Of a stretch of DNA of 64,000 nt, positions 1 to 64,000 are shown in pieces (the stretch's first letter is position 1; every line of letters begins with the position of its first letter). Both the position numbers and the translations under genes were made by a program. This stretch comes from Hyphomicrobiales bacterium (lineage in GTDB: Bacteria; Pseudomonadota; Alphaproteobacteria; Rhizobiales; Beijerinckiaceae). A model generated the notes under the pieces. It was given only the letters and a program-made list of their open reading frames with translations. It had not been told where the DNA came from and made no database searches. The stretch covers positions 124,001-188,000 of the forward strand of contig UBNE01000028.1 of assembly GCA_900466745.1 (NCBI GenBank), read 5' to 3'.

Positions 1-1317
1 TCCAGGAAAGTCCTGATCGAGGCGCATGCGCTGGCGCGAAACGGCGGGACCGGTATCGCCACCTATGCACGCAACCTCAGCAAGACCGTCACCCAGGCCG
101 GCTATACTGTCGATCTGCTCATGGGGGTCGACGGCAAGATCAGCCGGCGCGATCCGCTGCTGGCCGAAATCAGCCTTCATGATGCCAGGCGGACAGGCAC
201 CGATCCGCTGCGGGAAGTCGCGCGCGCCATGGACTGGGCGATTGGTCTGCCTGCAGGGGCGCGGGCGATGCCGTTGCCTCAGCAACGGATCGTGATCGAT
301 CCCACCTCGGGACAGGTCTCCAGCAGGGACTACGCCGCACACGCGGTGGAGCGACTGGAAGAGCGGGCTTTTTGGCACTTCAATCGCTATAGGCGCCGAA
401 TGTCGGTCATCCATGAGGAGCGCTATGACCTTTTTCATGCGACACGGCCGATCCCGCTTGCGCTGCCCAGAACGCCGAGTGTTTACACGATCCACGACAT
501 CGTCCCGTTGCGGCTGCCGCACTCGACGCTGGACAACAAGCGGTACTTCTACCGCGTAGTACGAGAAATCTTGAAGAAGGCGGACCATATCGTCACGGTC
601 TCCGAATTCACTAAGCGCGATATCATCGATGTGTTTGGCACTGATGAGGATCGTATCACCAACACTTGGCAATCGGTATCGCTCCACAAGTCGGTGTTGG
701 AACGCTCCGACGAGGACGTGGCGCGAGCGGTTGAATTGCAATACGGCCTCCGCTTCCGAGGTTATTATTTGTTCCTCGGAGCGATCGAGCCGAAGAAGAA
801 CATCTCGCGTATGGTCGATGCCTATTCGGCAAGCGGTAGCAAGCGTCCACTGGTACTAGTTGGTGGCCTGGGCTGGCAGTACGAACGCGACCTTGAAACG
901 ATCGGGGACGAACGTTTCGCCGGCTGGCACTTCGATGGTCAGCGCATTACCTCCGAACGCCGTGTCAGGCGCCTGCCCTATGTACCGACGGCCACACTTT
1001 ACACGCTCATTCGCGGCGCAAGAGCTGTCCTTTTTCCGTCGCTCTATGAAGGGTTTGGTCTGCCGATCCTCGAAGCCATGCTGCTGGGCACACCAACCAT
1101 TACATCCAATACGAGCTCGCTTCCGGAGATTGCGGGCGATGCAGCGCTTCTGGTCGATCCCTATCGGCCAGATTCTATCCGTGATGGAATTCGGAGTATC
1201 GACAACGACGACGCACTTTGCAGTGAGCTGGCGCGCCGCGGCAGAGAACGCGCCGAGTTCTTTTCCCCTGAACGACATGCCGAACGCATCAAAGCTGTTT
1301 ACAATCGTGTTCTGTGA
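1..1317 (+). CDS. Family 4 glycosyltransferase, 5' end cut by the window
   Basis: The reading frame is open from the first base, so the true start lies outside the window. The first residues (IEAHALARNGGTGIATYARN) look like the N-terminal donor-domain loop of GT4 (GT-B fold) glycosyltransferases. The C-terminal half carries the family's EX7E motif (EGFGLPILE, glutamate codons at 1048 and 1072), followed by the usual LPEIAGDAALLVDP nucleotide-sugar segment. Such enzymes transfer a sugar from an NDP- or GDP-sugar onto a growing polysaccharide or lipid-linked glycan in the cytoplasm. Sugar and acceptor cannot be told from sequence. The next gene downstream (1469) has the same orientation and probably belongs to the same surface-polysaccharide locus. 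Confidence 0.88.
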   Translation, partial: SRKVLIEAHALARNGGTGIATYARNLSKTVTQAGYTVDLLMGVDGKISRRDPLLAEISLHDARRTGTDPLREVARAMDWAIGLPAGARAMPLPQQRIVIDPTSGQVSSRDYAAHAVERLEERAFWHFNRYRRRMSVIHEERYDLFHATRPIPLALPRTPSVYTIHDIVPLRLPHSTLDNKRYFYRVVREILKKADHIVTVSEFTKRDIIDVFGTDEDRITNTWQSVSLHKSVLERSDEDVARAVELQYGLRFRGYYLFLGAIEPKKNISRMVDAYSASGSKRPLVLVGGLGWQYERDLETIGDERFAGWHFDGQRITSERRVRRLPYVPTATLYTLIRGARAVLFPSLYEGFGLPILEAMLLGTPTITSNTSSLPEIAGDAALLVDPYRPDSIRDGIRSIDNDDALCSELARRGRERAEFFSPERHAERIKAVYNRVL

Positions 1318-1468
1318 CAGGCTCTGCGAAAGCTCGATCGGCGCGGGAACGATGCTCTGACTGAGCAGAGTCCCGTGCCAAGGATGCAAGGCTCCGGCCA
1401 GCGGCCGCTTTCGGCATCGTCCCCAATGCTGGAATTGTTTCCGCTAACACTAGAGGCTCTCCGATAGG

Positions 1469-2554
1469 GTGGACGTGCCGCTGGTTATCTATCGCTCCCC
1501 GCAACTTTTGGTGAAGGCGGCCCATCGCGGCAGTGACTGCTGCGTCGTGACGTTCGATTCCTTCACGGATACGACGGAGCTCGATCGTTCGGCCTTCGGT
1601 GAAGAATTCCTCGTCAAGCACGGGATCTCGGCCGTTCACGTCGTCAATGCACGCAACCACTGGTATCACGAACCCGACTGGCGCGAAGCGATTGGTGCTG
1701 CTCGCAATGCCGCCTCCGGCTATGCTCGGATCCTGACCTATGGATCAAGCATGGGAGGATACGCTGCGCTTCGGTTCGCTGATCACATCGGAGCTACCGG
1801 CGTCCTGGCATTCTCCCCCCAATATAGCCTTGACCCGCGGAAGGCCCCCTTTGAGAAGCGTTGGCAGAAATCCCGCCGCAGAAAATGGCTGCCCGAACTC
1901 TCCGGCCCGCTTTCATCAGACATTCCCTCAGTCGTCGTCTATGACCCAAGTATGGAATCCGAACGGCTGCATGTAGAACGCATTGCAGACGAAATGCCGA
2001 TACAGACATTGGTGCTGCCTCATGCGGGGCATCACACCGCCGCATTCCTTTCAGAGTGCGGACTTTTATCGGACATCGTCCTGCAAATGGTCGCAGGACA
2101 GCCCGACCTCATCGCCATTGCACGCCAAGCTAGAGCAAGGCGCAAACAGTCCCTGCACTATCTGATCGCGCTCTCCGATAGTGCACGGCGGACAAATCGG
2201 AGCGCCACTGCTTTGGCAATCGCACGCAGAGCAACCGATATCGCCCCTGATTCCCCCGTCAGCTGGCATCAGCTCGGTCAGCTGCTATCGAATCTGGGAA
2301 AACACGGCGAAGCACTTAACGTTGTTCGCAGATCAATTGAACTTTCACCCGACATCAAAGCCTTGAACTTACGCCTCGCCGAAGCTCAACGCGCCCTCGG
2401 CGACCACGATGGAGTGCTGAAGACTCTGCGTTTACTTGCGGACGCGCCGATGACGCAAGAGGCGAATTGGGCAATCCGTACCATGACACTTGAGGCTCAC
2501 GCCCGGCGCTTCGTCGCACGCATTGCCCGTGCAATCTATCACAAGGTAGGTTGA
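1469..2554 (+). CDS. Alpha/beta-hydrolase with C-terminal TPR repeats, 361 aa
   Basis: The first ~200 residues have an alpha/beta-hydrolase pattern: a nucleophile elbow YGSSMGGYAA near residue 93 and a late histidine in PHAGHHTAAF. Residues ~205-330 read as tetratricopeptide repeats (for example ALAIARRATDIAPDSPVSWH and ALNVVRRSIELSPD). The start used is GTG at 1469, preceded by only a weak purine stretch, so the exact start is uncertain. There is no signal peptide, so it is probably cytoplasmic. Its position 150 bases after a glycosyltransferase suggests a role in making or modifying an exported polysaccharide. The substrate is unknown; the fold assignment is fairly sure, the role is inference. 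Confidence 0.7.
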   Translation: MDVPLVIYRSPQLLVKAAHRGSDCCVVTFDSFTDTTELDRSAFGEEFLVKHGISAVHVVNARNHWYHEPDWREAIGAARNAASGYARILTYGSSMGGYAALRFADHIGATGVLAFSPQYSLDPRKAPFEKRWQKSRRRKWLPELSGPLSSDIPSVVVYDPSMESERLHVERIADEMPIQTLVLPHAGHHTAAFLSECGLLSDIVLQMVAGQPDLIAIARQARARRKQSLHYLIALSDSARRTNRSATALAIARRATDIAPDSPVSWHQLGQLLSNLGKHGEALNVVRRSIELSPDIKALNLRLAEAQRALGDHDGVLKTLRLLADAPMTQEANWAIRTMTLEAHARRFVARIARAIYHKVG

Positions 2555-2708
2555 GCGCATTCGTCCGACAGGAAAGCTAACAGGAGCACACTCTATGCCA
2601 TCGAGCGATTTGAAATGAGACCGGTCTGCTGATGGGGCGCGCACCACCACACCGGTATTGATCCGAGACCAGTTGGGACCGCCGGACGGTAGAGTTTCCG
2701 GCCTTCGA

Positions 2709-3494
2709 TCACGGCGGCGGGCTGGGTATGCCGCCGGGATTTTGCAGCAGGATCGGAGGCTTGTTGCCGATGGCCCCGTGCGGCCGATCCTCATTGTAGT
2801 ATTTGACCCAAGCCTCCATCTTTTCGGCCGCATCCGCAAGGGTGAGGAACCAGTGCGTGTTCAGGCACTCGCTGCGGAAGCGGCCGTTGAACGCCTCGAT
2901 GAAGGCATTGTCCGTCGGCTTGCCTGGCCGCGAGAAGTCGAGCGTGACCCCCTTGGCATAGGCCCACAGATCGAGATCGCGGCTGACGAACTCGGAGCCC
3001 TGATCGACCCGGATCGTCTTCGGATAGCCCAGTTTCGCGCAGACCCTTTCGAGCGTGGCGACGACGTTCTCGGCTCGATAGCTGAAGCGCGGATCGACGG
3101 CCGGCGAGAAGCGCGAGAAGGTGTCGACCACCGTCAGCACCCGGATCTTGCGCCCGGTGGCGAGCTGGTCATGGACGAAGTCCATCGCCCAAACATCGTT
3201 CGGCCGTGTCGCCGGCGCGCGATCCTCGCGCAGCTTCGCCTTGACCCGGCGCTTGGGCGTCTTGTTCCTCAGTTGCAAGCCTAACTCATTGTAGATCCTT
3301 CGAATCCGCTTCTGATTGACATGCCAACCCTCGCGCCGCAGCAGCACGTCGACACGACGATAGCCATAGCGAACGCGGGTCTCGCAGATCGCCTTGATCC
3401 GGGCTGCCAGGGGGGCCTGGTCGGGCCGGCACGATTTGTAGTGATAGCTTGAGGTGTCGAATTCCAGGACCGCACAGGCCCGCCGGATCGACAC
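2709..3494 (-). CDS. IS3-family transposase OrfB (DDE integrase core)
   Basis: This 261-residue frame has the rve integrase core of IS3 transposases: AMDFVHD (first Asp), VDQGSEFVSRDLDLWA (second Asp region) and AFIEAFNGRFRSECL (catalytic Glu), with an upstream HTH_21-like part (RYGYRRVDVLLRREGW). The GTG at 3494 is only the first start-like codon. The frame is open further upstream to about 3557, overlapping the end of orfA, as expected if OrfAB is made by -1 frameshifting. A possible slip site is the CGAAAG just before the orfA stop. It catalyses cut/copy-out transposition of the element that contains it. Confidence 0.9.
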   Translation of the reverse strand: MSIRRACAVLEFDTSSYHYKSCRPDQAPLAARIKAICETRVRYGYRRVDVLLRREGWHVNQKRIRRIYNELGLQLRNKTPKRRVKAKLREDRAPATRPNDVWAMDFVHDQLATGRKIRVLTVVDTFSRFSPAVDPRFSYRAENVVATLERVCAKLGYPKTIRVDQGSEFVSRDLDLWAYAKGVTLDFSRPGKPTDNAFIEAFNGRFRSECLNTHWFLTLADAAEKMEAWVKYYNEDRPHGAIGNKPPILLQNPGGIPSPPP

Positions 3495-3544
3495 CTGCCA
3501 CTCGCCACATATCGCGCCGACAAGCTCGCGCTTACGACCAGGCC

Positions 3545-3811
3545 TCAGAGCTTTCGGCGGATGACGTCCTGCAGCATCTCACAGTCCAGCGCGAGGTCGG
3601 CGACGAGCTTGCGCAGCTTCGCATTCTCATCCTCTAGCTGCTTCAGCCGCCGCATCTCGGCCGGCAACAGCCCCTCGTACTTCTTCTTCCAATTGAAATA
3701 GGTCGCCTGGCTGATTCCAGCCCGCCGGCAGATCTCCGCCACTGGAACCCCGTCGGCGCCCTGCTTCAGGATGAACGCCTTCTGCGCGTCCGAGAACTTC
3801 GAATCCTTCAT
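3545..3811 (-). CDS. IS3-family transposase OrfA (helix-turn-helix, leucine zipper)
   Basis: This 88-residue protein begins at the ATG giving MKDSKFSDAQKAFILKQ, preceded by a GGAG-containing stretch; an upstream TTG would add eight residues but is less likely. It contains the transposase-8 helix-turn-helix (VPVAEICRRAGISQATYFNW) and a C-terminal heptad region (LKQLEDENAKLRKLVADLAL) typical of IS407-group OrfA, which binds the terminal repeats and multimerises. Its stop at 3545-3547 overlaps the extended orfB frame in the -1 register. Confidence 0.88.
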   Translation of the reverse strand: MKDSKFSDAQKAFILKQGADGVPVAEICRRAGISQATYFNWKKKYEGLLPAEMRRLKQLEDENAKLRKLVADLALDCEMLQDVIRRKL

Positions 3812-3876
3812 CGTCTTCCGCTCCTCCCAGCCCAAGGGAAACGACGCGGAAAACTCTAACCCAAAGCGATCCAGTT

Positions 3877-4221
3877 TTAAGGGCTCAGATCAGTATGCTG
3901 AAATCATATTGTAATTTCAAGTATATAGATGTTCGCAGTTTTGTCCTGAATGGCGCGCCAACCAAGAGACTCTTGCGAGGACCTCTTGCTGGCCCGAGAG
4001 GCTTCGCCCGGTTTTCCCCTCCGTCATCATCAGGCGCCTGCGCCGCCCCAATTGATCCGGGCGACTTGCCGTGGCGGCAAGACGGCCGGCGGCGGGGCCT
4101 GCAGGCCCACTCGTTGATTGCGGACTTCGGAGCGGCGAGAGCAGGGCAGGGGCGTCGATCGCGCCGGGCTTGCCCGCGCTGCCGGGCCGCGCGCCCGGCA
4201 TGAGGCGCCGCTGCCGGGGCG
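3877..4221. other. Intergenic region, no gene recognised
   Basis: About 345 bases lie between the IS3 element and the end of the asparagine synthetase homologue. The first 80 bases next to the IS are AT-rich and the rest is GC-rich. Several frames are open across it, but none gives a protein I recognise or a convincing ribosome binding site. No repeat, RNA gene or clear terminator was seen. Confidence 0.5.
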
Positions 4222-5751
4222 TCACGCCGCGATGCGGTTGGCGTTCCATTGCCCGGCCTGGGCCAGAATCATCTCGGGCTCGGCGAAGCGGCTGCGCAGG
4301 ATGTCGCGATACAGCTTGCTCTCGCGGCCGGGGTCGACCTCGTCCCGGCTGCCGGTCAGCAGCCGCAGCGCCTGGCGCAGCGCCTCCACGGTGCCCGAGC
4401 CCTCGTCGAACTGCGCCTTCCTGCGCCAGATCAGATCCTCCGGCAGCAGGTCCCGGCAGGCCCTGCGGAGCAGCCATTTCTCCGTGGTCGGCCCGGTCGC
4501 CTCCGCGCTCGCCGGGTCGGTCCGCCGGAGTTTGAGCTGCGCCGGGAGGGACTGGGCGAAGGCGATCAGATCGCGGTCGAGGAACGGCGTCCGGGCCTCC
4601 AGCGATTGCGCCATCGTCATGCGGTCGACGCGCTGCAGGTTGATGTTGTGCATGGTGCCGAGACTGCGCGTCAGCTCGTCGGCGAGCGCACGCGGATCGT
4701 CGGCATAGCCATGGTGATAGGCGTAGCCGGCGAACAGCTCGTCGGCTCCCTCTCCGGTCAGGACGGCCTTGACGTGCCGGCGCGCCAGCCTGGCGGCGAA
4801 CAGCGTCGGGACCGCGCTGCGGACCAGGTCGAGATCGGCGCTTTCGAGATGATAGACGACATGGGCCAGGCTGTCGGCGATGTCCTGCGCCGAGAAGGTG
4901 AATTCGTGGTGCTCGGTCCCGAGATGGTCGGCGACGCGGCGCGCAGCCAGCAGGTCGGGCGCGCCGGCCGTGCCCACGGCGAAGGTCTTGAGCGGCCCGA
5001 GCCCGGCGCCGGTCCTGTGCTTCTGGGCGATGGCCGCGACGAGCGAGCTGTCGAGCCCGCCGGACAGGAATGAGCCGACCTCGACATCGGCGACCATCCA
5101 TTTCGCGACGGCCTCTTCCAGGGCGAGGCGCAATTCGCCGGCCACGGCGTCGATGTCCAGCCCGGGCTCCGCCGCGCCCGCGCCCGCCGGGATGCGGTAC
5201 CATGTGCGCAGCCCGGCGCGGCTGTCGAACAGGGTGCCCGGCGGGACCGCGCCGATGTCGTCGAAGCCGAATCCGTCGAAGGCCTTGAGCTCCGAGGCGA
5301 AGGCCAGCCCCTTGCCGCGGCGCGCCATGTAGAGCGGCTTGATCCCGAGCGGGTCGCGCGCCGCGACGATCCGCTCCGGCGTCGCCAGCACGAAGGCGAA
5401 CATCCCGTCGAGCCGGTTGATCCAGCGCTGGGCGCCGCCGCGGAAGAGGCGAAGAATAGCTTCGCTGTCGCTCGATGAATTGAAGTTTTCGGCGCCGAGA
5501 ATCGCTCTCAGATCGGCGTGATTGTAGATTTCACCGTTGGCGACAAGCATCTCCGCATCCGCTCGGATGGGCTGGATGCCGTCCTCCGCGCCGATGATCG
5601 CCAGTCGGCAATGGCCCATCGCGACCGGCGCGTCGTCGAGTCGGGCGATCCGGGTGGCATCGGGGCCGCGGTGCCCGAGGCGCGAAAGCATCGCTGCGAG
5701 CAGCGTTCCACCCCCGTCCTCAATCTCCCAGAGACATACGAAACCGCACAT
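4222..5751 (-). CDS. asnB: Asparagine synthase (glutamine-hydrolysing) family protein, 509 aa
   Basis: This is a class II glutamine amidotransferase joined to an ATP-pyrophosphatase synthetase domain. Residue 2 is the catalytic cysteine (MCGF). HRGPDA, NGEIYNH, SDSEAIL and ARDPLGIKPLY mark the glutaminase half (about 1-185). SFLSGGLDSSLVAA is the P-loop of the synthetase half, followed by LTGEGADELFAGY. AsnB makes asparagine from aspartate, ATP and glutamine. At 509 residues it is shorter than E. coli AsnB (about 554), and homologues also amidate other acceptors such as osmolyte peptides. It is transcribed away from a betaine-type ABC importer across a 278-base AT-rich spacer. Family assignment is firm; the substrate is not proven. 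Confidence 0.85.
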   Translation of the reverse strand: MCGFVCLWEIEDGGGTLLAAMLSRLGHRGPDATRIARLDDAPVAMGHCRLAIIGAEDGIQPIRADAEMLVANGEIYNHADLRAILGAENFNSSSDSEAILRLFRGGAQRWINRLDGMFAFVLATPERIVAARDPLGIKPLYMARRGKGLAFASELKAFDGFGFDDIGAVPPGTLFDSRAGLRTWYRIPAGAGAAEPGLDIDAVAGELRLALEEAVAKWMVADVEVGSFLSGGLDSSLVAAIAQKHRTGAGLGPLKTFAVGTAGAPDLLAARRVADHLGTEHHEFTFSAQDIADSLAHVVYHLESADLDLVRSAVPTLFAARLARRHVKAVLTGEGADELFAGYAYHHGYADDPRALADELTRSLGTMHNINLQRVDRMTMAQSLEARTPFLDRDLIAFAQSLPAQLKLRRTDPASAEATGPTTEKWLLRRACRDLLPEDLIWRRKAQFDEGSGTVEALRQALRLLTGSRDEVDPGRESKLYRDILRSRFAEPEMILAQAGQWNANRIAA

Positions 5752-6029
5752 GGAATGTCCTCTTCAGCGACGGCCTTTCACGACCGCAGCGCCTTCTTGG
5801 CTTGCGGTTATGGAGGCATAAAGGTTCTTATAAGAAGTTTATTGGGCGAACATTGAAAATCAATTTAGACATAATTCAATATAACTATCATATCTTCATA
5901 ATAAACCTTTGGCCATAAATAGAATCAGAGAAAAGATTTCACTGAGAATAACTGTCATTTTCCGTCAAAAAAATCACATTCATGGGTTGCCAAGGCCTGA
6001 TAGGCTGTCCTAAAAGCCGCCGCGAGGCA
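5752..6029. promoter_or_regulatory. AT-rich divergent promoter region (asnB homologue / osmoprotectant importer)
   Basis: This 278-base spacer is far more AT-rich than its surroundings, with long A/T stretches around 5860-5980, and it separates two divergently transcribed units. Promoters for both are therefore expected here. I could not identify a trustworthy -35/-10 pair or an operator palindrome by eye. A GAGG motif (6023-6026) sits 4-7 bases before the ATG at 6030 and decides that start over the in-frame ATG at 5982. Confidence 0.55.
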
Positions 6030-6683
6030 ATGGATATTCTCGATTACATCATTTCGAACTGGGGGCTCATCGTCACCCGGACTGGCGAGCATGTCGCCAT
6101 CGTCGGGGTCGCCGTGGCTCTGGCGGTGCTGACGGGGGTGCCCATCGGCGTCGCGATCAGCCAGAACCGGCGGCTAGCGGAGGCCGTGCTCTATGTCGCG
6201 TCGATGGTGATCACCATCCCCTCGATCGCGCTGTTCGGGATGATGATCCCGATCCTGTCGCTGTTCGGCCAGGGCATCGGCTACCTGCCGGCGGTGATCG
6301 CGGTATTACTCTACTCCCAGCTCCCGATCATCCGGAATACATACGCCGCGATCCGCAATCTTGACCCGGCCCTGCGGGAAGCTGCGAGAGGCATGGGCCT
6401 GACCAGGGGACAGCGTCTGCGGGAGGTCGAGTTGCCGCTCGCCCTGCCGGTGATCGTGACCGGGGTGCGGCTTGCCGTGGTGATGAATATCGGGGTCACG
6501 GCCATCGCCGCCTATATCGGCGCCGGCGGCCTCGGCACCTTCATCTCGCGCGGCATCAGCCAGACCGATCCGCGCCAGCTCGTCACCGGCGCGCTCGCCG
6601 TGAGCCTTCTGGCGATCGTCGCCGACCTCGCCCTGCTCTGGCTGCAGCGGAAGCTCACCTCACCGGGACTGAGGACCAGATGA
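6030..6683 (+). CDS. Osmoprotectant-type ABC transporter permease (OpuBB/YehW-like), 217 aa
   Basis: This is a binding-protein-dependent inner-membrane permease with about five or six hydrophobic segments. Its conserved EAA loop reads LREAARGMGLTRGQRLREVE and is followed by LPLALPVIVTGVRLAVV. It continues with IAAYIGAGGLGTFI, a signature of glycine betaine/carnitine/choline permeases of the OpuB/OpuC/YehW type. The ATG at 6030 is preferred because GAGG precedes it. The stop overlaps the next start (ATGA, 6680-6683), so translation is coupled to the ATPase gene. It should form a heterodimer with the second permease at 7785. Confidence 0.88.
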   Translation: MDILDYIISNWGLIVTRTGEHVAIVGVAVALAVLTGVPIGVAISQNRRLAEAVLYVASMVITIPSIALFGMMIPILSLFGQGIGYLPAVIAVLLYSQLPIIRNTYAAIRNLDPALREAARGMGLTRGQRLREVELPLALPVIVTGVRLAVVMNIGVTAIAAYIGAGGLGTFISRGISQTDPRQLVTGALAVSLLAIVADLALLWLQRKLTSPGLRTR

Positions 6684-7792
6684 TCAGACTGCACCAGGTC
6701 AGCAAGACCTTTCCGGGAAGCACCGTGCCGGCCGTCGACCGCGTGTCGCTCGAGGTTCCCGCCGGCGAGATCTGCGTCCTGCTCGGCCCCTCGGGCTGCG
6801 GCAAGACGACGACGATGAAGATGGTCAACCGGCTGATCGAGCCGAGCTCCGGCGACATCCTGATCGACGGCCGCAGCACGTCGGATTGCGACGTCACGCA
6901 GTTGCGGCGCAGCATCGGCTACGTGATCCAGCAGATCGGCCTGTTCCCGAACAAGACGGTCGAGGACAATATCTGCATCGTCCCCGACATCCTCGGCTGG
7001 GACCGGCGCAAGTCGCGGGAGCGGGCGGCCGAGCTTCTCGACATGGTGGCGCTCGAGCCGGGCGCCTTCCTTCACCGCTATCCGCGGGAGCTGTCGGGCG
7101 GGCAGCAGCAGCGCATCGGGGTTCTGCGCGCCATCGCCGCCGATCCGCCGGTCCTGCTCATGGACGAGCCCTTCGGCGCCATCGACCCGATCAACCGCGT
7201 GATCATCCAGGACGAGTTCCTGAAGATGCAGGCGCAGATCCGCAAGACCATCCTCTTCGTCAGCCACGACATCGACGAGGCGGTGAAGATGGCGGACCGC
7301 ATCGCGATCTTCCGCGACGGGCGGCTGGTCCAGTACGATACGCCCGACAACATCCTCGCCCATCCGGCCAGCAGCTTCGTCTCCGATTTCGTCGGCGGCG
7401 ACCGGACGCTGAAGCGCCTGCAATTGCTGACCGTGCGCGACGCCATGCTGGCGGACCCGCCGCGGGTCAGGGCGGCCGACAGCCTGAAGCAGGCGGTGGC
7501 GACGATGGAGGAGCACGGGCACCAGACGATCGTGCTGGTCGGGCCGCGGGGTCGGGCGCGCGGCTATGTCCCGCTCCAGGCGGCGCGCGGCGCCGCCGGC
7601 ACGGTCGGCGAGAACCACGAGGCGCTGCCGACGACGATCAGGCCGAACGAGGATCTGCGCACCGCCGTCTCGACGATGTTCCGGCACGACGTCTCCTGGC
7701 TCGCCTGCGTCGACGAGGACGGCATGTATCTCGGCTATGTCACCCTGCGCGGCATCACGCGCCTGCTCTCCGAGACCTACCGGGATGGCTGA
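6680..7792 (+). CDS. Osmoprotectant-type ABC transporter ATPase with CBS domains, 370 aa
   Basis: The protein has a standard ABC ATPase domain: Walker A GPSGCGKTT at residues 36-44, a Q-loop in VIQQIGLFPNKTV, signature LSGGQQQR and Walker B VLLMDEPFGAIDP. A C-terminal tandem CBS region follows from about residue 250 to the end. This is the layout of ProV/OpuA/OpuCA-type ATPases, in which CBS domains sense ionic strength or c-di-nucleotides. It energises uptake of a quaternary-amine osmoprotectant by the two flanking permeases. The gene overlaps both neighbours (4 and 8 bases), a tight operon. Confidence 0.92.
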   Translation: MIRLHQVSKTFPGSTVPAVDRVSLEVPAGEICVLLGPSGCGKTTTMKMVNRLIEPSSGDILIDGRSTSDCDVTQLRRSIGYVIQQIGLFPNKTVEDNICIVPDILGWDRRKSRERAAELLDMVALEPGAFLHRYPRELSGGQQQRIGVLRAIAADPPVLLMDEPFGAIDPINRVIIQDEFLKMQAQIRKTILFVSHDIDEAVKMADRIAIFRDGRLVQYDTPDNILAHPASSFVSDFVGGDRTLKRLQLLTVRDAMLADPPRVRAADSLKQAVATMEEHGHQTIVLVGPRGRARGYVPLQAARGAAGTVGENHEALPTTIRPNEDLRTAVSTMFRHDVSWLACVDEDGMYLGYVTLRGITRLLSETYRDG

Positions 7793-8522
7793 CGGCGTGC
7801 GGCCCATGCTGATGCGGCTGCGCCGGAACGGCGTCCATGTCGGCGTTTTCCTGCTGGGGGCCTGGGCCTGGGCCGGCGGGCTCCTGCCCGGCCTGCTGGA
7901 GCAGTGGGACGACATCGCCTTTCTCGGCTGGCAGCATGTCGAGCTGGTGGCCCTGTCGGGAGGCGCCGCCATCCTGGTCGGCGTGCCGCTCGGCATCCTG
8001 TTCACCCGTCCGCGCTTCCGCCGTGCCGGCGACATCGCCCTGCAGGTCCTCAATGTCGGGGCGACGATCCCGACCCTGGCCGTGCTGGCGCTCTCGATGG
8101 GCCTGCTCGGCATCGGCAACGGCTCGGCGATCTTCGCGCTGTTCGTCGCCTCGCTGCTGCCGATCGTCGCCAACACGATGGCGGGCCTGCGCGCCGTGCC
8201 GCCGCCCTTGCTGGAGGCCGCGCGCGGCATGGGGCTCTCCACCCGCCATACGCTCTTCCAGGTCGAGCTGCCGAACAGCCTGTTCGTGATCTACACCGGC
8301 ATCCGCACCGCGCTGGCGATCAATGTCGGCACCGTGCCGCTCGCCTTCCTGATCGGCGGCGGCGGGCTCGGCGAGCTGATCTTCACCGGCATCGCGCTGA
8401 ACGAGCTCGGCATCATGCTCGCCGGCGCCATTCCCACCGCGCTGCTGGCGGTGCTGGTCGATTTCATCATGGCCCAGCTCCAGTTCTGGACCATTCCCCG
8501 AGGGGTCAACCCGCTGCGCTGA
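7785..8522 (+). CDS. Osmoprotectant-type ABC transporter permease, second subunit, 245 aa
   Basis: The ATG at 7785 overlaps the ATPase stop by eight bases; an in-frame ATG at 7806 is an alternative. The protein is strongly hydrophobic and has an EAA loop (LLEAARGMGLSTRHTLFQVE) followed by LPNSLFVIYTGIRTALAINV and FLIGGGGLGELIF, which closely match the first permease at 6030. Two non-identical permeases, one ATPase and one binding protein is the YehWXYZ/OpuB-type arrangement. A role in osmoprotectant (betaine, choline or similar) import is inferred from family membership and operon structure. Confidence 0.88.
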   Translation: MADGVRPMLMRLRRNGVHVGVFLLGAWAWAGGLLPGLLEQWDDIAFLGWQHVELVALSGGAAILVGVPLGILFTRPRFRRAGDIALQVLNVGATIPTLAVLALSMGLLGIGNGSAIFALFVASLLPIVANTMAGLRAVPPPLLEAARGMGLSTRHTLFQVELPNSLFVIYTGIRTALAINVGTVPLAFLIGGGGLGELIFTGIALNELGIMLAGAIPTALLAVLVDFIMAQLQFWTIPRGVNPLR

Positions 8523-8563
8523 CCCGTCGGCCGTTCCCAGCAGTCGCTTCAAGGAGAGTCGGC

Positions 8564-9448
8564 ATGAAGCCTTCGTCCCGCATTTTCGCCCTGGCCGCGC
8601 TCGCGGCGCTCTGGGCCATGCCCGTGCAGGCCAAGCCGCTCGTCGTCGGCGGCAAGAACTTCACCGAGCAGTTGCTGCTCGCAGAGGTCACCACGCAACT
8701 GCTCAAGAAGAAGGGCTTCGAGGTCGAGAAGCGGGACGGCCTCGGCTCGCAGGTGCTGCGCGATGCCCAGGTCAACGGACAGGTCGACCTCTATTGGGAA
8801 TATACCGGCACCTCCCTCGTCACCTACAACAAGGTCAAGGAGCGCCTCAGCGCCAAGGACACCTATGACCGGGTCAAGGAACTCGACGCCAAGATCGGCA
8901 TCACCTGGCTCCAGCCCTCGACGGCCAACAACACCTACGCCCTTGCGGTCCGCTCCGACGATGCCAAGACGGCCGGGATCAAGACGCTTTCGGATCTCGC
9001 CGGCGCCTTCAACGCCAAGAAGCCGGTGTCGATCGCCGTCGACGCCGAGTTCTCGGGGCGCCCCGACGGGCTGCCGGGCCTGCAGTCGACCTACGGATTC
9101 AGGGTGGGGCGCGCCAATCTGAGGTCGATGGATTCCGGCCTGACCTATCCGGCGCTTCGGGACGGCCAGGTCGACGTCGCCCTGGTCTTCGCCACCGACG
9201 GCCGCATCCAGGCGTTCAACTTCCGCGTCCTCGGCGACGACAAGGAGTTCTTCCCGAACTACGCCGCCGTTCCGGTGGTCAGGACCGAGGTGCTCAAGGC
9301 CAATCCGGCGCTCGAAGAGGCGCTCAATACGCTCTCCGGCAAGCTCTCGGACCCCGTCCTGCAGAAGCTCAACGCGAAGGTCGACGTCGACAAGACCCCG
9401 ATCGAGGAGGTCGCGCGCCAGTTCCTGAGCGAAAACGGCCTGAACTGA
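8564..9448 (+). CDS. Osmoprotectant-binding periplasmic protein (OpuC/OsmX-like), 294 aa
   Basis: The start at 8564 has a strong ribosome binding site (AAGGAGAG). A signal peptide is clear: MKPSSR, a hydrophobic core, then cleavage expected after PVQA at about residue 23. The mature part begins KPLVVGGKNFTEQLLLAEV, the hallmark of the QAT-family (OpuAC-type) binding proteins that deliver glycine betaine, choline or related solutes. Further conserved stretches are DLYWEYTGTSLV and ATDGRIQAF. It ends the operon begun at 6030 and is followed by a terminator-like hairpin. Confidence 0.9.
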   Translation: MKPSSRIFALAALAALWAMPVQAKPLVVGGKNFTEQLLLAEVTTQLLKKKGFEVEKRDGLGSQVLRDAQVNGQVDLYWEYTGTSLVTYNKVKERLSAKDTYDRVKELDAKIGITWLQPSTANNTYALAVRSDDAKTAGIKTLSDLAGAFNAKKPVSIAVDAEFSGRPDGLPGLQSTYGFRVGRANLRSMDSGLTYPALRDGQVDVALVFATDGRIQAFNFRVLGDDKEFFPNYAAVPVVRTEVLKANPALEEALNTLSGKLSDPVLQKLNAKVDVDKTPIEEVARQFLSENGLN

Positions 9449-9457
9449 GCCCCTCCG

Positions 9458-9484
9458 GCGCCCTGCTGTGACGCGGCGGGGCGC
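9458..9484 (+). terminator. Possible terminator after the osmoprotectant importer operon
   Basis: GCGCCC (9458-9463) can pair with GGGCGC (9479-9484), followed by GTTT. A larger alternative pairs CTCCGGCG (9453-9460) with CGCCGGAG (9489-9496). The T-run is short, so this is only a plausible Rho-independent terminator between the importer and the convergent antiporter operon. Confidence 0.45.
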
Positions 9485-9594
9485 GTTTCGCCGGAGCGGC
9501 CCCGGCTCGGCATGAGCCGCATGGCCCAGGACGGCCCTGCTATCGGAGCTGGCCTTGGAGCCGGCTTCGTCTGTTCCTGCGTACCACCCGCGCT

Positions 9595-9957
9595 CTAATC
9601 GGGGCGGCGTGGGGCGGCGCGCGGCGGCACTTCCCCTTTGCCCTCCGTCCGGTCGCGGTAGATCGCGGCGCGGGCGAGCAGCATCAGCGTGACCGGCGTG
9701 GTGACGCTGATAAAGACGCCGATCAGGATCTCCTGGACGGCCGGACGCGAGCCCAGGGCCGAGAAGCAGATGATCGAGGCGAGCAGGATCGCGCCGGTGC
9801 CCCAGCTCGTGCCCAGGGTGGGCGCATGGATCCGTTCGAAGAAGCTGCGCAGGCGCAAGGTTCCGATCGCCCCGATGAGGGTCAGCGCCGCCCCCAGAAG
9901 GACGAGGGCGGCGGTCGCGAGGGCGGCCCAGCCGGGCAGGTCCTGCGCATGGCTCAT
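9595..9957 (-). CDS. mnhG: Monovalent cation/proton antiporter subunit G (MnhG/PhaG), 120 aa
   Basis: The start is set at the ATG giving MSHAQDLPGW, which overlaps the upstream subunit F gene by four bases (ATGA). The protein has about three transmembrane segments and the subunit G motif LRLRSFFERIHAPTLGTSWG, followed by VFISVTTPVTLMLLARAA. Subunit G is a small membrane component needed for assembly of the multisubunit Mrp/Mnh/Pha antiporter that exchanges Na+ or K+ for H+. It is the last gene of the six-gene antiporter operon transcribed leftwards. Confidence 0.9.
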   Translation of the reverse strand: MSHAQDLPGWAALATAALVLLGAALTLIGAIGTLRLRSFFERIHAPTLGTSWGTGAILLASIICFSALGSRPAVQEILIGVFISVTTPVTLMLLARAAIYRDRTEGKGEVPPRAAPRRPD

Positions 9958-10235
9958 TCGATCACCTCGCCGCGCATCAGGAACTTGGCGAGGGCGATGG
10001 TCGACACGAAGCCCAGCACCGCGATGATCAGCGCCCCCTCGAAATAGACCGTGCTGCCGGTGCGGATGCCGATCGTCAGCACCAGCAGCATGGCGCTGAC
10101 ATACATGGCATCGAGGCCGAGGACGCGGTCCTGCGCGCGCGGCCCGAAGATCAGCCGGTAGGTGCAGCAGCCCATCGCGGCCACGAGCATGGCCTGGGCG
10201 GCCGCCACCGACCACAGCAGGATCGCGCCGGTCAT
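9954..10235 (-). CDS. mnhF: Monovalent cation/proton antiporter subunit F (MnhF/PhaF), 93 aa
   Basis: This is a small three-helix membrane protein whose motifs RLIFGPRAQDRVLGLDAMY and FVSTIALAKFLMRGEVIE are typical of MrpF/PhaF. It overlaps subunit E upstream and subunit G downstream by four bases each, so the genes are translationally coupled. In the Mrp complex, subunit F lies with E and G in the part linked to cation transport. Length matches the family. Confidence 0.9.
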   Translation of the reverse strand: MTGAILLWSVAAAQAMLVAAMGCCTYRLIFGPRAQDRVLGLDAMYVSAMLLVLTIGIRTGSTVYFEGALIIAVLGFVSTIALAKFLMRGEVIE

Positions 10236-10713
10236 TCGAATATCTCCATCAGCAGCCTCTCGTAGCGGTGCTTGATCAGGGAGACCCATTCGGCCTCGTC
10301 GACGAGATCGAGGACGTGAATCAGAAGGACCCCCGTATCGGGGGCGTGCTCCACCCAGGCCGTGCCGGGGGTGCTGGTGACGATGCAGGCCAGCACCGCC
10401 AGCCCCGTCCTGTCGCGCAGCTCGAGCGGGATGGCGACGAAGCCCGGCCGCCGGTCGCGCCCGCCGCCCCGCAGGATGACGCCGGCCACGGCGATGTTGG
10501 ATCGCAGGATGTCCAGCGTGACGATGCCGAGCAGCCTGGGGATGATCTGCCAGCGCCTGAGCCGCGGCTTGTCCGGCTGCAGCGACGCCATGGCGCGCGA
10601 GGCGCCCATCGCGACCACGGCGCCGAGGATAAGCTGCCCCGGCGAGAAGGAGGTGAGGAGCAGCCACATCAGCAGCAGGGCTGCGGTCAGGAGCGGGTAG
10701 GGCAGCACGCGGC

Positions 10714-10717
<4 letters not shown>
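10232..10717 (-). CDS. mnhE: Monovalent cation/proton antiporter subunit E (MnhE/PhaE), 161 aa
   Basis: The start (MSRVLPYPLLTAALLLM) overlaps the subunit D stop by four bases. Two N-terminal membrane helices are followed by a cytoplasmic domain containing PGFVAIPLELRD and IVTSTPGTAWVE, the conserved MnhE segment, and an end HRYERLLMEIFE. MnhE is an essential small subunit of Mrp antiporters. The product is of ordinary length and shows no damage. Confidence 0.9.
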
Positions 10718-12359
<1,642 letters not shown>

Positions 12360-12360
<1 letters not shown>

Positions 12361-12701
12361 CAGCGTGGCTCGCGCCCGTCGACATGGTCGTTGCCCGTCA
12401 ACCCGCGGGCCGCGAGCAGCACCACCAGCAGCAGCGCCGTGGTGGCGAAGCCGATCACGATGGCGGTGAGGACGAGCGCCTGCGGCACGGGGTCGGCGTA
12501 GTCCGCCGGGTTTCCCGAGCCGCCGGGACCCAGCACCGGAGGGGCGCCGAGGCGCAGGCGGCCCATGCTGAAGATGAACAGGTTCACCGCATAGGAGAGC
12601 AGCGAGAGCCCGATGACGAGCTGGTAGGTGCGCGGACGCAGAACCAGCCAGACGCCCGACCCGGTCAGGGCCCCGATGGCGATCGCCAGCGTCAGTTCCA
12701 T
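12360..12701 (-). CDS. mnhC: Monovalent cation/proton antiporter subunit C (MnhC/PhaC), 113 aa
   Basis: This is a NuoK-like three-helix membrane protein with the family motifs YQLVIGLSLLSYAVNLFIF and PVPQALVLTAIVIGFATTA, the latter being the conserved D-P-x-P-Q-A-L-V-L-T-A-I-V-I-G block of MrpC. It starts inside the last ten bases of the fused subunit A/B gene and ends on the first base of subunit D. This is unrelated to the PHA polymerase phaC at 30471 despite the shared alternative name. Confidence 0.92.
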
Positions 12702-15598
12702 CGTTGGCGCTCCTCCCCGAGGCGGGCCGCGCGCAGGCGGCGGATCGATTGGTGGGCGATGGCGATCAGCATCAGCACCGTGGCCCCGACCACCAGGCTG
12801 AACACGCCGAGGTCGAACAGGGTCGCGCTCGCCATCGGCACCTTTCCGACGAGCGGCAGCTCACCATAGCGGAAATAGGATTTGAGGAACGGATCGCCGA
12901 AGAGGAGCGCGGCGGCCCCGGTGAGGGCGGCCACCAGCAGGCCGCCGCCGATCCAGACCACGGGCAGGATGCGCAGCCGGTTCTCGACCCAGACGGTGCC
13001 CGCCGCCATGTATTGCAGGATGAAGCCCGCCGCCATGGCCACGCCGGCCGCGAAGCCGCCGCCCGGAGCGTCGTGGCCGCGCAGGAAGAGGTAGACGGCG
13101 AGCACGATGACGACCGGGAACATCCACTGCATGATCACGGACGGCACATAGAGATATTCCGCCTCGGTCGAGCCCGGCTCCCGGTCCGGGTCCGCCTCGT
13201 CGTTGCTGCGCTGGATGAGCTGCTGCTCGGGGCGCTCGATCGTGTCCGGCGCCGGGCGGAAGCGCCGCAGCAGCGCGAAGACCGTCAGCGCCACGATGCC
13301 GAGAACGGTGATCTCCCCGAGCGTGTCGAAGCTGCGGAAGTCGACGAGGATGACGTTGACGACATTGCGGCCGCCGCCTTCCGCATAGGCCTTGTCGAGG
13401 AAGAAGCTCGCGATCGTCTCGGGCGGCGTCCGCGTCATCACGGCATAGGACACCACCGCCATGCCCAGGCCCGCGACGACGGCGATCGTCAGGTCGCGCC
13501 AGCGCCGCAGCCGCAGCAGCCAGTCGGTCGGCTCGGCGAGGTCGCGCGAGCGCTTCGGCAGCCAGCGCAGCCCGAGCAGGATCAGCACCGTGGTCACGAT
13601 CTCGACGACGAGCTGGGTGGCCGCGAGGTCCGGCGCCGACAGCCAGACGAAGGTCAGGCAGGTCACCAGCCCCGTCCCTCCCAGCAGGGCCAGCGCGGCG
13701 AGGCGATGGAACTTGGCGAGCCGGGCGGCCGCGATCGCGCAGACGACGCCGACGCCCCACAGGCCGGCGAAGGCGAGGTCCGTCGTGCCGTTGCGGTGGT
13801 CGCCGAAGGCGAGGCCGGCCATCACCAGCGGCGCCGCGCCGGCCGCGATGGCGGCCGCGACCGCCAGGCGCATCTGCGGCTGGAGGCGCGTGGTGCCGAA
13901 GACCTCCTCGATCAGGCGGGCGAAGCGCCAGGAGATCGCGACCGTGACCCGCTCGAAGATGCGCTGGCCGTCGATCCGGCCGAGAAAGAGCGGGCGTTCG
14001 GAGCGTTCCAGCGCATTGCCGGCGACCAGATAGAGCAGCGTGCCGGCGGCCAGCGCGATCACGCTCATCGCCAGGGGGATGTTGAAGCCGTGCCAGATCG
14101 CGAGGCTGTAGGACGGCGTGGCCTCGCCGAGCACGGACGAGACGGCGACGTGAAGGAACGGGCCGATGGTCTGGGCGGGCATGATCCCGACGATGAGGCA
14201 GGCCATCACCAGGAACATCACCGGGAAGCGCATCCAGAACGGCGGCTCGTGCGGCTCGCGCGGGAAGCTCTCGGGCGGCGCCCCCATGAAGATCGAATGG
14301 ATCAGCCTGAGCGAATAGGTGACGGCCAGGGCGCTGCCGAGCACCGCCGCATAGGGGGCGGCCGTGTCGAGCCAGGAATCGACATGGGTCAGCACGGCTT
14401 CCGCGAAGAACATCTCCTTGGAGAGGAAGCCGTTCAGCAGCGGCACCCCCGCCATCGCGGCGCTCGCCACCATGGCCAGCGTGCCGGTGATCGGCATGTA
14501 GCGGAACAGGCCGGAGAGGCGCCGCAGGTCGCGCGTCCCGGTCTCGTGGTCGATGATGCCGGCCGCCATGAACAGCGACGCCTTGAAGGTGGCGTGGTTG
14601 AGCATGTGGAAGATCGCGGCGACGGCGGCGAGCGGGCTGCCGAGGCTGAGCAGCAGGGTGATCAGGCCGAGATGGCTGATCGTGGAATAGGCGAGGAGCC
14701 CCTTCAGGTCGTGCTGGAACATCGCCAGATAGGCGCCGAGCACGAGCGAGGCCATGCCGGCGATGCCGACGATGACGAACCATTCCGGCGTCCCGGACAG
14801 GACCGGCCACAGCCGGGCCATCAGGAAGACGCCGGCCTTCACCATGGTCGCCGAATGCAGGAAGGCCGAGACCGGCGTCGGCGCGGCCATGGCGTTGGGC
14901 AGCCAGAACTGGAAGGGGAACTGCGCGCTCTTGGTCAGCGTGCCGAGGAGGATCAGCAGCAGCGTCGGGACATAGAGCGGGTGCGAGCGGATCCGGTCGC
15001 CCGCCTGCAGGACGGCGTCGAGGTCGTAGCTGCCGACGATGTGCCCGAGCAGGAGCATGCCCGCCAGCAGGGCGAGGCCGCCCAGCCCGGTCACGGTCAG
15101 CGCCATGCGCGCGCCGTCGCGCGCCGCCTGGTTATGGTGCCAGTAGCCGATCAGCAGGAAGGAGAAGATGCTGGTCAGCTCCCAGAACACCACCAGGAGG
15201 ATGAGGTTGCCCGCGACGATCACCCCCAGCATCGCGCCGGTGAAGGCCAGGAAGAACATGTAGAAGCGCCGGACCGGGTCCTCGGCGGAAATGTAGTAGC
15301 GCGCATACATCACCACCAGGAAGCCGATGCCGGTGACGAGCAGCGCGAAGATCCAGGCGAAACCGTCCATGCGCAGGCTGAAGTTCAGCCCGAGCGAGGG
15401 GAGCCACGCCCCCAGATAGCGCACGGGTTCGCCGCTGGCGACGGAGGGGTAGAGGGAAACGGTGAGGGCGAAGCAAGCCACCATCGTGGCGCCGGTGATC
15501 CAGGTCGCCGGCTCGCGCGAAGTCGATGGAAACAGGACGACGGCCAGGCTGGCCGCGAACGGCAGCGCCAGAATCAGGACTAGCGGGGAAAGCTCCAT
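12692..15598 (-). CDS. mnhA: Fused monovalent cation/proton antiporter subunit A/B (MnhAB/PhaAB), 968 aa
   Basis: Residues 1 to about 790 correspond to subunit A: a NuoL-like channel with VVFWELTSIFSFLLIGYWHH, KSAQFPFQFWLPNAMAAPTP and a C-terminal MrpA extension. Residues about 815-968 correspond to subunit B (MnhB domain, with VYLFLRGHDAPGGGFAAGVA). The A/B fusion is the form found in Rhizobium PhaAB-type antiporters, so a seven-subunit complex is made from six genes here. It is the first gene of the operon; the promoter should lie in 15599-15817. Expected role: cytoplasmic Na+ and/or K+ extrusion and pH homeostasis. Confidence 0.93.
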   Translation of the reverse strand: MELSPLVLILALPFAASLAVVLFPSTSREPATWITGATMVACFALTVSLYPSVASGEPVRYLGAWLPSLGLNFSLRMDGFAWIFALLVTGIGFLVVMYARYYISAEDPVRRFYMFFLAFTGAMLGVIVAGNLILLVVFWELTSIFSFLLIGYWHHNQAARDGARMALTVTGLGGLALLAGMLLLGHIVGSYDLDAVLQAGDRIRSHPLYVPTLLLILLGTLTKSAQFPFQFWLPNAMAAPTPVSAFLHSATMVKAGVFLMARLWPVLSGTPEWFVIVGIAGMASLVLGAYLAMFQHDLKGLLAYSTISHLGLITLLLSLGSPLAAVAAIFHMLNHATFKASLFMAAGIIDHETGTRDLRRLSGLFRYMPITGTLAMVASAAMAGVPLLNGFLSKEMFFAEAVLTHVDSWLDTAAPYAAVLGSALAVTYSLRLIHSIFMGAPPESFPREPHEPPFWMRFPVMFLVMACLIVGIMPAQTIGPFLHVAVSSVLGEATPSYSLAIWHGFNIPLAMSVIALAAGTLLYLVAGNALERSERPLFLGRIDGQRIFERVTVAISWRFARLIEEVFGTTRLQPQMRLAVAAAIAAGAAPLVMAGLAFGDHRNGTTDLAFAGLWGVGVVCAIAAARLAKFHRLAALALLGGTGLVTCLTFVWLSAPDLAATQLVVEIVTTVLILLGLRWLPKRSRDLAEPTDWLLRLRRWRDLTIAVVAGLGMAVVSYAVMTRTPPETIASFFLDKAYAEGGGRNVVNVILVDFRSFDTLGEITVLGIVALTVFALLRRFRPAPDTIERPEQQLIQRSNDEADPDREPGSTEAEYLYVPSVIMQWMFPVVIVLAVYLFLRGHDAPGGGFAAGVAMAAGFILQYMAAGTVWVENRLRILPVVWIGGGLLVAALTGAAALLFGDPFLKSYFRYGELPLVGKVPMASATLFDLGVFSLVVGATVLMLIAIAHQSIRRLRAARLGEERQRWN

Positions 15599-15817
15599 CG
15601 GTCTCCATCATGCGGTGAGTCGTTCGTTCTTAGGCTACTGAAGCTGATCCGCCAATGACGAGGTGATGACCTTCGCCTGCGACCATTGGGCTCGTAGGAT
15701 CGAGTCGCGGCGCGCGCTGCGCCGGGCGAGGATATCCGGCCGGCGGCCAACCATTGGCGCGCGTCGGGAAAGGCCGCGGGAACGACCGTTCCGGCGCGAT
15801 CGGGGAGGAGATGGACG

Positions 15818-16594
15818 ATGGATCTGAAGATCGGGGGCTTGCGGGTGCTGGTGACGGCCGGAGCCGGCGGAATCGGGCTGGCGACCGCGCGCGTCTTCGC
15901 GGCCGAAGGGGCGAGGGTGCATGTCTGCGACGTCGACGAGGCCGCGCTGGCGGCGCTGGCCGCAAGCGACCCGGCGATCACGCGCTCGCTCTGCGACGTC
16001 TCCGACCGCAAGGCGGTCGCGCGCCTGTTCGACGAGGCCCTCGCCGCGCTCGGCGGGCTGGACTGCCTCGTCAACAATGCCGGCATCGCCGGGCCGACCG
16101 GCCGCGTCTACGAAATCGCGCCGGAAGAGTGGGATTCCTGCCTTGCCGTCGATCTCACCGGGCCGTTCAACTGCACGCGCCTCGCCGTCGCGCATCTGAA
16201 GCAGTCGGGCAACGCCTCGATCGTCAATCTCTCGAGCCAGGCCGGCAAGCACGGCTTCCCGCTGCGCTCGCCCTATGGCGCGGCGAAATGGGGCGTCATC
16301 GGCTTCACCAAGGCGCTCTCGGCCGAGCTCGGCGAGTTCGGCATCCGCGCCAATGCGATCTGCCCCGGCCTGGTCGAGGGGCCGCGCATCCAGAGCGTGA
16401 TCGCCAACAAGGCGCGCAGCTTCAACATCTCGCATGAGGAGATGACGGAGCGCCTGTTCGCGGGCGTCTCGATCAAGCGCTTCGTCGACCCGGCCGACAT
16501 CGCCCGCCAGATCGTCTTCCTGGCCTCGCCCTTCGGCAAGACCATCTCCGGCCAGGAAATCTCGGTCTGCGGCGATACGCGGATGCTGGCCTGA
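15818..16594 (+). CDS. Short-chain dehydrogenase/reductase, 258 aa
   Basis: This is a classical SDR: a cofactor loop TAGAGGIGLATARVFAAEG near residue 13, an NNAG motif, catalytic Ser in LSSQAGKHG and Tyr/Lys in SPYGAAKWG. The conserved CPG segment (AICPGLVEGPR) and late GQEISVCGD also fit. A GGAGGAG ribosome binding site stands 6 bases before the ATG. It is an NAD(P)-dependent oxidoreductase acting on a hydroxyl or keto group; the substrate is unknown. It converges with the HpaI-type aldolase gene of the kdu locus, so membership in sugar-acid catabolism is plausible but not shown. Confidence 0.85.
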   Translation: MDLKIGGLRVLVTAGAGGIGLATARVFAAEGARVHVCDVDEAALAALAASDPAITRSLCDVSDRKAVARLFDEALAALGGLDCLVNNAGIAGPTGRVYEIAPEEWDSCLAVDLTGPFNCTRLAVAHLKQSGNASIVNLSSQAGKHGFPLRSPYGAAKWGVIGFTKALSAELGEFGIRANAICPGLVEGPRIQSVIANKARSFNISHEEMTERLFAGVSIKRFVDPADIARQIVFLASPFGKTISGQEISVCGDTRMLA

Positions 16595-16620
16595 AGCCGA
16601 CGGGTTTTACTGGAGAACAC

Positions 16621-16653
16621 GCCGTCGTTCCGGGCTCGATCCGGAAGGACGGC
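16621..16653. terminator. Hairpin between two convergent genes
   Basis: GCCGTCGTTCCGG (16621-16633) pairs with CCGGAAGGACGGC (16641-16653) around a seven-base loop, with one internal mismatch. It lies between the convergent SDR and aldolase genes and could end transcription from both sides. No T-run follows. It may also be a relic of a dispersed repeat, since the similar element at 49530-49631 has comparable CCGTCGTT ends. Confidence 0.5.
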
Positions 16654-16734
16654 GGTCCCGCGCAAGATCGGCGCGCTGCGGGCGAAGCGCATCCGATCGC
16701 GGCGCCGTCGCGCCGCGCCGGAATGGCGGCGAAC

Positions 16735-17499
16735 TCAGGCCTTCATGCCGCGCAGCAGGGCGTCGGCGCCGCGCGCCAGCAGCGCCAGGTCCGAGCCGCA
16801 GGCGACGAAGGAGAAGCCCTCGCCCAGCAGGCTCCTGGCGAGGCCCGGATCGAAAACCAGGGTGCCGACCGGGATGCCGGCCTCCATCAGCTTGCGGGCC
16901 GCTGGACGGATGACGTCCCAGACGGCCGGGTCGTTCGGCCTGCCCAGGAGGCCGAGATCGGCGGCGATGTCGGAAGGGCCGAAGAAGACGCCGTCGACGC
17001 CGTCGACCCGGCCGATCTGGAGCACCTGCTCGAGGGCGGCCCGCGTCTCGACCTGGACGAGGACCGCGGTCTCCTCCTCGACGCGGCTGAAATAGTCGCT
17101 CATCCGGGCGAAGCCGTTGGCGCGGTTGCAGCCGCTGACGCCGCGGACGCCACGCGGCGGATAGCGCGTCGCGGCAACCGCCTGCGCGGCCTCGTCGGGC
17201 GTCTGCACCATCGGGAAGAGCAGGCCGGGCGCGCCGATGTCGAGCAGCCGCTTGACGAGGACCGTGTCGTTCCAGTCGGGCCGCACGACCGGCGTCACCG
17301 GATGGGCGGCGAGCACCTGGAGCTGGGTCATCACCGAGGTCAGGTCGTTGGGGGAGTGCTCGGTGTCGATCAGCAGCCAGTCGAAGCCGGCGCCCGCGAC
17401 CGCTTCGGTGGCATAGCCGCTGGCGAGGCTCAGCCAGAGGCCGATCTGCGGCTGGCCGCTGCGGATCGAGGCCAGGAACGTGTTCGAGGGCAGCTTCAT
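16735..17499 (-). CDS. HpcH/HpaI-family aldolase, 254 aa
   Basis: The start used is the ATG giving MKLPSNTFLASIRSG; an upstream extension in frame has no family similarity. The protein shows the HpaI pattern: IGLWLSLAS, FDWLLIDTEHSPND, a metal-binding Glu in LVQVETRAALEQV and Asp in FFGPSDIAADLGL. These metal-dependent class II aldolases cleave 2-keto-3-deoxy acids to pyruvate (or a homologue) plus an aldehyde. Next to kduD and kduI, the likely substrate is 2-keto-3-deoxygluconate or a close relative, which would replace KDG kinase and KDPG aldolase. That substrate is inference. Confidence 0.85.
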   Translation of the reverse strand: MKLPSNTFLASIRSGQPQIGLWLSLASGYATEAVAGAGFDWLLIDTEHSPNDLTSVMTQLQVLAAHPVTPVVRPDWNDTVLVKRLLDIGAPGLLFPMVQTPDEAAQAVAATRYPPRGVRGVSGCNRANGFARMSDYFSRVEEETAVLVQVETRAALEQVLQIGRVDGVDGVFFGPSDIAADLGLLGRPNDPAVWDVIRPAARKLMEAGIPVGTLVFDPGLARSLLGEGFSFVACGSDLALLARGADALLRGMKA

Positions 17500-17606
17500 C
17501 GCTCGGCTTTCACGATAAGGGGTGAGACGGCGGGGGCAGGGGGCGGCCTTGCCTGCCGCCCCCGGCTCCGGTCGAACGTGGTTCCTGCGACTGGCGCCGC
17601 CTGCGC

Positions 17607-18413
17607 TCACACGGTGCGCTGGACGAGGTCGGTCGGCAGGTCGCGGTCGTGGAACTTCTTGAACACCGCGTTGAGCTCGCCGCTGGCGAACTTCGCCTTG
17701 ATCCAGTCGTCGAGCCAGCCCTTCAGCGCGGTTTCGCCCTTCGGCAGCGCGATGCCGAGATTAAGCTCCTGCTGCACGAATTTGGTGACGAGCTTGGCGC
17801 CGCTGCGCTTCTCGTTCATCGCCGAGAGCACGGCCGTCTGGGTCGAGACGATGTCGGCCTGGCCCGAGACGACCGCGGTGATCAGGGTCGCGTCGTCCTC
17901 GAAGCGAACGATCTCGGCGCCCTTGGCCTGCTGCGTCACCATCTGGTCGTTGACGGTGGCGCGGGTCACCGCGATGCGCTTGCCGACGAGGTCCTTGTAC
18001 TCCTTGATCGCGACCTGCTCCGGCCCCGCCACGACGATGTTCAGCGTCGCATAGGGCACGGTGAAGTCGACCGCTTGCTTGCGCTCCGGCGTGATCGCGA
18101 GATTGGCGACGAGGATGTCGGCCTTGCGGGTCTGGATCGTCGGCACGCGGGCGGCGTTGGTGATCTCGACCAGCTCGAAATCGACGCCGAGGTCCTTGGC
18201 GATGAGCTTGGCGGTCTCGACGTCCGAGCCGGTCGGCTTCACATTGGCGTCGACGAAGGCGAAGAGCGGCACGCCCATCGCGACCGCGACGCGCAGCTTG
18301 CCGGCCTTCCTGATGTCGGCGAGCTGGTCGGCGAAGGCCGGCCGGCCGCCGAGGGCGAGCGCGGCGCCGGCGGCGGCGAGGCCGAAGGCGGAGCGGCGGG
18401 TGATGCTGGTCAT
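17607..18413 (-). CDS. ABC transporter substrate-binding protein, family 3, 268 aa
   Basis: The N-terminus MTSITRRSAFGLAAAGAALA is a twin-arginine-like signal followed by an Ala-x-Ala site near residue 28. The mature protein has the SBP_bac_3 fold: KLRVAVAMGVPLFAFVD, VEITNAARVPTIQTRKADI, VDFTVPYAT and a ligand-loop stretch. Family members normally bind polar amino acids. In this operon the companion enzymes handle uronate-derived sugar acids, so an acidic sugar ligand is possible. The gene is followed at 18473 by its own ATPase and at 19176 and 19843 by two permeases. Confidence 0.85.
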   Translation of the reverse strand: MTSITRRSAFGLAAAGAALALGGRPAFADQLADIRKAGKLRVAVAMGVPLFAFVDANVKPTGSDVETAKLIAKDLGVDFELVEITNAARVPTIQTRKADILVANLAITPERKQAVDFTVPYATLNIVVAGPEQVAIKEYKDLVGKRIAVTRATVNDQMVTQQAKGAEIVRFEDDATLITAVVSGQADIVSTQTAVLSAMNEKRSGAKLVTKFVQQELNLGIALPKGETALKGWLDDWIKAKFASGELNAVFKKFHDRDLPTDLVQRTV

Positions 18414-18472
18414 GTCTCTCTCCCTGTCATGTCTTTATCGGGTCGTGAGCGGCCGGGCCGGCCGCGGGGTCG

Positions 18473-19201
18473 TCAGAGCCCGTTGGCGAGAAATTCCTTC
18501 AGTTCGGGCGTCTGAGGATCGGCGAGCATGCTGCCGGGCCCGGTCTCCCAGACCTTGCCGGTGTGCATGAAGATGACGCGGTCGGCGACGCGGCGGGCGA
18601 AGGCCATCTCATGGGTCACGACCAGCATTGTCATGCCGCCCTTCGCCAGCGTCTCCATGACCTTGAGCACCTCGCCCGTCAGATGCGGGTCGAGGGCGGA
18701 GGTGACCTCGTCGAACAGCATCACCTTGGGCTCCATCGCCAGCGAGCGGGCGATCGCGACGCGCTGTTGCTGGCCGCCGGAGAGCTGCTCGGGATAGGCG
18801 TCGATCTTGTCGGAGAGGCCGACGCGGGTGAGGACCTCCTCGGCGATCCGGCGCGCCTCGGCGGGCGGCGTCCTGCGCACGCGCCGCGGCGCCAGGGTGA
18901 TGTTCTCGGCGACGGTGAGGTGCGGGAAGAGGTTGTAGCTCTGGAAGACCATCCCGACATCGCGGCGTAGGGCGCGCAGGTCGAGAGCCGGGTCGTCGAC
19001 CCGCCGGCCGCAGAGCTCGATCTCGCCGGACTGGATCGTCTCCAGCCGGTTGACGCAGCGCAGGGCCGTCGACTTGCCCGAGCCGGACCGGCCGATGATG
19101 GCGACGACCTCGCCCGGCGCCACCTCGAAGGAGACGCCCTTCAGGACCTCGACCTCGCCGAAGCGCTTGTGGACGTCACGCAGGCTGACGGCGGCCGCCA
19201 T
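18473..19201 (-). CDS. Polar amino-acid-type ABC transporter ATPase (GlnQ-like), 242 aa
   Basis: All ABC motifs are present: Walker A GRSGSGKSTALRCVN, Q-loop GMVFQSYNLFPHLTV, signature LSGGQQQRVAIARSLA and Walker B KVMLFDEVTSALDP, ending with the GlnQ-like MAFARRVADRVIFMHTGKV. Length and sequence match the PAAT subfamily. Its start overlaps the preceding permease gene by 26 bases. It powers the importer made with the two downstream-listed permeases and the family 3 binding protein. Confidence 0.9.
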   Translation of the reverse strand: MAAAVSLRDVHKRFGEVEVLKGVSFEVAPGEVVAIIGRSGSGKSTALRCVNRLETIQSGEIELCGRRVDDPALDLRALRRDVGMVFQSYNLFPHLTVAENITLAPRRVRRTPPAEARRIAEEVLTRVGLSDKIDAYPEQLSGGQQQRVAIARSLAMEPKVMLFDEVTSALDPHLTGEVLKVMETLAKGGMTMLVVTHEMAFARRVADRVIFMHTGKVWETGPGSMLADPQTPELKEFLANGL

Positions 19202-19838
19202 TGAGTTTCCTTTCGAGCGCCCGGCTCAGCCGCGACAGCGGGTAGCAGAGCGCGAAGTAGAGAAGGCCGGCGATCCCGAAGACGAGAAAGGGCTGGAAGA
19301 GCGAGTTGTTGATGACCTGGCTCGCCCGCGTCAGCTCGACGAAGCCGACGACCGAGGCCAGCGAGGTGTTCTTGAGGACCTGGACGAGGAACCCGACCGT
19401 GGGCGGGGTCGCGATCCGCATCGCCTGCGGCAGCACCACGTCCCGCAGCGTCTGCCAGCGGCTGAGCCCCAGGCATTCCGACGCCTCGGTCTGCGTGCGC
19501 GGCACGGATTGCACGCAGCCGCGCCAGATCTCGCCGAGAAAGGCGCTGCAATAGATCATCAGCGAAAGCGCCGCTGCGACGATCGCCGGAAGCTCGAAGC
19601 CGAAAAGGGCGAGGCCGAAATAGATCAGGAAGAGCACGATCAGCAGCGGCGTGCCCTGGACGACGTCGACATAGAGGCCCGAGAGCCCCCGGACCCAGCG
19701 CACCTGCGCGGTGCGCGCCAGCATGACCAGGAAGCCGGCGAGGCAGCCCAGCACGAAGGCGAGCAGGGTCAGCACCACGGTCCAGCCCGTCGCCTGCAGC
19801 AGATAGAGGAAATGGGTGAGGGTGAAGCCGCCCATCAC
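19176..19838 (-). CDS. Polar amino-acid-type ABC transporter permease, 220 aa
   Basis: This is a HisM/GlnP-type inner-membrane permease. VDVVQGTPLLIVLFLIYFGL and the EAA loop EASECLGLSRWQTLRDVVLP are both conserved signatures. There are about five membrane segments. The first two codons are Met-Met; the start could be either. It is paired with the homologous permease encoded immediately upstream (19843), a gap of four bases, which suggests a heterodimeric translocator. Confidence 0.88.
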   Translation of the reverse strand: MMGGFTLTHFLYLLQATGWTVVLTLLAFVLGCLAGFLVMLARTAQVRWVRGLSGLYVDVVQGTPLLIVLFLIYFGLALFGFELPAIVAAALSLMIYCSAFLGEIWRGCVQSVPRTQTEASECLGLSRWQTLRDVVLPQAMRIATPPTVGFLVQVLKNTSLASVVGFVELTRASQVINNSLFQPFLVFGIAGLLYFALCYPLSRLSRALERKLNGGRRQPA

Positions 19839-19842
19839 AGCC

Positions 19843-20526
19843 TCACAGCGGGGTGCCGAGGCGCCGGCGGCGCGGGAAGATGAGCTGTCCGAAGCCGTAG
19901 AAGGCGAGCTTCAGCAGGACGGCGAGGGCGAGGTAGAGGACCGCCACGACGATATAGGTCTCGAAGGCGCGGAAGCTGAAGGACTGGACGTTGTTCGCCA
20001 CCGCCGTCAGCTCCTCGGCCGAGATCTGCGAGGTGATCGAGGAGGCGAGCATCATCAGCACGAACTGGCCGGTGAGCGCCGGATAGACCCGCTCCAGCGC
20101 CGGCCGCAGGATGACGTCCCAGTAGATCTGCGGCTGCGACAGGCCGAGCGCCTGGGCCGCCTCGATCTGCCCGGGATGGATCGTGTCCATGCCGGCGCGC
20201 ACGATCTCGGCCGTGTAGGCGCCGACATTGACGACGAGGGTCAGGACGGCGGCGGCGAAGATCGGCAGGCGCAGGCCGATGCTCGACAGGCCGAAGAAGA
20301 TGAAGAAGATCTGGATGATGTAGGGCGTGTTGCGGATCAGCTCGACATAGAAGCCACAGAGCCGTTGCAGCAGCGGCGAGGCGCTGCGCCGGCCGATCGC
20401 GCAGAGGATGCCGATGGCGAGGCCGAAGACCACTGCGAAGGCGGTCATCGTCAGCGTGGTCAGGGCGCCGTCGAGGAAGTCCCTCCAGTAGGGGAGCAGG
20501 GCGCCGAAATCGAACTGGTACCGCAT
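19843..20526 (-). CDS. Polar amino-acid-type ABC transporter permease, 227 aa
   Basis: This is the second PAAT permease, with FYVELIRNTPYIIQIFFIFF, AEIVRAGMDTIHPGQIEAAQ and the EAA loop ALGLSQPQIYWDVILRPALE. It begins 20 bases after the kduD stop, so transporter and catabolic enzymes form one leftward transcription unit beginning at the GntR gene. The physical link between a PAAT importer and kdu genes is what makes a sugar-acid substrate plausible. Confidence 0.88.
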   Translation of the reverse strand: MRYQFDFGALLPYWRDFLDGALTTLTMTAFAVVFGLAIGILCAIGRRSASPLLQRLCGFYVELIRNTPYIIQIFFIFFGLSSIGLRLPIFAAAVLTLVVNVGAYTAEIVRAGMDTIHPGQIEAAQALGLSQPQIYWDVILRPALERVYPALTGQFVLMMLASSITSQISAEELTAVANNVQSFSFRAFETYIVVAVLYLALAVLLKLAFYGFGQLIFPRRRRLGTPL

Positions 20527-20546
20527 CGGACGCGCTCCTCCTCAGC

Positions 20547-21323
20547 CTAGCGCGCCAGCCAGCCGCCATCGACCGGCAGCACCACGCCATGGACATAGGC
20601 GGCCGCGTCCGAGGCGAGGAACACCGCCGCCCCGCCGAGCTCCTGCGGCTGCCCCCAGTGCCCGGCCGGGATGCGCGCCAGGATCGCCGCGTTGCGCTCC
20701 GGATCGGCCCGCAGCGCCTGCGTGTTGTTGGTCGCGAAATAGCCGGGCGCGATGGCGTTGACGTTGATGCCGTGCTGCGCCCATTCGCAGGCGAGCAGCC
20801 GCGTCAGCCCGGCGAGCCCGCTCTTCGAGGCGGTGTAGGAGGGGATGCGGATGCCGCCCTGGAAGGAGAGCAGCGAGGCGATGTTGATCACCTTGCCGCC
20901 TCTGCCGTCGGCGAGCATCCGCTTCGCCACGGCCTGGGTCAGGAAGAAGCCCGACTTCAGGTTGACGTCCATCACCGCGTCCCAGTCGGCCTCGGTGAAG
21001 TCGATGGCGTCGGCGCGGCGGATGATGCCGGCATTGTTGACCAGGATGTCGAGCCGCGAACCGTCCGCCTTCGCCGCGGCTTCCGCCTCTTGCACGATCC
21101 GCCCGATCGGCTCCAGCGTGGCGAGGTCGGCCGTGATCGCGTGGAAGGGCCGGCCGGTCGCGGCGACCAGCGCCTGCGTCCCGGCCATGCCCGAGCGGCC
21201 GACCGCGACAATGCCGGCGCCGGCCTGCGCCAGCGCCACCGCGATCGCCTGGCCGAGGCCGGTATTCGCCCCGGTGACGATGGCGGTGCGGCCGCTCAGG
21301 TCGAAGGGCGAGCGCCCGGACAT
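20547..21323 (-). CDS. kduD: 2-dehydro-3-deoxy-D-gluconate 5-dehydrogenase, 258 aa
   Basis: This is an SDR with TGANTGLGQAIAVALAQAGA as cofactor loop, NNAGIIRRADAIDF, catalytic Tyr/Lys in IPSYTASKSGLAGLTR and the KduD-typical NVNAIAPGYFATNNTQALR. KduD reduces 3-deoxy-D-glycero-2,5-hexodiulosonate (DKII) to 2-keto-3-deoxygluconate with NAD(P)H in unsaturated-uronate catabolism. It starts on the last base of kduI (TGATG junction), so the two steps are made together. A generic gluconate 5-dehydrogenase is the alternative, but adjacency to kduI favours KduD. Confidence 0.9.
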   Translation of the reverse strand: MSGRSPFDLSGRTAIVTGANTGLGQAIAVALAQAGAGIVAVGRSGMAGTQALVAATGRPFHAITADLATLEPIGRIVQEAEAAAKADGSRLDILVNNAGIIRRADAIDFTEADWDAVMDVNLKSGFFLTQAVAKRMLADGRGGKVINIASLLSFQGGIRIPSYTASKSGLAGLTRLLACEWAQHGINVNAIAPGYFATNNTQALRADPERNAAILARIPAGHWGQPQELGGAAVFLASDAAAYVHGVVLPVDGGWLAR

Positions 21324-22159
21324 CAGCGCAGCTCCCCGGTCGCGACCATGTCCATGTCGGTGTAGTCGACATTGTCGCCGCCCATGCCCCAGATGAAGGA
21401 ATAGGCGCGGGTGGCGACGCCGGAATGGATCGACCAGCCGGGAGAGAGGATCGCCTGCTCATTGGCGACGACGAGGTGGCGGGTTTCCTGCGGCTCGCCC
21501 ATCAGATGGAAGACGCGGGCATCGGCGGCGAGGTCGAAATACAGATAGATCTCGCAGCGCCGGTCATGGGTATGCGCCGGCATCGTGTTCCAGATGCTGC
21601 CTTCCTCCAGCGTGGTCACCCCCATCACGAGCTGGCAGGTCTCGCAGACGCCCGGGATGATGTACTGGCGGATGACGCGCTTGTTGGCGGTGGCCTGCTC
21701 GCCCAGCGCGATGGTCTTGGCCTCGGCCTCTCGGATCACCCGCGTCGGGTGCGCGGCATGGGCCGGCGTCGAAAGCAGGTAGAACTTGGCCGGGTCGTCG
21801 TCGTCGTCGCTGGCGAAGGAGACCTCGCCGGCCTCCTTGCCGACATAGAGCGCGTCGCGCTTGGCCAGCGCATGGTCCTTGCCGCCGACCGTGACCTTGC
21901 CGGGCCCGCCGATATTGACGACGCCGAGCTCGCGCCGCTTCAGGAAGGCGTCGGTGCCGACCGCCTTTGGGGTCGGCAGCACGACGGCGCCGGCCGTCGG
22001 CATGGCGCCGCCGACGATGGCGCGGTCGAGATGGCTGTAGGTCAGCCTGACCTCGCCGGGCACGAACAGGGTTTCGATCAGGAAATGCCGGCGCAGCGCC
22101 GCGGTGTCGAAATGCTTCACGGCTTCCGGGTGTGAAACCTGGCGAATATCGATGGTCAT
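21323..22159 (-). CDS. kduI: 5-dehydro-4-deoxy-D-glucuronate isomerase, 278 aa
   Basis: This is a bicupin protein of full family length. Metal-ligand pattern PAHTHDRRCEIYLYFDL, plus HLMGEPQETRHLVVANEQA and WSIHSGVATRAYSFIWGMGG, are diagnostic for KduI. It isomerises 4-deoxy-L-threo-5-hexosulose uronate (from unsaturated uronates of pectin, hyaluronate or similar polymers) to 3-deoxy-D-glycero-2,5-hexodiulosonate. The start (MTIDIRQVSHPEAV) overlaps the end of the GntR gene by four bases, which couples enzyme production to its likely regulator. Confidence 0.94.
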   Translation of the reverse strand: MTIDIRQVSHPEAVKHFDTAALRRHFLIETLFVPGEVRLTYSHLDRAIVGGAMPTAGAVVLPTPKAVGTDAFLKRRELGVVNIGGPGKVTVGGKDHALAKRDALYVGKEAGEVSFASDDDDDPAKFYLLSTPAHAAHPTRVIREAEAKTIALGEQATANKRVIRQYIIPGVCETCQLVMGVTTLEEGSIWNTMPAHTHDRRCEIYLYFDLAADARVFHLMGEPQETRHLVVANEQAILSPGWSIHSGVATRAYSFIWGMGGDNVDYTDMDMVATGELR

Positions 22160-22914
22160 GTGGTCTCCAGTCGGGTGTTCGGCTGAGGGGAGCGACGTGG
22201 CCGCTCCGAGCCTTCGCCCATGTCGAAATAATGCTGGTTCAGCTCCGCCACGGCGGCCAGGTCGTCGGACAATTTGCCGAGATGCTCGCCGATGGCGCGG
22301 GCGGCCGCATCGGCGTCGCCCCGGCGGATCGCCGCGAGCACCGCGCCGTGCTCGGCGAGCACGCGCTCCATGCGCCCCTGCTGGGGCAGGGTCAGGCGGC
22401 GGAAGCGGTCCATCTGCAGCTTGACCTGCTGGGTGAAGCGCCAGATCCCCGGATGGCCGGCGAGCGCGGCGATGCCGGCATGGAAGGCGTCGTCGGCGCG
22501 GTGGAAGAGCTCGCGGTCGCCGCGCGCGGCCAGCCCGGCCATGTCGTCCATGATCCGCGCCAGCGGGTCGGCGAGGCCGGCGCCGCGTTCGGCCGCGAGC
22601 CGGGCGCAGGTTTCCTCCAGCGCGCGGCGGATGATCAGCGCCTCGGGCAGGGTCCGGAACGGGATCAGCGCCGCGAAGGTGCCGGACTGCGGAAAGATCG
22701 AGACCAGCCCTTCATCGGCGAGCTTCAGCAGCGCCTCGCGGACCGGGGTGCGGCTGACCGAATAGGCTTCCGCGATCTCCTTCTCGGAGATCGGCGCGCC
22801 CGGCGCGATGGTCAGCGAGACGATCTCCGCCCGCAGCGCATCGCGGATGATCGAGGCGGCTGTCCGCCGCCCGGCCGCGCTGGTCCCTGCAGCGATCTTG
22901 CTGCCGATGGTCAA
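22156..22914 (-). CDS. GntR-family regulator with FCD domain, 252 aa
   Basis: Residues about 17-85 form a winged helix-turn-helix (ISEKEIAEAYSVSRTPVREA is the recognition part) and about 95-225 an FCD ligand-binding domain with conserved His/Asp positions (FHRADDAFHAGIAALAGH). Start is TTG: the frame has no upstream ATG, no nearby downstream ATG, and GGGAGG stands seven bases before the TTG. It is the first gene of the kduI-kduD-transporter-aldolase unit. UxuR/KdgR-like members of this family repress uronate genes until a pathway intermediate binds. A palindrome at 22950-22963 is its likely operator. Confidence 0.88.
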   Translation of the reverse strand: MTIGSKIAAGTSAAGRRTAASIIRDALRAEIVSLTIAPGAPISEKEIAEAYSVSRTPVREALLKLADEGLVSIFPQSGTFAALIPFRTLPEALIIRRALEETCARLAAERGAGLADPLARIMDDMAGLAARGDRELFHRADDAFHAGIAALAGHPGIWRFTQQVKLQMDRFRRLTLPQQGRMERVLAEHGAVLAAIRRGDADAAARAIGEHLGKLSDDLAAVAELNQHYFDMGEGSERPRRSPQPNTRLETT

Positions 22915-22949
22915 TGGGCGCCCTCCCGAGGCGTGTCTTTCAGCGATTC

Positions 22950-22963
22950 ATATACTAGTATAT
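22950..22963. promoter_or_regulatory. Perfect 14-bp palindrome, likely operator of the GntR regulator
   Basis: ATATACTAGTATAT is its own reverse complement and sits 36 bases before the TTG start of the GntR gene in otherwise GC-rich DNA. FCD-type GntR proteins bind short AT-rich palindromes of this size close to their own promoters. Auto-repression of the whole kdu operon is the natural reading; it is not proven. Confidence 0.65.
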
Positions 22964-23311
22964 CAGTTGATGGCAACAGGGGCGGCGCCGCGGCGCGGCG
23001 CGGCGCGGCTGCGGGGCCGGCGGCCCCTTCGATCGTCCGGCAAGGGGCGTCGCGCCGCCCGGCGCGGGCCGCCCGTCCGCAGGCCGATCCGGCCTTCGCG
23101 GCGAGCGCCGCGCGGGGAGGGCGGCCGCATCCCGCCGCATGCGAAAAGGCCCACCGATACGGATCGGCAGGCCATGCAGATGTCGGGAATGGGGCGGCCG
23201 GCGCAGCGCTTTCGGGGCTCGCAGGCTTCCGGGCGGAAAGCCGCCCGGAAGCCTGTCATGCGCGGGAGAGCCCGGGCAGGGCGCCCGGCTTCCTGCCCGA
23301 CCCGCGGGGCT
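22964..23311. other. GC-rich intergenic region, no gene recognised
   Basis: The 348 bases between the GntR promoter and the CBS-BON gene contain tandem GGCGC-type runs near 22983-23000 and one very stable hairpin (listed separately). No frame here gives a recognisable protein or has a convincing ribosome binding site. Confidence 0.5.
23222..23255 (-). terminator. Strong hairpin downstream of the CBS-BON gene
   Basis: CAGGCTTCCGGGCGG (23222-23236) and CCGCCCGGAAGCCTG (23241-23255) form a perfect 15-bp stem with loop AAAG, about 56 bases after the stop of the leftward CBS-BON gene. It probably marks the 3' end of that transcript. No U-run follows on that strand, so it may act as a processing barrier rather than a classic terminator. 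Confidence 0.6.
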
Positions 23312-24025
23312 TCACGCCTTGTTCGGGGGGTCCGGCAGGATGTAGATGCCGGACAGCGGCTCGATCCAGGCGAGCTGGTCCTTGACGCCCTTGACCCCCG
23401 GAACGTTCTCGGCGGCGACGCGGGCGGCGTCGCGCGCCCGTTCGTCGAAGATCGCGCCGGAGAGCTCGGCGATCCCGTGATCGACATCGACCCGGATGGC
23501 GTTGGACCAGGGCTGCTTCGCCAGCTCCTCGGCGATCGCCCGGCGGATGCGCTCGTCGTCGTTGGCGGCGGGAGCGGAGGCGGGGATGGAGCGCAGCATG
23601 GCGCGCATCAGATCCGACCGCGCCACGATGCCGACGAGCTTGCCCTTGTCGACGACCGGCACCCGCTTGATCTTGCGGGCGATCATCAGCTCCACCAGGT
23701 CCGCGAGCGAGGCTTCGGCCGAGATCGTCACCGGCTCGGCGGTCATCACCTCCTCGACCTTGCGGCCATGGGACTGGACGTATTCCGCCGCGTCCTTGCC
23801 GGGGCTGATGAAGAACTGCAGCCATCGCGGCCGCCTGCGGGCGGTGCCGAGTTCGCCGCGCCGCAGGAAATCGCCCTCCGTCACGATGCCGACAAGATGC
23901 CCGTCGCCGCTGACCACGGGAAGGCCGCTGATATGGTTGCCCAGCATCAGCTTGACGGCATCCTCGACCGAGGCGGAAGGCTCGACCCCCACCACCGGCG
24001 AGGTCATGATTTCTGAGACGCGCAT
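23312..24025 (-). CDS. CBS-pair and BON domain protein, 237 aa
   Basis: Two CBS motifs (residues about 1-60, VSEIMTSPVVGVEPSASVED; about 88-148, VEEVMTAEPVTISAEASLAD) are followed by a BON domain at about 158-225 (IRVDVDHGIAELSGAIFDER). CBS pairs bind adenine nucleotides and BON domains are linked to membranes or stress. There is no signal peptide. CBS-BON proteins of this layout are common next to universal stress proteins and PHA genes in alphaproteobacteria. The exact role is unknown. The gene starts with ATG; GAGGATCGAC is upstream as a binding site. Confidence 0.85.
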   Translation of the reverse strand: MRVSEIMTSPVVGVEPSASVEDAVKLMLGNHISGLPVVSGDGHLVGIVTEGDFLRRGELGTARRRPRWLQFFISPGKDAAEYVQSHGRKVEEVMTAEPVTISAEASLADLVELMIARKIKRVPVVDKGKLVGIVARSDLMRAMLRSIPASAPAANDDERIRRAIAEELAKQPWSNAIRVDVDHGIAELSGAIFDERARDAARVAAENVPGVKGVKDQLAWIEPLSGIYILPDPPNKA

Positions 24026-24139
24026 GTCGATCCTCCGGACAGCCTGCTGATTTCAAACGTCGAACGGTACAAGGCCGGGCCGCTGCCGGGCGTTCGCGCG
24101 ATCCTGCCGATCGGGTCGAAAGGCCGGAGCGGGCCGGGT

Positions 24140-24376
24140 TCAATCATCATCGTTCCCCCGGCGGCCGCCGTCCAAGGGAATCCAGCGATCGCCGGCCTTG
24201 GCATAGGAGCGCTTGACCGCGGCCCAGGCGATGCGGTGGGCGGTCTCCTCGCGACCGGGATCGGCGGCATGGGCGGCGAAGGCATGGTTGAAGGCCGCGC
24301 GGTAGATATCCTGCGCATGCGTCGGCAGGTGGCCACGCACGGAGGGCGGCAGATCGGCATTGCTCGCATAGGGCAT
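24140..24376 (-). CDS. chaB: ChaB family protein, 78 aa
   Basis: The start giving MPYASNADLPPSVRGHLPTH is chosen because the family begins exactly here; the frame extends upstream without similarity. The conserved ChaB core is complete: LPPSVRGHLPTHAQDIYRAA, then ETAHRIAWAAVKRSYAKAGD and RWIPL. ChaB was first described as a regulator of the ChaA cation/proton antiporter in E. coli. In alphaproteobacteria it occurs in stress clusters. The acidic tail GRRGNDDD ends the protein. The gene starts next to, and pointing away from, a broken GNAT sequence. Confidence 0.88.
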   Translation of the reverse strand: MPYASNADLPPSVRGHLPTHAQDIYRAAFNHAFAAHAADPGREETAHRIAWAAVKRSYAKAGDRWIPLDGGRRGNDDD

Positions 24377-24701
24377 CGAGGACATCCTCCAGCTCGGACG
24401 CCGCTGCGTCCATGGCGATGGGCGCGCCTCCTCGGCTGACATCCGCCTGGCCTGCGACGACGCCTCGCAGAAAGGCGAGGTGGCGATCTCGATCCGCAGC
24501 GAGCACAAGCACAAGGGCACCGGCTGGGAGATGCTCGGCTATGTCTGCGAATCGGCTCGGGCCAGGGGTGTGAAGGTCATCGAGTCCCTCGAGGACCGCC
24601 GGAATCGCGAGGCGATCGAGATCGAGCGGGAGCAGGGCCTCGAGGTCGAAGACTGCCCCGACGACGCCCGTCTCGTCATCGTCAGAAAGACGCTCGGATA
24701 G
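24372..24701 (+). pseudogene. C-terminal remnant of a GNAT acetyltransferase
   Basis: From about 24423 the frame reads ADIRLACDDASQKGEVAISI, then RSEHKHKGTGWEMLGYV with the GNAT acetyl-CoA loop (K-x-K-G-x-G) and an end resembling the last third of Pat-type protein acetyltransferases. An in-frame stop (24369-24371) precedes it and no plausible start or binding site is present. The first two thirds of a GNAT fold are missing. A GTG at 24480 could give 73 residues, but these would lack most of the fold. It lies back to back with chaB. Confidence 0.65.
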
Positions 24702-24800
24702 CGCCGGGGCGCGGCGGGCCGGGAGGGTCCGCCGCTTCGGCCGGGCGAGATCATCGCGCATCCTTCGGACGCGGTAACAATGATCCATCTCATTGCTGGT

Positions 24801-24846
24801 GCATCGGATTTTTTGGAAAAGTGGATTCCTCCTTTGGGTCCGATGC
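24801..24846. repeat. 46-bp palindromic intergenic repeat, copy A
   Basis: The element begins GCATCGGAT and ends TCCGATGC, and its arms can fold on each other. Copy B at 32584-32629, read on the opposite strand, has the same length and aligns over its full extent; a more diverged copy C is at 60094-60140. It lies immediately downstream of the universal stress protein gene (two bases after its stop), where it may act as a transcript end. Confidence 0.75.
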
Positions 24847-24847
24847 T

Positions 24848-25738
24848 TTAGTGGGCGAGAAGGAGCGGCACGGGGGAGCTTTCGAGCAGGTCCGCGGTCA
24901 CGCCGCCCAGCACCCATTCCCGGAAGCGCGAATGGCCGTAGGCGCCGACCACGATCAGGTCCGCGGAGATCCTGCGCGCCTCGGCGAGGATGGCGTCGGT
25001 CGCGGTGGTGTCCGTGTTCAGCACGGTCGCCGTCGCCTCGACGCCGTGGCGGGCGAGATGGGCGCTGATGTCGGCGAGGACTTCGGCGCCGCCCATCCGG
25101 CCATGGGCCTCCTCCCTGACCGCGACGACATGGACCTGCGTCGCCTGCGCGATCAGCGGCAAGGCCTCGGCCACGGCCCGGGCGCTCTGGCGCGTATCCG
25201 TCCATCCGATCAGCACGGTCCGGACCGGCGCGCGCGGCGCGGCTTCGGGCGGCAGCAGGTACAGCCCCCGGCCTCCGTCGAACATCACGCTCTCGATCAG
25301 GGGGCGCCAGCGCGCCTGGTCCTCGTCGCGCGGGCAGCTCGCGACGAACAGGTCGTTCCAGCGCGCCTCGGTGGCGACGGCCTGCTCGAGAAGGCCGGGG
25401 AAGGCGTCGAGGCGGCGCAGCTCATGCGCGGGGCCGAGCCGGGTCAGCCGCTGGCGCAGCCGCTTCTCGCTGGCGTCTCCTTCCTCGGTGACGGCGTCGA
25501 CCAGTTGCCCGATCGCGGTGATGCCGAAATCGCCGGCGAAAAGAGCGGGGTCGGGCAGGAGATTCGTGAAGATCCCGGTGATGCGCGCGCCATGCTGCTC
25601 TGCCAGCGCTTCGGCATGGGCGAGGCGCGCCTCGTCTTCCGGCGAGCCGTCGAGATGGACCGCGATGTCGCGATAGGCCGTGCCGCGAAGGGCCAGCGCC
25701 TGTGCCGCGCCGCCCGGGGAGAGAGTGCTGCCGTTCAT
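24848..25738 (-). CDS. Universal stress protein with two Usp domains, 296 aa
   Basis: The start giving MNGSTLSPGG has a GGAGG binding site; an upstream ATG at 25816 would add 26 residues and cross the FixK-like box. Two tandem Usp domains are visible: residues about 24-150 (YRDIAVHLDGSPEDEARLAH) and about 170-296. The second keeps the ATP-binding signature G-x2-G-x9-G-(S/T) in GAYGHSRFREWVLGGVT; the first lacks it. Such tandem Usp proteins are induced by oxygen limitation or stationary phase. It is divergent to the alcohol dehydrogenase gene and shares its promoter region. Confidence 0.9.
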   Translation of the reverse strand: MNGSTLSPGGAAQALALRGTAYRDIAVHLDGSPEDEARLAHAEALAEQHGARITGIFTNLLPDPALFAGDFGITAIGQLVDAVTEEGDASEKRLRQRLTRLGPAHELRRLDAFPGLLEQAVATEARWNDLFVASCPRDEDQARWRPLIESVMFDGGRGLYLLPPEAAPRAPVRTVLIGWTDTRQSARAVAEALPLIAQATQVHVVAVREEAHGRMGGAEVLADISAHLARHGVEATATVLNTDTTATDAILAEARRISADLIVVGAYGHSRFREWVLGGVTADLLESSPVPLLLAH

Positions 25739-25802
25739 GCCGACCTCCGCGTCGATGGCTGCTCTTGCGCCGCTATCGAGCGACGAAACCGGGCGGGCCA
25801 CA

Positions 25803-25816
25803 TTGATTTCCGTCAA
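25803..25816. promoter_or_regulatory. FixK/FNR-like box between universal stress protein and alcohol dehydrogenase genes
   Basis: TTGATTTCCGTCAA fits TTGA-N6-TCAA, the palindromic site of FNR/FixK regulators (rhizobial FixK2 consensus TTG(A/C)-N6-(T/G)CAA). It lies 65 bases before the stress protein start and 95 bases before the alcohol dehydrogenase start, suitable for activation in one or both directions under low oxygen. Confidence 0.65.
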
Positions 25817-25911
25817 ACGGCACGGGATCTGCGGCCGTTTTGCGCTGAATCAATGCAGCCGCGCGGTTTTTCGGCAAGCTGGCACGATCTCGACGATTTC
25901 GGAGAGCGATC

Positions 25912-27045
25912 ATGTCACCTGTGTTTCAATCCGATGTGCGGTCCGCGCACGAGACGCGGCGGATGAGCCGACCCAAGATGATGTGCGCGGCGGTGTTCGC
26001 GGAGCCCGGCCGCATCGAGCTCGAGGACAAGCCCGTCCCGGAGGTGGGGCCGCTCGACGCGCTGCTGCGTATCACCACCACGACGATCTGCGGCACCGAC
26101 ATCCATATCCTCAAGGGCGAGTATCCCGTCGCGCGCGGCCTCACCATCGGCCACGAGCCGGTGGGCGTGATCGAGAAGCTCGGCTCGGAGGTGAAGGGCT
26201 TCCAGGAAGGGCAGCGGGTGATCGCCGGCGCGATCACGCCCTCCGGGCACAGCGCCGCCTGCCTCTGCGGCTGCGCCTCGCAGGACGGGCCGGGCGAGCG
26301 CCACGGCTTCAAGGCCATGGGCGGCTGGCGCTTCGGCAACACCATCGACGGCGCCCAGGCCGAATATCTGCTGGTGCCGGACGCCATGGTCAATCTCGCG
26401 CATGTGCCCTCCGGCCTGACAGACGAGCAGGTGCTGATGTGTCCCGACATCATGTCGACCGGCTTCTCCGGCGCCGAAAGCGGCGGGGTCAAGATTGGCG
26501 ATTGCGTCGCCGTCTTCGCGCAGGGGCCGATCGGGCTTTGCGCCACGGCCGGCGCCCGGCTGATGGGCGCGACGCGGATCATCGCGGTGGAGAGCGTGCC
26601 GGCGCGGCAGGAGGTGGCGCGCCGGCTCGGCGCCGACGAGATCGTCGATTTCTCGAAGGGCGACCCGGTCGACGAGATCATGCGGCTGACCGACGGAAGG
26701 GGCGTCGACGTCGCGATCGAGGCGCTCGGCCGCCAGGAGACCTTCGCCGCCGCGCTGCGCGTGCTGCGGCCGGGCGGGACGCTGTCCTCGCTGGGCGTCT
26801 ATTCGAGCGACCTGACGATCCCGCTCGGCGCCTTCGCGGCGGGGCTCGGCGACCACCGCATCGTCACCACGCTCTGCCCCGGCGGCAAGGAGCGGATGCG
26901 CCGGCTGATCGACGTCGTCGCCTCCGGCCGGGTCGATCTGGAGCCGCTGGTGACGCATCGCTTCCCGCTCGAGCGCATCAAGGATGCCTATGAGCTGTTC
27001 GCCCATCAGCGCGACGGCGTGCTCAAGGTGGCGATCACGCCTTGA
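25912..27045 (+). CDS. Zinc-dependent alcohol dehydrogenase (secondary ADH-like), 377 aa
   Basis: This is a medium-chain dehydrogenase with catalytic zinc ligands Cys in ICGTDIHILKGE, His-Glu in GHEPVGVIE and Asp in CPDIMSTGFSGAE; the last resembles the secondary alcohol dehydrogenases of Clostridium and Thermoanaerobacter. A Rossmann part follows (VAVFAQGPIGLCATAGARLM). The start at 25912 is preceded by GGAGA; a second ATG 17 codons later is possible. It interconverts an alcohol and an aldehyde or ketone with NAD(P)H, probably balancing redox under oxygen limitation. The mgtA gene begins 93 bases downstream in the same direction. Confidence 0.88.
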   Translation: MSPVFQSDVRSAHETRRMSRPKMMCAAVFAEPGRIELEDKPVPEVGPLDALLRITTTTICGTDIHILKGEYPVARGLTIGHEPVGVIEKLGSEVKGFQEGQRVIAGAITPSGHSAACLCGCASQDGPGERHGFKAMGGWRFGNTIDGAQAEYLLVPDAMVNLAHVPSGLTDEQVLMCPDIMSTGFSGAESGGVKIGDCVAVFAQGPIGLCATAGARLMGATRIIAVESVPARQEVARRLGADEIVDFSKGDPVDEIMRLTDGRGVDVAIEALGRQETFAAALRVLRPGGTLSSLGVYSSDLTIPLGAFAAGLGDHRIVTTLCPGGKERMRRLIDVVASGRVDLEPLVTHRFPLERIKDAYELFAHQRDGVLKVAITP

Positions 27046-27138
27046 ACGTCCGGGCCGTTCGGCCCACAACATGGATCTGGCGCGCCGCTGAGACGGGATC
27101 GTGACCGTGGTCGACGGACGCATCGGCGGGAGCCCGGA

Positions 27139-29736
27139 ATGACCATGGAACCCGCCAAGGCGGGCGCGGCCGGCGACGGGGAGTTCTGGCACGAGGGCCG
27201 GAACGCCCTGCTGCGCCGCCTCGGGACGAGCGCGGACGGGCTGAGCGGCGAGGAGGCGGCCGAGCGCCTGCGCCGCTGCGGCCCCAATGTCGCCGTGACC
27301 AGCCTGCGGCGCGGCCTGCTCTTCAAGATCGCCCGGCGGCTCGTCGAGCCCCTGATCGCGATCCTGCTGATCGCCGCGCTGATCTCGGGCGCCACGGGCG
27401 ATTGGCAGAGCCTGGTCATCATCGTCGTCATCGTCCTGGCGTCGATCGCCCTCGATGTCTTCCAGCAGACCGAGGCCGAGAACGCCGTCGACGCGCTGCG
27501 GCGCACCGTTGCGGTCGAAGTCACGGCCCTTCGCGGCGGCAAGCCCGTCGAGATCCCGGTGCGGGAGGTGGTGGCGGGAGACGTGGTCGCGCTTCACGGC
27601 GGCGACCTGATCCCGGCCGACGGGCTGATCCTGGAAAGCCATGACGCGATGGCCGACGAGGCCGTGCTCACCGGCGAGCCCTTTCCGGTCGAGAAGCTGG
27701 CGGCTCCCTCCGATCCCGGCGGCGGGAGTGCCGATGCCGCGCTGTTCGGCGGAACGAGCCTGGTCGCCGGCACGGTGCGGATGCTGGTGGTCGCGACCGG
27801 CGCCGACACCAGGCTCGGCGCGATCTCCCGCTCGATGCAGGCCAGCGAGCCGCCGACCGCCTTCGAGCGCGGCGTCCACGGGCTCGGGATGCTGATCCTG
27901 CGCCTCACCGGCTTCCTGGTGCTGTTCGTCCTGCTGACGCAGCTCGTGCGCCAGGGGCTGTCGATCGAGAGCTTCCTGTTCGCCGTGGCCCTGGCGGTGG
28001 GGCTGACGCCGGAGCTGCTGCCGGTGGTGATGACGGTGACGCTCGCCCGCGGCGCCCTGCGGATGGCGCAACGCAAGGTCGTGGTGAAGCGCCTCTCCGC
28101 GATCCACGACCTCGGCGCCATGGACGTGCTTTGCACCGACAAGACCGGAACGCTGACGGAGGCGCGGATCGCCCATGTCGGCAGCTTCGGCTGCGACGGC
28201 TCGGACAGCGCCCATGTCACCGCGCTCGCCCGCCTGAACAGCCGCTTCTGCAGCGGGCTGCGCAACAATCTCGACGGTGCCCTGCTCGCCGCCGCGGCAG
28301 AGGATGACGGGGCCTGGCGCCCGCTGGCCGACCTGCCGTTCGATTTCCAGCGGCGCCGCTCCTCGGTGCTGGTGGCGCGGGGCGACGAGCGGGAGATGGT
28401 CGTCAAGGGCGCTCCGGAGGCGCTGCTCGCCCTCTGCGACCGGTTCGAGCGGGCCGATGGCGGCGTCGAACCGCTGGACGACGCCGGCCGGGGCAGGATT
28501 CTCGCCCTCTTCGAGGCCAAGGGAGCGGAAGGCCTGCGCCTGCTCGGCGTCGCCCGCCGCACGATGCCGCCGGGAACCGGAGAGCTGCGCCGGGAGGACG
28601 AGGCCGGGCTGGTCTTCGCCGGCTGCGCCGCCTTCATCGATCCGCCCAAGGCCTCCGCCGGTGAGGCGATCCGCCAGCTCGCGCAGGCCGGCGTGCGGGT
28701 CAAGGTCATCTCGGGAGACGCCGCTCCGGTCGTCCGCCATCTGGCGGAGAGCCTGGCCCTGCCGGCGCGGGGCCTGATGACCGGGGACGAGATCGCGGCG
28801 CTCGGCGATTCCGCGCTGAGCTCCCGCGTCCGCCATGTCGACCTGTTCGTCCGGGTCGCTCCCGAGCAGAAGGCGCGCATCGTGCTGGCGCTGCGCCGGG
28901 CGGGCCACACCGTCGGCTTCATCGGCGACGGCATCAACGACGCGCCGGCGATCCATGCCGCGGATGTCGGCCTCTCGGTCGAGGGCGGCACCGAGGTGGC
29001 GCGCGAGGCGGCGGCGATCGTCCTGCTCGCGCCCGATCTCGGCGTCCTGGCGCAGGGCATCGCCGAGGGCCGGCGCACCTATGCGAACATCATGAAATAT
29101 GTCCGCATGGGCACGAGCTCGAATTTCGGCAACATGCTCTCGATGGCGCTGGCCTCGATGGTGCTGCCGTTCCTGCCGCTCAATCCGCTGCAGATCCTGG
29201 TCAACAACATGCTCTACGACCTCTCAGAGGTCGGCATCCCCTTCGACGAGGCCGATCCCGGCGACCTCGCGAAGCCGCAGCACTGGGACATGCGCGCCGT
29301 GCTGCGCTTCACCCTCGTCATGGGACCGCTCTCCTCGGTCTTCGACGCGGTGACCTTCGCGGTGCTGCTCGGCGTCTTCGGCGCCGGCGTCGAGATGTTC
29401 CGGACGGCCTGGTTCGTCGAATCGATCCTGACCCAGATCCTGGTGATCTTCGTCATCCGCACGGCGGCGCCGTGCTGGCGCAGCCGGCCGCATCGCTTGC
29501 TCGTGCTGACCTCGCTCGGGGCCCTCGCCGCCGCGCTGATCCTGGCCCTCACGCCGCTCGGCCATCCCTTCGGCTTCGTGGCGGTGCCGGGGCCCGTCCT
29601 GCTCTCGATCCTGGCGATCGCGGCCTGCTATCTCGTGCTCGCCGAGCTGCTGAAGCCTCTGGCGATGCGGGCGGCCAGGGGCCGGGGAGCGGCAGGCAGC
29701 CACCGCCCCGGTGCGGGCCGCGCACGCGCCTTCTAG
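27139..29736 (+). CDS. mgtA: MgtA-type (P3B) Mg2+-transporting P-type ATPase, 865 aa
   Basis: The P-type ATPase motifs are LTGEPFPVEK (actuator), LCTDKTGTLTEARI (phosphorylated Asp) and FIGDGINDAPAIHAADVGLS (hinge). MgtA-specific blocks are GLTPELLPVVMTVTLARGA, LSAIHDLGAMDVL and NNMLYDLSEVGIPFDEADP. It imports Mg2+ across the inner membrane with ATP. Length is slightly short of E. coli MgtA (about 900), mainly at the N-terminus. The stop TAG (29734-29736) falls on the CTAG target of the adjoining IS5-family copy, so the extreme C-terminus (after LAMRAARGRG) may have been changed by the insertion. All ten membrane segments seem present. Confidence 0.88.
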   Translation: MTMEPAKAGAAGDGEFWHEGRNALLRRLGTSADGLSGEEAAERLRRCGPNVAVTSLRRGLLFKIARRLVEPLIAILLIAALISGATGDWQSLVIIVVIVLASIALDVFQQTEAENAVDALRRTVAVEVTALRGGKPVEIPVREVVAGDVVALHGGDLIPADGLILESHDAMADEAVLTGEPFPVEKLAAPSDPGGGSADAALFGGTSLVAGTVRMLVVATGADTRLGAISRSMQASEPPTAFERGVHGLGMLILRLTGFLVLFVLLTQLVRQGLSIESFLFAVALAVGLTPELLPVVMTVTLARGALRMAQRKVVVKRLSAIHDLGAMDVLCTDKTGTLTEARIAHVGSFGCDGSDSAHVTALARLNSRFCSGLRNNLDGALLAAAAEDDGAWRPLADLPFDFQRRRSSVLVARGDEREMVVKGAPEALLALCDRFERADGGVEPLDDAGRGRILALFEAKGAEGLRLLGVARRTMPPGTGELRREDEAGLVFAGCAAFIDPPKASAGEAIRQLAQAGVRVKVISGDAAPVVRHLAESLALPARGLMTGDEIAALGDSALSSRVRHVDLFVRVAPEQKARIVLALRRAGHTVGFIGDGINDAPAIHAADVGLSVEGGTEVAREAAAIVLLAPDLGVLAQGIAEGRRTYANIMKYVRMGTSSNFGNMLSMALASMVLPFLPLNPLQILVNNMLYDLSEVGIPFDEADPGDLAKPQHWDMRAVLRFTLVMGPLSSVFDAVTFAVLLGVFGAGVEMFRTAWFVESILTQILVIFVIRTAAPCWRSRPHRLLVLTSLGALAAALILALTPLGHPFGFVAVPGPVLLSILAIAACYLVLAELLKPLAMRAARGRGAAGSHRPGAGRARAF

Positions 29737-30267
29737 GCGGTAGTGGCGATTGAAGGAATTGGGATTCCTAGGAGGGTGCCAATCAGCTTCAACGCTGATT
29801 TTGGAGATCGGCGATGGATTGCGATGCGCTTCGGGACGATCAGCGGGAGCGGATCAAGGGTTTGTGCCTGGCGGTCGCAAGGGCAAGCGCGGCCCGCGCA
29901 CCGACAACCGCAAGTTCCTCGACGCGCTGTTGTGGATGGCGCATTCAGGCGGCCGTTGGCGCGATCTGCCGGAGCGGCTTGGCGACTACCAGTCGGTGAA
30001 GCGACGTTACCATCGCTGGATCGCTATGGGCGTTCTGGACGACATGCTGGCCGCATTGGCCCGCGGACGTCGATCTGGAATGGCTGATGATCGACTCCAC
30101 CATCGTGCGCGCCCGCCAGCATGCGGCCGGGGCAGGCAGGGTCAAAGGGGGGCCCAAGATCCACGCCGCCAGGAGCGAAATCGGATCGAGCGCTTCTTCG
30201 ACAGGCTCAAGCAGTTCCGAAGGGTCGCAACACGATACGACAAACTCCTCGCCAACTTCATGGGCGA
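29736..30267 (+). mobile_element. IS5-family (IS427-like) insertion sequence, decayed copy 1
   Basis: The left end begins GGCGGTAGTG right after CTA, as expected for insertion at CTAG. The transposase frame starts at 29814 (MDCDALRDDQRERIKG) but is dead for three reasons. One T is missing from the run at about 29871 compared with copy 2 (GGGTTT against GGGTTTT). A stretch is deleted after AAAGGGGGGC. The middle is deleted up to the C-terminal RNRIERFFDRLKQFRRVATR. The right end is lost after LLANFMG, where an alcohol dehydrogenase fragment begins. Copy 2, inverted, lies at 34824-35356. Confidence 0.85.
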
Positions 30268-30367
30268 TCGCGCAGGCCTCGACCCTGACGCGCAATTCGC
30301 CGGCAGCGGGGACGGGGTCGGAGCGCAGTTCCGCGACCAGCGGCCGGCCCGGAGCGTGCAGAACCAT
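30268..30367 (-). pseudogene. N-terminal fragment of a zinc-dependent alcohol dehydrogenase
   Basis: Read leftwards from 30367, the frame gives MVLHAPGRPLVAELRSDPVP and continues AAGELRVRVEACA, the standard N-terminus of zinc alcohol dehydrogenases. It breaks off where the IS5 copy begins, before the first zinc ligand. Two codons upstream the expected start of a longer MKAMVLHAPG form reads TAG-AAG-GCG. Only about 33 residues remain, so no product is expected. It shows that the IS interrupted or deleted a second alcohol dehydrogenase gene here. Confidence 0.75.
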
Positions 30368-30426
30368 CGCCTTCTAATTCTCCGGTCAGCGCGCCTCGAA
30401 AATACCGGCGCGACGCGGTATCGGCT

Positions 30427-30440
30427 TTGATCGAGCGCAA
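30427..30440. promoter_or_regulatory. Possible FixK/FNR-like box before the PHA polymerase gene
   Basis: TTGATCGAGCGCAA fits TTGA-N6-GCAA, allowed by the rhizobial FixK2 consensus but weaker than the box at 25803. It is 31 bases before the ATG at 30471 (55 before the alternative at 30495), so an activator here would need a very short leader. Confidence 0.4.
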
Positions 30441-30470
30441 GGAGCGTGCCGCTTTCGGAGGGCATGGTCG

Positions 30471-32291
30471 ATGAAGGTCCCGAAGGAAGAAACCATGCAT
30501 TCGTCGCCACGATCCGGCCTGACTGCGAAAGGCTCCGCGCAGCAACCCTGCCGGGAGGAGACGCTCGGCGAGGAGGCCTTCGCGGCGATCGACCGCCTCC
30601 GCGAAGCCGCCAGCGCGAAATTCACCGGGGGGTTCTCGCCGACCGCCCTGGCGCTGGCCTATCTCGACTGGGCCATCCATCTGGCCTCCGCCCCGGGCAA
30701 GCAGCTCGAGCTCGCCAGCAAGGCGGCGCGCAAGGCGGCCCGCCTGGGAGGGCACGCCCTGGCGGGCGCTTTCCAGGAGGATGCCGATCCCTGCATCAGG
30801 CCGCTGCCGGGCGATCGCCGCTTCGCCGCGCCGGAATGGAGCAGGCAGCCCTTCAGCCTGATGGCGCAGGCCTTCCTGCTCAACCAGCAATGGTGGCACA
30901 ACGTCACCCATGAGGTTCCGGGCGTGGAGCGCCATCACGAGGAGGTCGTCTCCTTCGTGGCCCGGCAGATCCTCGACGTCTTTTCGCCCTCGAACAATCC
31001 GCTGACCAACCCCGAGGTGATCGAGCGCGCCCGCGCGACCGGCGGCGCCAATTTCATCGAGGGCTGGAGGAACTGGGCCGAGGACTGGCGGCGCCAGCTC
31101 GCCGGGCAGCCCCCGGTCGGCGCCGAACGCTTCGTCGTCGGCCGCGACGTCGCGGCGACGCCCGGCAAGGTCGTCTTCCGCAACCATCTGATCGAGCTGA
31201 TCCAGTACGCGCCGACGACGCCGAGCGTCCATGCCGAGCCGATCCTGATCGTGCCGGCCTGGATCATGAAGTACTACATCCTCGACCTGTCGCCGGAGAA
31301 TTCGCTGGTGCGCTACCTCGTCGGCGAGGGGTACACGGTCTTCTGCATCTCCTGGCGCAATCCCGACGCCGACGACCGCGACCTCTCCCTGGAGGATTAC
31401 CGCCGCAGCGGCGTCCTCGCCGCGCTCGACGCGATCGCGGCGATCGTGCCGGGGGCGAAGGTTCACGCCGCCGGCTACTGCCTGGGCGGGACGCTCCTGG
31501 CGATCGCCGCGGCGGCGATGGCGCGCGACCGCGAGGAGCGGCTGGCTTCGCTGACCTTCCTCGCGGCGCAGACCGATTTCAGCGAGCCGGGCGAGCTCGC
31601 CCTGTTCATCGACCCGAGCGAGCTGCGCTTCCTCGACAGCATGATGTGGAACCGCGGCTATCTTTCGTCCGACCAGATGGCGGCGGCCTTCCAGCTCCTG
31701 CGCTCGAACGACCTGATCTGGTCGCGGCTGGTGCGCGACTACATGATGGGCGAGCGCTCGCCGATGTTCGACCTCATGGCCTGGAACGCGGATTCGACGC
31801 GGATGCCCTACCGCATGCATGCGGAGTATCTGCGCAGCCTCTATCTCGACAACGATCTGGCGAGCGGCCGCTTCATGGTCGAGGGCCGGCCGGCGGCGCT
31901 CCAGAACATCCGCACGCCGATCTTCGGGGTCGCGACGGAAGCGGACCATGTCGCTCCCTGGCGTTCCGTCCACAAGCTGCACCTGCTGACCGACGGCGAC
32001 CTCACCTTCGTGCTGACCAGCGGCGGGCACAATGCCGGCATCGTCAGCGAGCCGGGCCACGCCGGCCGGCACTACCGGAGCCTGCGCAAGCGGCATGGCG
32101 ACGTCTGTCTCGGCCCGGACGAATGGTTCGCCATGGCCCCGGTGCGCGAGGGCTCGTGGTGGCCGGCCTGGGCGGAGTGGCTTTCCGGCCTGTCCTCGCC
32201 GGAGCGGGTCGCGCCGCCCGCCATGGGCAATGCGGCGCGCGGCTGCGAACCGCTCTGCGACGCGCCCGGAACCTATGTGCTGCAAAGATGA
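30471..32291 (+). CDS. phaC: Poly(3-hydroxyalkanoate) polymerase, class I-like, 606 aa
   Basis: An N-terminal PhaC domain (residues about 60-230, QPFSLMAQAFLLNQQWWHNV) is followed by an alpha/beta-hydrolase core. Catalytic Cys is in HAAGYCLGGTLLA (GxCxG box), Asp in TEADHVAPW and His in GGHNAG. The enzyme joins (R)-3-hydroxyacyl-CoA units into polyester granules. Start is ATG 30471; the ATG at 30495 has a closer AGGAAG site and may be the real start. A phasin gene lies 0.5 kb downstream on the other strand, and a MaoC-type remnant follows directly. Several alphaproteobacteria carry such an extra polymerase in stress/low-oxygen clusters. Confidence 0.9.
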   Translation: MKVPKEETMHSSPRSGLTAKGSAQQPCREETLGEEAFAAIDRLREAASAKFTGGFSPTALALAYLDWAIHLASAPGKQLELASKAARKAARLGGHALAGAFQEDADPCIRPLPGDRRFAAPEWSRQPFSLMAQAFLLNQQWWHNVTHEVPGVERHHEEVVSFVARQILDVFSPSNNPLTNPEVIERARATGGANFIEGWRNWAEDWRRQLAGQPPVGAERFVVGRDVAATPGKVVFRNHLIELIQYAPTTPSVHAEPILIVPAWIMKYYILDLSPENSLVRYLVGEGYTVFCISWRNPDADDRDLSLEDYRRSGVLAALDAIAAIVPGAKVHAAGYCLGGTLLAIAAAAMARDREERLASLTFLAAQTDFSEPGELALFIDPSELRFLDSMMWNRGYLSSDQMAAAFQLLRSNDLIWSRLVRDYMMGERSPMFDLMAWNADSTRMPYRMHAEYLRSLYLDNDLASGRFMVEGRPAALQNIRTPIFGVATEADHVAPWRSVHKLHLLTDGDLTFVLTSGGHNAGIVSEPGHAGRHYRSLRKRHGDVCLGPDEWFAMAPVREGSWWPAWAEWLSGLSSPERVAPPAMGNAARGCEPLCDAPGTYVLQR

Positions 32292-32430
32292 GCCCTGGCT
32301 CGGGACCTTCCCCCGACCCGCCTCTTCGACGAGATCGCCGTCGGCGACGGCGCATCGCTGGTCCGCACGGTTCGGCCTGACGACATCGAGCTGTTCGCCG
32401 CCGGTCTCGGCCGTGCCCGGCGCCCGCATG
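32292..32430 (+). pseudogene. N-terminal remnant of a MaoC-type (enoyl-CoA hydratase/phosphotransacetylase) gene
   Basis: Directly after the phaC stop, in the same frame, come FDEIAVGDGASLVRTVRPDD and IELFAA, the start of MaoC-domain proteins such as bifunctional enoyl-CoA hydratase/phosphate acetyltransferases. The natural start would be the ATG overlapping the phaC stop (ATGA, 32288-32291), but that ATG is one base out of frame with the remnant. Similarity stops at about 32400, where the rest of the gene is deleted. It is a broken former operon partner of phaC. Confidence 0.6.
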
Positions 32431-32583
32431 CCGATCGTCCCGGCGAGCCGGGCCGCGTCCCGGAAGACGCCGATCGCCTCGGCCGCTCCGGCGAAGCTCG
32501 TCGCCGCCCCTCGCCAGCCCCTGACGACGCCGTCCGGGCCGGGCGCATGCCAGCTCGGGCGAGCTTCCGGCCGGACCGCCATG

Positions 32584-32629
32584 GCATCGGACCGAAAAGG
32601 GGAATCCGCCCTTCGGAAAGATCCGATGC
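32584..32629. repeat. 46-bp palindromic intergenic repeat, copy B
   Basis: It begins GCATCGGACCGAAAAG and ends GATCCGATGC. It is the inverted counterpart of copy A (24801-24846), and both arms can pair in each copy. It lies in the non-coding stretch between phaC and the phasin gene. Confidence 0.75.
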
Positions 32630-32732
32630 AACTGCAGGCCGATAGGTCACCGCGGCCGCGTCCTGCCGGATGCGCGGCGATCTGGAACGTGCTGCGTTTT
32701 GATGGAAACGCGGGTCACCCGGACGCAGCGAT

Positions 32733-32797
32733 CCGGGATCCATGCCTGAGCCTCGATCGCAAGCGCTCCGGCATGGATCCCGGGTCAAGCCCGGGAT
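32733..32797. repeat. Double hairpin repeat downstream of the phasin gene
   Basis: GGGATCCATGCC (32735-32746) pairs with GGCATGGATCCC (32770-32781). A second perfect stem, ATCCCGGG (32777-32784) with CCCGGGAT (32790-32797) and loop TCAAG, overlaps it. The motif ATGGATCCCGGGTCAAGCC is of the kind dispersed in rhizobial intergenic regions. It could end the phasin transcript from the right. Confidence 0.6.
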
Positions 32798-32829
32798 GAC
32801 CGCGTGGTTCCGCGTCACATCAGCATGCC

Positions 32830-33231
32830 CTAGGCTGCGGCCTTCTGGTTGCCCGTCCAGCCCGATACATATTCGGCGCCGACCCCGGTCCAGGCATCCA
32901 TATTCCTGCGGGCGAGCGTCGACAGCCTCTCGGCCTCGTCCGCATAGGCGCCGCTGACGCCCTTGGCGAAATCCTGCTGGACGTCGACGGCCTGGCCGAT
33001 CTCCTTGCAGCGGCCGAGCCTGGCGCAGAGCTCCGCCTGGGCCTGCATCCGGCGCCCCATGAAGGCCAGGATCTCGGCGGTGACGGCGAACTGGGTCTCC
33101 CAGATCGTCTGCGGCAGCACGGCCGCCGAGGCGAGCTGCGCTTTGACGATCTGCATGCCTTCGTCGACCATGGCGGTGGTGCCGATCCGGTCCGTGGCGA
33201 GAGCGTCGGAGACAGGTTTCGTCGTAGGCAT
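32830..33231 (-). CDS. Phasin family protein, 133 aa
   Basis: The start giving MPTTKPVSDALATDRI has a strong AGGAGG site. The protein is a helical amphipathic phasin (KAQLASAAVLPQTIWETQFA, QAVDVQQDFAKGVSGAYADE, with NMDAWTGVGAEY near the end), without signal peptide. Phasins coat polyhydroxyalkanoate granules and control their size and number. Pairing with the nearby PHA polymerase supports this. A FixK-like box lies 73 bases upstream of the start, in the region shared with the Nudix gene. Confidence 0.85.
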   Translation of the reverse strand: MPTTKPVSDALATDRIGTTAMVDEGMQIVKAQLASAAVLPQTIWETQFAVTAEILAFMGRRMQAQAELCARLGRCKEIGQAVDVQQDFAKGVSGAYADEAERLSTLARRNMDAWTGVGAEYVSGWTGNQKAAA

Positions 33232-33303
33232 GAGAACCTCCTGAATTGTCTCAGCCGCCTGACTGCGGCGATGGGAGTTTCCCAGGCCTGCGCCGCCCGG
33301 TCC

Positions 33304-33317
33304 TTGACACAACGCAA
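33304..33317. promoter_or_regulatory. FixK/FNR-like box between phasin and Nudix genes
   Basis: TTGACACAACGCAA fits the rhizobial FixK2 pattern TTGA-N6-GCAA. It lies 73 bases before the phasin start and 26 before the Nudix start. The first distance suits activation of the phasin promoter; at the second it would sit near or over the promoter. Confidence 0.5.
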
Positions 33318-33342
33318 ATTCGGGCGTCGGCGGAGATTTTTT

Positions 33343-33831
33343 ATGGTTCCTCGCAGTGTCGGCATCCTGCTCTATCGCCTCGGCCGGGACGGAGCCGAAG
33401 TGCTGCTCGTGCATCCGGGCGGCCCGTTCTGGCGGCGTCGGGATTGTGGCGCCTGGTCGATTCCGAAGGGCGAGCCGCTGGCGGGCGAAGCCGCCGCGGA
33501 CACCGCGCGGCGGGAGTTCGCCGAGGAATTGGGAAGCGTGCCCGAGGGGCCGCTCGTTCCGCTCGGGCGAATACGGCAGCGGGCGGGAAAGATCGTCGAA
33601 GCCTTCGCGCTCGAAGGCGATCTCGACGCGGAAAACCATCGCTGCAGCAGCATCGTCGAGCTCGAATGGCCGCGGGGCAGCGGCCGGATCCAGCGCTTTC
33701 CCGAGATCGACCGCGCGGCATGGTTCCCGCTGCCCGAGGCGCGGCTGCGCATCCTGGCGGGGCAGAACGCCTTCCTCGAGCGCCTCGAAACCTGCGGCTT
33801 GACGAAGGCGCCTGGCCGGCCTCCGGCCTGA
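33343..33831 (+). CDS. Nudix hydrolase, 162 aa
   Basis: The start giving MVPRSVGILLYRLG has GGAG about nine bases upstream. The Nudix box G-x5-E-x7-R-E-x2-E-E-x-G is complete in GEPLAGEAAADTARREFAEE followed by LG. The N-terminus (SVGILLYR, VLLVHPGGPFW, GAWSIPKGE) matches a group of Nudix proteins often annotated as NTP pyrophosphohydrolases related to diadenosine polyphosphate hydrolases. It probably cleaves a nucleoside diphosphate-linked metabolite; the substrate is unknown. It is divergent to the phasin and ends in front of a strong hairpin. Confidence 0.85.
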   Translation: MVPRSVGILLYRLGRDGAEVLLVHPGGPFWRRRDCGAWSIPKGEPLAGEAAADTARREFAEELGSVPEGPLVPLGRIRQRAGKIVEAFALEGDLDAENHRCSSIVELEWPRGSGRIQRFPEIDRAAWFPLPEARLRILAGQNAFLERLETCGLTKAPGRPPA

Positions 33832-33847
33832 GACGGCGGAACGGGCC

Positions 33848-33898
33848 GGAGGCGGCAGGCCGCCCGGGACGGATCACCTCGCCCGGCCTGCCGCCTCC
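33848..33898. terminator. Bidirectional hairpin after the Nudix gene
   Basis: GGAGGCGGCAGGCCG (33848-33862) and CGGCCTGCCGCCTCC (33884-33898) form a perfect 15-bp stem with a 21-base loop. It lies 17 bases after the Nudix stop and 10 bases after the end of the convergent BON pseudogene, a typical place for a shared terminator. Confidence 0.7.
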
Positions 33899-33907
33899 CG
33901 GAAACGC

Positions 33908-34391
33908 TCAGGCCACGGCGAGATGGTCCTCGACCACGCTGACGCCGGGGGCGGCCCAGGCGGCCCGCTCGGCGAGCACGCGTTCGCGCCAGGATTTCAC
34001 CTTGCCTTCGAGCGTCACCCGTCCGCCCGACACCACCACGCGGATCTGGTTGGCCTCGAACTCCGCGTTGCGCTTCGCGTCCTCTATCCCGTGCTTGACG
34101 TCGTCGGCTTGGATGGCGGGCTTGATGGTGATGGCGTTGGCGATGCCGACGACGCCGGAGAGCTTCCGGACGGCGGCCTCGGCCGCGCTGCTCTGGAAAT
34201 ACCACGGCACTTCGCCGGTCAGGGTGACCTCAGCTCTTCTGGACCTTGAGCCGGACCTTGCCGTCGGGGATGGTGGTGTCCCATTCGATGATCTTGAGCG
34301 CCCGCTGCGCGATCTCGTCATCATTGGTCTTCTGGTCGGAAGGCCATCGCACCTCGACCTCCTGGGCGATCGCCCTGCCCCCTTTCACGCG
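33908..34391 (-). pseudogene. BON-domain (OsmY-like) protein gene, truncated and frameshifted
   Basis: The 5' part reads VKGGRAIAQEVEVRWPSD and then IAQRALKIIEWDTTIPDGKV followed by RLKVQKS and a stop. After one extra A (in AGCTGAGGTC, about 34231) the next frame continues without a gap as VTLTGEVPWYFQSSAAEAAV and a further BON repeat ending VSVVEDHLAVA. Removing the A restores KSWVTLTGEV, the family consensus. The first BON repeat is also missing beyond 34391. A shortened product from an internal start is possible but unlikely to work. Confidence 0.75.
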
Positions 34392-34436
34392 ATCTTGCGC
34401 CGGCGGTCGGTCGCGCCGCCGGCGCAGGATCGGAGA

Positions 34437-34824
34437 CTACGCCGTCTCATGCATATGGGCGCGATAGGCGCCGTGGCGCTCGAGCATCCAGCCGGGATAT
34501 TCCGCCTGGAGTGCGCCCGCCGCGTCGAGGGCCCGAAGATCCTCGGCCGACAAGCGCACATTTGCGGCGGCGAGGTTGTCGGCGAGCTGGTCCGGTCGTT
34601 TGGCGCCGGTGATGACGCTGGTGACGCTGATGCAAGAGCCAAGCGAGCGTGATCTGCGCGACGCTGACGCCGTGCGCCCGCGCGATCGGCCGCATCGCCT
34701 CGATCACGCCGTAGCCGCGATCGCGCTCCACCGGCGGGAAGTTGAAGCCGATGCGACGGCCTTCGCCGACCGCCTCGTTCTCGCGGCTGCATTTGCGCGA
34801 TAGCAAGCCGCCGGCGAGCGGGCT
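34437..34824 (-). pseudogene. Aldo/keto reductase C-terminal half, frameshifted
   Basis: From 34824 leftwards the frame gives SPLAGGLLSRKCSRENE and RIGFNFPPVERDRGYG, then AHGVSVAQITLAWLLHQ. At about 34630 the reading shifts by one base, after which ISVTSVITGAKRPDQLADNL continues to LQAEYPGWMLERHGAYRAHM and a stop at 34437-34439. Together these are the last 120 residues of an aldo/keto reductase. The N-terminal two thirds are replaced by an IS5-family fragment that joins at 34824. Confidence 0.75.
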
Positions 34825-35356
34825 CGTTGCGCTGGCCGGGCGAGGCGATCAGGCGAACGGAAAGGCCAAGCGCCTCGGTGGCGGCGTGGATCTTGGTACT
34901 CAGGCCGCCGCGAGACCGGCCCAAGCCCTGGGCATCCGCCCCCCTTTGACCCTGCCTGCCCCGGCCGCATGCTGGTGGGCGCGCACGATGGCGGAGTCGA
35001 TCATCAGCCATTCCAGATCGGTGTCGCGGGCCAATGCGGCCAGCATGTCGTCCAGAACGCCCATCGCGATCCAGCGATAGTAACGTCGCTTCACCGACTG
35101 GTAGTCGCCAAGCCGCTCCGGCAGATCGCGCCAACGGCCGCCTGAACGCGCCATCCACAACAGCGCGTCGAGGAACTTGCGGTTGTCGGTGCGCGGGCCG
35201 CGCTTGCCCTTGCGACCGCCAGGCACAAAACCCTTGATCCGCTCCCACTGGTCGTCCCGAAGCGCATCGCAATCCATCGCCGATCTCCAAAAATCAGCGT
35301 TGAATCTGATTGGCACCCTCTTGGGAATCCCGATTCGTTAAATCGTCACTACCGCC
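34824..35356 (-). mobile_element. IS5-family (IS427-like) insertion sequence, truncated copy 2
   Basis: The outer end (35349-35356, CTACCGCC) abuts TAG, recreating the same CTAG junction seen at copy 1. Sequence is nearly identical to copy 1 over the shared 5' part but in the opposite orientation. The transposase is intact to IHAATEALGLSVRLIASPGQ plus RNE and then stops at the fusion with the aldo/keto reductase fragment, so the 3' end and last part of the DDE domain are gone. It cannot transpose on its own. Confidence 0.85.
34900..35316 (-). pseudogene. IS5-family transposase, first part (orf1) of a truncated element
   Basis: The frame gives MDCDALRDDQWERIKGFVPG from an internal ATG at about 35277 and ends RVKGGRMPRAWAGLAAA. 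A run of G (AAAGGGGGGC) just before the end is a likely -1 frameshift site, after which the second frame continues QGLGRSRGGLSTKIHAATEA. DDE catalysis needs the missing 3' part, so no working transposase is expected. Confidence 0.75.
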
Positions 35357-35667
35357 TAGCCCAGCGAGGCTATGGTCCCTCGGCCTCGCCCTGACCTTGG
35401 CGCAGCGAGCGGACCTCGCGCGCTCGTTTTGACGGCAATCGGTTAGCAATGCGCGGAAGCTCCTGAATGCTTCTGTATCGCGGCCGGGAGCGACGGTCAA
35501 AACAGTTTCAATGTTGCTCGAGCGATTGCAACCGCTGTCGGAAACGTAGCGCCAGTCGCGGACTTTAGTCCCTCCCAAAAGCCGCCCTCCCGAACTGCTT
35601 CCGGACCTCGGTCTTTCGCCCGCAAACCGCCGCTCAATCGCGGAAGGAGCCGACAGGGCAGCGACAG
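35357..35667. other. Intergenic region, no gene recognised
   Basis: Right of the IS5 copy lie 311 bases up to the end of the acetoacetate-decarboxylase-like gene. A minus-strand frame of 125 codons runs across most of it and into the IS, but it has no family I recognise and uses IS sequence for its end. It is probably residual sequence from an older rearrangement. Confidence 0.5.
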
Positions 35668-36414
35668 TCATGCCTTGAGCTTGTCGTGAAAAACTCGCCC
35701 ATATCCGAGGTTGAATTCGGCGACGACATGCTCGGCGCCGATCACGCGCGTCACGCCAAGCTCCATCAACGGATCCATCTCATTGCGGCCGCCCAGCAGC
35801 ACCGATCCCGCTCCGCGGCTATGGCTGAAGACCTTGGCTCCGGTCAGCTCGTTCAGGATGATCTGGTCGACGTCGAAGCCCTCGCCATCGGCGCGCGGAA
35901 TCCGCTTGACCTGCAGGCGCGGATGCAGGGACGGTTTCTCGAAGAAGGTCTCGCCCGGCCGATAATTCAGCTTGATCAGCGAATGCCCGAGCCGCGAAAC
36001 GCTGGCGGTGATGCTCCCGTCGGCCGCCTCGTCGTACGTCACCGCACCGAGTTTCTTCGGGTAGCCCCAAACCTCGCGGCCGCCGGCCATTGAATCGTCG
36101 GTGGTGACATATTCATAGAGGACATGCCCCCCGGTGACGCCGCCGAAGGCGGCTTGGACCACGACACCGCCCTCCAGATAGGCGCGCGGTCCCATCGCTC
36201 GATTATCCATATCGTGGACTTCCGGGCAGTCCATGACAAAGACCTCGATCTGGTTGGAGACATAATCGAGGTCGGCCGGAAGGGCCTTGCGAATGCCTTC
36301 GGGCGATGCTTCGCAGAATACCGACAGCTTGCGATAGCCGACATAGTGGCGCGGCAACGCCTTGAAGAGAGGAGTGCGGTCGGGAACCGTGAAGGGTCGG
36401 TCGAAACGGGTCAT
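35668..36414 (-). CDS. Acetoacetate decarboxylase family protein, 248 aa
   Basis: The start giving MTRFDRPFTVPDRTPLFKAL is set where the family begins. The Schiff-base lysine pair is in GREVWGYPKKLGAVTY, and GVVVQAAFGGVTGGHVLYEY is the upstream conserved block. Family enzymes decarboxylate beta-keto acids such as acetoacetate, and some relatives act as aldolases or dehydratases on other keto acids. It follows the fused permease gene by 26 bases and is the last gene of a leftward operon with a Pot-type importer, so its substrate is probably derived from the imported solute. Confidence 0.85.
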   Translation of the reverse strand: MTRFDRPFTVPDRTPLFKALPRHYVGYRKLSVFCEASPEGIRKALPADLDYVSNQIEVFVMDCPEVHDMDNRAMGPRAYLEGGVVVQAAFGGVTGGHVLYEYVTTDDSMAGGREVWGYPKKLGAVTYDEAADGSITASVSRLGHSLIKLNYRPGETFFEKPSLHPRLQVKRIPRADGEGFDVDQIILNELTGAKVFSHSRGAGSVLLGGRNEMDPLMELGVTRVIGAEHVVAEFNLGYGRVFHDKLKA

Positions 36415-36440
36415 GGCTGCACCTTTCGTTCTCTGGATCG

Positions 36441-38231
36441 CTATCCGCGCAGTTCGATGGCGGTGGAGCCGGCGCGGCGCTGATAGAGCGCCACTGCCAG
36501 CAGGATCACGGTCAGCCCCACCAGGATCGCGGTCGAGACCGCGGCCAGCCCCGGAGACACCTGGTTGATCGCGTCCTCCCACATCTGCTTCGGCAGGGTC
36601 GCGGTCAGGCCGCCGGTAACGAAGAGCGAAACCGTCAGCTCGTCGAAGGAGCTGATGAAGGAGAAGATGAAGGCCGAAATCATGCCCGTACCGATCAGCG
36701 GCAGGGTCACGGTGCGAAATACGCGCGGTGGTCGCGCGCCCATGACGGATGCCGCCTGGTCGAGCCGCTGGTCGTAATTGCGCAGCACCGAAGAGACCGT
36801 GATGACAACGAGCGGGATGGCGAGCACCGCATGGGCGATGACGAGCCCGAAGGCCGACCCGACGAGGCCGATCTGCGCATAGAGTGAGAACAACGCGATC
36901 GCGAGCACCATATGCGGCAGGATCATCGGCACGATGATGAAGCTCATCAGCGCAGGTTTGCCCGGCACCCGCCTTCGCACCAGAGCAAAGGCCGCAGGCG
37001 TGCCCACCGTCGTGGCGATGATCGCTGCGCCGAGGCCGACGAGCAGCGAGCGCAGGATTGCCGAAACCCAGATCGGATGCAGCAGATAGGTCTGATACCA
37101 GCGCAGCGTGAAGAACTCCGGCGGCCAGCGCATGAAGGAAGAGGTGGTGAAGGAGACCGGGATCAGGAACAGCACCGGCACCAGCAGAAACGCCACGATC
37201 AGCCCGACAAGGAGCGCGAGCGGACCGCGCAGGCCGCCGGATCGGGGCCTGAGCCCGATCGCACCCATGGCAGCCTCGATCCGCCGGCCGGTCCCGGACA
37301 ATCCCTGCCCGAGGCCGCCGGCGAGACGCAGCGCCCCGCGCGAGATGCTCTTGCGCAGCGAGCTCTGGCTGCGGCCGGTTTCCATGCCCGTCACCGCCGT
37401 CATGCCGAACAGGCTCTGATAGAGCGCGACGATGGCCAATGAGACGGCGAGCATCAGCACGCAGGCCGCGCCGGCGAAGCCCCAATCCAGCGAGGTGCTG
37501 AGCTGGTCGATCATGATCTGGGTGATCACGGTCTCGCGCCGGCTGCCGAGCAGGGCCGGGTTGACGAAGAAGCCGAGACAGATGATGAAAACCATGAGCG
37601 CGGCGGCCGCCACCCCCGGCATGGACAGCGGCAGGTAGACACGCAGGAACGACTGCGCGCCGCGGGCGCCGAGAGTGGAGGCCGCCCGACCGTAATGCGC
37701 GCCGATGTTCTGCATGGTCGAAAGCATCGTCAGGATGGCGAGCGGCAGCATCGCATGCGTCATGGCCGTGACCACCGCGAAGAAATTATAGGAAAGCTCG
37801 AGCGGCCGCTCGATCAGGCCGAGGCTGATCAGCGTGCTGTTGATCGTGCCGTTTCGGCCGAGGAGGATGATCCAGGCGAAGGTGCGCACCAGATAGCTCG
37901 TCCAGAACGGCAGCACGACGAGCAGGATCAGGCTGGAGCCCGCGCGTGTCGTCGCCATCAGATAGGCCACGGGATAGCCGGCGAGCACGCAGAGCAGAGT
38001 CGTGGCCCCCGCCAGCTTCAGCGTGGTGCCGATCGTGGTGACATAGGTCGCGCTGCCAAACAGCCGGACATAGTTGTGCAGGCCGATCGAGCCGTCGTTG
38101 CCGACGAAGCTCGATGCGAGGAACCAGAGCACGGGTCCGACATAGACTAACAGGAGCAGGATGAGGGCCGGGGCAAGCGGCATGGCCTCGGCCAAACGGC
38201 GGCGTTCTCCAGTGCTGGCCGCCCGGCTCAT
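36441..38231 (-). CDS. Fused two-domain ABC transporter permease (PotB-PotC type), 596 aa
   Basis: One open frame contains two complete permease units. The first (residues about 15-290) has the EAA loop ASTLGARGAQSFLRVYLPLS. The second (about 325-590) has ASVMGARPPRVFRTVTLPLI. Each has about six membrane segments and they are joined by an Arg/Ser-rich linker (RSQSSLRKSISRGALRLAGG). In the spermidine/putrescine-type importers these units are normally separate proteins. The start (MSRAAST) overlaps the ATPase stop by four bases. No frameshift is needed for the fusion, so it appears genuine. Confidence 0.88.
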   Translation of the reverse strand: MSRAASTGERRRLAEAMPLAPALILLLLVYVGPVLWFLASSFVGNDGSIGLHNYVRLFGSATYVTTIGTTLKLAGATTLLCVLAGYPVAYLMATTRAGSSLILLVVLPFWTSYLVRTFAWIILLGRNGTINSTLISLGLIERPLELSYNFFAVVTAMTHAMLPLAILTMLSTMQNIGAHYGRAASTLGARGAQSFLRVYLPLSMPGVAAAALMVFIICLGFFVNPALLGSRRETVITQIMIDQLSTSLDWGFAGAACVLMLAVSLAIVALYQSLFGMTAVTGMETGRSQSSLRKSISRGALRLAGGLGQGLSGTGRRIEAAMGAIGLRPRSGGLRGPLALLVGLIVAFLLVPVLFLIPVSFTTSSFMRWPPEFFTLRWYQTYLLHPIWVSAILRSLLVGLGAAIIATTVGTPAAFALVRRRVPGKPALMSFIIVPMILPHMVLAIALFSLYAQIGLVGSAFGLVIAHAVLAIPLVVITVSSVLRNYDQRLDQAASVMGARPPRVFRTVTLPLIGTGMISAFIFSFISSFDELTVSLFVTGGLTATLPKQMWEDAINQVSPGLAAVSTAILVGLTVILLAVALYQRRAGSTAIELRG

Positions 38232-39337
38232 GTGTCGCCTCCGACGAGGATGACGTCCTGCCGGGAGCAATTCAGGTTGATCTCGCAGCCCGCGACAAGT
38301 TCCGTGACGGCGCGCCCGGTGGGGATCTTGGCGATCAGCACCGTGCCGTCTGCGCAGACCACGTCGAGGCGCGTCATCGGCCCGAGCATGGTGATGTCGG
38401 CAAGGCGGCCGCTCAGCCGATTGGCGGTTCCGTCGCCCATTCCGAGCGAAAAGCATTCCGGCCGGATCAGCAGCGATATGGTCTCGCCGCCGGCCGAGGG
38501 GGAGCCGTCGAAGCGGAGGGAGGTCCCCGCCGCGCTCGCTATTCCCGGCCCCGGGCCCGGCTGCGCGGTCAGGATATTCGCCTCGCCGAGGAAATTGGCG
38601 GCAAACAGGCTGCGGGGAGCAAAATAGAGCTCGGCCGGCTGGCCGAGCTGCACGATGCCGCCATTGTTCATCAGGCAGATGCGGTCGGACATCGACAGCG
38701 CTTCTTCCTGGTCGTGCGTGACATAGATGATTGTCACGCCGAGCTGCCGGTGCAGCCGTTTGATCTCGATCTGCATCTGCTCGCGCAGACGCTTGTCGAG
38801 CGCGCCCAAAGGCTCGTCCATCAGGATGATCGAGGGCTGGTAGACGATCGCGCGCGCGATCGCGATGCGCTGCTGCTGTCCGCCCGAAAGCTCCTTCGGG
38901 AAGCGTTGCGCCAGATGATCGAGCTGCACGAGAGACAATGCCTCATGCGTGCGCCTGGTGATCTCCACCTCGGCCAAACCCCGCACTCGCAGCGAGAAGG
39001 CGACGTTCTCGAAGATGTCGAGATGCGGGAACAGTGCATAGTTCTGGAAAACCATGCCGATGTCCCGGTCGTAAACGGGCGTATAGGTGGTGTCGCGCCC
39101 GTCGATCACGATCCGGCCGCCATCGGGCAGGGCCAGACCCGCTATCGTCATCAGAAGGGTCGTCTTGCCCGAGCCCGAGGGTCCGAGCAGGGTCAGGAAC
39201 TCGCCCGAGCGTACTTCGAGATCGGTCGGCGCGAGCGCCACCACGCTGCCATAGCGCTTCTCGACACCGGCGACCGAGAGCTTGGCGGGGGCGGCATCGC
39301 CGCTCCCCGCATCGGCCTTTGCGGGCAGGGAGGTCAT
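38228..39337 (-). CDS. Pot-type ABC transporter ATPase, 369 aa
   Basis: An N-terminal ABC domain is present, with Walker A GPSGSGKTTLLMTIAG, Q-loop MVFQNYALFPHLDIFENVAF, signature LSGGQQQRIAIARAI and Walker B IILMDEPLGALDKR. A C-terminal TOBE domain follows (residues about 275-360, LLIRPECFSLGMGDG). PotA/FbpC-like proteins of this length drive importers for polyamines, iron or other organic solutes. The gene sits between the binding-protein gene upstream and the fused permease downstream. Confidence 0.92.
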   Translation of the reverse strand: MTSLPAKADAGSGDAAPAKLSVAGVEKRYGSVVALAPTDLEVRSGEFLTLLGPSGSGKTTLLMTIAGLALPDGGRIVIDGRDTTYTPVYDRDIGMVFQNYALFPHLDIFENVAFSLRVRGLAEVEITRRTHEALSLVQLDHLAQRFPKELSGGQQQRIAIARAIVYQPSIILMDEPLGALDKRLREQMQIEIKRLHRQLGVTIIYVTHDQEEALSMSDRICLMNNGGIVQLGQPAELYFAPRSLFAANFLGEANILTAQPGPGPGIASAAGTSLRFDGSPSAGGETISLLIRPECFSLGMGDGTANRLSGRLADITMLGPMTRLDVVCADGTVLIAKIPTGRAVTELVAGCEINLNCSRQDVILVGGDT

Positions 39338-39368
39338 GTCGGCTGGTCCGTCCGTCGCCGGCTGGTCA

Positions 39369-40442
39369 TCACTTGACGACCCATTCGTTGAAGCGCGCGG
39401 CGACCTTTTCGAGATTGGCGGCCCAGTAGGCGCCGTTCTCCATGACCATCTTCTCGACGCGTCCGGGAGCGGTCGGCATCAGATCGATGCGCGCCTTGTC
39501 GATGAACTCGAAGGCCTTCGGATTTGGCGGGCTGTAGGGGACCGCCTTGGAATACTCGGCCTGGCGATCCGGCCGGGCGCAGAACTTCAGGAAGTCATGG
39601 GCGATCTTGGCCTTGGGATTGCCCTTGGGGATGGCGTAGCCGTCAGGCGCCCAGATGCCCTGGTTCCAGACGATCTTGTACGGCGCTCCGTCATCGATCG
39701 CGGCCTGCACGCGGCCATTATAGGTCGAGACGATATCGACTTCCTGCGAGGCCGCGGCCTGGGACGACTGGGCGCCGTTGCTCCACCACAGATTGACGCC
39801 GGGCTTGACCTCGTCGAGCTTCTTGAAGGCGCGGTCGAGATCGAGCGGATAGACGTCCTTTACGCCGATGCCATCGGCCATGGCCGCGGATTCCAGCGTG
39901 TCGATCGGGTATTTGCGCAGCGCGCGGCGGCCGGGGAACTTCTTCAGGTCGAAGACGTCTTCCCAGGATTGCGGACCGTTCTCGCCATAGGTCTTGGTGT
40001 TGTAAGCGAAGATGGTCGCGTAGATCTGCATGCAGACGCCCCATTTCGACTTCGCATCGGGCAGGATGTCGACGATGCCGGGGGCCGAGGTGTCGATCTC
40101 GTCGAGATAGCCGGCCTTGCCGAGGATCTCCTGCGCTTGCAGCGACAGCAGCGCGACGTCCCAGAGATAGGATTTGCTGTCGACGATGGTGCGGATCTGG
40201 CTCAGGGGTTCGAGCTGTGAGGTCACTCCCACGACCTCGATGCCCGTTTCCTGTGAGAACGGCTTGTAGAAGGCCTTTGTGGCGGCGTCGTTCACGACAC
40301 CGCCCGGATCGCGCACCACCAGCCGCTCCGCCGCGAGAGCGCGGCCGATGAACGGGCTGGCGAGTGGAACGAGGCTGCCGGCGGCGAGGCCTTTGATCAG
40401 GTTGCGTCTGCCGAATTCGAAGCGGTCCTTCGTCTTTTCCAT
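39369..40442 (-). CDS. Pot-type ABC transporter substrate-binding protein, 357 aa
   Basis: The start giving MEKTKDRFEFGRRNLIKGL has a GAGGAGG site; an ATG seven codons upstream is less likely. The N-terminus carries a twin-arginine signal (GRRNLIKGLAAGSLVPLASP) with cleavage expected after GRALA. The mature part is an SBP_bac_8-type protein (VVRDPGGVVNDAATKAFYKP, WEDVFDLKKFPGRRALRKYP). PotD-like proteins bind polyamines or small organic acids/amines. Nearby decarboxylase, SDR and thiamine enzymes suggest an organic acid or keto compound, but the ligand is unknown. Confidence 0.88.
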   Translation of the reverse strand: MEKTKDRFEFGRRNLIKGLAAGSLVPLASPFIGRALAAERLVVRDPGGVVNDAATKAFYKPFSQETGIEVVGVTSQLEPLSQIRTIVDSKSYLWDVALLSLQAQEILGKAGYLDEIDTSAPGIVDILPDAKSKWGVCMQIYATIFAYNTKTYGENGPQSWEDVFDLKKFPGRRALRKYPIDTLESAAMADGIGVKDVYPLDLDRAFKKLDEVKPGVNLWWSNGAQSSQAAASQEVDIVSTYNGRVQAAIDDGAPYKIVWNQGIWAPDGYAIPKGNPKAKIAHDFLKFCARPDRQAEYSKAVPYSPPNPKAFEFIDKARIDLMPTAPGRVEKMVMENGAYWAANLEKVAARFNEWVVK

Positions 40443-40610
40443 AACATCCTCCTCGCGTTGCATGTCGGTCGGTCAGGGAAGCCGTTCCCCGGGTAACGGC
40501 TTTATTGTTGCAAATAATGCAACTAATTTCATTATAAGAAAATTCCAACACGCTGCGAGAGGCTTGTCAACCGGTGCCGGGACTGCTGCCTGGCCGCCGC
40601 GATGGTCGGC

Positions 40611-41432
40611 CTAAGATGTGACCGGGATCGCCATATAGGCCTCGACCTCTGCCAGGATCGTCGCCAGATCGGCGCTGGGCCGGCGCGCGCTCCAGAACGG
40701 GTCGCCGATCATCGCGCCGATCTCGCAAGCGACCTCGGTCAGGATCTTGACGCCGGAGGCGATCTCTTCGGGGCTGGCCGAATGCAGCGACATGCTGAGC
40801 GCCATCGGGGTGGCCTCCATCGGGGCTGCGAAGGCGACGCCCACCGAGACCGTGTCGACGAAAAGCTCGTCGATGATGATGCTCCAGCCATGTTCGCGGA
40901 TGAAGGCGACATCGCTCAGCACGGCCTCGATGTCGGTCTTGGATTTCTCGGTCCAGGCGTCGAGCTTCTTGCCGGTGAGGAGCTTGCGCAGCTCGGCGTC
41001 GGACATCCGGGCGAGCAGTGCCTTGCCGGCCGCGCTGGCGTTGGCGGGCAGGAGATTGCCCGGATTGACGTGGAAACCCTGATCGCGCCGGCCGGGAAAA
41101 CGGCTGATCAGCATGTTGTTGGTTTCGGTCAGCACCGAGACCCAGCAGGTCCGTCCCGTCTGGTCCACGACGGTGCGTGCTCCGTCGTTGATCCGGTCGG
41201 AGAGCCTGTTGTGCGCGTGGTAGAGCAGCCCCAGACGATAGGCCAGGGGACCCGGCCGGTAAGAGCGATCCGGCTCGCGCTGAATGATGCCCGATGTCGC
41301 CAGCGCTGCGAGGAGCCGGGAGGAGGCGCTCGCCGTCAGGCCAAAGCGGTTGGCGGCGCCGGTGACGGTGATCGTCGGCGTATCGCCGTCGAACATTGTC
41401 AAAATCTGCGCCGCCGTTCTGACCGTCTTCAC
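40611..41432 (-). CDS. IclR-family transcriptional regulator, 273 aa
   Basis: The GTG at 41432 (VKTVRTAAQILTMF) is chosen because AAGGAG lies seven bases upstream; another GTG eleven codons earlier has none. A winged helix-turn-helix (ITVTGAANRFGLTASASSRL) is followed by an IclR effector domain (ASAAGKALLARMSDAELRKL, VSVGVAFAAPM). It stands between the leftward transporter/decarboxylase operon and the rightward SDR-thiamine enzyme operon and probably controls both. Similar AT-rich words (GCAACTAATTT at 40527-40537, GCAACTAATTTA at 41552-41563) occur in both promoter regions and may be its operator. Confidence 0.88.
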   Translation of the reverse strand: MKTVRTAAQILTMFDGDTPTITVTGAANRFGLTASASSRLLAALATSGIIQREPDRSYRPGPLAYRLGLLYHAHNRLSDRINDGARTVVDQTGRTCWVSVLTETNNMLISRFPGRRDQGFHVNPGNLLPANASAAGKALLARMSDAELRKLLTGKKLDAWTEKSKTDIEAVLSDVAFIREHGWSIIIDELFVDTVSVGVAFAAPMEATPMALSMSLHSASPEEIASGVKILTEVACEIGAMIGDPFWSARRPSADLATILAEVEAYMAIPVTS

Positions 41433-41647
41433 CGAATTCTCCTTCGTCCCTTCACGGTGCCTCACGCAGAGCCGGAGCGTTTCCCTAGCACGGTGCTGTC
41501 CTCACCGCGCGAACATCCACCCTCCGGATCTATCGCATTATTTTGCAAATATAGCAACTAATTTATCTATTGGCAAAAAATTGGAAGTCTGCAATCGTTG
41601 CGATCATCGGCGCCGGGGTCGTTCCGCCACGCCGAGGGAGGTCGCGG

Positions 41648-42400
41648 ATGTCCGAAATGCGCAGCAAAGTGGCTCTGATCACCGGGGCGGGCCGCGGGAT
41701 CGGCAAGGCGACCGCGCTTGTCCTCGCCGCCAAGGGCTTCCGCATCGCCGTTCACGACATCGACCCGCAGACTGCGGCCGAAACGGCGGCTTTGATCCGG
41801 CAGAGGGGCGCCGAGGCGGAGAGCTTCGCGGCCGACGTTGCCGATCGCGAGGCGATGGCCGGCGTCGTGGCGGCTGTCGAAGCGGGCTGCGGCACGATCG
41901 ACGTGCTGATCAACAATGCGGGGATTGCCTCGGACCGGTGCCCGCTCGAGCAGGTGACCGAGGCAATGTTCGCTCGCTCCATCGGTGTCCACGTCGCGGG
42001 CACGCTCTGGACGACGCAGGCCGTGATCGCCGGGATGAAGCAGCGCAAGGCCGGCTCGATCGTCAATCTCTCCTCGATCCAGGCGCTCGTCGGGTGGACG
42101 GAAGGCGCGACCTACAACGCAGCAAAGGGCGCATTGATTGCGATGTCCAAGGGCTGGGCCAAGGAATTCGCGCCCTGGAACATCAGGGTGAACGTCGTTG
42201 CCCCCGGCCACACCGAGACCGAGATGACCGCGCGCAACGATTCCGCGGAACTGCGTGCCGCCAAGGCAAAGACCATCCCGCTCGGCCGCTACGCCCGGCC
42301 GTCGGAGATCGGCGAGGCCATCGCCTTTCTGGCCGGCGACGCGGCCTCTTTCGTCACGGGCCAGGTGCTCAGCCCCAATGGAGGCTTCGCCATTATCTGA
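41648..42400 (+). CDS. Short-chain dehydrogenase/reductase, 250 aa
   Basis: The start giving MSEMRSKVALITGAGRGIGK follows GAGGGAGG. Classical SDR motifs are present: TGAGRGIGKATALVLAAKG, NNAGIAS, catalytic Ser in LSSIQALVG, Tyr/Lys in TYNAAKGALIAM and APGHTETEMTARND. It oxidises or reduces an alcohol/ketone pair with NAD(P). It is followed 98 bases downstream by the thiamine-diphosphate enzyme, and both are probably expressed from the AT-rich promoter region at about 41530-41580. Confidence 0.86.
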   Translation: MSEMRSKVALITGAGRGIGKATALVLAAKGFRIAVHDIDPQTAAETAALIRQRGAEAESFAADVADREAMAGVVAAVEAGCGTIDVLINNAGIASDRCPLEQVTEAMFARSIGVHVAGTLWTTQAVIAGMKQRKAGSIVNLSSIQALVGWTEGATYNAAKGALIAMSKGWAKEFAPWNIRVNVVAPGHTETEMTARNDSAELRAAKAKTIPLGRYARPSEIGEAIAFLAGDAASFVTGQVLSPNGGFAII

Positions 42401-42498
42401 CGGCGCGCCTGCCTCATCGCTTTGTCCCGGTGCAGCCCGCGAGAGGCCGGCCGGGACGGGAAATCCACCACCACCAGATCGACCTCGCAGGGAAAACC

Positions 42499-44187
42499 AT
42501 GACTACGAAGAACATGAAGACCGGCGCCGAAGCGGTCAGCGACGCCCTGGTCAAGCTCGGGGTGACGCACATCTTCGGCATGGACACGCCCGAGCCGCTC
42601 TATGTGGATCTCGACCCGAGCATCCGGCCGGTCACGATCCATGACGAGCGTGCCGGCGCGGTCATGGCCGATGCCTTCGCGCGCGTCTCCGGCCGCGTCG
42701 GCGTCTGCGGCGCGATCCGCGGCCCCGGCGCGACCAATCTCGTCTCGGGGCTGGCCGAGGCCTACAGCACCTCGACCCCAGTTCTCGCTCTGGTCAACGA
42801 CGTGGCCACGCCCAATCTCGACCGCAATCCGATCCAGGGCATCGACCATGTCCGCCTCTTCGAGCAGATGACGAAATGGGGCCGCCGCGTCGACGTGCCC
42901 GAGCGGACCGCCGAATATGTCGCGCATGCGATGCGTGTCGCCACCACGGGCCGCCCCGGACCGGTGGTGCTTTCGTTCCCGGATTCGGCGCTGGTCAGCG
43001 GCCCGGTCAACCCTGTCGAGATTCTCGAGCCGAGCACCTATCCGCGCGTGCGTATGGCAGCCGATCCGACCGGCATCGCCGCGGCCGCCAAGCAGATCGA
43101 AGCGGCCGAGCGGCCCATCGTCATCGCCGGCGGCGGCTTGCACCTGTCGCAGGGCTATGCGGAGTTGCAGGCGCTCGCCGAAAGGCGGCAACTTCCGATC
43201 GCCACCACGCCGCTCGGCAAGGGCGCCATCGCCGAAGTGCATCCGCTCGCGGCCGGCGTGGTCGGAGCCTATACGGCCGGGCAGGGCGCGCGCGGCTGGA
43301 TCGCCAACCAGGCAGTGAAGGAGGCGGATCTCGTTGTCCTCGTTGGTACCAAGACCGATTCGATCGCGACCAATGACTGGACGATTCCGTCGCGGGACCA
43401 GAAGATCATCCATATCGACATCGATCCGGTCGAGCTCGGCCGCACCTATGCCGCGCTGGAAATCGCCGCCGACGCCAAGCTGGCCCTCGGCCAGCTCTGC
43501 GAGGCTCTGGCGCCGCGCGCCGAACCCTCCGCCTGGACATCCGATCTGCAGGCGAAGATCGCCGCCTGGCAGGCCGATTTCGAGAGCTTCGAGACCGGCG
43601 GCAGCGAGATCGATCCGCGCCAAATCTATCGTACGCTGAACGAATTGCTGGGCGAAGACGATATCGTAGCGACCGATGCCAGCTACTCATCGGCATGGGG
43701 CATGGATCTGCTGCGCTACAAGACGGCGGGACGGAAGTTTCTAGCGCCGCGCGGCTTTGCTGGTCTCGGCTGGGGCGTGCCCGCCGCCATCGGCGCTAAA
43801 TTCGCCAAGCCGGACTCGGCGGTTTACTGCGTCACCGGCGATGGTGGCTTTGGGTATGTCGCGATGGAGATGGAGACAGCGGCGCGCTACAAGGTGCCGA
43901 TCTGCGTTATCGTCCTCAACAACGGCATTCTCGGCTTCCAGCAGCATTACGAGAAGCATCGCTTCGGCAAGACGATGGAGACGACCTTCACCCCGGTGAA
44001 CTACGCCGATCTCGCACGAACGCTGAACTGCGACGGTGTTCGCGTCTCGACACCGGATGAACTCGATGCCGCGCTCCGGAAATCAAGGAACCTCGCCAGG
44101 CCGCTGCTGATCGATGTCGTCGTGCCGTCGGCAGAGAAGCCGCCGATCGCGACCTTTGCCTCTGCTCCGGCCGAAGCACGGCACTGA
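42499..44187 (+). CDS. Thiamine-diphosphate-dependent enzyme (acetolactate synthase-like), 562 aa
   Basis: The ATG at 42499 follows AGGGAAAA. Three TPP-enzyme domains are present: the pyrimidine-binding part with the activating Glu in HDERAGAVMADAFARVSG, a central domain (about 190-330), and the diphosphate-binding part with the GDG...NN motif (VTGDGGFGYVAMEMETAARY to VLNNGILG). Relatives include acetolactate synthase, benzoylformate decarboxylase and sulfoacetaldehyde acetyltransferase. Residues that fix specificity cannot be read with confidence. It likely decarboxylates or cleaves a 2-keto acid in the pathway served by the neighbouring transporter. Confidence 0.88.
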   Translation: MTTKNMKTGAEAVSDALVKLGVTHIFGMDTPEPLYVDLDPSIRPVTIHDERAGAVMADAFARVSGRVGVCGAIRGPGATNLVSGLAEAYSTSTPVLALVNDVATPNLDRNPIQGIDHVRLFEQMTKWGRRVDVPERTAEYVAHAMRVATTGRPGPVVLSFPDSALVSGPVNPVEILEPSTYPRVRMAADPTGIAAAAKQIEAAERPIVIAGGGLHLSQGYAELQALAERRQLPIATTPLGKGAIAEVHPLAAGVVGAYTAGQGARGWIANQAVKEADLVVLVGTKTDSIATNDWTIPSRDQKIIHIDIDPVELGRTYAALEIAADAKLALGQLCEALAPRAEPSAWTSDLQAKIAAWQADFESFETGGSEIDPRQIYRTLNELLGEDDIVATDASYSSAWGMDLLRYKTAGRKFLAPRGFAGLGWGVPAAIGAKFAKPDSAVYCVTGDGGFGYVAMEMETAARYKVPICVIVLNNGILGFQQHYEKHRFGKTMETTFTPVNYADLARTLNCDGVRVSTPDELDAALRKSRNLARPLLIDVVVPSAEKPPIATFASAPAEARH

Positions 44188-44193
44188 GCTGCG

Positions 44194-44232
44194 TGATGCC
44201 GCTGACGCGGTGGAGCAGCGTCAGCGGCATCA
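44194..44232 (+). terminator. Strong hairpin after the thiamine-diphosphate enzyme gene
   Basis: ATGCCGCTGACGC (44196-44208) pairs perfectly with GCGTCAGCGGCAT (44218-44230) around a nine-base loop, extendable by two base pairs. It begins seven bases after the stop codon and is followed by CATCATTTAATC. It is a convincing transcription end despite the weak T-run. Confidence 0.75.
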
Positions 44233-44236
44233 TCAT

Positions 44237-44690
44237 TTAATCAAGGCTTAAAGCCGGCGCCTTGTGACGCGCTGCTAATCGGCGAAGTGGGCAATCAGCA
44301 TTATCCGTTCCGCGAGGGCGTTGGCGACGTAATCTCCGTAATGCGCCAACTCCAGCATGGTGCTCCGAAAATCGAGGCGGTCGACATTCGTTCAACGGTG
44401 CCTTGACGGGTCCTCTAGGTGCCTCTTTCAGGCCGACTGACTTGCGATGGGCTCGATACGGCTGCGCCAGATCGAGCAGAGCAGGCGCGAGGCGCGTGCA
44501 GGCCTCTTCCACCGTGCACTGCGTCGTCACGACGGCGGTGCCGACAGCTGCGATCACCGCGCCGGTTGGTCCAAAGACGGGGGCGGCGAACGAGATCTCG
44601 GTTTCGAAAGATTCGCGATGCGTCATCGCGAATCGGTTGGTCCGGATCGCCTCAATGCGCTGCTCCAGCGCCTCGGTCGGGAACTGGCTC
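44237..44690 (-). pseudogene. C-terminal remnant of an IclR-family regulator
   Basis: Read leftwards, the frame gives FPTEALEQRIEAIRTNRFAM and AVFGPTGAVIAAVGTAVVTT, then CTRLAPALLDLAQPYR, which is the end of an IclR effector-binding domain. The helix-turn-helix and the first half are absent; at about 44,685 similarity stops where an MFS fragment on the opposite strand begins. No start codon belongs to this piece. Confidence 0.7.
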
Positions 44691-45101
44691 GGCGGTCGTT
44701 TCGCCCACCGATCGGTCGACCGCACGCTGATCGTGACTCTGGCGTCGCTTTCGGCGGTGCTGGCCGCCTTCGCGACGCCGATGGGCCATTCCGGTGCTAG
44801 CGCCGTGCTGATTTTCCTGTGGGGCATCGCGAGCTTCGCGCTGGTCCCGCCCTTGGCGGTGCGGGTGATGACGGCGGCCGCCGATGCTCCCAACCTCGCA
44901 TCTGCCGTGACCATCGGCGCCTTCAACCTCGGCAATGCCTTCGGTGACGCCCTGGACGGCGGTCTCATCGCCGCCGGCCTCGGCTACCCGGCGGTGGCGG
45001 GAGCCGCGACCTCGGCGAGCGGCCTTGCCACGGTTCTCGTCGGCACAAGACGCGATGCCGCGGGCAGCGCAGCTCGACTCTGCGAAGCAGAAGGCCGATA
45101 G
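44685..45101 (+). pseudogene. C-terminal remnant of an MFS transporter
   Basis: The frame reads GGRFAHRSVDRTLIVTLASL, then LIFLWGIASFALVPPLAVRV and LASAVTIGAFNLGNAFGDAL, the last five or so helices of a DHA1-type drug/sugar efflux permease. The N-terminal half is missing: at the left end the sequence runs straight into an IclR remnant of the opposite strand. The frame is open further left, but only as the antisense of that remnant. Confidence 0.7.
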
Positions 45102-46317
45102 CGCTCGCGCGCAAAGGACGTATGCTCCCTGGACCATCGGGCGCGGAATCTGGTGTGCGCCTCGCGCCGGTTGCCGGCAGGGGCATGCTGCCTGGGAGCG
45201 GATCTCCTTTCGCGCAATACTGACCTAGATCGCTCTTAACGCTGATTTGCGGCGGGTAATCACGATATGTCTCGTGCTTAACGTAAGTAAACTATTAATT
45301 ATGTCACGATTAATGTCAATATAAATCGTATATTACATGTCTGCGAGCGAATTAAAATACAGAATTTTGCGATTATACTGCATATTACAGCCTAGAGTTT
45401 ATGAATTTGTTGCTAGTATATTGGTTATAGCGGCCGATGATATGGTGTCAATACTCAAAGAAGCCCGTAAGAGACGAGCACTTAAAGGCAGAGCGAGGCC
45501 AGATAAGTTCTGGCAAGCTTGTCGTAGCGGGTTGCGATTCGCCTGAAGTCTTTGAAGTTGCAGAACAGCCCGTATGGGAGTGCGAGGATCAGGCCACATC
45601 ATTGGAACGCGCTCGAAGCGCTCCCCATGCGCCTGGCTCTTCTGATCCCGCCTTACCGACGTTGCGCAATACCTGTCCTTCGACCTTCTCATCGATAAGG
45701 AGCCAGCCGAGAGCGTCCGGCGGCAGGTATCCGATCATTCGCTCGATTCGAGGCGAAGGTTGTCGAGACGACTGGAACGACCATAAAGAGGGTCGACCAC
45801 ACCCCAGTATGACCGGTATCATTCTGGACGGCCATGCGCTACGGCCAAAAAACGTTTTGAATCGCGCGTCGAGGTTGTTTCGGACCGGTTTTGCGGCACC
45901 GACGATGAAGGCCCGACGACCCCCCATCGCGGATTCGAAGACGCGGTCGTGTTGGCGCTGAGCGTCGTCGTCGAACCATGGTGACGTCAAATGGATATCG
46001 GCCGGCAGGCGCTTAAAAAACGCCTCGTCTATCGCACGCGAACCACAGCGATCGCGGAGGACATTGTTCCGGGTCTGGGCAAGCTCGTGCGCCCGCTTCG
46101 CCTGCGCAGCGACCGACGGACCTGCGCAATTCCAAGGATCTCAACGAGGTCTACAGGGACCGCCTTACGAATCCACCAATGCGATCCACGCCGAAACAGG
46201 TACATGGAGCTTCCCGATTCATGCCGGGGTTTTTGAGGTTCCGGATGTGTCAGGCTGCTGTGTCAGAACACCTAAATCGCAAAAAGGGAAAACCATTTAA
46301 TATCAAGGGTTTAGGAG
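45102..46317. other. Gene-poor, partly AT-rich decayed region beside tRNA-Ser
   Basis: About 1.2 kb carries no intact gene. The segment 45235-45450 is strikingly AT-rich for this genome. A transposase C-terminus survives at 45482-45598 (listed). The remainder (45600-46300) has several open frames without recognisable family or binding site. The region borders the 3' end of a tRNA gene, a common integration site, but I found no second copy of the tRNA end in the window. Confidence 0.55.
45482..45598 (-). pseudogene. C-terminal remnant of an IS5-family transposase
   Basis: Read leftwards, one frame gives GLILALPYGLFCNFKDFRRI and continues ATRYDKLARTYLASLCL to a stop at 45482-45484. The block F-K-D-F-R-R-I-A-T-R-Y-D-K-L-A is the well-known end of IS5-family DDE transposases. 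It differs from the two IS5 copies at 29.7 and 34.8 kb, so it comes from another element. The rest of the gene and the terminal repeats are gone. Confidence 0.65.
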
Positions 46318-46408
46318 TGGCGGAGACGGAGGGATTCGAACCCTCGATACCCTTGTGGGGTATGCTCATTTAGCAAACGAGTGCCTTCAGCCTCTCGGCC
46401 ACGTCTCC
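46318..46408 (-). tRNA. tRNA-Ser (anticodon GCT)
   Basis: The acceptor stem GGAGACG (5' end at 46408) pairs with CGTCTCC. The T-loop reads GGTTCGAATCC, the anticodon arm CTCGT-TTGCTAA-ATGAG has anticodon GCT (codons AGC/AGU), and the long variable arm typical of class II serine tRNAs is present. The discriminator G and an encoded CCA (46318-46320 on the complement) complete the 3' end. Length is 91 nt with CCA. Confidence 0.95.
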
Positions 46409-46741
46409 GGCGAAAGGCTCTATGCCCGATCGTGAAGCCCTTTGACAAGCCTCGCCGATCACTTTGCACCATGGATAATTCCGCAAGGCGGCGGATCGGC
46501 GAGCCATGCCTCGCGCCGGCGCTGCCTTTCACGAGGGCTGGCATGGTGAGGGGCCCGCGGACGGGGATAGCGAGGGCGCGATGTTCCGGAGGAGCGGGCG
46601 CGGCTGCGGGCGCGGGCGCCGTCCGGCAGCAGGCCAGCCGCGGCATTCCCTCGACCGGGGAAGTGCTCGGGGGGCAGGGCGGGGCCGGGGCTCGCGCATG
46701 CCGGCTCGCCTTGCCCTGCGCGGCGCGTGCCACTAGATTGA
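46409..46741. other. Intergenic region between tRNA-Ser and the TPP riboswitch
   Basis: These 333 bases should hold the promoter of tRNA-Ser (leftward) and that of the thi operon (rightward). No gene was recognised; the open frames across it lack similarity and binding sites. Confidence 0.5.
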
Positions 46742-46837
46742 AGCGGTCCGTTGGGGTGCCGGAAGGCTGAGAGGCGCGGTTCGCGCCAACCCATCGTACC
46801 TGATCCGGGTAATGCCGGCGAAGGGAACGGTCCACGG
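46742..46837 (+). promoter_or_regulatory. TPP riboswitch (THI element) of the thiOSGE operon
   Basis: The conserved THI-box parts occur in order: GGGGTGCC, GGCTGAGA, then ACCTGATCCGGGTAATGCCG and GCGAAGGGAA. The outer stem is formed by CGGTCCGT near 46744 and ACGGTCC near 46828. It lies about 50 bases before the thiO start, so thiamine pyrophosphate binding should reduce translation or transcription of the operon. Confidence 0.95.
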
Positions 46838-46890
46838 CTCGCAGATCAGTTGCTCGCCCTTGGCCGCTGCCTTCCCGGGAGCAGGAAAGC

Positions 46891-47913
46891 ATGACGGCTT
46901 CACGCCCCTCTCACGAACTGGATGTCGCCGTGGCCGGCGCCGGAGTCGTCGGCCTCGCCTGCGCCGTCGCGTTGCTGGCCCGCGGGGCGCGGGTCACCGT
47001 CCATGAGCGCGGTGCCCATGTCGGCGCGGAGGCCTGTTCCTGGTATGCCGGCGGCATGCTCGCGCCCTGGTGCGAGGGCGAGAGCGCCGAGGAGCCGGTG
47101 GTCCGCCTCGGCCAGGAGGCGGCCGCCTGGTGGGAGCGTCACGCCGGGGGCGTGGTGCGCCGGGGAACCCTCGTCGTCGCGCCGAGCCGCGACCGCGCGG
47201 AGCTGCGCCGCTTCGGCGAGCGCACCAGCCATTTCGAGGATGTCGACGGCGCGGCCATCGCCGGGCTCGAGCCCGATCTCGCCGGGCGCTTCTCGCGCGG
47301 CCTGTTCTTCGCGGAGGAGGCCCACCTCGATCCGCGCCGGGCGATCGCGGCGCTGGCGGAACGGGTTCTGGCGCAGGGCGGGACGATCCGTTTCGGCAGC
47401 GAAGTCGAGCCGGCGGCGCTCGACGCCGGGGTCGTGCTCGACTGCCGGGGCCTCGCGGCGCGCGACGTCCTGCCCGAGCTGCGCGGCGTCAAGGGCGAGA
47501 TGCTGATCCTGAAGAGCGACGAGATCGCGCTGTCGCGCCCGATCCGGCTGCTGCATCCGCGCATCCCGCTCTACATCGTGCCGCGCGCCGGGGGGCATTT
47601 CATGGTCGGCGCGACCATGATCGAGAGCGGCGCGCGCCGGCGCATCTCGGCCCGCTCGATGCTCGAGCTGCTCGGCGCCGCCTACGCGCTGCATCCGGCC
47701 TTCGCCGAGGCCGAGATCGTCGAGATCGGCACCGACGCCCGCCCGGCCTTTCCCGACAACCTGCCGCGGCTGACGCGCCGGGGCCGGGTGATCCATGTCA
47801 ACGGGCTCTACCGCCACGGCTTCCTGCTCAGCCCCGCCATGGCGCGGATGGCGGCGGATGCCGTGCTCGACCCGCACTTACGACCGGAGATGCTGCATGA
47901 CCTTGCTGCTTAA
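46891..47913 (+). CDS. thiO: Glycine oxidase ThiO, 340 aa
   Basis: An FAD-binding DAO-fold starts with VAVAGAGVVGLACAVALLAR (dinucleotide loop) after a short leader; EACSWYAGGMLAPWCE and the late DNLPRLTRRGRVIHVNGLYR followed by HGFLLSP are typical of ThiO. It oxidises glycine to dehydroglycine for the thiazole ring of thiamine. AGGAAAG precedes the ATG. Its end overlaps the thiS start by 17 bases. The operon is governed by the TPP riboswitch upstream. Confidence 0.92.
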   Translation: MTASRPSHELDVAVAGAGVVGLACAVALLARGARVTVHERGAHVGAEACSWYAGGMLAPWCEGESAEEPVVRLGQEAAAWWERHAGGVVRRGTLVVAPSRDRAELRRFGERTSHFEDVDGAAIAGLEPDLAGRFSRGLFFAEEAHLDPRRAIAALAERVLAQGGTIRFGSEVEPAALDAGVVLDCRGLAARDVLPELRGVKGEMLILKSDEIALSRPIRLLHPRIPLYIVPRAGGHFMVGATMIESGARRRISARSMLELLGAAYALHPAFAEAEIVEIGTDARPAFPDNLPRLTRRGRVIHVNGLYRHGFLLSPAMARMAADAVLDPHLRPEMLHDLAA

Positions 47914-48094
47914 CGGAGCCCCGCAGGAGATCGCGGCCGGAACCCTGGCCGAGGCGCTGGCCGAACTCGGCTATGCCGGCAGGGTCGTCGCGACCGCCGT
48001 GAACGGCGATTTCGTGCCGGCCCGCAAGCGCGCCGAGGTGACCTTGAAGGACGGCGACCGCATCGAGGTCGTCGCGCCGATGCAGGGGGGCTGA
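47897..48094 (+). CDS. thiS: Sulfur carrier protein ThiS, 65 aa
   Basis: This is a small ubiquitin-like protein beginning [20 protein letters not shown] and ending VVAPMQGG, with the required C-terminal Gly-Gly that becomes a thiocarboxylate. It donates sulfur to ThiG during thiazole synthesis. The start lies within the last codons of thiO, and thiG begins two bases after the stop. Confidence 0.95.
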
Positions 48095-48095
48095 G

Positions 48096-48869
48096 ATGGC
48101 GGCCTTCTACGGTTTCGCGCCGGACAACCCGCTTTTCCTCGGCACGGCGCAATATCCTTCGCCGGCGATCCTGGCCGAGGCGGTCCGGCGCTCCGGCGCC
48201 GAGGTCGTCACCGTCTCGCTGCGCCGGGAATCGGCCGGCAGCGGCGCGGGGCAGGCCTTCTGGAGCCTGATCCGCGAGCTCGGCGTCAAGGTCCTGCCCA
48301 ACACGGCCGGCTGCCATACGGTCAAGGAAGCCGTCACCACGGCGCAGATGGCGCGCGAGGTCTTCGGCACCGACTGGATCAAGCTCGAGGTGATCGGCGA
48401 GGACGACACGCTCCAGCCGGATGTGATCGCGCTGGTCGAGGCGGCGCGCATTCTGTCCGACGACGGCTTCAAGGTCTTTCCCTATACCACGGAGGACATC
48501 GTCGTGGGCTCGCGCCTGCTCGATGCCGGCTGCGAGGTGCTGATGCCCTGGGGCGCGCCGATCGGCTCCGGCCGCGGGCTCAACAACCCCTATGGCCTGC
48601 GCACCATGCGCCAGCATTTCCCGGATATTCCGCTCGTCGTCGATGCCGGCATCGGCCTGCCGTCCCATGCCGCGCAGGCGATGGAGCTGGGCTATGACGG
48701 CATCCTGCTCAACACCGCCGTCGCCAAGGCCGGCGATCCGGCGGCGATGGCCGAGGCCTTCGCGCTCGCGATCCGGGCCGGCCGGCTCGCCTTCGCGGCG
48801 CAGCCGATCGAGGCGCGCGACATGGCCGCCCCCTCCACTCCCGTCATGGGCAAGGCGTTCCTGGCATAA
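48096..48869 (+). CDS. thiG: Thiazole synthase ThiG, 257 aa
   Basis: This is a TIM-barrel enzyme. The family blocks [56 protein letters not shown] (Schiff-base lysine in the KLEV segment) and [20 protein letters not shown] are complete. It condenses deoxyxylulose phosphate, dehydroglycine and ThiS thiocarboxylate into the thiazole moiety of thiamine. Length is normal, and it is tightly spaced between thiS and thiE. Confidence 0.95.
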
Positions 48870-48880
48870 GGCGTTCCGGC

Positions 48881-49489
48881 ATGAGGCTCGACCCGTTCTA
48901 TCCGATCTTCGACAGCGCCGACTGGATCGCGCGCATGCTGCCCTATGGCATGAAGCTGGTGCAGTTGCGCGTGAAGGACCGGCCGGAGGCCGAAATCGCG
49001 CGCGAGATCGCCCGTGCCCGGAAGCTCTGCGCCGAGGCCGGATGCGTGCTCGTCGTCAACGACTACTGGAAGCTCGCCATCGCCGAGGGCTGCGACTGGC
49101 TGCATCTCGGCCAGGAGGATCTCGACACCGCCGACCTCGGCGCGATCCGCAAGGCGGGCCTGAAGCTCGGCGTCAGCAGCCATGACGAGGCCGAGCTGGA
49201 GCGGGCGCTCGCGCTCGCGCCGGACTATGTCGCGCTCGGCCCGGTCTATCCGACGATCCTGAAGCAGATGCGCTTCGGCCCGCAGGGGCTGGAGCGGCTG
49301 GGCGAATGGAAGCGGCGCATCGGCGATCTGCCGCTGGTCGGCATCGGCGGGATTTCGCTGGAGCGCGCGCCGGGCGTCTTCGCGGCCGGCGCCGACATCG
49401 TCGCGGCGGTGACCGACATCACGCTGAACGCCCATCCCGAGGGCCGGCTGAAGCAATGGGTGGCGGCGACGCGCGAGCACGCTGCCTGA
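48881..49489 (+). CDS. thiE: Thiamine-phosphate synthase ThiE, 202 aa
   Basis: The barrel motifs KLVQLRVKDRPEAEIAREIA, LVVNDYWKLAIAEGCDWLHL, GQEDLDTADL and YVALGPVYPTILKQMRFGPQ match the alphaproteobacterial ThiE/ThiE-like branch, with GIGGISLERAPGVFAAGADI at the end. It couples the thiazole and pyrimidine phosphates to thiamine phosphate. It is the last gene of the riboswitch-controlled operon. No thiC (pyrimidine synthesis) occurs in the window, so that half must be encoded elsewhere or salvaged. Confidence 0.92.
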   Translation: MRLDPFYPIFDSADWIARMLPYGMKLVQLRVKDRPEAEIAREIARARKLCAEAGCVLVVNDYWKLAIAEGCDWLHLGQEDLDTADLGAIRKAGLKLGVSSHDEAELERALALAPDYVALGPVYPTILKQMRFGPQGLERLGEWKRRIGDLPLVGIGGISLERAPGVFAAGADIVAAVTDITLNAHPEGRLKQWVAATREHAA

Positions 49490-49529
49490 ACGGCGTTCTG
49501 GAACACGTCGAAGCCTGCCCTGGCTCCAC

Positions 49530-49631
49530 ACCGTCGTTGCGGGCGCGCCGAGCAATCCAGGGGGGCGGGTGAACCGTTTGCACCCGGTCCCCGGGGATCG
49601 CTTGGTCGCTTCGCTCCTCGCAATGACGGCT
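49530..49631. repeat. Dispersed rhizobial-type inverted repeat
   Basis: The left arm reads CCGTCGTTGCGGGCGCGCCG then AGCAATCCAGG; the right arm GGATCGCTTGGTCGCTTCGC then TCCTCGCAATGACGG. The ends (CCGTCGTTGCG / CGCAATGACGG) pair with one G-T. The words AGCAATCCAG and GCTTCGCTCCTCGCAATGAC belong to a repeat commonly scattered between genes in Bradyrhizobium and relatives. It separates thiE from the convergent SelW-like gene. Confidence 0.7.
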
Positions 49632-49650
49632 AAGCCGCGCTGCGGCGCCT

Positions 49651-49965
49651 TCAGCTCTCGGCTTCGGCACTCATCGTATGCCCGTCGACATGGCCGAGGC
49701 TGCGCCCGGGATCGAGCCGGTCGCGCACGCGCTGCTTCAGCGCCTTCGAGTCGGGGAAGCCGCCATCGGCCTTGCGATCCCAGATCAGCTCGCCGTCATA
49801 GTGGATCTGGAAGATGCCGCCGGTGCGCGGGATCAGCGCGACCTCGCCCAGGTCCTGGCCGAAGGTCGAGAGCAGTTCCTGGCCGAGCCAGGCGGAACGC
49901 AGCATCCAGTTGCACATCGAGCAATAGGTGATGGCGATGCGCGGAGCGGGGCGGGTTTCGGTCAT
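49651..49965 (-). CDS. SelT/SelW/SelH (Rdx) family protein, 104 aa
   Basis: This is a thioredoxin-like small protein with the family's redox motif in AITYCSMCNWMLRSAWLGQE (C-x-x-C where the animal selenoproteins have C-x-x-U) and GGIFQIHYDGELIWDRKADG followed by GFPDSKALKQRVRD, the conserved C-terminal part. Function in bacteria is unknown; a thiol-redox role is presumed. The start ATG at 49965 is plausible. The C-terminal SLGHVDGHTMSAEAES tail is not conserved. Confidence 0.85.
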   Translation of the reverse strand: MTETRPAPRIAITYCSMCNWMLRSAWLGQELLSTFGQDLGEVALIPRTGGIFQIHYDGELIWDRKADGGFPDSKALKQRVRDRLDPGRSLGHVDGHTMSAEAES

Positions 49966-50100
49966 GATCGGTCACCATGCAGGAGGCGTCATCGCCGAAA
50001 TCGGGTTTTCGGCGCCGGGATGCAAGCCCGAAAGCGGCATGGCGGCCCGGCGTCCGAATTCTGATTAGATATTTATTTTCAATAATTTGAATGTATGGAT

Positions 50101-51594
50101 TCAGACCTCTTCGAGATAGCGGCGGCGCAGATGCGCCTTGAAGACCGAGGCGTCGAGCGGCCGGCCCGTCGCTTCCGTCAGCAGCGCGTCGGTGGAGAGC
50201 AGCGAGCCCTTGCCGTGGATGTTCGCACGCAGCCAGCCGACGAGCGGGGCGAAATCGCCCCGGCCGATGCCGGGCAGGATGCCGGGCTCGGCCCTGCAGG
50301 CGGCGTCGAAGAGCTGGGCGGCCGTCATCGCGCCGAGCGAATAGGTCGGGAAATAGCCCCAGCCGCCGGAGGGCCAGTGGATATCCTGCAGGCAGCCCAG
50401 CCGGTCGTTCGGCACCGCCACGCCGAGCAGCGAGGCCATGCCCTCGTTCCAGGCGGCGGGCAATTCCGCGAGCGGCATCGCATCGGCGATCAGCGCCTTC
50501 TCCAGCCGGTAGCGCAGGATGATATGGGCCGGATAGGTCACCTCGTCGGCATCGACGCGGATGAAGCCGGGCTCGACGCGGGTGTAGCGGCGCCACATCG
50601 CCTCGCTGTCCCAGGCCGGACCCGATCCTGCGAAGGCGTCGCGCATCAGCGGGGTGGCGAAGGCCAGGAAGGGGCGCGAGCGGCAGGCCTGCATCTCCAT
50701 CAGCAGGGACTGGCTCTCATGGACGCTCATGCCGCGCGCGGCGCCGACCGGCTGGTTCAGATAGGCCTGCGGCCGGCCCTGCTCGTAGAGCGCGTGGCCG
50801 GTCTCGTGGAGAACGCCCATCAGCGCCTTGGTGAAGTCGCCCTCGTCGTAGCGCGTGGTGATGCGCACGTCGTTGTCGGCGCCGCCGCAGAAGGGATGCG
50901 TCGAGATGTCGAGCCGGCCGCGCTCGAAATCATAGCCCAGCGCCGCCATCAGCCTGAGGCCGAGCGCCCGCTGGGTCTCGGCCGGGAAGGGGCCTTCGAG
51001 CGGTTCGAGCGCCGGCCGGCGCGCCTGCACCTCCATCACCTCCCGGGTGAAGCCGGGCAGGAAGGCGGCGAGATCGTCGAACAGCGCGTCGATGCGGGCG
51101 GCGCTGCCGCCCGGTTCGTAGTCGTTGAGCAGGGCGTCATAGGCCGGCAGGCCGAGCTTTTCGCCCTTCGCCTGGCCGATCTGCCGCTGCAGGTTCAGCA
51201 CTTCCGAGAGAAAGGGCAGCAGCCCGGCGAAGTCGGAATCCGCCCGCGCCTGCCGCCAGCGCATCTCGCAGGCCGAGACCGCCTTGCTGGAAGCCTCGAC
51301 GAGAGCGGCCGGCAAGGCCGTCTCGACCGTCCAGATCCGCCGGATCTCGCGCAGATTGGCCTTTTCCCAGGCGCCGAGCGTCGCGTCGTCCTCCGCCCGC
51401 GCCAGCCAGTCGCCGATGCGCGGCTCCGTGACCAGGCCGTGACGCAGCACATGCAGCAGCGCCATGCTCTCGGCCCGGGTCTCGGCGGCGCCCTTCGGCA
51501 TCATCACGTCGGAATCCCATTGCAGGATGCCGACGGCGTTGGAGAGGGCGGCGATGCGGCCGAAATGGCCGGCGAGCTCGGAATAGGCGGTCAT
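50101..51594 (-). CDS. M32 family metallocarboxypeptidase, 497 aa
   Basis: This is a complete M32 carboxypeptidase (Taq/Pfu type). Zinc-binding HETGH lies in KALMGVLHETGHALYEQGRP, a downstream Glu in SVHESQSLLMEMQ, and LQWDSDVMMPKGAAETRAES is the typical N-terminal block. It removes C-terminal residues from peptides in the cytoplasm. Length is as expected for the family. The old-yellow-enzyme gene lies 29 bases upstream in the same direction. Confidence 0.93.
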   Translation of the reverse strand: MTAYSELAGHFGRIAALSNAVGILQWDSDVMMPKGAAETRAESMALLHVLRHGLVTEPRIGDWLARAEDDATLGAWEKANLREIRRIWTVETALPAALVEASSKAVSACEMRWRQARADSDFAGLLPFLSEVLNLQRQIGQAKGEKLGLPAYDALLNDYEPGGSAARIDALFDDLAAFLPGFTREVMEVQARRPALEPLEGPFPAETQRALGLRLMAALGYDFERGRLDISTHPFCGGADNDVRITTRYDEGDFTKALMGVLHETGHALYEQGRPQAYLNQPVGAARGMSVHESQSLLMEMQACRSRPFLAFATPLMRDAFAGSGPAWDSEAMWRRYTRVEPGFIRVDADEVTYPAHIILRYRLEKALIADAMPLAELPAAWNEGMASLLGVAVPNDRLGCLQDIHWPSGGWGYFPTYSLGAMTAAQLFDAACRAEPGILPGIGRGDFAPLVGWLRANIHGKGSLLSTDALLTEATGRPLDASVFKAHLRRRYLEEV

Positions 51595-51623
51595 GGACGG
51601 TCTCGGCTGGCGGGTTGGCGGGC

Positions 51624-52715
51624 TCAGGCGAACAGCTTGGGATATTGCCGCGGCTGCGAGCGCAGATACTGCTCGGGCGCCTTGACGCTGGCGCCGAGCG
51701 CCGCCGCCGCATGCCAGGGCCAGCGCGGATCGTAGAGGATGCCGCGCGCCAGCCCGACGAGGTCGGCCTCGCCGGTGCCGACGATGGCCTCCGCCTGCTC
51801 GGGCTCCGTGATCAGGCCGACCGCGATGGTCGGCAGGCCCGTCGCCTGCTTGATCGCGCGCGCCAGCGGCACCTGGTAGCTCGGGCCGAGCGGGATTTTC
51901 TGCGCCGCGGACAGCCCGCCGCTCGAGACATGGATGAAATCGGCGCCGCGCGCCTGGATGGCCCTGGCGAAGGCGATGCTCTGCTCGATGTCCCAGCCGC
52001 CCTCGACCCAGTCGGTCCCGGAAATGCGGAAGCCGACCGGATAGCCGGAGGGCACCGTCGCGCGCACCGCCTCGTAGACCTCGAGCGGGAAGCGCATCCG
52101 GTTCTCGAGCGAGCCGCCATATTCATCCTCGCGCCTGTTGGAGAGCGGCGAGAGGAACTGGTGCATCAGATAACCATGCGCGCCATGAAGCTCGATCGCG
52201 GCGAGGCCGAGCCGCACCGAGCGTCTCGCCGCCGCCGCGAAGGCCTCGACGAGGCGGGCGATGTCGTCGCGGCCGAGCGCGCGCGGCGGCCGGGGATAGG
52301 ATTCGAAGCCGATCGCGGAAGGCGCCGAGACGGTCCAGCCGCCCTGGTCGGGGCCGAGCTGGGCGCCGCCATGCCAGGGCTGGGCGACGGAGGCCTTGCG
52401 GCCGGCATGGGCGAGCTGGATGCCGATCGGCATGTCCGACCAGCGCCGCGCCGCCTCCAGCACCTTCGCCAGCGCCGCCTCGTTCTCGTCCGACCACAGG
52501 CCGACATCGAAGGGGCTGATCCGCCCTTCCGGCTCCACCGCCGTCGCCTCGATGATGAGCAGGGCCGCGCCCGACAGGGCGAGATGGCCGAGATGGATGG
52601 TGTGCCAGTCGCTGGCATTGCCGTTCTCGGCCGAGTACTGGCACATCGGCGCGATCACGATGCGGTTGGCAAGCGGAAGGTTGCCGAGCTGATAGGGGCT
52701 GAAAAGCTGACTCAT
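51624..52715 (-). CDS. NADH:flavin oxidoreductase, old yellow enzyme (YqjM/NamA-like), 363 aa
   Basis: An FMN-binding TIM barrel is present, with the YqjM-type active-site block IVIAPMCQYSAENGNASDWH (Cys and Tyr as in YqjM), IQLAHAGRKASV, ELHGAHGYLMHQFLSPLSNR and a late AVGLITEPEQAEAIV. Such enzymes reduce activated C=C bonds of enones and some nitro compounds with NADPH. It starts about 315 bases from the divergent MarR gene, whose regulator could also influence it. Confidence 0.92.
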   Translation of the reverse strand: MSQLFSPYQLGNLPLANRIVIAPMCQYSAENGNASDWHTIHLGHLALSGAALLIIEATAVEPEGRISPFDVGLWSDENEAALAKVLEAARRWSDMPIGIQLAHAGRKASVAQPWHGGAQLGPDQGGWTVSAPSAIGFESYPRPPRALGRDDIARLVEAFAAAARRSVRLGLAAIELHGAHGYLMHQFLSPLSNRREDEYGGSLENRMRFPLEVYEAVRATVPSGYPVGFRISGTDWVEGGWDIEQSIAFARAIQARGADFIHVSSGGLSAAQKIPLGPSYQVPLARAIKQATGLPTIAVGLITEPEQAEAIVGTGEADLVGLARGILYDPRWPWHAAAALGASVKAPEQYLRSQPRQYPKLFA

Positions 52716-53030
52716 GGGGCGGGAGGCTCTGGGCAGGATCGGGTCGCCGCCACTGTAGGAGGGGAAGGCCGCGAGCGGCTAGGGCCGTTCACGCAAGCGC
52801 GCTCCCCGGACAGTGCAGGAACGCATCGCGTCCCGCCTGCCGGCCCGAGGCCTGGCGGACCTGCGGCGCCTGGCGCCGCCGGCGTCCCGGCCTGGCGATC
52901 CTGCCGTGCGACGGCGCGAGCGATGCGCTGCTCCGGCCCCGTGCCGAAATTTTCGCAGTTGCGAGATCGGCACTATAAAACCGCCGCAATCTGACTTACC
53001 ATAAGCAGGCTTACGATTGGAGGTCCGTTG
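52716..53030. promoter_or_regulatory. Divergent promoter region (old yellow enzyme / MarR-RND operon)
   Basis: There is no gene in these 315 bases. Near the MarR start, CTTACCATAAG (52995-53005) is a short inverted repeat followed by a second CTTAC at 53010, a plausible operator for the MarR regulator. GGAGG (53019-53023) is the ribosome binding site of that gene. Confidence 0.45.
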
Positions 53031-53510
53031 ATGAAGCGCCCCCTGCGAAGGGAGCTGATGTTTCAGCTTGTCGAAACCTCGCGTCTGATGCGGACCTATG
53101 TCGACCAGCGCGCGCGCGAGCACGGCACGACGCGGGCGCAATGGGGCGTGCTCGCGCGCCTGCGCCGCCAGGAGGGGCTGAACCAGGCCGCCCTGGCCGA
53201 GCAGATGGACCTCCAGCCGATCTCGCTGGCGCGCCTGCTCGACCGGCTGCAGGGCCAGAATCTGATCGAGCGCCGGGAAAACCCGGCCGACCGGCGCGCC
53301 TATCTGCTCTATCTGACCCCGGCCGGCCGGCGGCTGGTCGACGATCTCGACGACGTTCGCGGCGCCATCGCCCAGGAATTGCTCGGCGAGGTCGGGGACG
53401 AGGCGGTGCTGTCGGCGCTGGAGACGCTCGGCGCGATCCGCGAGCGGATCCGCCCCCCGCGGGGCGAGGACAGACCCCAGCCGCCGCTTGCGGCTGATCG
53501 CATGGCCTGA
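53031..53510 (+). CDS. MarR-family transcriptional regulator, 159 aa
   Basis: The winged helix-turn-helix is clear: TRAQWGVLARLRRQEGLNQA, LAEQMDLQPISLARLLDRLQ and the wing IERRENPADRRAYLLYLTPA. The ATG at 53031 fits the GGAGG spacing (7 bases) better than the TTG just before it. It is the first gene of an operon with an RND efflux adaptor and pump. By analogy with MarR/MexR it probably represses this operon until a phenolic or similar compound binds. Confidence 0.9.
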   Translation: MKRPLRRELMFQLVETSRLMRTYVDQRAREHGTTRAQWGVLARLRRQEGLNQAALAEQMDLQPISLARLLDRLQGQNLIERRENPADRRAYLLYLTPAGRRLVDDLDDVRGAIAQELLGEVGDEAVLSALETLGAIRERIRPPRGEDRPQPPLAADRMA

Positions 53511-53525
53511 ACGGGTGGAGCCAGC

Positions 53526-54716
53526 ATGAAGCGTTCAGGATTCCTTGTCGGCGTCGTCTTGGTCGCCGCCGCGGCGGGCGTCTGGTATTGGCGCTCGCAC
53601 GGGGAGGGGGCGTCGCAGGGCGCGCGGGCCGGGCGCGGCGGCGGCGCCATCTCCGTGACCACGGCGACGGCGGAGCAGGCCGATTTCCCGGTCCGCAAGC
53701 ATGCGATCGGCTTCGTCGAGACGCCCGCCAGCGTGGTGGTGAAATCGCGCATCGACAGCCAGATCGTCGCCCAGCACGTCAGCGACGGCCAGTTCGTCAA
53801 GTCCGGCGACCTGCTCTTCACCCTCGACGACCGCGACATCAAGGCCCAGATCGCCAAGGACGAGGCGATGCTGGCCAAGGACGAGGCGACCCATACCCGC
53901 AACCTCGCCGACCTCGACCGCTACAAGCAGCTTTTCGCCCGCAATGCCGGCACCCAGGCGCAGGTCGACCAGGCGACGGCGGACGAGCGCAGCTCGGCCG
54001 CCTCGATCCAGGCCGACCACGCGACCCTCGACGCTGACCGGCTGAAGCTGAGCTATACCCGCATCCTCGCCCCGATCGACGGCCGCATCGGCGCGGTGAC
54101 GGTGACGCCGGGCAACCTCGTCAGCGCCAACAGCAGCAACAGCGGCAATACCGGCCTGCTGACGATCACGCAGATGAAGCCGCTGCGCGTCTCCTTCGCC
54201 ATGCCTGAAAGCGAGCTGCCGACCCTCCAGGCCGCGCTCCACGCCACGCCGCCGGCCGTGGTCAGGGCGCGGATCCCGCAATCGCCCGACCAGTCGGCCG
54301 AAGGCCGGCTCAACTTCGTCGATTCCAATGTCGACATCACCTCGGGCACGATCACGGCCAAGGCCGCCTTCCCCAATGACGATCTGCGCCTCTGGCCGGG
54401 CCAGTATGTCGATGTCGAGTTCATCCCGGACACGCTGCGGGGCGTCACCGTGATCCCCACCGTCGCGGTGCAGACCGGCCAGAAGGGCGCTTATGTCTTT
54501 GTCGTCAAGGCGGATTCGACGGTCGACCTGCGCCAGATCAAGGTCGCCCTCAGCGATGGCGGCAAGACCGCGGTGACGGAAGGCGTGGCGCCGGGCGAGC
54601 GCGTCGTCACCGACGGCCAGATGCGCCTGAAGCAGGGCACGAAGGTGCGCGAGCGCGAGGCGACCGGCGAGAAGCCGCCGCAGGGCACGCCGGTCGCGGA
54701 GGGAGCGCGCTCGTGA
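53526..54716 (+). CDS. RND efflux periplasmic adaptor (MdtA-like), 396 aa
   Basis: A single N-terminal membrane anchor (FLVGVVLVAAAAGVWYW) is followed by lipoyl/barrel-sandwich halves (VVKSRIDSQIVAQHVSDGQF and LSYTRILAPIDGRIGAVTVT), a coiled-coil hairpin between them (about residues 115-170) and a beta-barrel. There is no lipobox cysteine, so it is membrane-anchored rather than a lipoprotein. It links the inner-membrane pump at 54713 to an outer-membrane channel encoded elsewhere. Its stop overlaps the pump start by four bases. Confidence 0.92.
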   Translation: MKRSGFLVGVVLVAAAAGVWYWRSHGEGASQGARAGRGGGAISVTTATAEQADFPVRKHAIGFVETPASVVVKSRIDSQIVAQHVSDGQFVKSGDLLFTLDDRDIKAQIAKDEAMLAKDEATHTRNLADLDRYKQLFARNAGTQAQVDQATADERSSAASIQADHATLDADRLKLSYTRILAPIDGRIGAVTVTPGNLVSANSSNSGNTGLLTITQMKPLRVSFAMPESELPTLQAALHATPPAVVRARIPQSPDQSAEGRLNFVDSNVDITSGTITAKAAFPNDDLRLWPGQYVDVEFIPDTLRGVTVIPTVAVQTGQKGAYVFVVKADSTVDLRQIKVALSDGGKTAVTEGVAPGERVVTDGQMRLKQGTKVREREATGEKPPQGTPVAEGARS

Positions 54717-57700
54717 ACGTCTCGTCCTTCTGCATCAGGCACCCGGTCGCGACCATCCTGATGTCGGTCGCGCTGGTGCTGGCCGGGACGTTCGCCTATC
54801 GCTTCCTGCCCGTCGCGGCGCTGCCGCGCGCCGAGTTTCCGGTGGTCAACGTCTCGGCCCAGCTCCCCGGCGCCTCGCCCGACACCATGGCGACCTCGGT
54901 CGCGACCCCGCTGATCAAGCAGTTCGCGACCATCGCCGGCATCGATTCGATCGCGACGACCAATTCCCAGGGCGCGACCTCGATCGCCATCCAGTTCGTG
55001 CTCAACCGTGACATCGACGCCGCCGCGGCCGACGTGCAGGCGGCGATCACCCGCACCCAGAAGCAGCTCCCGATCGAGATGACGACGCCGCCGAGCTACC
55101 GCAAGGTGAACCCGGCCGACGCTCCGATCATCCTGATGGCGCTGAAGAGCGAGGTCATCCCGCTCTCCGATCTCGACGCCTTCGCCCAGCAGGTGATCTC
55201 GCCGGCGCTCTCGACCGTCGACGGCGTCGCCCAGGTGCTGATCTTCGGCAGCCAGAAATATGCGGTGCGCATCCAGATCGACCCGACCGCGCTCGCCGCG
55301 CGCGGCATCGGCCTCGACGAATTGCAGGCCGCGATCACCGCGACCAACGCCAACACGCCGGTCGGCACCATCCAGAACAGCGCCCAGCAGCTCACCATCG
55401 AGGCGCATACCCAGCTCGCCAACGCGGCCCAGTTCGCCAACGTCATCATCACCACGCGCTCGGGCAAGCCGGTGCGCCTCGGCGACGTCGCCAAGGTGGT
55501 CGATTCGGTCGAGAACACCCAGACCCGCAGCCAGTACGACGGCATCCCGGCGATCGTGCTCGCGGTGCAGCGCCAGCCCGACGCCAATACCGTCGAGGTG
55601 GTCGACCGGGTCAGGGCGATGATCCCGGCCTTCGAGGAGCAGTTGCCGGCGGCCGCCTCGCTCTCGCTGCTCAACGACCGCTCGACCTCGATCCGCCAGG
55701 CGGTGGAGGACGTGCAGTTCACGCTGCTGCTCACCGTCGTGCTCGTCGTGATGGTGATCTTCGTCTTCCTGCGCCGGCTCGCCGCGACCTTCATCCCGGC
55801 GGTGGCGGTGCCGATCTCGGTCATCGCCACGCTGGCGGCGATGTATCTCTTCGGCTTCTCGATCGACAACATCTCCCTGCTCGGGCTGACGCTTTCCGTC
55901 GGCCTCGTCGTCGACGACGCCATCGTCATGCTGGAGAACATCGTCCGCCATATGGAGGAGGACGGGCTCAGCGCCTTCGACGCCGCGCTCAAGGGCGCCG
56001 GCGAGATCGGCTTCACCATCATCTCGATCTCGCTCTCGCTGGTCGCGGTCTTCATCCCCGTGCTGCTGATGGGCGGCGTCATCGGCCGCATCTTCAACGA
56101 GTTCGCGGTGGTGGTGACGGTCTCGATCCTGGCCTCGGCCTTCGTCTCGCTGACGCTGACGCCGATGCTCTGCTCGCGCCTGCTTTCGGGCTATGGCGAG
56201 CATCATCAGGAGAATGCGGTCGGCCGCTGGCTCGAGAAAGGCTTCGATGCCATCGTCCGCGGCTATGACCGCGGGCTCGCCGTCTGCCTGCGCTTCCAGC
56301 CGCTGATGCTGCTCGCCTTCTTCCTGACCATGGCCGGCACCGTCTGGCTCCTCCAGACGACGCCGAAGGGCTTCTTCCCGCAGGAGGATATCGGCCAGCT
56401 CCAGGTCTCGACCGAGGCGCGGCAGGACGTCTCCTTCGACGCCATGCAGAAGCTGCAGCGCCAGGTCGCCGACATCTTCCTGCAGTCGCCCTATGTCGCG
56501 CATGTCGCCTCCAGCGTCGGCGCGACCGCCGGCAGCGCCGGCGCGCTCAATGCCGGGCGCCTCTTCGTCGAGCTGAAGCCGCAGGACAAGCGGCCGAAGC
56601 TCAATGTCGTGCTCGCCTCGCTCCGCCGCGACCTCGCCCAGGTGCCGGGCATCAACACCTATATGACGCCGGTGCAGAACCTGCGCATCGGCGCGCGCTC
56701 CTCGAAGAGCCAGTACCAGCTCGTCGTCCAGGGCCTCGACCAGAAGCTGATGAACGACTGGTCGCTGCGCCTCGCCGATGCGATGAGCCGCGAGCCCCAG
56801 ACCTTCCTCGACGTGACGACGGACCTGCAGAACAACGCCTTGCAGGCCACCGTCATCATCGACCGCGACAAGGCGAACCAGCTCGGCATCGGCTCGGACA
56901 TCCTGCGCTCGACGCTCTATTCCGGTTTCGGCGTCCGCCAGGTCTCGACCATCTACACCACCGGCGACAGCTACGAGGTGGTGGTCGAGTTCAACCCCAA
57001 CGACCAGTGGACGCCGGAGCGGCTCAACGGCATCCGCGTGCGCACCAAATCAGGCACGCTCGTGCCGCTCGGCGCCTTCGCCAGGGTCGAGCGCACGGCG
57101 GGCCAGCTCACGGTCAACCAGCTCGGCCAGCTTCCGGCGGTGACGATCTCCTACAACCTGCCGGCGGGGATCGCGCTCGGCGACAGCGTCAACCGCATCG
57201 AGGCCATCAAGGAGCAGATCAACCTGCCGAAGTCGCTCTCGACGACGCTCGCCGGCACGGCCAAGGTCTTCCAGGATTCGCTGGCGAACCAGGGGCTGCT
57301 GATCGCCGGCGCGATCCTGACGATCTACATCGTGCTCGGCATTCTCTACGAGAGCTTCATCCATCCGCTGACCATCCTGACCGGTCTGCCATCGGCGGCG
57401 ATCGGCGCGCTCGGGGCGCTCAGGCTGTTCGACCTCGACCTCTCGGTCATCGCCATCATCGGCCTGCTGATGCTGATCGGCATCGTCAAGAAGAACGCGA
57501 TCATGATGATCGACGTGGCGCTCGTGCTCCGGCGCGAGGGCATGACGGCGCAGGAGGCGATCCACAAGGCCTGCGTCATGCGCTTCAGGCCGATCCTGAT
57601 GACGACGCTGGCGGCGCTGATGGGCACGCTGCCGATCGCGGTCGGCGCCGGCGCCAGCGCCGAACTGCGCCAGCCGCTCGGCATCGCCGTGGTCGGCGGC

Positions 57701-57838
57701 CTGATGATCAGCCAGGTGCTGACGCTGTTCATCACCCCCGTCCTGTTCCTTTACATGGACAGGCTTTCGGACGGTCTGGTGAAGCTCGGGGGCCTGTTCC
57801 GCGGAACGAAGCGGGCTCCGCCGCACCCGGCCGAGTGA
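54713..57838 (+). CDS. RND efflux pump inner-membrane transporter (MdtB/C-like), 1041 aa
   Basis: This is a full-length HAE1-type RND transporter: N-terminal FCIRHPVATILMSVALVLAG, helix-4 proton-relay aspartates in SVGLVVDDAIVMLENIVRHM, a helix-10 lysine region in LIGIVKKNAIMMIDVAL, and two large periplasmic loops. Such pumps export drugs, detergents or bile-salt-like compounds using the proton gradient. No outer-membrane factor gene follows, and a hairpin at 57867 closes the operon. Confidence 0.93.
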   Translation: MNVSSFCIRHPVATILMSVALVLAGTFAYRFLPVAALPRAEFPVVNVSAQLPGASPDTMATSVATPLIKQFATIAGIDSIATTNSQGATSIAIQFVLNRDIDAAAADVQAAITRTQKQLPIEMTTPPSYRKVNPADAPIILMALKSEVIPLSDLDAFAQQVISPALSTVDGVAQVLIFGSQKYAVRIQIDPTALAARGIGLDELQAAITATNANTPVGTIQNSAQQLTIEAHTQLANAAQFANVIITTRSGKPVRLGDVAKVVDSVENTQTRSQYDGIPAIVLAVQRQPDANTVEVVDRVRAMIPAFEEQLPAAASLSLLNDRSTSIRQAVEDVQFTLLLTVVLVVMVIFVFLRRLAATFIPAVAVPISVIATLAAMYLFGFSIDNISLLGLTLSVGLVVDDAIVMLENIVRHMEEDGLSAFDAALKGAGEIGFTIISISLSLVAVFIPVLLMGGVIGRIFNEFAVVVTVSILASAFVSLTLTPMLCSRLLSGYGEHHQENAVGRWLEKGFDAIVRGYDRGLAVCLRFQPLMLLAFFLTMAGTVWLLQTTPKGFFPQEDIGQLQVSTEARQDVSFDAMQKLQRQVADIFLQSPYVAHVASSVGATAGSAGALNAGRLFVELKPQDKRPKLNVVLASLRRDLAQVPGINTYMTPVQNLRIGARSSKSQYQLVVQGLDQKLMNDWSLRLADAMSREPQTFLDVTTDLQNNALQATVIIDRDKANQLGIGSDILRSTLYSGFGVRQVSTIYTTGDSYEVVVEFNPNDQWTPERLNGIRVRTKSGTLVPLGAFARVERTAGQLTVNQLGQLPAVTISYNLPAGIALGDSVNRIEAIKEQINLPKSLSTTLAGTAKVFQDSLANQGLLIAGAILTIYIVLGILYESFIHPLTILTGLPSAAIGALGALRLFDLDLSVIAIIGLLMLIGIVKKNAIMMIDVALVLRREGMTAQEAIHKACVMRFRPILMTTLAALMGTLPIAVGAGASAELRQPLGIAVVGGLMISQVLTLFITPVLFLYMDRLSDGLVKLGGLFRGTKRAPPHPAE

Positions 57839-57866
57839 GGGGCCGGCCGGGCGCGCCGCAGCGGTC

Positions 57867-57889
57867 ACGGCCGGGTCTGTCCCGGCCGT
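57867..57889 (+). terminator. Terminator-like hairpin after the RND operon
   Basis: ACGGCCGGG (57867-57875) and CCCGGCCGT (57881-57889) form a perfect 9-bp stem with loop TCTGT, 29 bases after the pump stop codon and before the convergent lysC gene. CCGAATCTTCATC follows, so the T-run is weak. Confidence 0.6.
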
Positions 57890-57957
57890 CCGAATCTTCA
57901 TCCGAGGGGCGTGTCCAGGCCGCTCATGCCCGCCCTCGCGAATGACGGCGCGGCGCC

Positions 57958-59196
57958 TCAGGCCGCGTCGAGCCCGTAGAGCGAGTGCAGCGTGCGCACC
58001 GCGAGCTCGGTATAGGCGGCGTCGATCAGCACCGAGAACTTGATCTCGGAGGTGGTGATGGCGCGGATGTTGATGCCCTTCTCGGCCAGCGCGCGGAAGG
58101 CGCGGGCGGCGACGCCGGCATGCGAGCGCATGCCGATGCCGATGGCCGAGATCTTCACCACCTCGGTCGCGCCCTGGAGGTCCTGATAGGCGATGCTGTC
58201 GTGCTTGCTCTCGAGCAGCTTGCGGGCGCGTTCGTAATCGGCCGTCGGCACCGTGAAGGTGATGTCGGTGGTCGCCCGGTCGTCGGAGACGACCTGGATG
58301 ATCATGTCGACATTGATGTTGGCGTCGGCGAGCGGTCCGAAGATCGCGGCGGCGACGCCGGGCTTGTCGGCCACGCGCCGGAGCGTGATCTGGGCTTCGT
58401 CCCGGGAGAAGGCGATGCCGGTGACGATCTGCTGTTCCACGATGTCGTCCTCGTCGCAGATGAGGGTGCCAGGGTTGGGGTTGTCGGGGTCGTCGAAGGA
58501 GGAGCGGACATAGGTCGGCACGCGATGCAGCATCCCGATCTCGACGGAGCGCACCTGCAGCACCTTCGAGCCGAGGGAGGCCATCTCGAGCATCTCCTCG
58601 AAGGAGACCTTGTCCAGGCGCTTCGCCTTGGGGACGATGCGCGGATCGGTGGTGTAGACGCCGTCGACATCGGTGTAGATGTCGCAGCGATCGGCCTTGA
58701 GCCCGGCGGCCAGCGCCACCGCGCTGGTGTCGGAGCCGCCGCGGCCGAGCGTGACGATGCGGCGGCTCTCGGCATGGACGCCCTGAAAGCCCGAGCAGAC
58801 GGCGATTTCCCGCTCGCGGTCGAAGCCGGCGATGATGCCGGAGCCGTCGATGTCGACGATGCGGGCCGCGCCATGCGCGTCGGAGCCGTAGATCGGGATC
58901 TGCCAGCCCTGCCAGGAGCGGGCCGGCATGCCCATTTCCTTGAGCACCATGGCCATCAGCCCGGAGGTGACCTGCTCGCCCGAGGCGACGACGGTGTCGT
59001 ATTCGGCCTGGTCGTAGAGCGGGGCCGCCTCCTTGCACCAGGCGACGAGCTCATTGGTCTTGCCCGACATCGCCGAGACCACGACCGCCACCTGGTTGCC
59101 GGCGTCGAACTCGCGTTTGACGTGGCGGGCCGCGTTCTTGATGCGCTCGACAGTGGCGACGGAGGTGCCGCCGAATTTCATCACCAGACGGGCCAT
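57958..59196 (-). CDS. lysC: Aspartate kinase, 412 aa
   Basis: The start giving MARLVMKFGGTSVATVERIK is the family's; the frame extends upstream without similarity. Kinase motifs KFGGTSV and VTLGRGGSDTSAVALAAGLK are present, with IYTDVDGVYTTDPRIVPKAK. Two ACT domains follow (about 265-335 and 345-410) for feedback control by lysine and/or threonine. It phosphorylates aspartate, the first step to lysine, threonine and methionine. It is divergent to ubiG. Confidence 0.95.
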   Translation of the reverse strand: MARLVMKFGGTSVATVERIKNAARHVKREFDAGNQVAVVVSAMSGKTNELVAWCKEAAPLYDQAEYDTVVASGEQVTSGLMAMVLKEMGMPARSWQGWQIPIYGSDAHGAARIVDIDGSGIIAGFDREREIAVCSGFQGVHAESRRIVTLGRGGSDTSAVALAAGLKADRCDIYTDVDGVYTTDPRIVPKAKRLDKVSFEEMLEMASLGSKVLQVRSVEIGMLHRVPTYVRSSFDDPDNPNPGTLICDEDDIVEQQIVTGIAFSRDEAQITLRRVADKPGVAAAIFGPLADANINVDMIIQVVSDDRATTDITFTVPTADYERARKLLESKHDSIAYQDLQGATEVVKISAIGIGMRSHAGVAARAFRALAEKGINIRAITTSEIKFSVLIDAAYTELAVRTLHSLYGLDAA

Positions 59197-59321
59197 GACG
59201 GTCTTCGGACTCTCGATAGCTGCCCGGTCGTTGGGCCGGGTCGAAACGTCGCCCTCGCACTGGCGGCGGGGCGGGTGTAGATGACGGGCGGCAGGCGCCG
59301 TGTCAATGCGGCATCGCGGCA

Positions 59322-60092
59322 ATGAAGGACCGGCTCATGGTGGCAGCGACCGAACGCTCTGGCTCGACGATCGACCCGGAGGAGGTCGCGCGCTTCGACG
59401 CGATCGCGCGCGACTGGTGGGACCAGCAGGGGCCGATGGCGGTCCTGCACAAGTTCAACCCCGTGCGCCTCGCCTTCGTCCGCGACGAGGCCTGCGCCCA
59501 TTTCGGGCGCGACCCGCGGCGGATGCGGGCGCTCGAGGGCCTGAGCCTGGTCGATATCGGCTGCGGCGGCGGCGTGCTCTCCGAGCCGCTGGCCCGGCTC
59601 GGCGCCGCGGTGACCGGGCTCGACCCGGCCCCGACCAACATCGCCGTCGCCCGCGCCCATGCCGGGAGGAGCGGGCTTTCGATCGACTACCGTGAGGAGA
59701 CGATCGAGGCGGTGGTCGCCTCCGGCCGGCGCTTCGACATCGTGCTGGCGATGGAGGTGGTCGAGCATGTCGCGGACGTCGCGGCTTTCGTCGCGGCCTG
59801 CTGCGCGGCGGTGAAGCCCGATGGACTGCTGGTGATGGCGACGATCAACCGGACCCTGAAGTCCTATGCGCTCGCCATCGTCGGCGCCGAATACGTGCTG
59901 AAATGGCTGCCCAGGGGCACGCATGACTGGGAGAAGTTCGTCACCCCCGACGAGCTCGGCGCGGCCATCGAAGCCGGCGGCTTCGCCCTCGGCACGCAGA
60001 CCGGCGTCGTCTTCAACCCGCTGAGCGGGCGCTGGGCCACGTCGCGGGACATGGATGTGAACTACATGCTCGCCGCCAGCCGCGGCGGCTAA
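59322..60092 (+). CDS. ubiG: Ubiquinone biosynthesis O-methyltransferase UbiG, 256 aa
   Basis: This is a SAM-dependent methyltransferase with SAM motif SLVDIGCGGGVLSEPLARLG, EVVEHVADVAAFVAACCAAV and the UbiG-specific C-terminus YVLKWLPRGTHDWEKFVTPD, GVVFNPLSGRW and DMDVNYM. It methylates two hydroxyl groups during ubiquinone synthesis. Start is ATG 59322 or ATG 59337; the N-terminal difference is not conserved. Divergence from lysC is a frequent alphaproteobacterial arrangement. Confidence 0.94.
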   Translation: MKDRLMVAATERSGSTIDPEEVARFDAIARDWWDQQGPMAVLHKFNPVRLAFVRDEACAHFGRDPRRMRALEGLSLVDIGCGGGVLSEPLARLGAAVTGLDPAPTNIAVARAHAGRSGLSIDYREETIEAVVASGRRFDIVLAMEVVEHVADVAAFVAACCAAVKPDGLLVMATINRTLKSYALAIVGAEYVLKWLPRGTHDWEKFVTPDELGAAIEAGGFALGTQTGVVFNPLSGRWATSRDMDVNYMLAASRGG

Positions 60093-60093
60093 A

Positions 60094-60140
60094 GCGTCGG
60101 CCCGAAAAGCGGAACGCGATTTTCGGGAAAAGCCGGCGTC
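60094..60140. repeat. Palindromic intergenic repeat, diverged copy C
   Basis: Beginning one base after the ubiG stop, GCGTCGGCCCGAAAAGCGGA continues ACGCGATTTTCGGGAAAAGC and CGGCGTC. CCCGAAAA pairs with TTTTCGGG. It aligns with copies A and B (24801, 32584) in the CCGAAAAG core and both ends, and could form the end of the ubiG transcript. Confidence 0.6.
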
Positions 60141-60202
60141 GAATCAAAGAGCTGGCGCCTCGGGCTGAACAGGGTATTCAGCCCGGGACTCCAGCCGCCG
60201 CT

Positions 60203-60505
60203 TCAGCGTTTCACCGCCGTCAGGGCGAGCAGCAGCGCGAGGCCCGCGCCCGTGGCGGCCCCGGCCCGGACGGCGTCGGGGTCGAACGGGGTCCTGACCC
60301 CGTAGCGGTGCCAGAGCCAGGCCCCGCAGAAGGCGCCGACGAGCAGGATGCCGGTGTTGAGGGCGGTGCCGAAGGCGCTGTCGGCGAGCAGCAGATCGGC
60401 GATCCAGCCGAACATCATCGCGCCGAGCACGATCATCGTCAGCACCAGCACGAGCGACAGCAGCGGCAGGTCCGGGAAACCGACCATCATCAGCAGACCG
60501 CGCAT
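60203..60505 (-). CDS. Small conserved-looking membrane protein, 100 aa, function unknown
   Basis: The protein begins MRGLLMMVGFPDLPLLSLVL and has three hydrophobic segments (about residues 14-38, 47-65 and 80-97) with the short acidic loop FDPDAVRAG between the last two. GGAG-type purines precede the ATG weakly. I do not recognise a family. Membrane pattern and codon usage argue that it is real. It converges with ubiG and is divergent to the GST gene. Confidence 0.6.
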   Translation of the reverse strand: MRGLLMMVGFPDLPLLSLVLVLTMIVLGAMMFGWIADLLLADSAFGTALNTGILLVGAFCGAWLWHRYGVRTPFDPDAVRAGAATGAGLALLLALTAVKR

Positions 60506-60666
60506 CGCACCCGCTCCGTTCCAGTGAGGCCAGGATCGCCCGAAACGATGAAGGAAACGGCAAGATCGCGGCTCCGCCGCGGGATCTCGCGCCCAGGGCC
60601 GGCATCTTGGACGGAAGCGGGCCGGAGGGTAGGGTGGGCGACCGTCGCCCGGATCGGAGGATCGCC

Positions 60667-61326
60667 GTGTCCCTGACGCTCTATGCCCACCCGTTCTCGT
60701 CCTATTGCCAGAAGGTGCTGACCGCGCTCTACGAGAACGGGACCCCGTTCGATTATCGCCGGCTCGGGCCGGAGGACCCCGCCGCCGGGGCCGAATGGGC
60801 CGCGCTCTGGCCGATGAAGCACATGCCCGTCCTGCTCGACGGCGAGACCCCGGTGTTCGAGTCGAGCATCATCATCGAGCATCTCGGATTGCACCATCCC
60901 GGCCCGGTTCCGCTGCTGCCGGCCGAGCCCAAGGCGGCGCTGCGGACCCGCATGCTCGACCGCTTCTTCGATAATTTCGTCATGACGCCGATGCAGAAGA
61001 TCGTCTTCGACCATCTGCGCCCGGCCGAAAGCCGCGATGCCTACGGGCTGGCCAAGGCGCGCGGGATGCTGGACGACGCCTATCGCTGGCTCGACGGAGA
61101 GCTCGCTGGCCACGACTGGGCGGCGGGCGCCGGTTTCTCGCTGGCCGACTGCGCCGCCGCTCCCGCGCTCTTCTATGCTGACTGGGTGCATGAGATCGAT
61201 CCGGCCCTGGCCCATCTGCGCGCCTATCGCGCCCGGCTTCTCGCGCGCCCGTCCTTCGCGCGGGCGGTGGAGGAGGCGCGGCCCTTCCGCCCGCTGTTCC
61301 CGCCGGGCGCGCCGGACCGCGACTGA
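60667..61326 (+). CDS. Glutathione S-transferase family protein, 219 aa
   Basis: The GTG start (VSLTLYAHPFSSYCQKVL) is chosen because CGGAGG stands six bases upstream. An N-terminal thioredoxin-like GST domain (MKHMPVLLDGETPVFESSII contains the cis-Pro and the ESxxI glutathione site) is followed by a helical C-domain (residues about 95-205, with FSLADCAAAPALFYADW). The active-site residue region (HPFSSYCQK) has Ser/Cys. It may conjugate or reduce electrophiles with glutathione; the substrate is unknown. Confidence 0.9.
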   Translation: MSLTLYAHPFSSYCQKVLTALYENGTPFDYRRLGPEDPAAGAEWAALWPMKHMPVLLDGETPVFESSIIIEHLGLHHPGPVPLLPAEPKAALRTRMLDRFFDNFVMTPMQKIVFDHLRPAESRDAYGLAKARGMLDDAYRWLDGELAGHDWAAGAGFSLADCAAAPALFYADWVHEIDPALAHLRAYRARLLARPSFARAVEEARPFRPLFPPGAPDRD

Positions 61327-61428
61327 CGCGCCGCTCCCTGCCGGGGACATGGCCCGGGCGCGCCCGGGGGCTGTCGCCTCCGCCGGATCGAGGGTAGAGA
61401 CGACGACCTTCGCCAGCTTCCGGGTCCG

Positions 61429-62307
61429 ATGCCGTCTCTCCTCCTGCGCGGAATGCCGCTGATCTTCACCTTCCTCTGGTCGACGGGGTGGATCGTTGCC
61501 GGCTATTCGGCGCGCTACGCCGATGCCCTGACCTTCCTGGCGGTGCGCTTCGCCACGGCGGCGGTGCTGGTCACGCTGATGGCGCTGGCGGCCGGCGCGC
61601 CCTGGCCGCGCAGCCGCCGCGCCGTCATCGACATCGCGATCACCGGCATCCTCCTGCACGGGGTCTATCTCGCCGGCGTCTGGTGGGCGGTGCGCCACGG
61701 CCTGCCGGCCGGCATCTCCGGCCTGATCGCCGGGCTGCAGCCGATCCTGACGGCGCTGTTCGCGCCCGTCCTCGTCGGGGAGCGCATCTCCGGGCTGCGC
61801 TGGCTCGGCATCGCCTGCGGCTTCGCCGGCATCGCGCTGGTGCTCCAGCCGCAGCTCGCCGGCGTCGATCCGGCGGCGCTCTGGGGCGTGCTCCTGCCGA
61901 TCCTGGTCAACGTCGCCGGCATGTTCGCCGTGACCTTCGGCTCCTTCTACCAGAAGGCGCGGGTGCATTCGGGCGATCTCAGGACGATGACGGCGATCCA
62001 GTATGCCGCCGCCTTCCTGGTCACCATCCCCTTCGCCTGGGCTCTGGAGCCGATGCGGGTGGAGTGGAACCTGACCATGGTCCTGGTCCTGCTCTGGTCG
62101 GTGGTGGTCCTCTCGCTCGGCAGCATCGGGCTCTATCTGTTCATGCTCCGGCGCGGCGAGGTCTCGCGCATCGCGACCTTCCTCTACCTCGTGCCGGCGC
62201 TGGTCGCGGTCGAGGCCTGGCTGCTGTTCGGGGAGACGCTGTCGGGGCTGCAGGTCGCCGGCATGGCCGTCACCATCCTCGGCGTCGGTCTCGCCACCCG
62301 GAGATGA
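61429..62307 (+). CDS. EamA/DMT-family transporter, 292 aa
   Basis: Ten hydrophobic segments are arranged as two EamA repeats: FTFLWSTGWIVAGYSARYAD at the start, AGISGLIAGLQPILTALFAP ending the first repeat and VSRIATFLYLVPALVAVEAW in the second. RhaT/YdcZ-like members export amino acids or other small metabolites across the inner membrane. The substrate cannot be told. It begins 102 bases after the GST gene and may be co-transcribed. Confidence 0.9.
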   Translation: MPSLLLRGMPLIFTFLWSTGWIVAGYSARYADALTFLAVRFATAAVLVTLMALAAGAPWPRSRRAVIDIAITGILLHGVYLAGVWWAVRHGLPAGISGLIAGLQPILTALFAPVLVGERISGLRWLGIACGFAGIALVLQPQLAGVDPAALWGVLLPILVNVAGMFAVTFGSFYQKARVHSGDLRTMTAIQYAAAFLVTIPFAWALEPMRVEWNLTMVLVLLWSVVVLSLGSIGLYLFMLRRGEVSRIATFLYLVPALVAVEAWLLFGETLSGLQVAGMAVTILGVGLATRR

Positions 62308-62442
62308 CGGGGCCGGTTTCGGCGCCTTCCTCGCCGGAAGGCGGGCCGATGCGGTCCGCGGCCGATTTTCGTGATAATTTCGACATCATCGCCGGCTTGG
62401 CATGAGGAGCGGCCGCCAACGGCCGCAAGACCGACAGGAGAC

Positions 62443-63183
62443 ATGATGCCGAATTTCTTCGCCCCCGCGCTCGCCGGAGCCACTCTCTTCGCCGCCGCCA
62501 TGCTGCCCGCCCTGCCTGCGGCCGCGCAGGATGCGCTCGCCGGCCGCCAGGCGCCGCGCATCAGCGTCGTCGGCGAGGGCGAGGTTTCCGTGGCGCCCGA
62601 CCTTGCCGTGGTGACGCTGAGCGTGCTGCGCGAGGCCGCCACGGCCCGCGAGGCGCTCACCGCCAACAATGCGGCGATGAAGGAGGTGCTCGACGGCCTC
62701 AAGGCGGCCGGCATCGCCGAGCGCGACATCCAGACCTCCCGGCTCAATATCCAGCCGCGCTACGCGCAGGGCACGCGCGACAAGCCCGAGACGCCCCGGA
62801 TCGTCGGCTATTCGGTCGGCAACGAGGTGACGGTGCGCATCCGCAAGATCGCGGAGGCCGGCGCGGTCATCGACAAGGTGGTCGGCCTCGGCGTCAACCA
62901 GGGCGGCAGCATCGCCTTTGTCAACGAGGATCTGAAGGCGACGATGACCGAGGCGCGCAAGCGCGCCGTCGCCGATGCGCTCGACAAGGCCCGCACCCTG
63001 GCCGAGGCGGCGGGCGTCAAGCTCGGGCCTGTCCTGTCGATCGAGGAGAATGCGATCGCGCCGCGCCCGATCGCCTACGCCGCGCCGATGCGCAAGGCTT
63101 CGGCCGACATGGCGGTGCCGCTGGCGAGCGGCGAGAACAGCTATCAGACGCAGGTCAACGTGGTCTTCGAGATCGCGCGCTGA
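62443..63183 (+). CDS. Periplasmic SIMPL-domain (DUF541) protein, 246 aa
   Basis: An AGGAGAC site precedes the ATG. A signal peptide ends at PALPAAAQ (about residue 28). The SIMPL domain follows: RISVVGEGEVSVAPDLAVVT, ANNAAMKEVLDGLKAAGIAE, DIQTSRLNIQPRY and IVGYSVGNEVTVRIR. Homologues include E. coli YggE, linked to oxidative-stress tolerance; the molecular function is unknown. Its stop codon is part of a hairpin shared with the convergent carbamoyltransferase gene. Confidence 0.9.
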   Translation: MMPNFFAPALAGATLFAAAMLPALPAAAQDALAGRQAPRISVVGEGEVSVAPDLAVVTLSVLREAATAREALTANNAAMKEVLDGLKAAGIAERDIQTSRLNIQPRYAQGTRDKPETPRIVGYSVGNEVTVRIRKIAEAGAVIDKVVGLGVNQGGSIAFVNEDLKATMTEARKRAVADALDKARTLAEAAGVKLGPVLSIEENAIAPRPIAYAAPMRKASADMAVPLASGENSYQTQVNVVFEIAR

Positions 63184-63198
63184 CCGGCGGGCCGGTCA
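63181..63198. terminator. Hairpin formed by two facing stop codons
   Basis: TGACCGG (63181-63187) and CCGGTCA (63192-63198) form a 7-bp stem with loop CGGG. The first arm contains the SIMPL stop codon and the second contains the stop codon of the convergent gene. Such a short hairpin can help end both transcripts; a T-run is absent. Confidence 0.45.
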
Positions 63199-64000
63199 CG
63201 GCGGCGGGGCGGAGCGCGCCGCCGCCTGCCCGGTCCAGGGAACGCCGGAGAGCATCCGCTCCAGGATCGCCATCCGCATCGGCACCGACAGCGCGACCTG
63301 CCGGAAATAGCCGGCGTTCGGCAGGCTGTCGCAGGAGGGGTCGAGCTCGGAGAAGCGCGGCAGCGGGTTGAGGATCAGCGTGTCGGAGCGCGCGTCCAGG
63401 ATCTTCCGCGCGGTGATGGTGAAGGGCTCCGTCTCCTTCTCCTTGTCGACGGCGTCGCTGCCGAGCGCGGCATGGGCGAATTTGCTCATGTCCTGCATCT
63501 GGATGCTGAGGACGTCGTGGTCGAGCGTGCGGCGCACGTCGTGCACGAGGCCGATCTCGGTGCCCAGCCCCGCCAGCACGGTCATCGCCTCGCGCATCGC
63601 GGGGTTGATCGGCACGTCCGGCAGGCAGCACAGGGTGAAGCGCCGCGGCGGCGTCAGGCGCAGCATCTTGACGAAGGAGACGGCGAAGCGGGCGCGGGTG
63701 TCGCTTGAGAGCGCGATCGACAGCGTCTCGATCGCGCCGCGCATGTGGCGGATGGCGAAGAGGTCGATCAGCGCCTGGCTCGGATGCTCGTCGGCGCCGT
63801 TGCCGGCGTTGATCACCGGCAGGTGGCTCAGCCGCGCCACGCGATAGGGCATGTCCTCCAGATGCGAGCGCACGACCAGCAGGTCGCTGTACAGCTCGAC
63901 GGTGCGGATATGGTCCTCGAGCGTCTCGCCGGTGCTCGTCCCCATCCGGCCGCGATCGGTGTCGTAGGCGTCGATCGACTGGTGGCCGAGGCGGGCGGCG
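63196..64000 (-). CDS. Aspartate/ornithine carbamoyltransferase family protein, 5' end cut by the window
   Basis: The frame is open to the window edge; the first visible residues are AARLGHQSIDAYDTDRGRMG then TSTGETLEDHIRTVELYSD. The C-terminal domain has VINAGNGADEHPSQALIDLF (the H-P-S/T-Q-A-L ligand motif), LILNPLPRFSELDPSCDSLP and a final ALSVPMRMAILERMLSG. It resembles aspartate carbamoyltransferase (PyrB) more than ornithine carbamoyltransferase, but departs from standard PyrB in several blocks, so a PyrB paralogue is possible. It ends at the shared hairpin. Confidence 0.8.
   Translation of the reverse strand, partial: AARLGHQSIDAYDTDRGRMGTSTGETLEDHIRTVELYSDLLVVRSHLEDMPYRVARLSHLPVINAGNGADEHPSQALIDLFAIRHMRGAIETLSIALSSDTRARFAVSFVKMLRLTPPRRFTLCCLPDVPINPAMREAMTVLAGLGTEIGLVHDVRRTLDHDVLSIQMQDMSKFAHAALGSDAVDKEKETEPFTITARKILDARSDTLILNPLPRFSELDPSCDSLPNAGYFRQVALSVPMRMAILERMLSGVPWTGQAAARSAPPP

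Follow-up and report, generated by a model that had tools for sequence, protein, structure and literature searches.

A probable FnrL-type low-oxygen regulon around a second PHA synthase gene in a Bosea species

Gene content of the cluster

The window (the whole 64-kb stretch of DNA analysed here) comes from a Bosea-like soil bacterium and contains genes for a universal stress protein (USP), a zinc-dependent dehydrogenase (ADH), a P-type ATPase, a PHA synthase paralogue (PhaC) and a phasin-like protein, with several neighbours (Table 1). The USP likely starts at the ATG at 25738, as the TTG at 25816 falls inside one of the boxes described below. For the ADH every NCBIfam model scored below its cut-off, the nearest being scyllo-inosose 3-dehydrogenase IolM and L-threonine 3-dehydrogenase, and the ATPase gene, 93 bases 3´ of the ADH gene, is probably on the same transcript.

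The window PhaC scored above cut-off for both Pfam PhaC_N and PHBC_N but did not reach the 622.65-bit cut-off of TIGR01838 (class I; 533.9 bits), and it is thus a divergent relative. Its start may be the ATG at 30495, GAAGGAAG upstream, or 30471. The protein contains GYCLGG, ATEADH and GGHNAGIV, which we take to be its catalytic motifs. The phasin-like protein missed TIGR01985 by far (20.3 bits, cut-off 99.7), and we favour the name phasin because the gene adjoins phaC. Next to the IS5 remnant, the ORF at 29945–30367 begins, by eye, like locus L118:4098–5081, which has a second ADH gene (ADH_N) at the corresponding place.

Table 1 Features of the cluster, in window coordinates
Feature	Position	Strand	Basis and remarks
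CBS-BON protein	23312..24025	-	Pfam; no adjoining motif match
USP	24848..25738	-	Pfam PF00582 on ORF 24848-25816
Strict FNR box TTGATTTCCGTCAA	25803..25816		Motif search; between USP (-) and ADH (+)
One-sided FNR box TTGCGCTGAATCAA	25840..25853		Absent from the earlier note's list; best placed for ADH
Zinc-dependent dehydrogenase, ADH_N + ADH_zinc_N	25912..27045	+	Pfam; start 25912 or 25963
Magnesium-translocating P-type ATPase	27139..29736	+	TIGR01524, 745 bits (cut-off 610.75)
IS5-family remnant, between ATPase and phaC	29733..30153	+	96% identical to 35359-34938
Stub, 5´ end of second divergent ADH (approximate)	30260..30367	-	Beside IS5 remnant
One-sided FNR box TTGATCGAGCGCAA	30427..30440		5´ of phaC
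PHA synthase paralogue, clade A	30495..32291	+	Pfam PF07167, PF12551
Phasin-like protein	32830..33234	-	PF09361, 24.8 bits; misses gathering score of 24.9
One-sided FNR box TTGACACAACGCAA	33304..33317		5´ of phasin (- strand)
Nudix hydrolase	33343..33831	+	Pfam; neighbour gene
BON-domain protein	33908..34324	-	Pfam; neighbour gene

FNR-type boxes and their promoter geometry

The earlier note had named three matches to TTGMN6KCAA, at 25803, 30427 and 33304, and the places and letters of all three were verified. The window contains five, however, the additional ones being at 25840 (TTGCGCTGAATCAA) and 34793 (TTGCGCGATAGCAA). Shuffling gave an expectation of 1.78, with at least five matches in 4 of 100 shuffles, while the genome density (97 sites) gave 1.38 per 64 kb (Poisson P(≥5) = 0.014), so that the earlier estimate of about one chance match was correct. 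When the 97 sites were placed at random 20,000 times, five of them fell together inside one 9-kb stretch 106 times. With 97 genomic matches compared with 85 for the reversed pattern, the loose motif by itself is only weakly surprising. The match at 34793 is probably due to chance; an IS5 copy is ~130 bases away, and we rejected it as a functional box because it has no TTGAY half-site.

By contrast, the strict FNR box (TTGAYNNNNRTCAA, TTGAYN4RTCAA) occurs only five times in the 4.49-Mb genome (reversed control, 2), at ccoN, cydA/ABC transporter, ompW, ackA and the USP/ADH pair. The four genes outside the cluster are known as core targets of FNR/FnrL-type oxygen regulons. The one-sided form TTGAYN4CGCAA was found 11 times (counted among 24 places, the reversed control covering the strict form), and four of the eight such sites outside the cluster fall within called ORFs. 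Four of these 16 strong sites lie within 25803–33317 (7.5 kb), three of them with one imperfect half-site. Uniform placement brought at least four of 16 into one stretch of this length 7 times in 200,000 trials, a figure that serves as a guide because the strong forms were defined after the sites were seen.

The positions of the boxes appear to fit those expected of an FNR activator. Box 25803 would be centred at about -41.5 relative to a putative USP start near 25768. Box 25840 can be paired with a putative ADH -10-like CAAGCT at 25875–25880, box 30427 with a putative phaC -10-like CATGGT at 30463–30468 (start near 30475), and box 33304 with a putative phasin -10-like GAAACT at 33281–33276. 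The Nudix gene, which the earlier note had listed as a target, is probably not one, since the 33304 site is too near its start for an activator site. Box 30427 was also considered as part of the IS5 remnant and rejected, as the IS homology stops at 30153 and the box is kept in seven other loci.

Conservation of the boxes in relatives

In seven aligned USP/ADH loci, 8 of 10 half-site columns of box 25803 and 9 of 10 of box 25840 were invariant, together 17/20 against 38/153 in the flanks (p 2.5e-7). The corresponding values were 7/10 versus 11/85 for the phaC box 30427 (eight loci, p 2e-4) and 8/10 versus 24/99 for the phasin box 33304 (six loci, p 8e-4); these p values are guides, because the columns were picked from the box and the relatives are not independent. 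The phaC box is kept despite letter changes and stands at a different distance in other Bosea.

To compare paralogues, we collected 63 clade-A phaC loci from 59 genomes, consisting of 18 whole matches of at least 52% identity (window included) and 45 others of at least 48%; the set excludes clade-A genes that are broken (G029) or present as small fragments (G016, G031 and G004). Among the matches listed, 24 of the 63 loci were preceded by a box in which one or both half-sites are complete (strict in 16), compared with 0 of 41 housekeeping phaC loci (Fisher 7e-7). The latter, from 40 genomes that also carry clade A, are part of all such matches. Reversed controls gave 0 and 0 for the strict form and 1 and 0 for the loose form. 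Mean search windows were 499 bases for clade A and 589 for clade B, some being shortened by contig ends. Eight further clade-B loci had no strict or one-sided box and one loose match; two of six further clade-A loci outside the count had a box (G607, G602).

The earlier note had made conservation in relatives that keep the genes a check on its proposal. Within Bosea the boxes are indeed conserved, at 13 of 15 clade-A phaC loci among the matches listed and, in strict form, at 10 of 11 USP loci, but elsewhere only 11 of 48 phaC loci in the same set have one. At four further clade-A phaC genes, found in Bradyrhizobium, Mesorhizobium and Rhodopseudomonas, no box lay within 400 bases of the start, and none was found at an Azospirillum locus (L124) with USP, BON, ATPase and PhaC genes.

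An FnrL-like regulator

A candidate regulator gene lies beside cydAB (G000:C37:76506-77306). Its product has an N-terminal CASC-X7-C cysteine triad (CASCEARHRGIC) and a later cysteine in VELC, presumably the ligands of a [4Fe-4S] cluster, and its recognition helix (ETVSRQ) contains E-x-x-S-R. Among nine NCBIfam models, NF045989 (FnrL) fitted best; because its 240.8 bits miss the cut-off of 300, we term the protein FnrL-like.

Each of the 13 Bosea with a box has an FNR match at E ≤1e-30. Of the two boxless ones, G003 lacks any match at E 1e-20, and the match in G025 is at 2.7e-22 (Fisher 0.0095 for the association); G025 also has an ETVSR protein without the Cys triad. Outside Bosea, many genomes with clade-A phaC have an FNR match without a box, and three (G144, G254 and G318) have a box with no FNR match at E 1e-20.

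A probable low-oxygen regulon and its alternatives

The rarity of the strict box together with its other four places, the footprints, the paralogue control and the FnrL-like regulator support the regulon reading, and we consider it very likely that in this Bosea species the genes form a small regulon for low oxygen under the FnrL-like protein. Of the genes that the earlier note placed in a FixK/FNR regulon, those for USP, ADH, PhaC and phasin are supported, the ADH gene together with the ATPase gene downstream of it, and the Nudix gene is probably no member. The storage of reducing power as polyester and alcohol that the earlier note envisaged is hypothetical. Boxes, conservation, geometry, regulator family and target classes were seen directly, and from them we infer binding, an oxygen response and a direction of metabolism. 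As oxygen falls, the FnrL-like protein would retain its [4Fe-4S] cluster, form a dimer and occupy the boxes at 25803, 25840, 30427 and 33304, where class II positions (~ -41.5) would lead to activation of USP, ADH and ATPase, phaC and phasin, together with ccoN, cydA, ompW and ackA, the carriers of the other strict boxes. The cluster products (a stress protein, a dehydrogenase linked to NAD(P), and a granule protein beside a second PHA synthase) may aid survival in energy-poor, electron-rich low oxygen, the second synthase either making polymer or tuning the housekeeping synthase.

It is possible, if doubtful, that this PhaC tunes or inhibits the housekeeping synthase in place of storing polymer, in which case PHA synthesis would be held back by the regulon when oxygen is low. 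By analogy, the product of phaC2 (bll6073) of Bradyrhizobium diazoefficiens, a FixK2 target, is reported to be inactive as a PHB synthase on its own, and the proposal is that it enters heterodimers of lower activity (PMC10888616); more PHB is likewise reported in a fixK2 mutant (PMC9049629). Against this, the window PhaC keeps all three motifs noted above, and Fnr loss is reported to lower PHB in Herbaspirillum (PMC5862806). This is a variant on target function and no rival on control.

A different reader of the boxes, such as a FixK-like CRP/FNR protein with oxygen sensed elsewhere (e.g. by FixLJ), would be consistent with the ETVSR proteins without N-terminal Cys triad that other Bosea encode close to the island (G001, G002, G004, G015, G016, G017, G602 and G607). 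In the window's genome, however, there are 19 HTH_Crp_2 matches, and the only one whose matched stretch contains E..SR is the FnrL-like protein itself with its Cys set, which makes such a reader improbable, although a further regulator gene is possible because the genome is a 73-contig draft. That a short palindrome has turned up by chance, and coincidentally beside ordinary stress genes, as the loose-motif counts and shuffles would allow, is highly improbable given the footprints at three intergenic regions, the persistence of a box with changed letters, its absence from the listed housekeeping paralogues and the rarity and neighbours of the strict form.

Comparison with known low-oxygen systems

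By analogy, the gene kit is common to known low-oxygen loci, namely Burkholderia lxa, Bradyrhizobium FixK2 and Herbaspirillum Fnr. The lxa locus has ~50 genes, FixLJ is the oxygen sensor of the FixLJ-FixK2 cascade, and DosR of M. tuberculosis is associated with USPs, CBS proteins, a P-type ATPase and storage lipid.

The lxa locus of Burkholderia cenocepacia is described as including several USPs, a BON protein, phbB, a phosphate acetyl/butyryl transferase and a zinc alcohol dehydrogenase whose annotation gives threonine 3-dehydrogenase activity, with the FNR/FixK-like BCAM0049 as suspected regulator (PMC6127331, PMC3759415). Judged by gene descriptions, the window has a comparable kit of USP, BON/CBS, Zn-ADH and PHA genes, together with FNR-type boxes, and may be a locus of this type. 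However, lxa is betaproteobacterial whereas the window holds a small version scarred by IS elements, and a PHA synthase, Mg-ATPase and phasin, all present here, are not named for lxa in the available text. Its authors already liken lxa to DosR (PMC6127331), so that this analogy is not new, and the window's ATPase is a Mg-translocating one.

In B. diazoefficiens, the clustered genes for a USP (bll6069), PhaC2 (bll6073) and a CBS protein (blr6074) are listed as microoxia-induced FixK2 targets (Table 2 of the source), with the CRP/FNR gene bll6060 nearby and OmpW (blr1311) likewise marked (PMC6515984, PMC10888616). That system differs in its FixLJ-FixK2 cascade, and no ADH/Mg-ATPase module is described at bll6069–blr6074 in the available text. 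The Fnr proteins of Herbaspirillum seropedicae directly control phaC1, phaC2, phasin, adhA, cydAB, fixNOP, ompW1 and USPs (PMC5934665, PMC5862806); the Fnr1/Fnr3 targets cover nearly all of the window genome's target list, but lie in separate operons under separate Fnr groups, with three Fnr paralogues. In the gammaproteobacterium Pseudomonas extremaustralis, oxygen-sensitive Anr is required for phaC expression and low-oxygen PHB (cited in PMC9049629), a likeness in regulation of phaC. FnrL of Rhodobacter/Dinoroseobacter, with the box TTGAT-N4-ATCAA, targets the cbb3 oxidase and USPs (PMC2908626, PMC5398030), as the FnrL-type sensor appears to do here; the terms polyhydroxy and phasin are absent from both main texts. 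In the open-licence literature searched, nothing joins Bosea with FnrL, or with microaerobic and polyhydroxybutyrate. The cluster offers a testable FNR regulon for Bosea and two PHA synthase paralogues told apart by their control regions.

A possible regulator exchange in Bosea

Of the Bosea genomes inspected in which clade-A PhaC is complete, 17 in number, 12 carry a group I FNR, three a group II FNR (the window's genome, Bosea sp. 67-29 and Bosea sp. TND4EK4) and two neither, in a tree made without L311 (G386) and L312 (G527). Group II shares 32–37% identity with group I, yet its genomes retain the boxes of USP/ADH and phaC. The freshest point is thus that the window's lineage has a distantly related FNR with its boxes retained. 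We consider it about as likely as not that the regulator was exchanged while its binding sites were kept; this is made less likely by the FixK-like ETVSR protein near the island in two of the three group II genomes, which could have kept the boxes. If true, the wiring of the island, with a low-oxygen PHA synthase paralogue at its core, would predate its regulator and be the more stable of the two, closely related Bosea would read the same boxes via two FNR proteins of ~35% identity, and the genus would be a good case for how regulons outlive regulators.

Predicted low-oxygen boxes in a known kind of locus

An earlier note had proposed that the island at 23312-33831, with universal stress protein (USP), alcohol dehydrogenase, PHA polymerase (phaC) and phasin genes, is a putative FixK/FNR regulon with sites at 25803, 30427 and 33304, which would store reducing power as polyester and alcohol. 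All three sites are present in the sequence, and the loose motif TTGMN6KCAA also matches in the window at 25840 and 34793. By itself this motif carries little weight because it occurs at 97 places in the genome, a 4.49 Mb draft, against 85 for its reversed form. The strict box, TTGAYN4RTCAA, occurs at five places and its reversed control at two; the neighbors of the five, assigned from ORF position and Pfam, are listed in the table. The one-sided box TTGAYN4CGCAA is found at 11 places, three of them in the cluster; four of the eight outside it lie inside called ORFs. A stretch of 7.5 kb holds four of these 16 strong places, a clustering matched in 7 of 200,000 trials of random placement.

According to two Herbaspirillum studies, Fnr directly controls phaC1, phaC2, a phasin gene, adhA, cydAB, fixNOP, ompW1 and USP genes (PMC5934665), and in cells without any Fnr phaC2 transcripts drop 100-fold and phaC3 transcripts 60-fold (PMC5862806). 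Data for B. diazoefficiens mark USP bll6069, phaC2 bll6073 and CBS blr6074 as microoxia-induced FixK2 targets (PMC6515984), and the Burkholderia lxa locus contains USPs, BON, phbB, a phosphate acetyl/butyryl transferase and a threonine-dehydrogenase-like alcohol dehydrogenase (ADH) (PMC6127331). Against these precedents, and judged by its genes and predicted boxes, the window cluster is probably another case of an already known kind of low-oxygen locus. In the open-licence literature we found no prior report of such a cluster in Bosea, the genus to which we assign the window's genome.

Features of the cluster, boxes and regulators (bare coordinates, window, which is G000:C53:124001-188000; G, genome, G000 being the window's own; C, contig; L, extracted locus)
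Feature	Location	Remarks
Sugar-acid genes	20542-22914	Left border of cluster; KduI-like, KduD-like, GntR-type regulator, named by eye
Cluster, left to right		CBS-BON (-), ChaB (-), USP (-), Zn-dehydrogenase (+), Mg-type P-ATPase (+), IS5-family remnant, PhaC (+), phasin-like protein (-), Nudix (+), BON (-), second IS5 copy
IS5-family remnants	29733-30153; 34938-35359	Inverted to each other, 96% identical
Strict box		Between USP and ADH of cluster
Strict box		COX1-type oxidase gene (ccoN), then cbb3-like genes (named by eye); box within 5′ extension of called ORF, ~160 bases 5′ of likely start
Strict box		Intergenic, cytochrome bd subunit I gene on one side, divergent ABC transporter gene on the other
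Strict box		OmpW
Strict box	G000:C46:139022 (L043:6023)	Acetate kinase, on separate contig; ~120 bases 5′ of likely start
14-mer identical to phaC box	G000:C19:85849 (L047:5850)	One-sided place outside the cluster; 89 bases 5′ of coproporphyrinogen III oxidase (PF01218) ORF
fnrL locus	G000:C37:76506-82414 (L040)	fnrL, hemerythrin-like ORF (by eye), cydB, cydA, cydDC-like ABC transporter gene (by eye), divergent; one strict box, counted above
MaoC-like hydratase fused to phosphate acetyl/butyryl transferase (Pfam)	L118:772-2175	Directly 3′ of phaC, same strand
FixK-like regulators near island, other Bosea (G001, G002, G004, G015, G016, G017, G602, G607)	L331, L332, L334, L335, L336, L337, L338, L340	ETVSR, without N-terminal Cys triad

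In Bosea the box usually accompanies one PhaC paralogue

The whole PhaC matches listed fall into two groups, the window-type clade A (48–100% identity to the window protein) and the housekeeping clade B (at most 45%). Under an identical rule for both, we searched from 400 bases above the estimated start down to the match start and counted loci with a box that has at least one full half-site. Among the matches listed, a box lies upstream of 24 of 63 clade-A loci (strict in 16) and of 0 of 41 clade-B loci; on the same matches the loose motif gave 26 and 2, respectively, and the reversed controls 0 and 0 (strict) and 1 and 0 (loose).

Among 37 Bosea genomes, 15 carry a whole clade-A gene and one, G029, a broken one. 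The earlier note had made its case depend on conservation of the sites in relatives that keep the genes; this holds for phaC in Bosea (13/15 including the window, strict in eight) but not generally elsewhere (11/48 among the matches listed, strict in eight), and the linkage of box to clade A is thus not universal. Two additional Bosea genomes, G607 and G602, carry the phaC box. Within 400 bases, none was found at four clade-A loci of Bradyrhizobium, Mesorhizobium and Rhodopseudomonas genomes. Eleven loci of Rhodopseudomonas, Afipia, Bradyrhizobium and Mesorhizobium (L159, L162, L165, L169, L170, L172, L174, L176, L184, L186 and L188) combine PhaC (56–70% identity) and USPs with 2–11 strict boxes over ~16–21 kb, with CBS-BON in ten and a P-type ATPase in four. 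L188, from Mesorhizobium erdmanii (~21 kb, 11 strict boxes, several USPs, PhaC of 58% identity, P-type ATPase), is by its predicted content a larger version of the island. An Azospirillum locus (L124) has USP, BON, ATPase and PhaC; boxes were not found there.

Conservation and promoter geometry

For the USP gene we compared 11 distinct genomes whose USP is at least 60% identical to that of the window (L078, L113–L122; L079 and L118 are one genome, counted once). A strict box lies near the USP start in ten, L121 having two one-sided boxes in its place, and in 7/11 a one-sided box lies 36–44 bases from the strict one. Invariant columns make up 17/20 half-site versus 38/153 other positions in the USP/ADH alignment, 7/10 versus 11/85 for phaC and 8/10 versus 24/99 for phasin. 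The letters of the phaC box vary (TTGATCGAGCGCAA, TTGACCAAGCTCAA, TTGACGTCGATCAA) at a nearly constant distance; other Bosea have a strict box further upstream. Changed letters with a kept or shifted position would be expected if selection acted on the site and not on its sequence.

At a spacing of 21–22 bases from box to hexamer, read from the sequence and suited to a box centre near -41.5, candidate hexamers with A2 and T6 of TATAAT are CAAGCT (ADH), CATGGT (phaC) and GAAACT (phasin); the USP hexamer at this spacing is CTCGAT. Transcription of phaC would then begin near 30475, with translation from the ATG at 30495. For Nudix, which the earlier note also lists among the genes preceded by the sites, the predicted start point (~33352) would fall downstream of its own ATG at 33343, so by this geometry the 33304 box is assigned to phasin and Nudix is probably no target.

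Regulators and their possible exchange

An HTH_Crp_2 profile search of the genome gave 19 matches, seven above cut-off and four of those near full profile. Only one, C37:76506-77306, carries E..SR within the part that matches, as ETVSRQ; this protein contains CASC-X7-C plus a later Cys, and its best NCBIfam model is FnrL (240.8 bits, under the cut-off of 300). In the sample, each of the 13 Bosea that carry the box gave an FNR match at E ≤1e-30, and all 11 FNR frames read from them contain the Cys triad and ETVSR. Two Bosea have no phaC box. For G003 the search gave no FNR match at E 1e-20, and a group I query gave 1.9e-21 at 27%; for G025 the two E values are 2.7e-22 and 8.4e-27, the matched protein having ETVSR and no Cys triad. 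Outside Bosea the tie is loose, since G144, G254 and G318 have the box and no FNR match at E 1e-20.

The Bosea FNR proteins form two groups that share 32–37% identity. Ten genomes in the tree belong to group I, with proteins 60–95% identical to one another; group II consists of G607, G602 and the window's own genome (74–90%), and the tree separates it at 100/100 support. A group I query reaches 62–100% in the ten group I genomes and at most 41% in the three of group II. Proteins at least 73% identical to group II occur in 4/298 family genomes, the window's included; the fourth, G386, from another genus, also has a 52% group-I-like protein, and its sole PhaC match is at 43%. With two FNR groups in Bosea and the boxes kept, the boxes seem to have survived a replacement of their regulator, either by transfer or because one of two old copies was lost. 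The triad-less ETVSR proteins near the island in eight Bosea may have helped to keep them; none was found among the 19 HTH_Crp_2 matches examined in the window's genome.

Decay of the cluster

The IS5-family remnants flank phaC-phasin-Nudix-BON, and the left one adjoins the stub of a second ADH that is present in relatives. In L118 this second ADH is divergent from phaC, with the box between them, and acetate kinase (by eye) follows phaC on the same strand, as does the MaoC fusion, which may be a source of hydroxyacyl-CoA and acetyl phosphate. In another Bosea, G029 (C11:1289-2218), the clade-A phaC is broken into pieces of 71–84% identity, one with a stop; the paralogue is decaying there.
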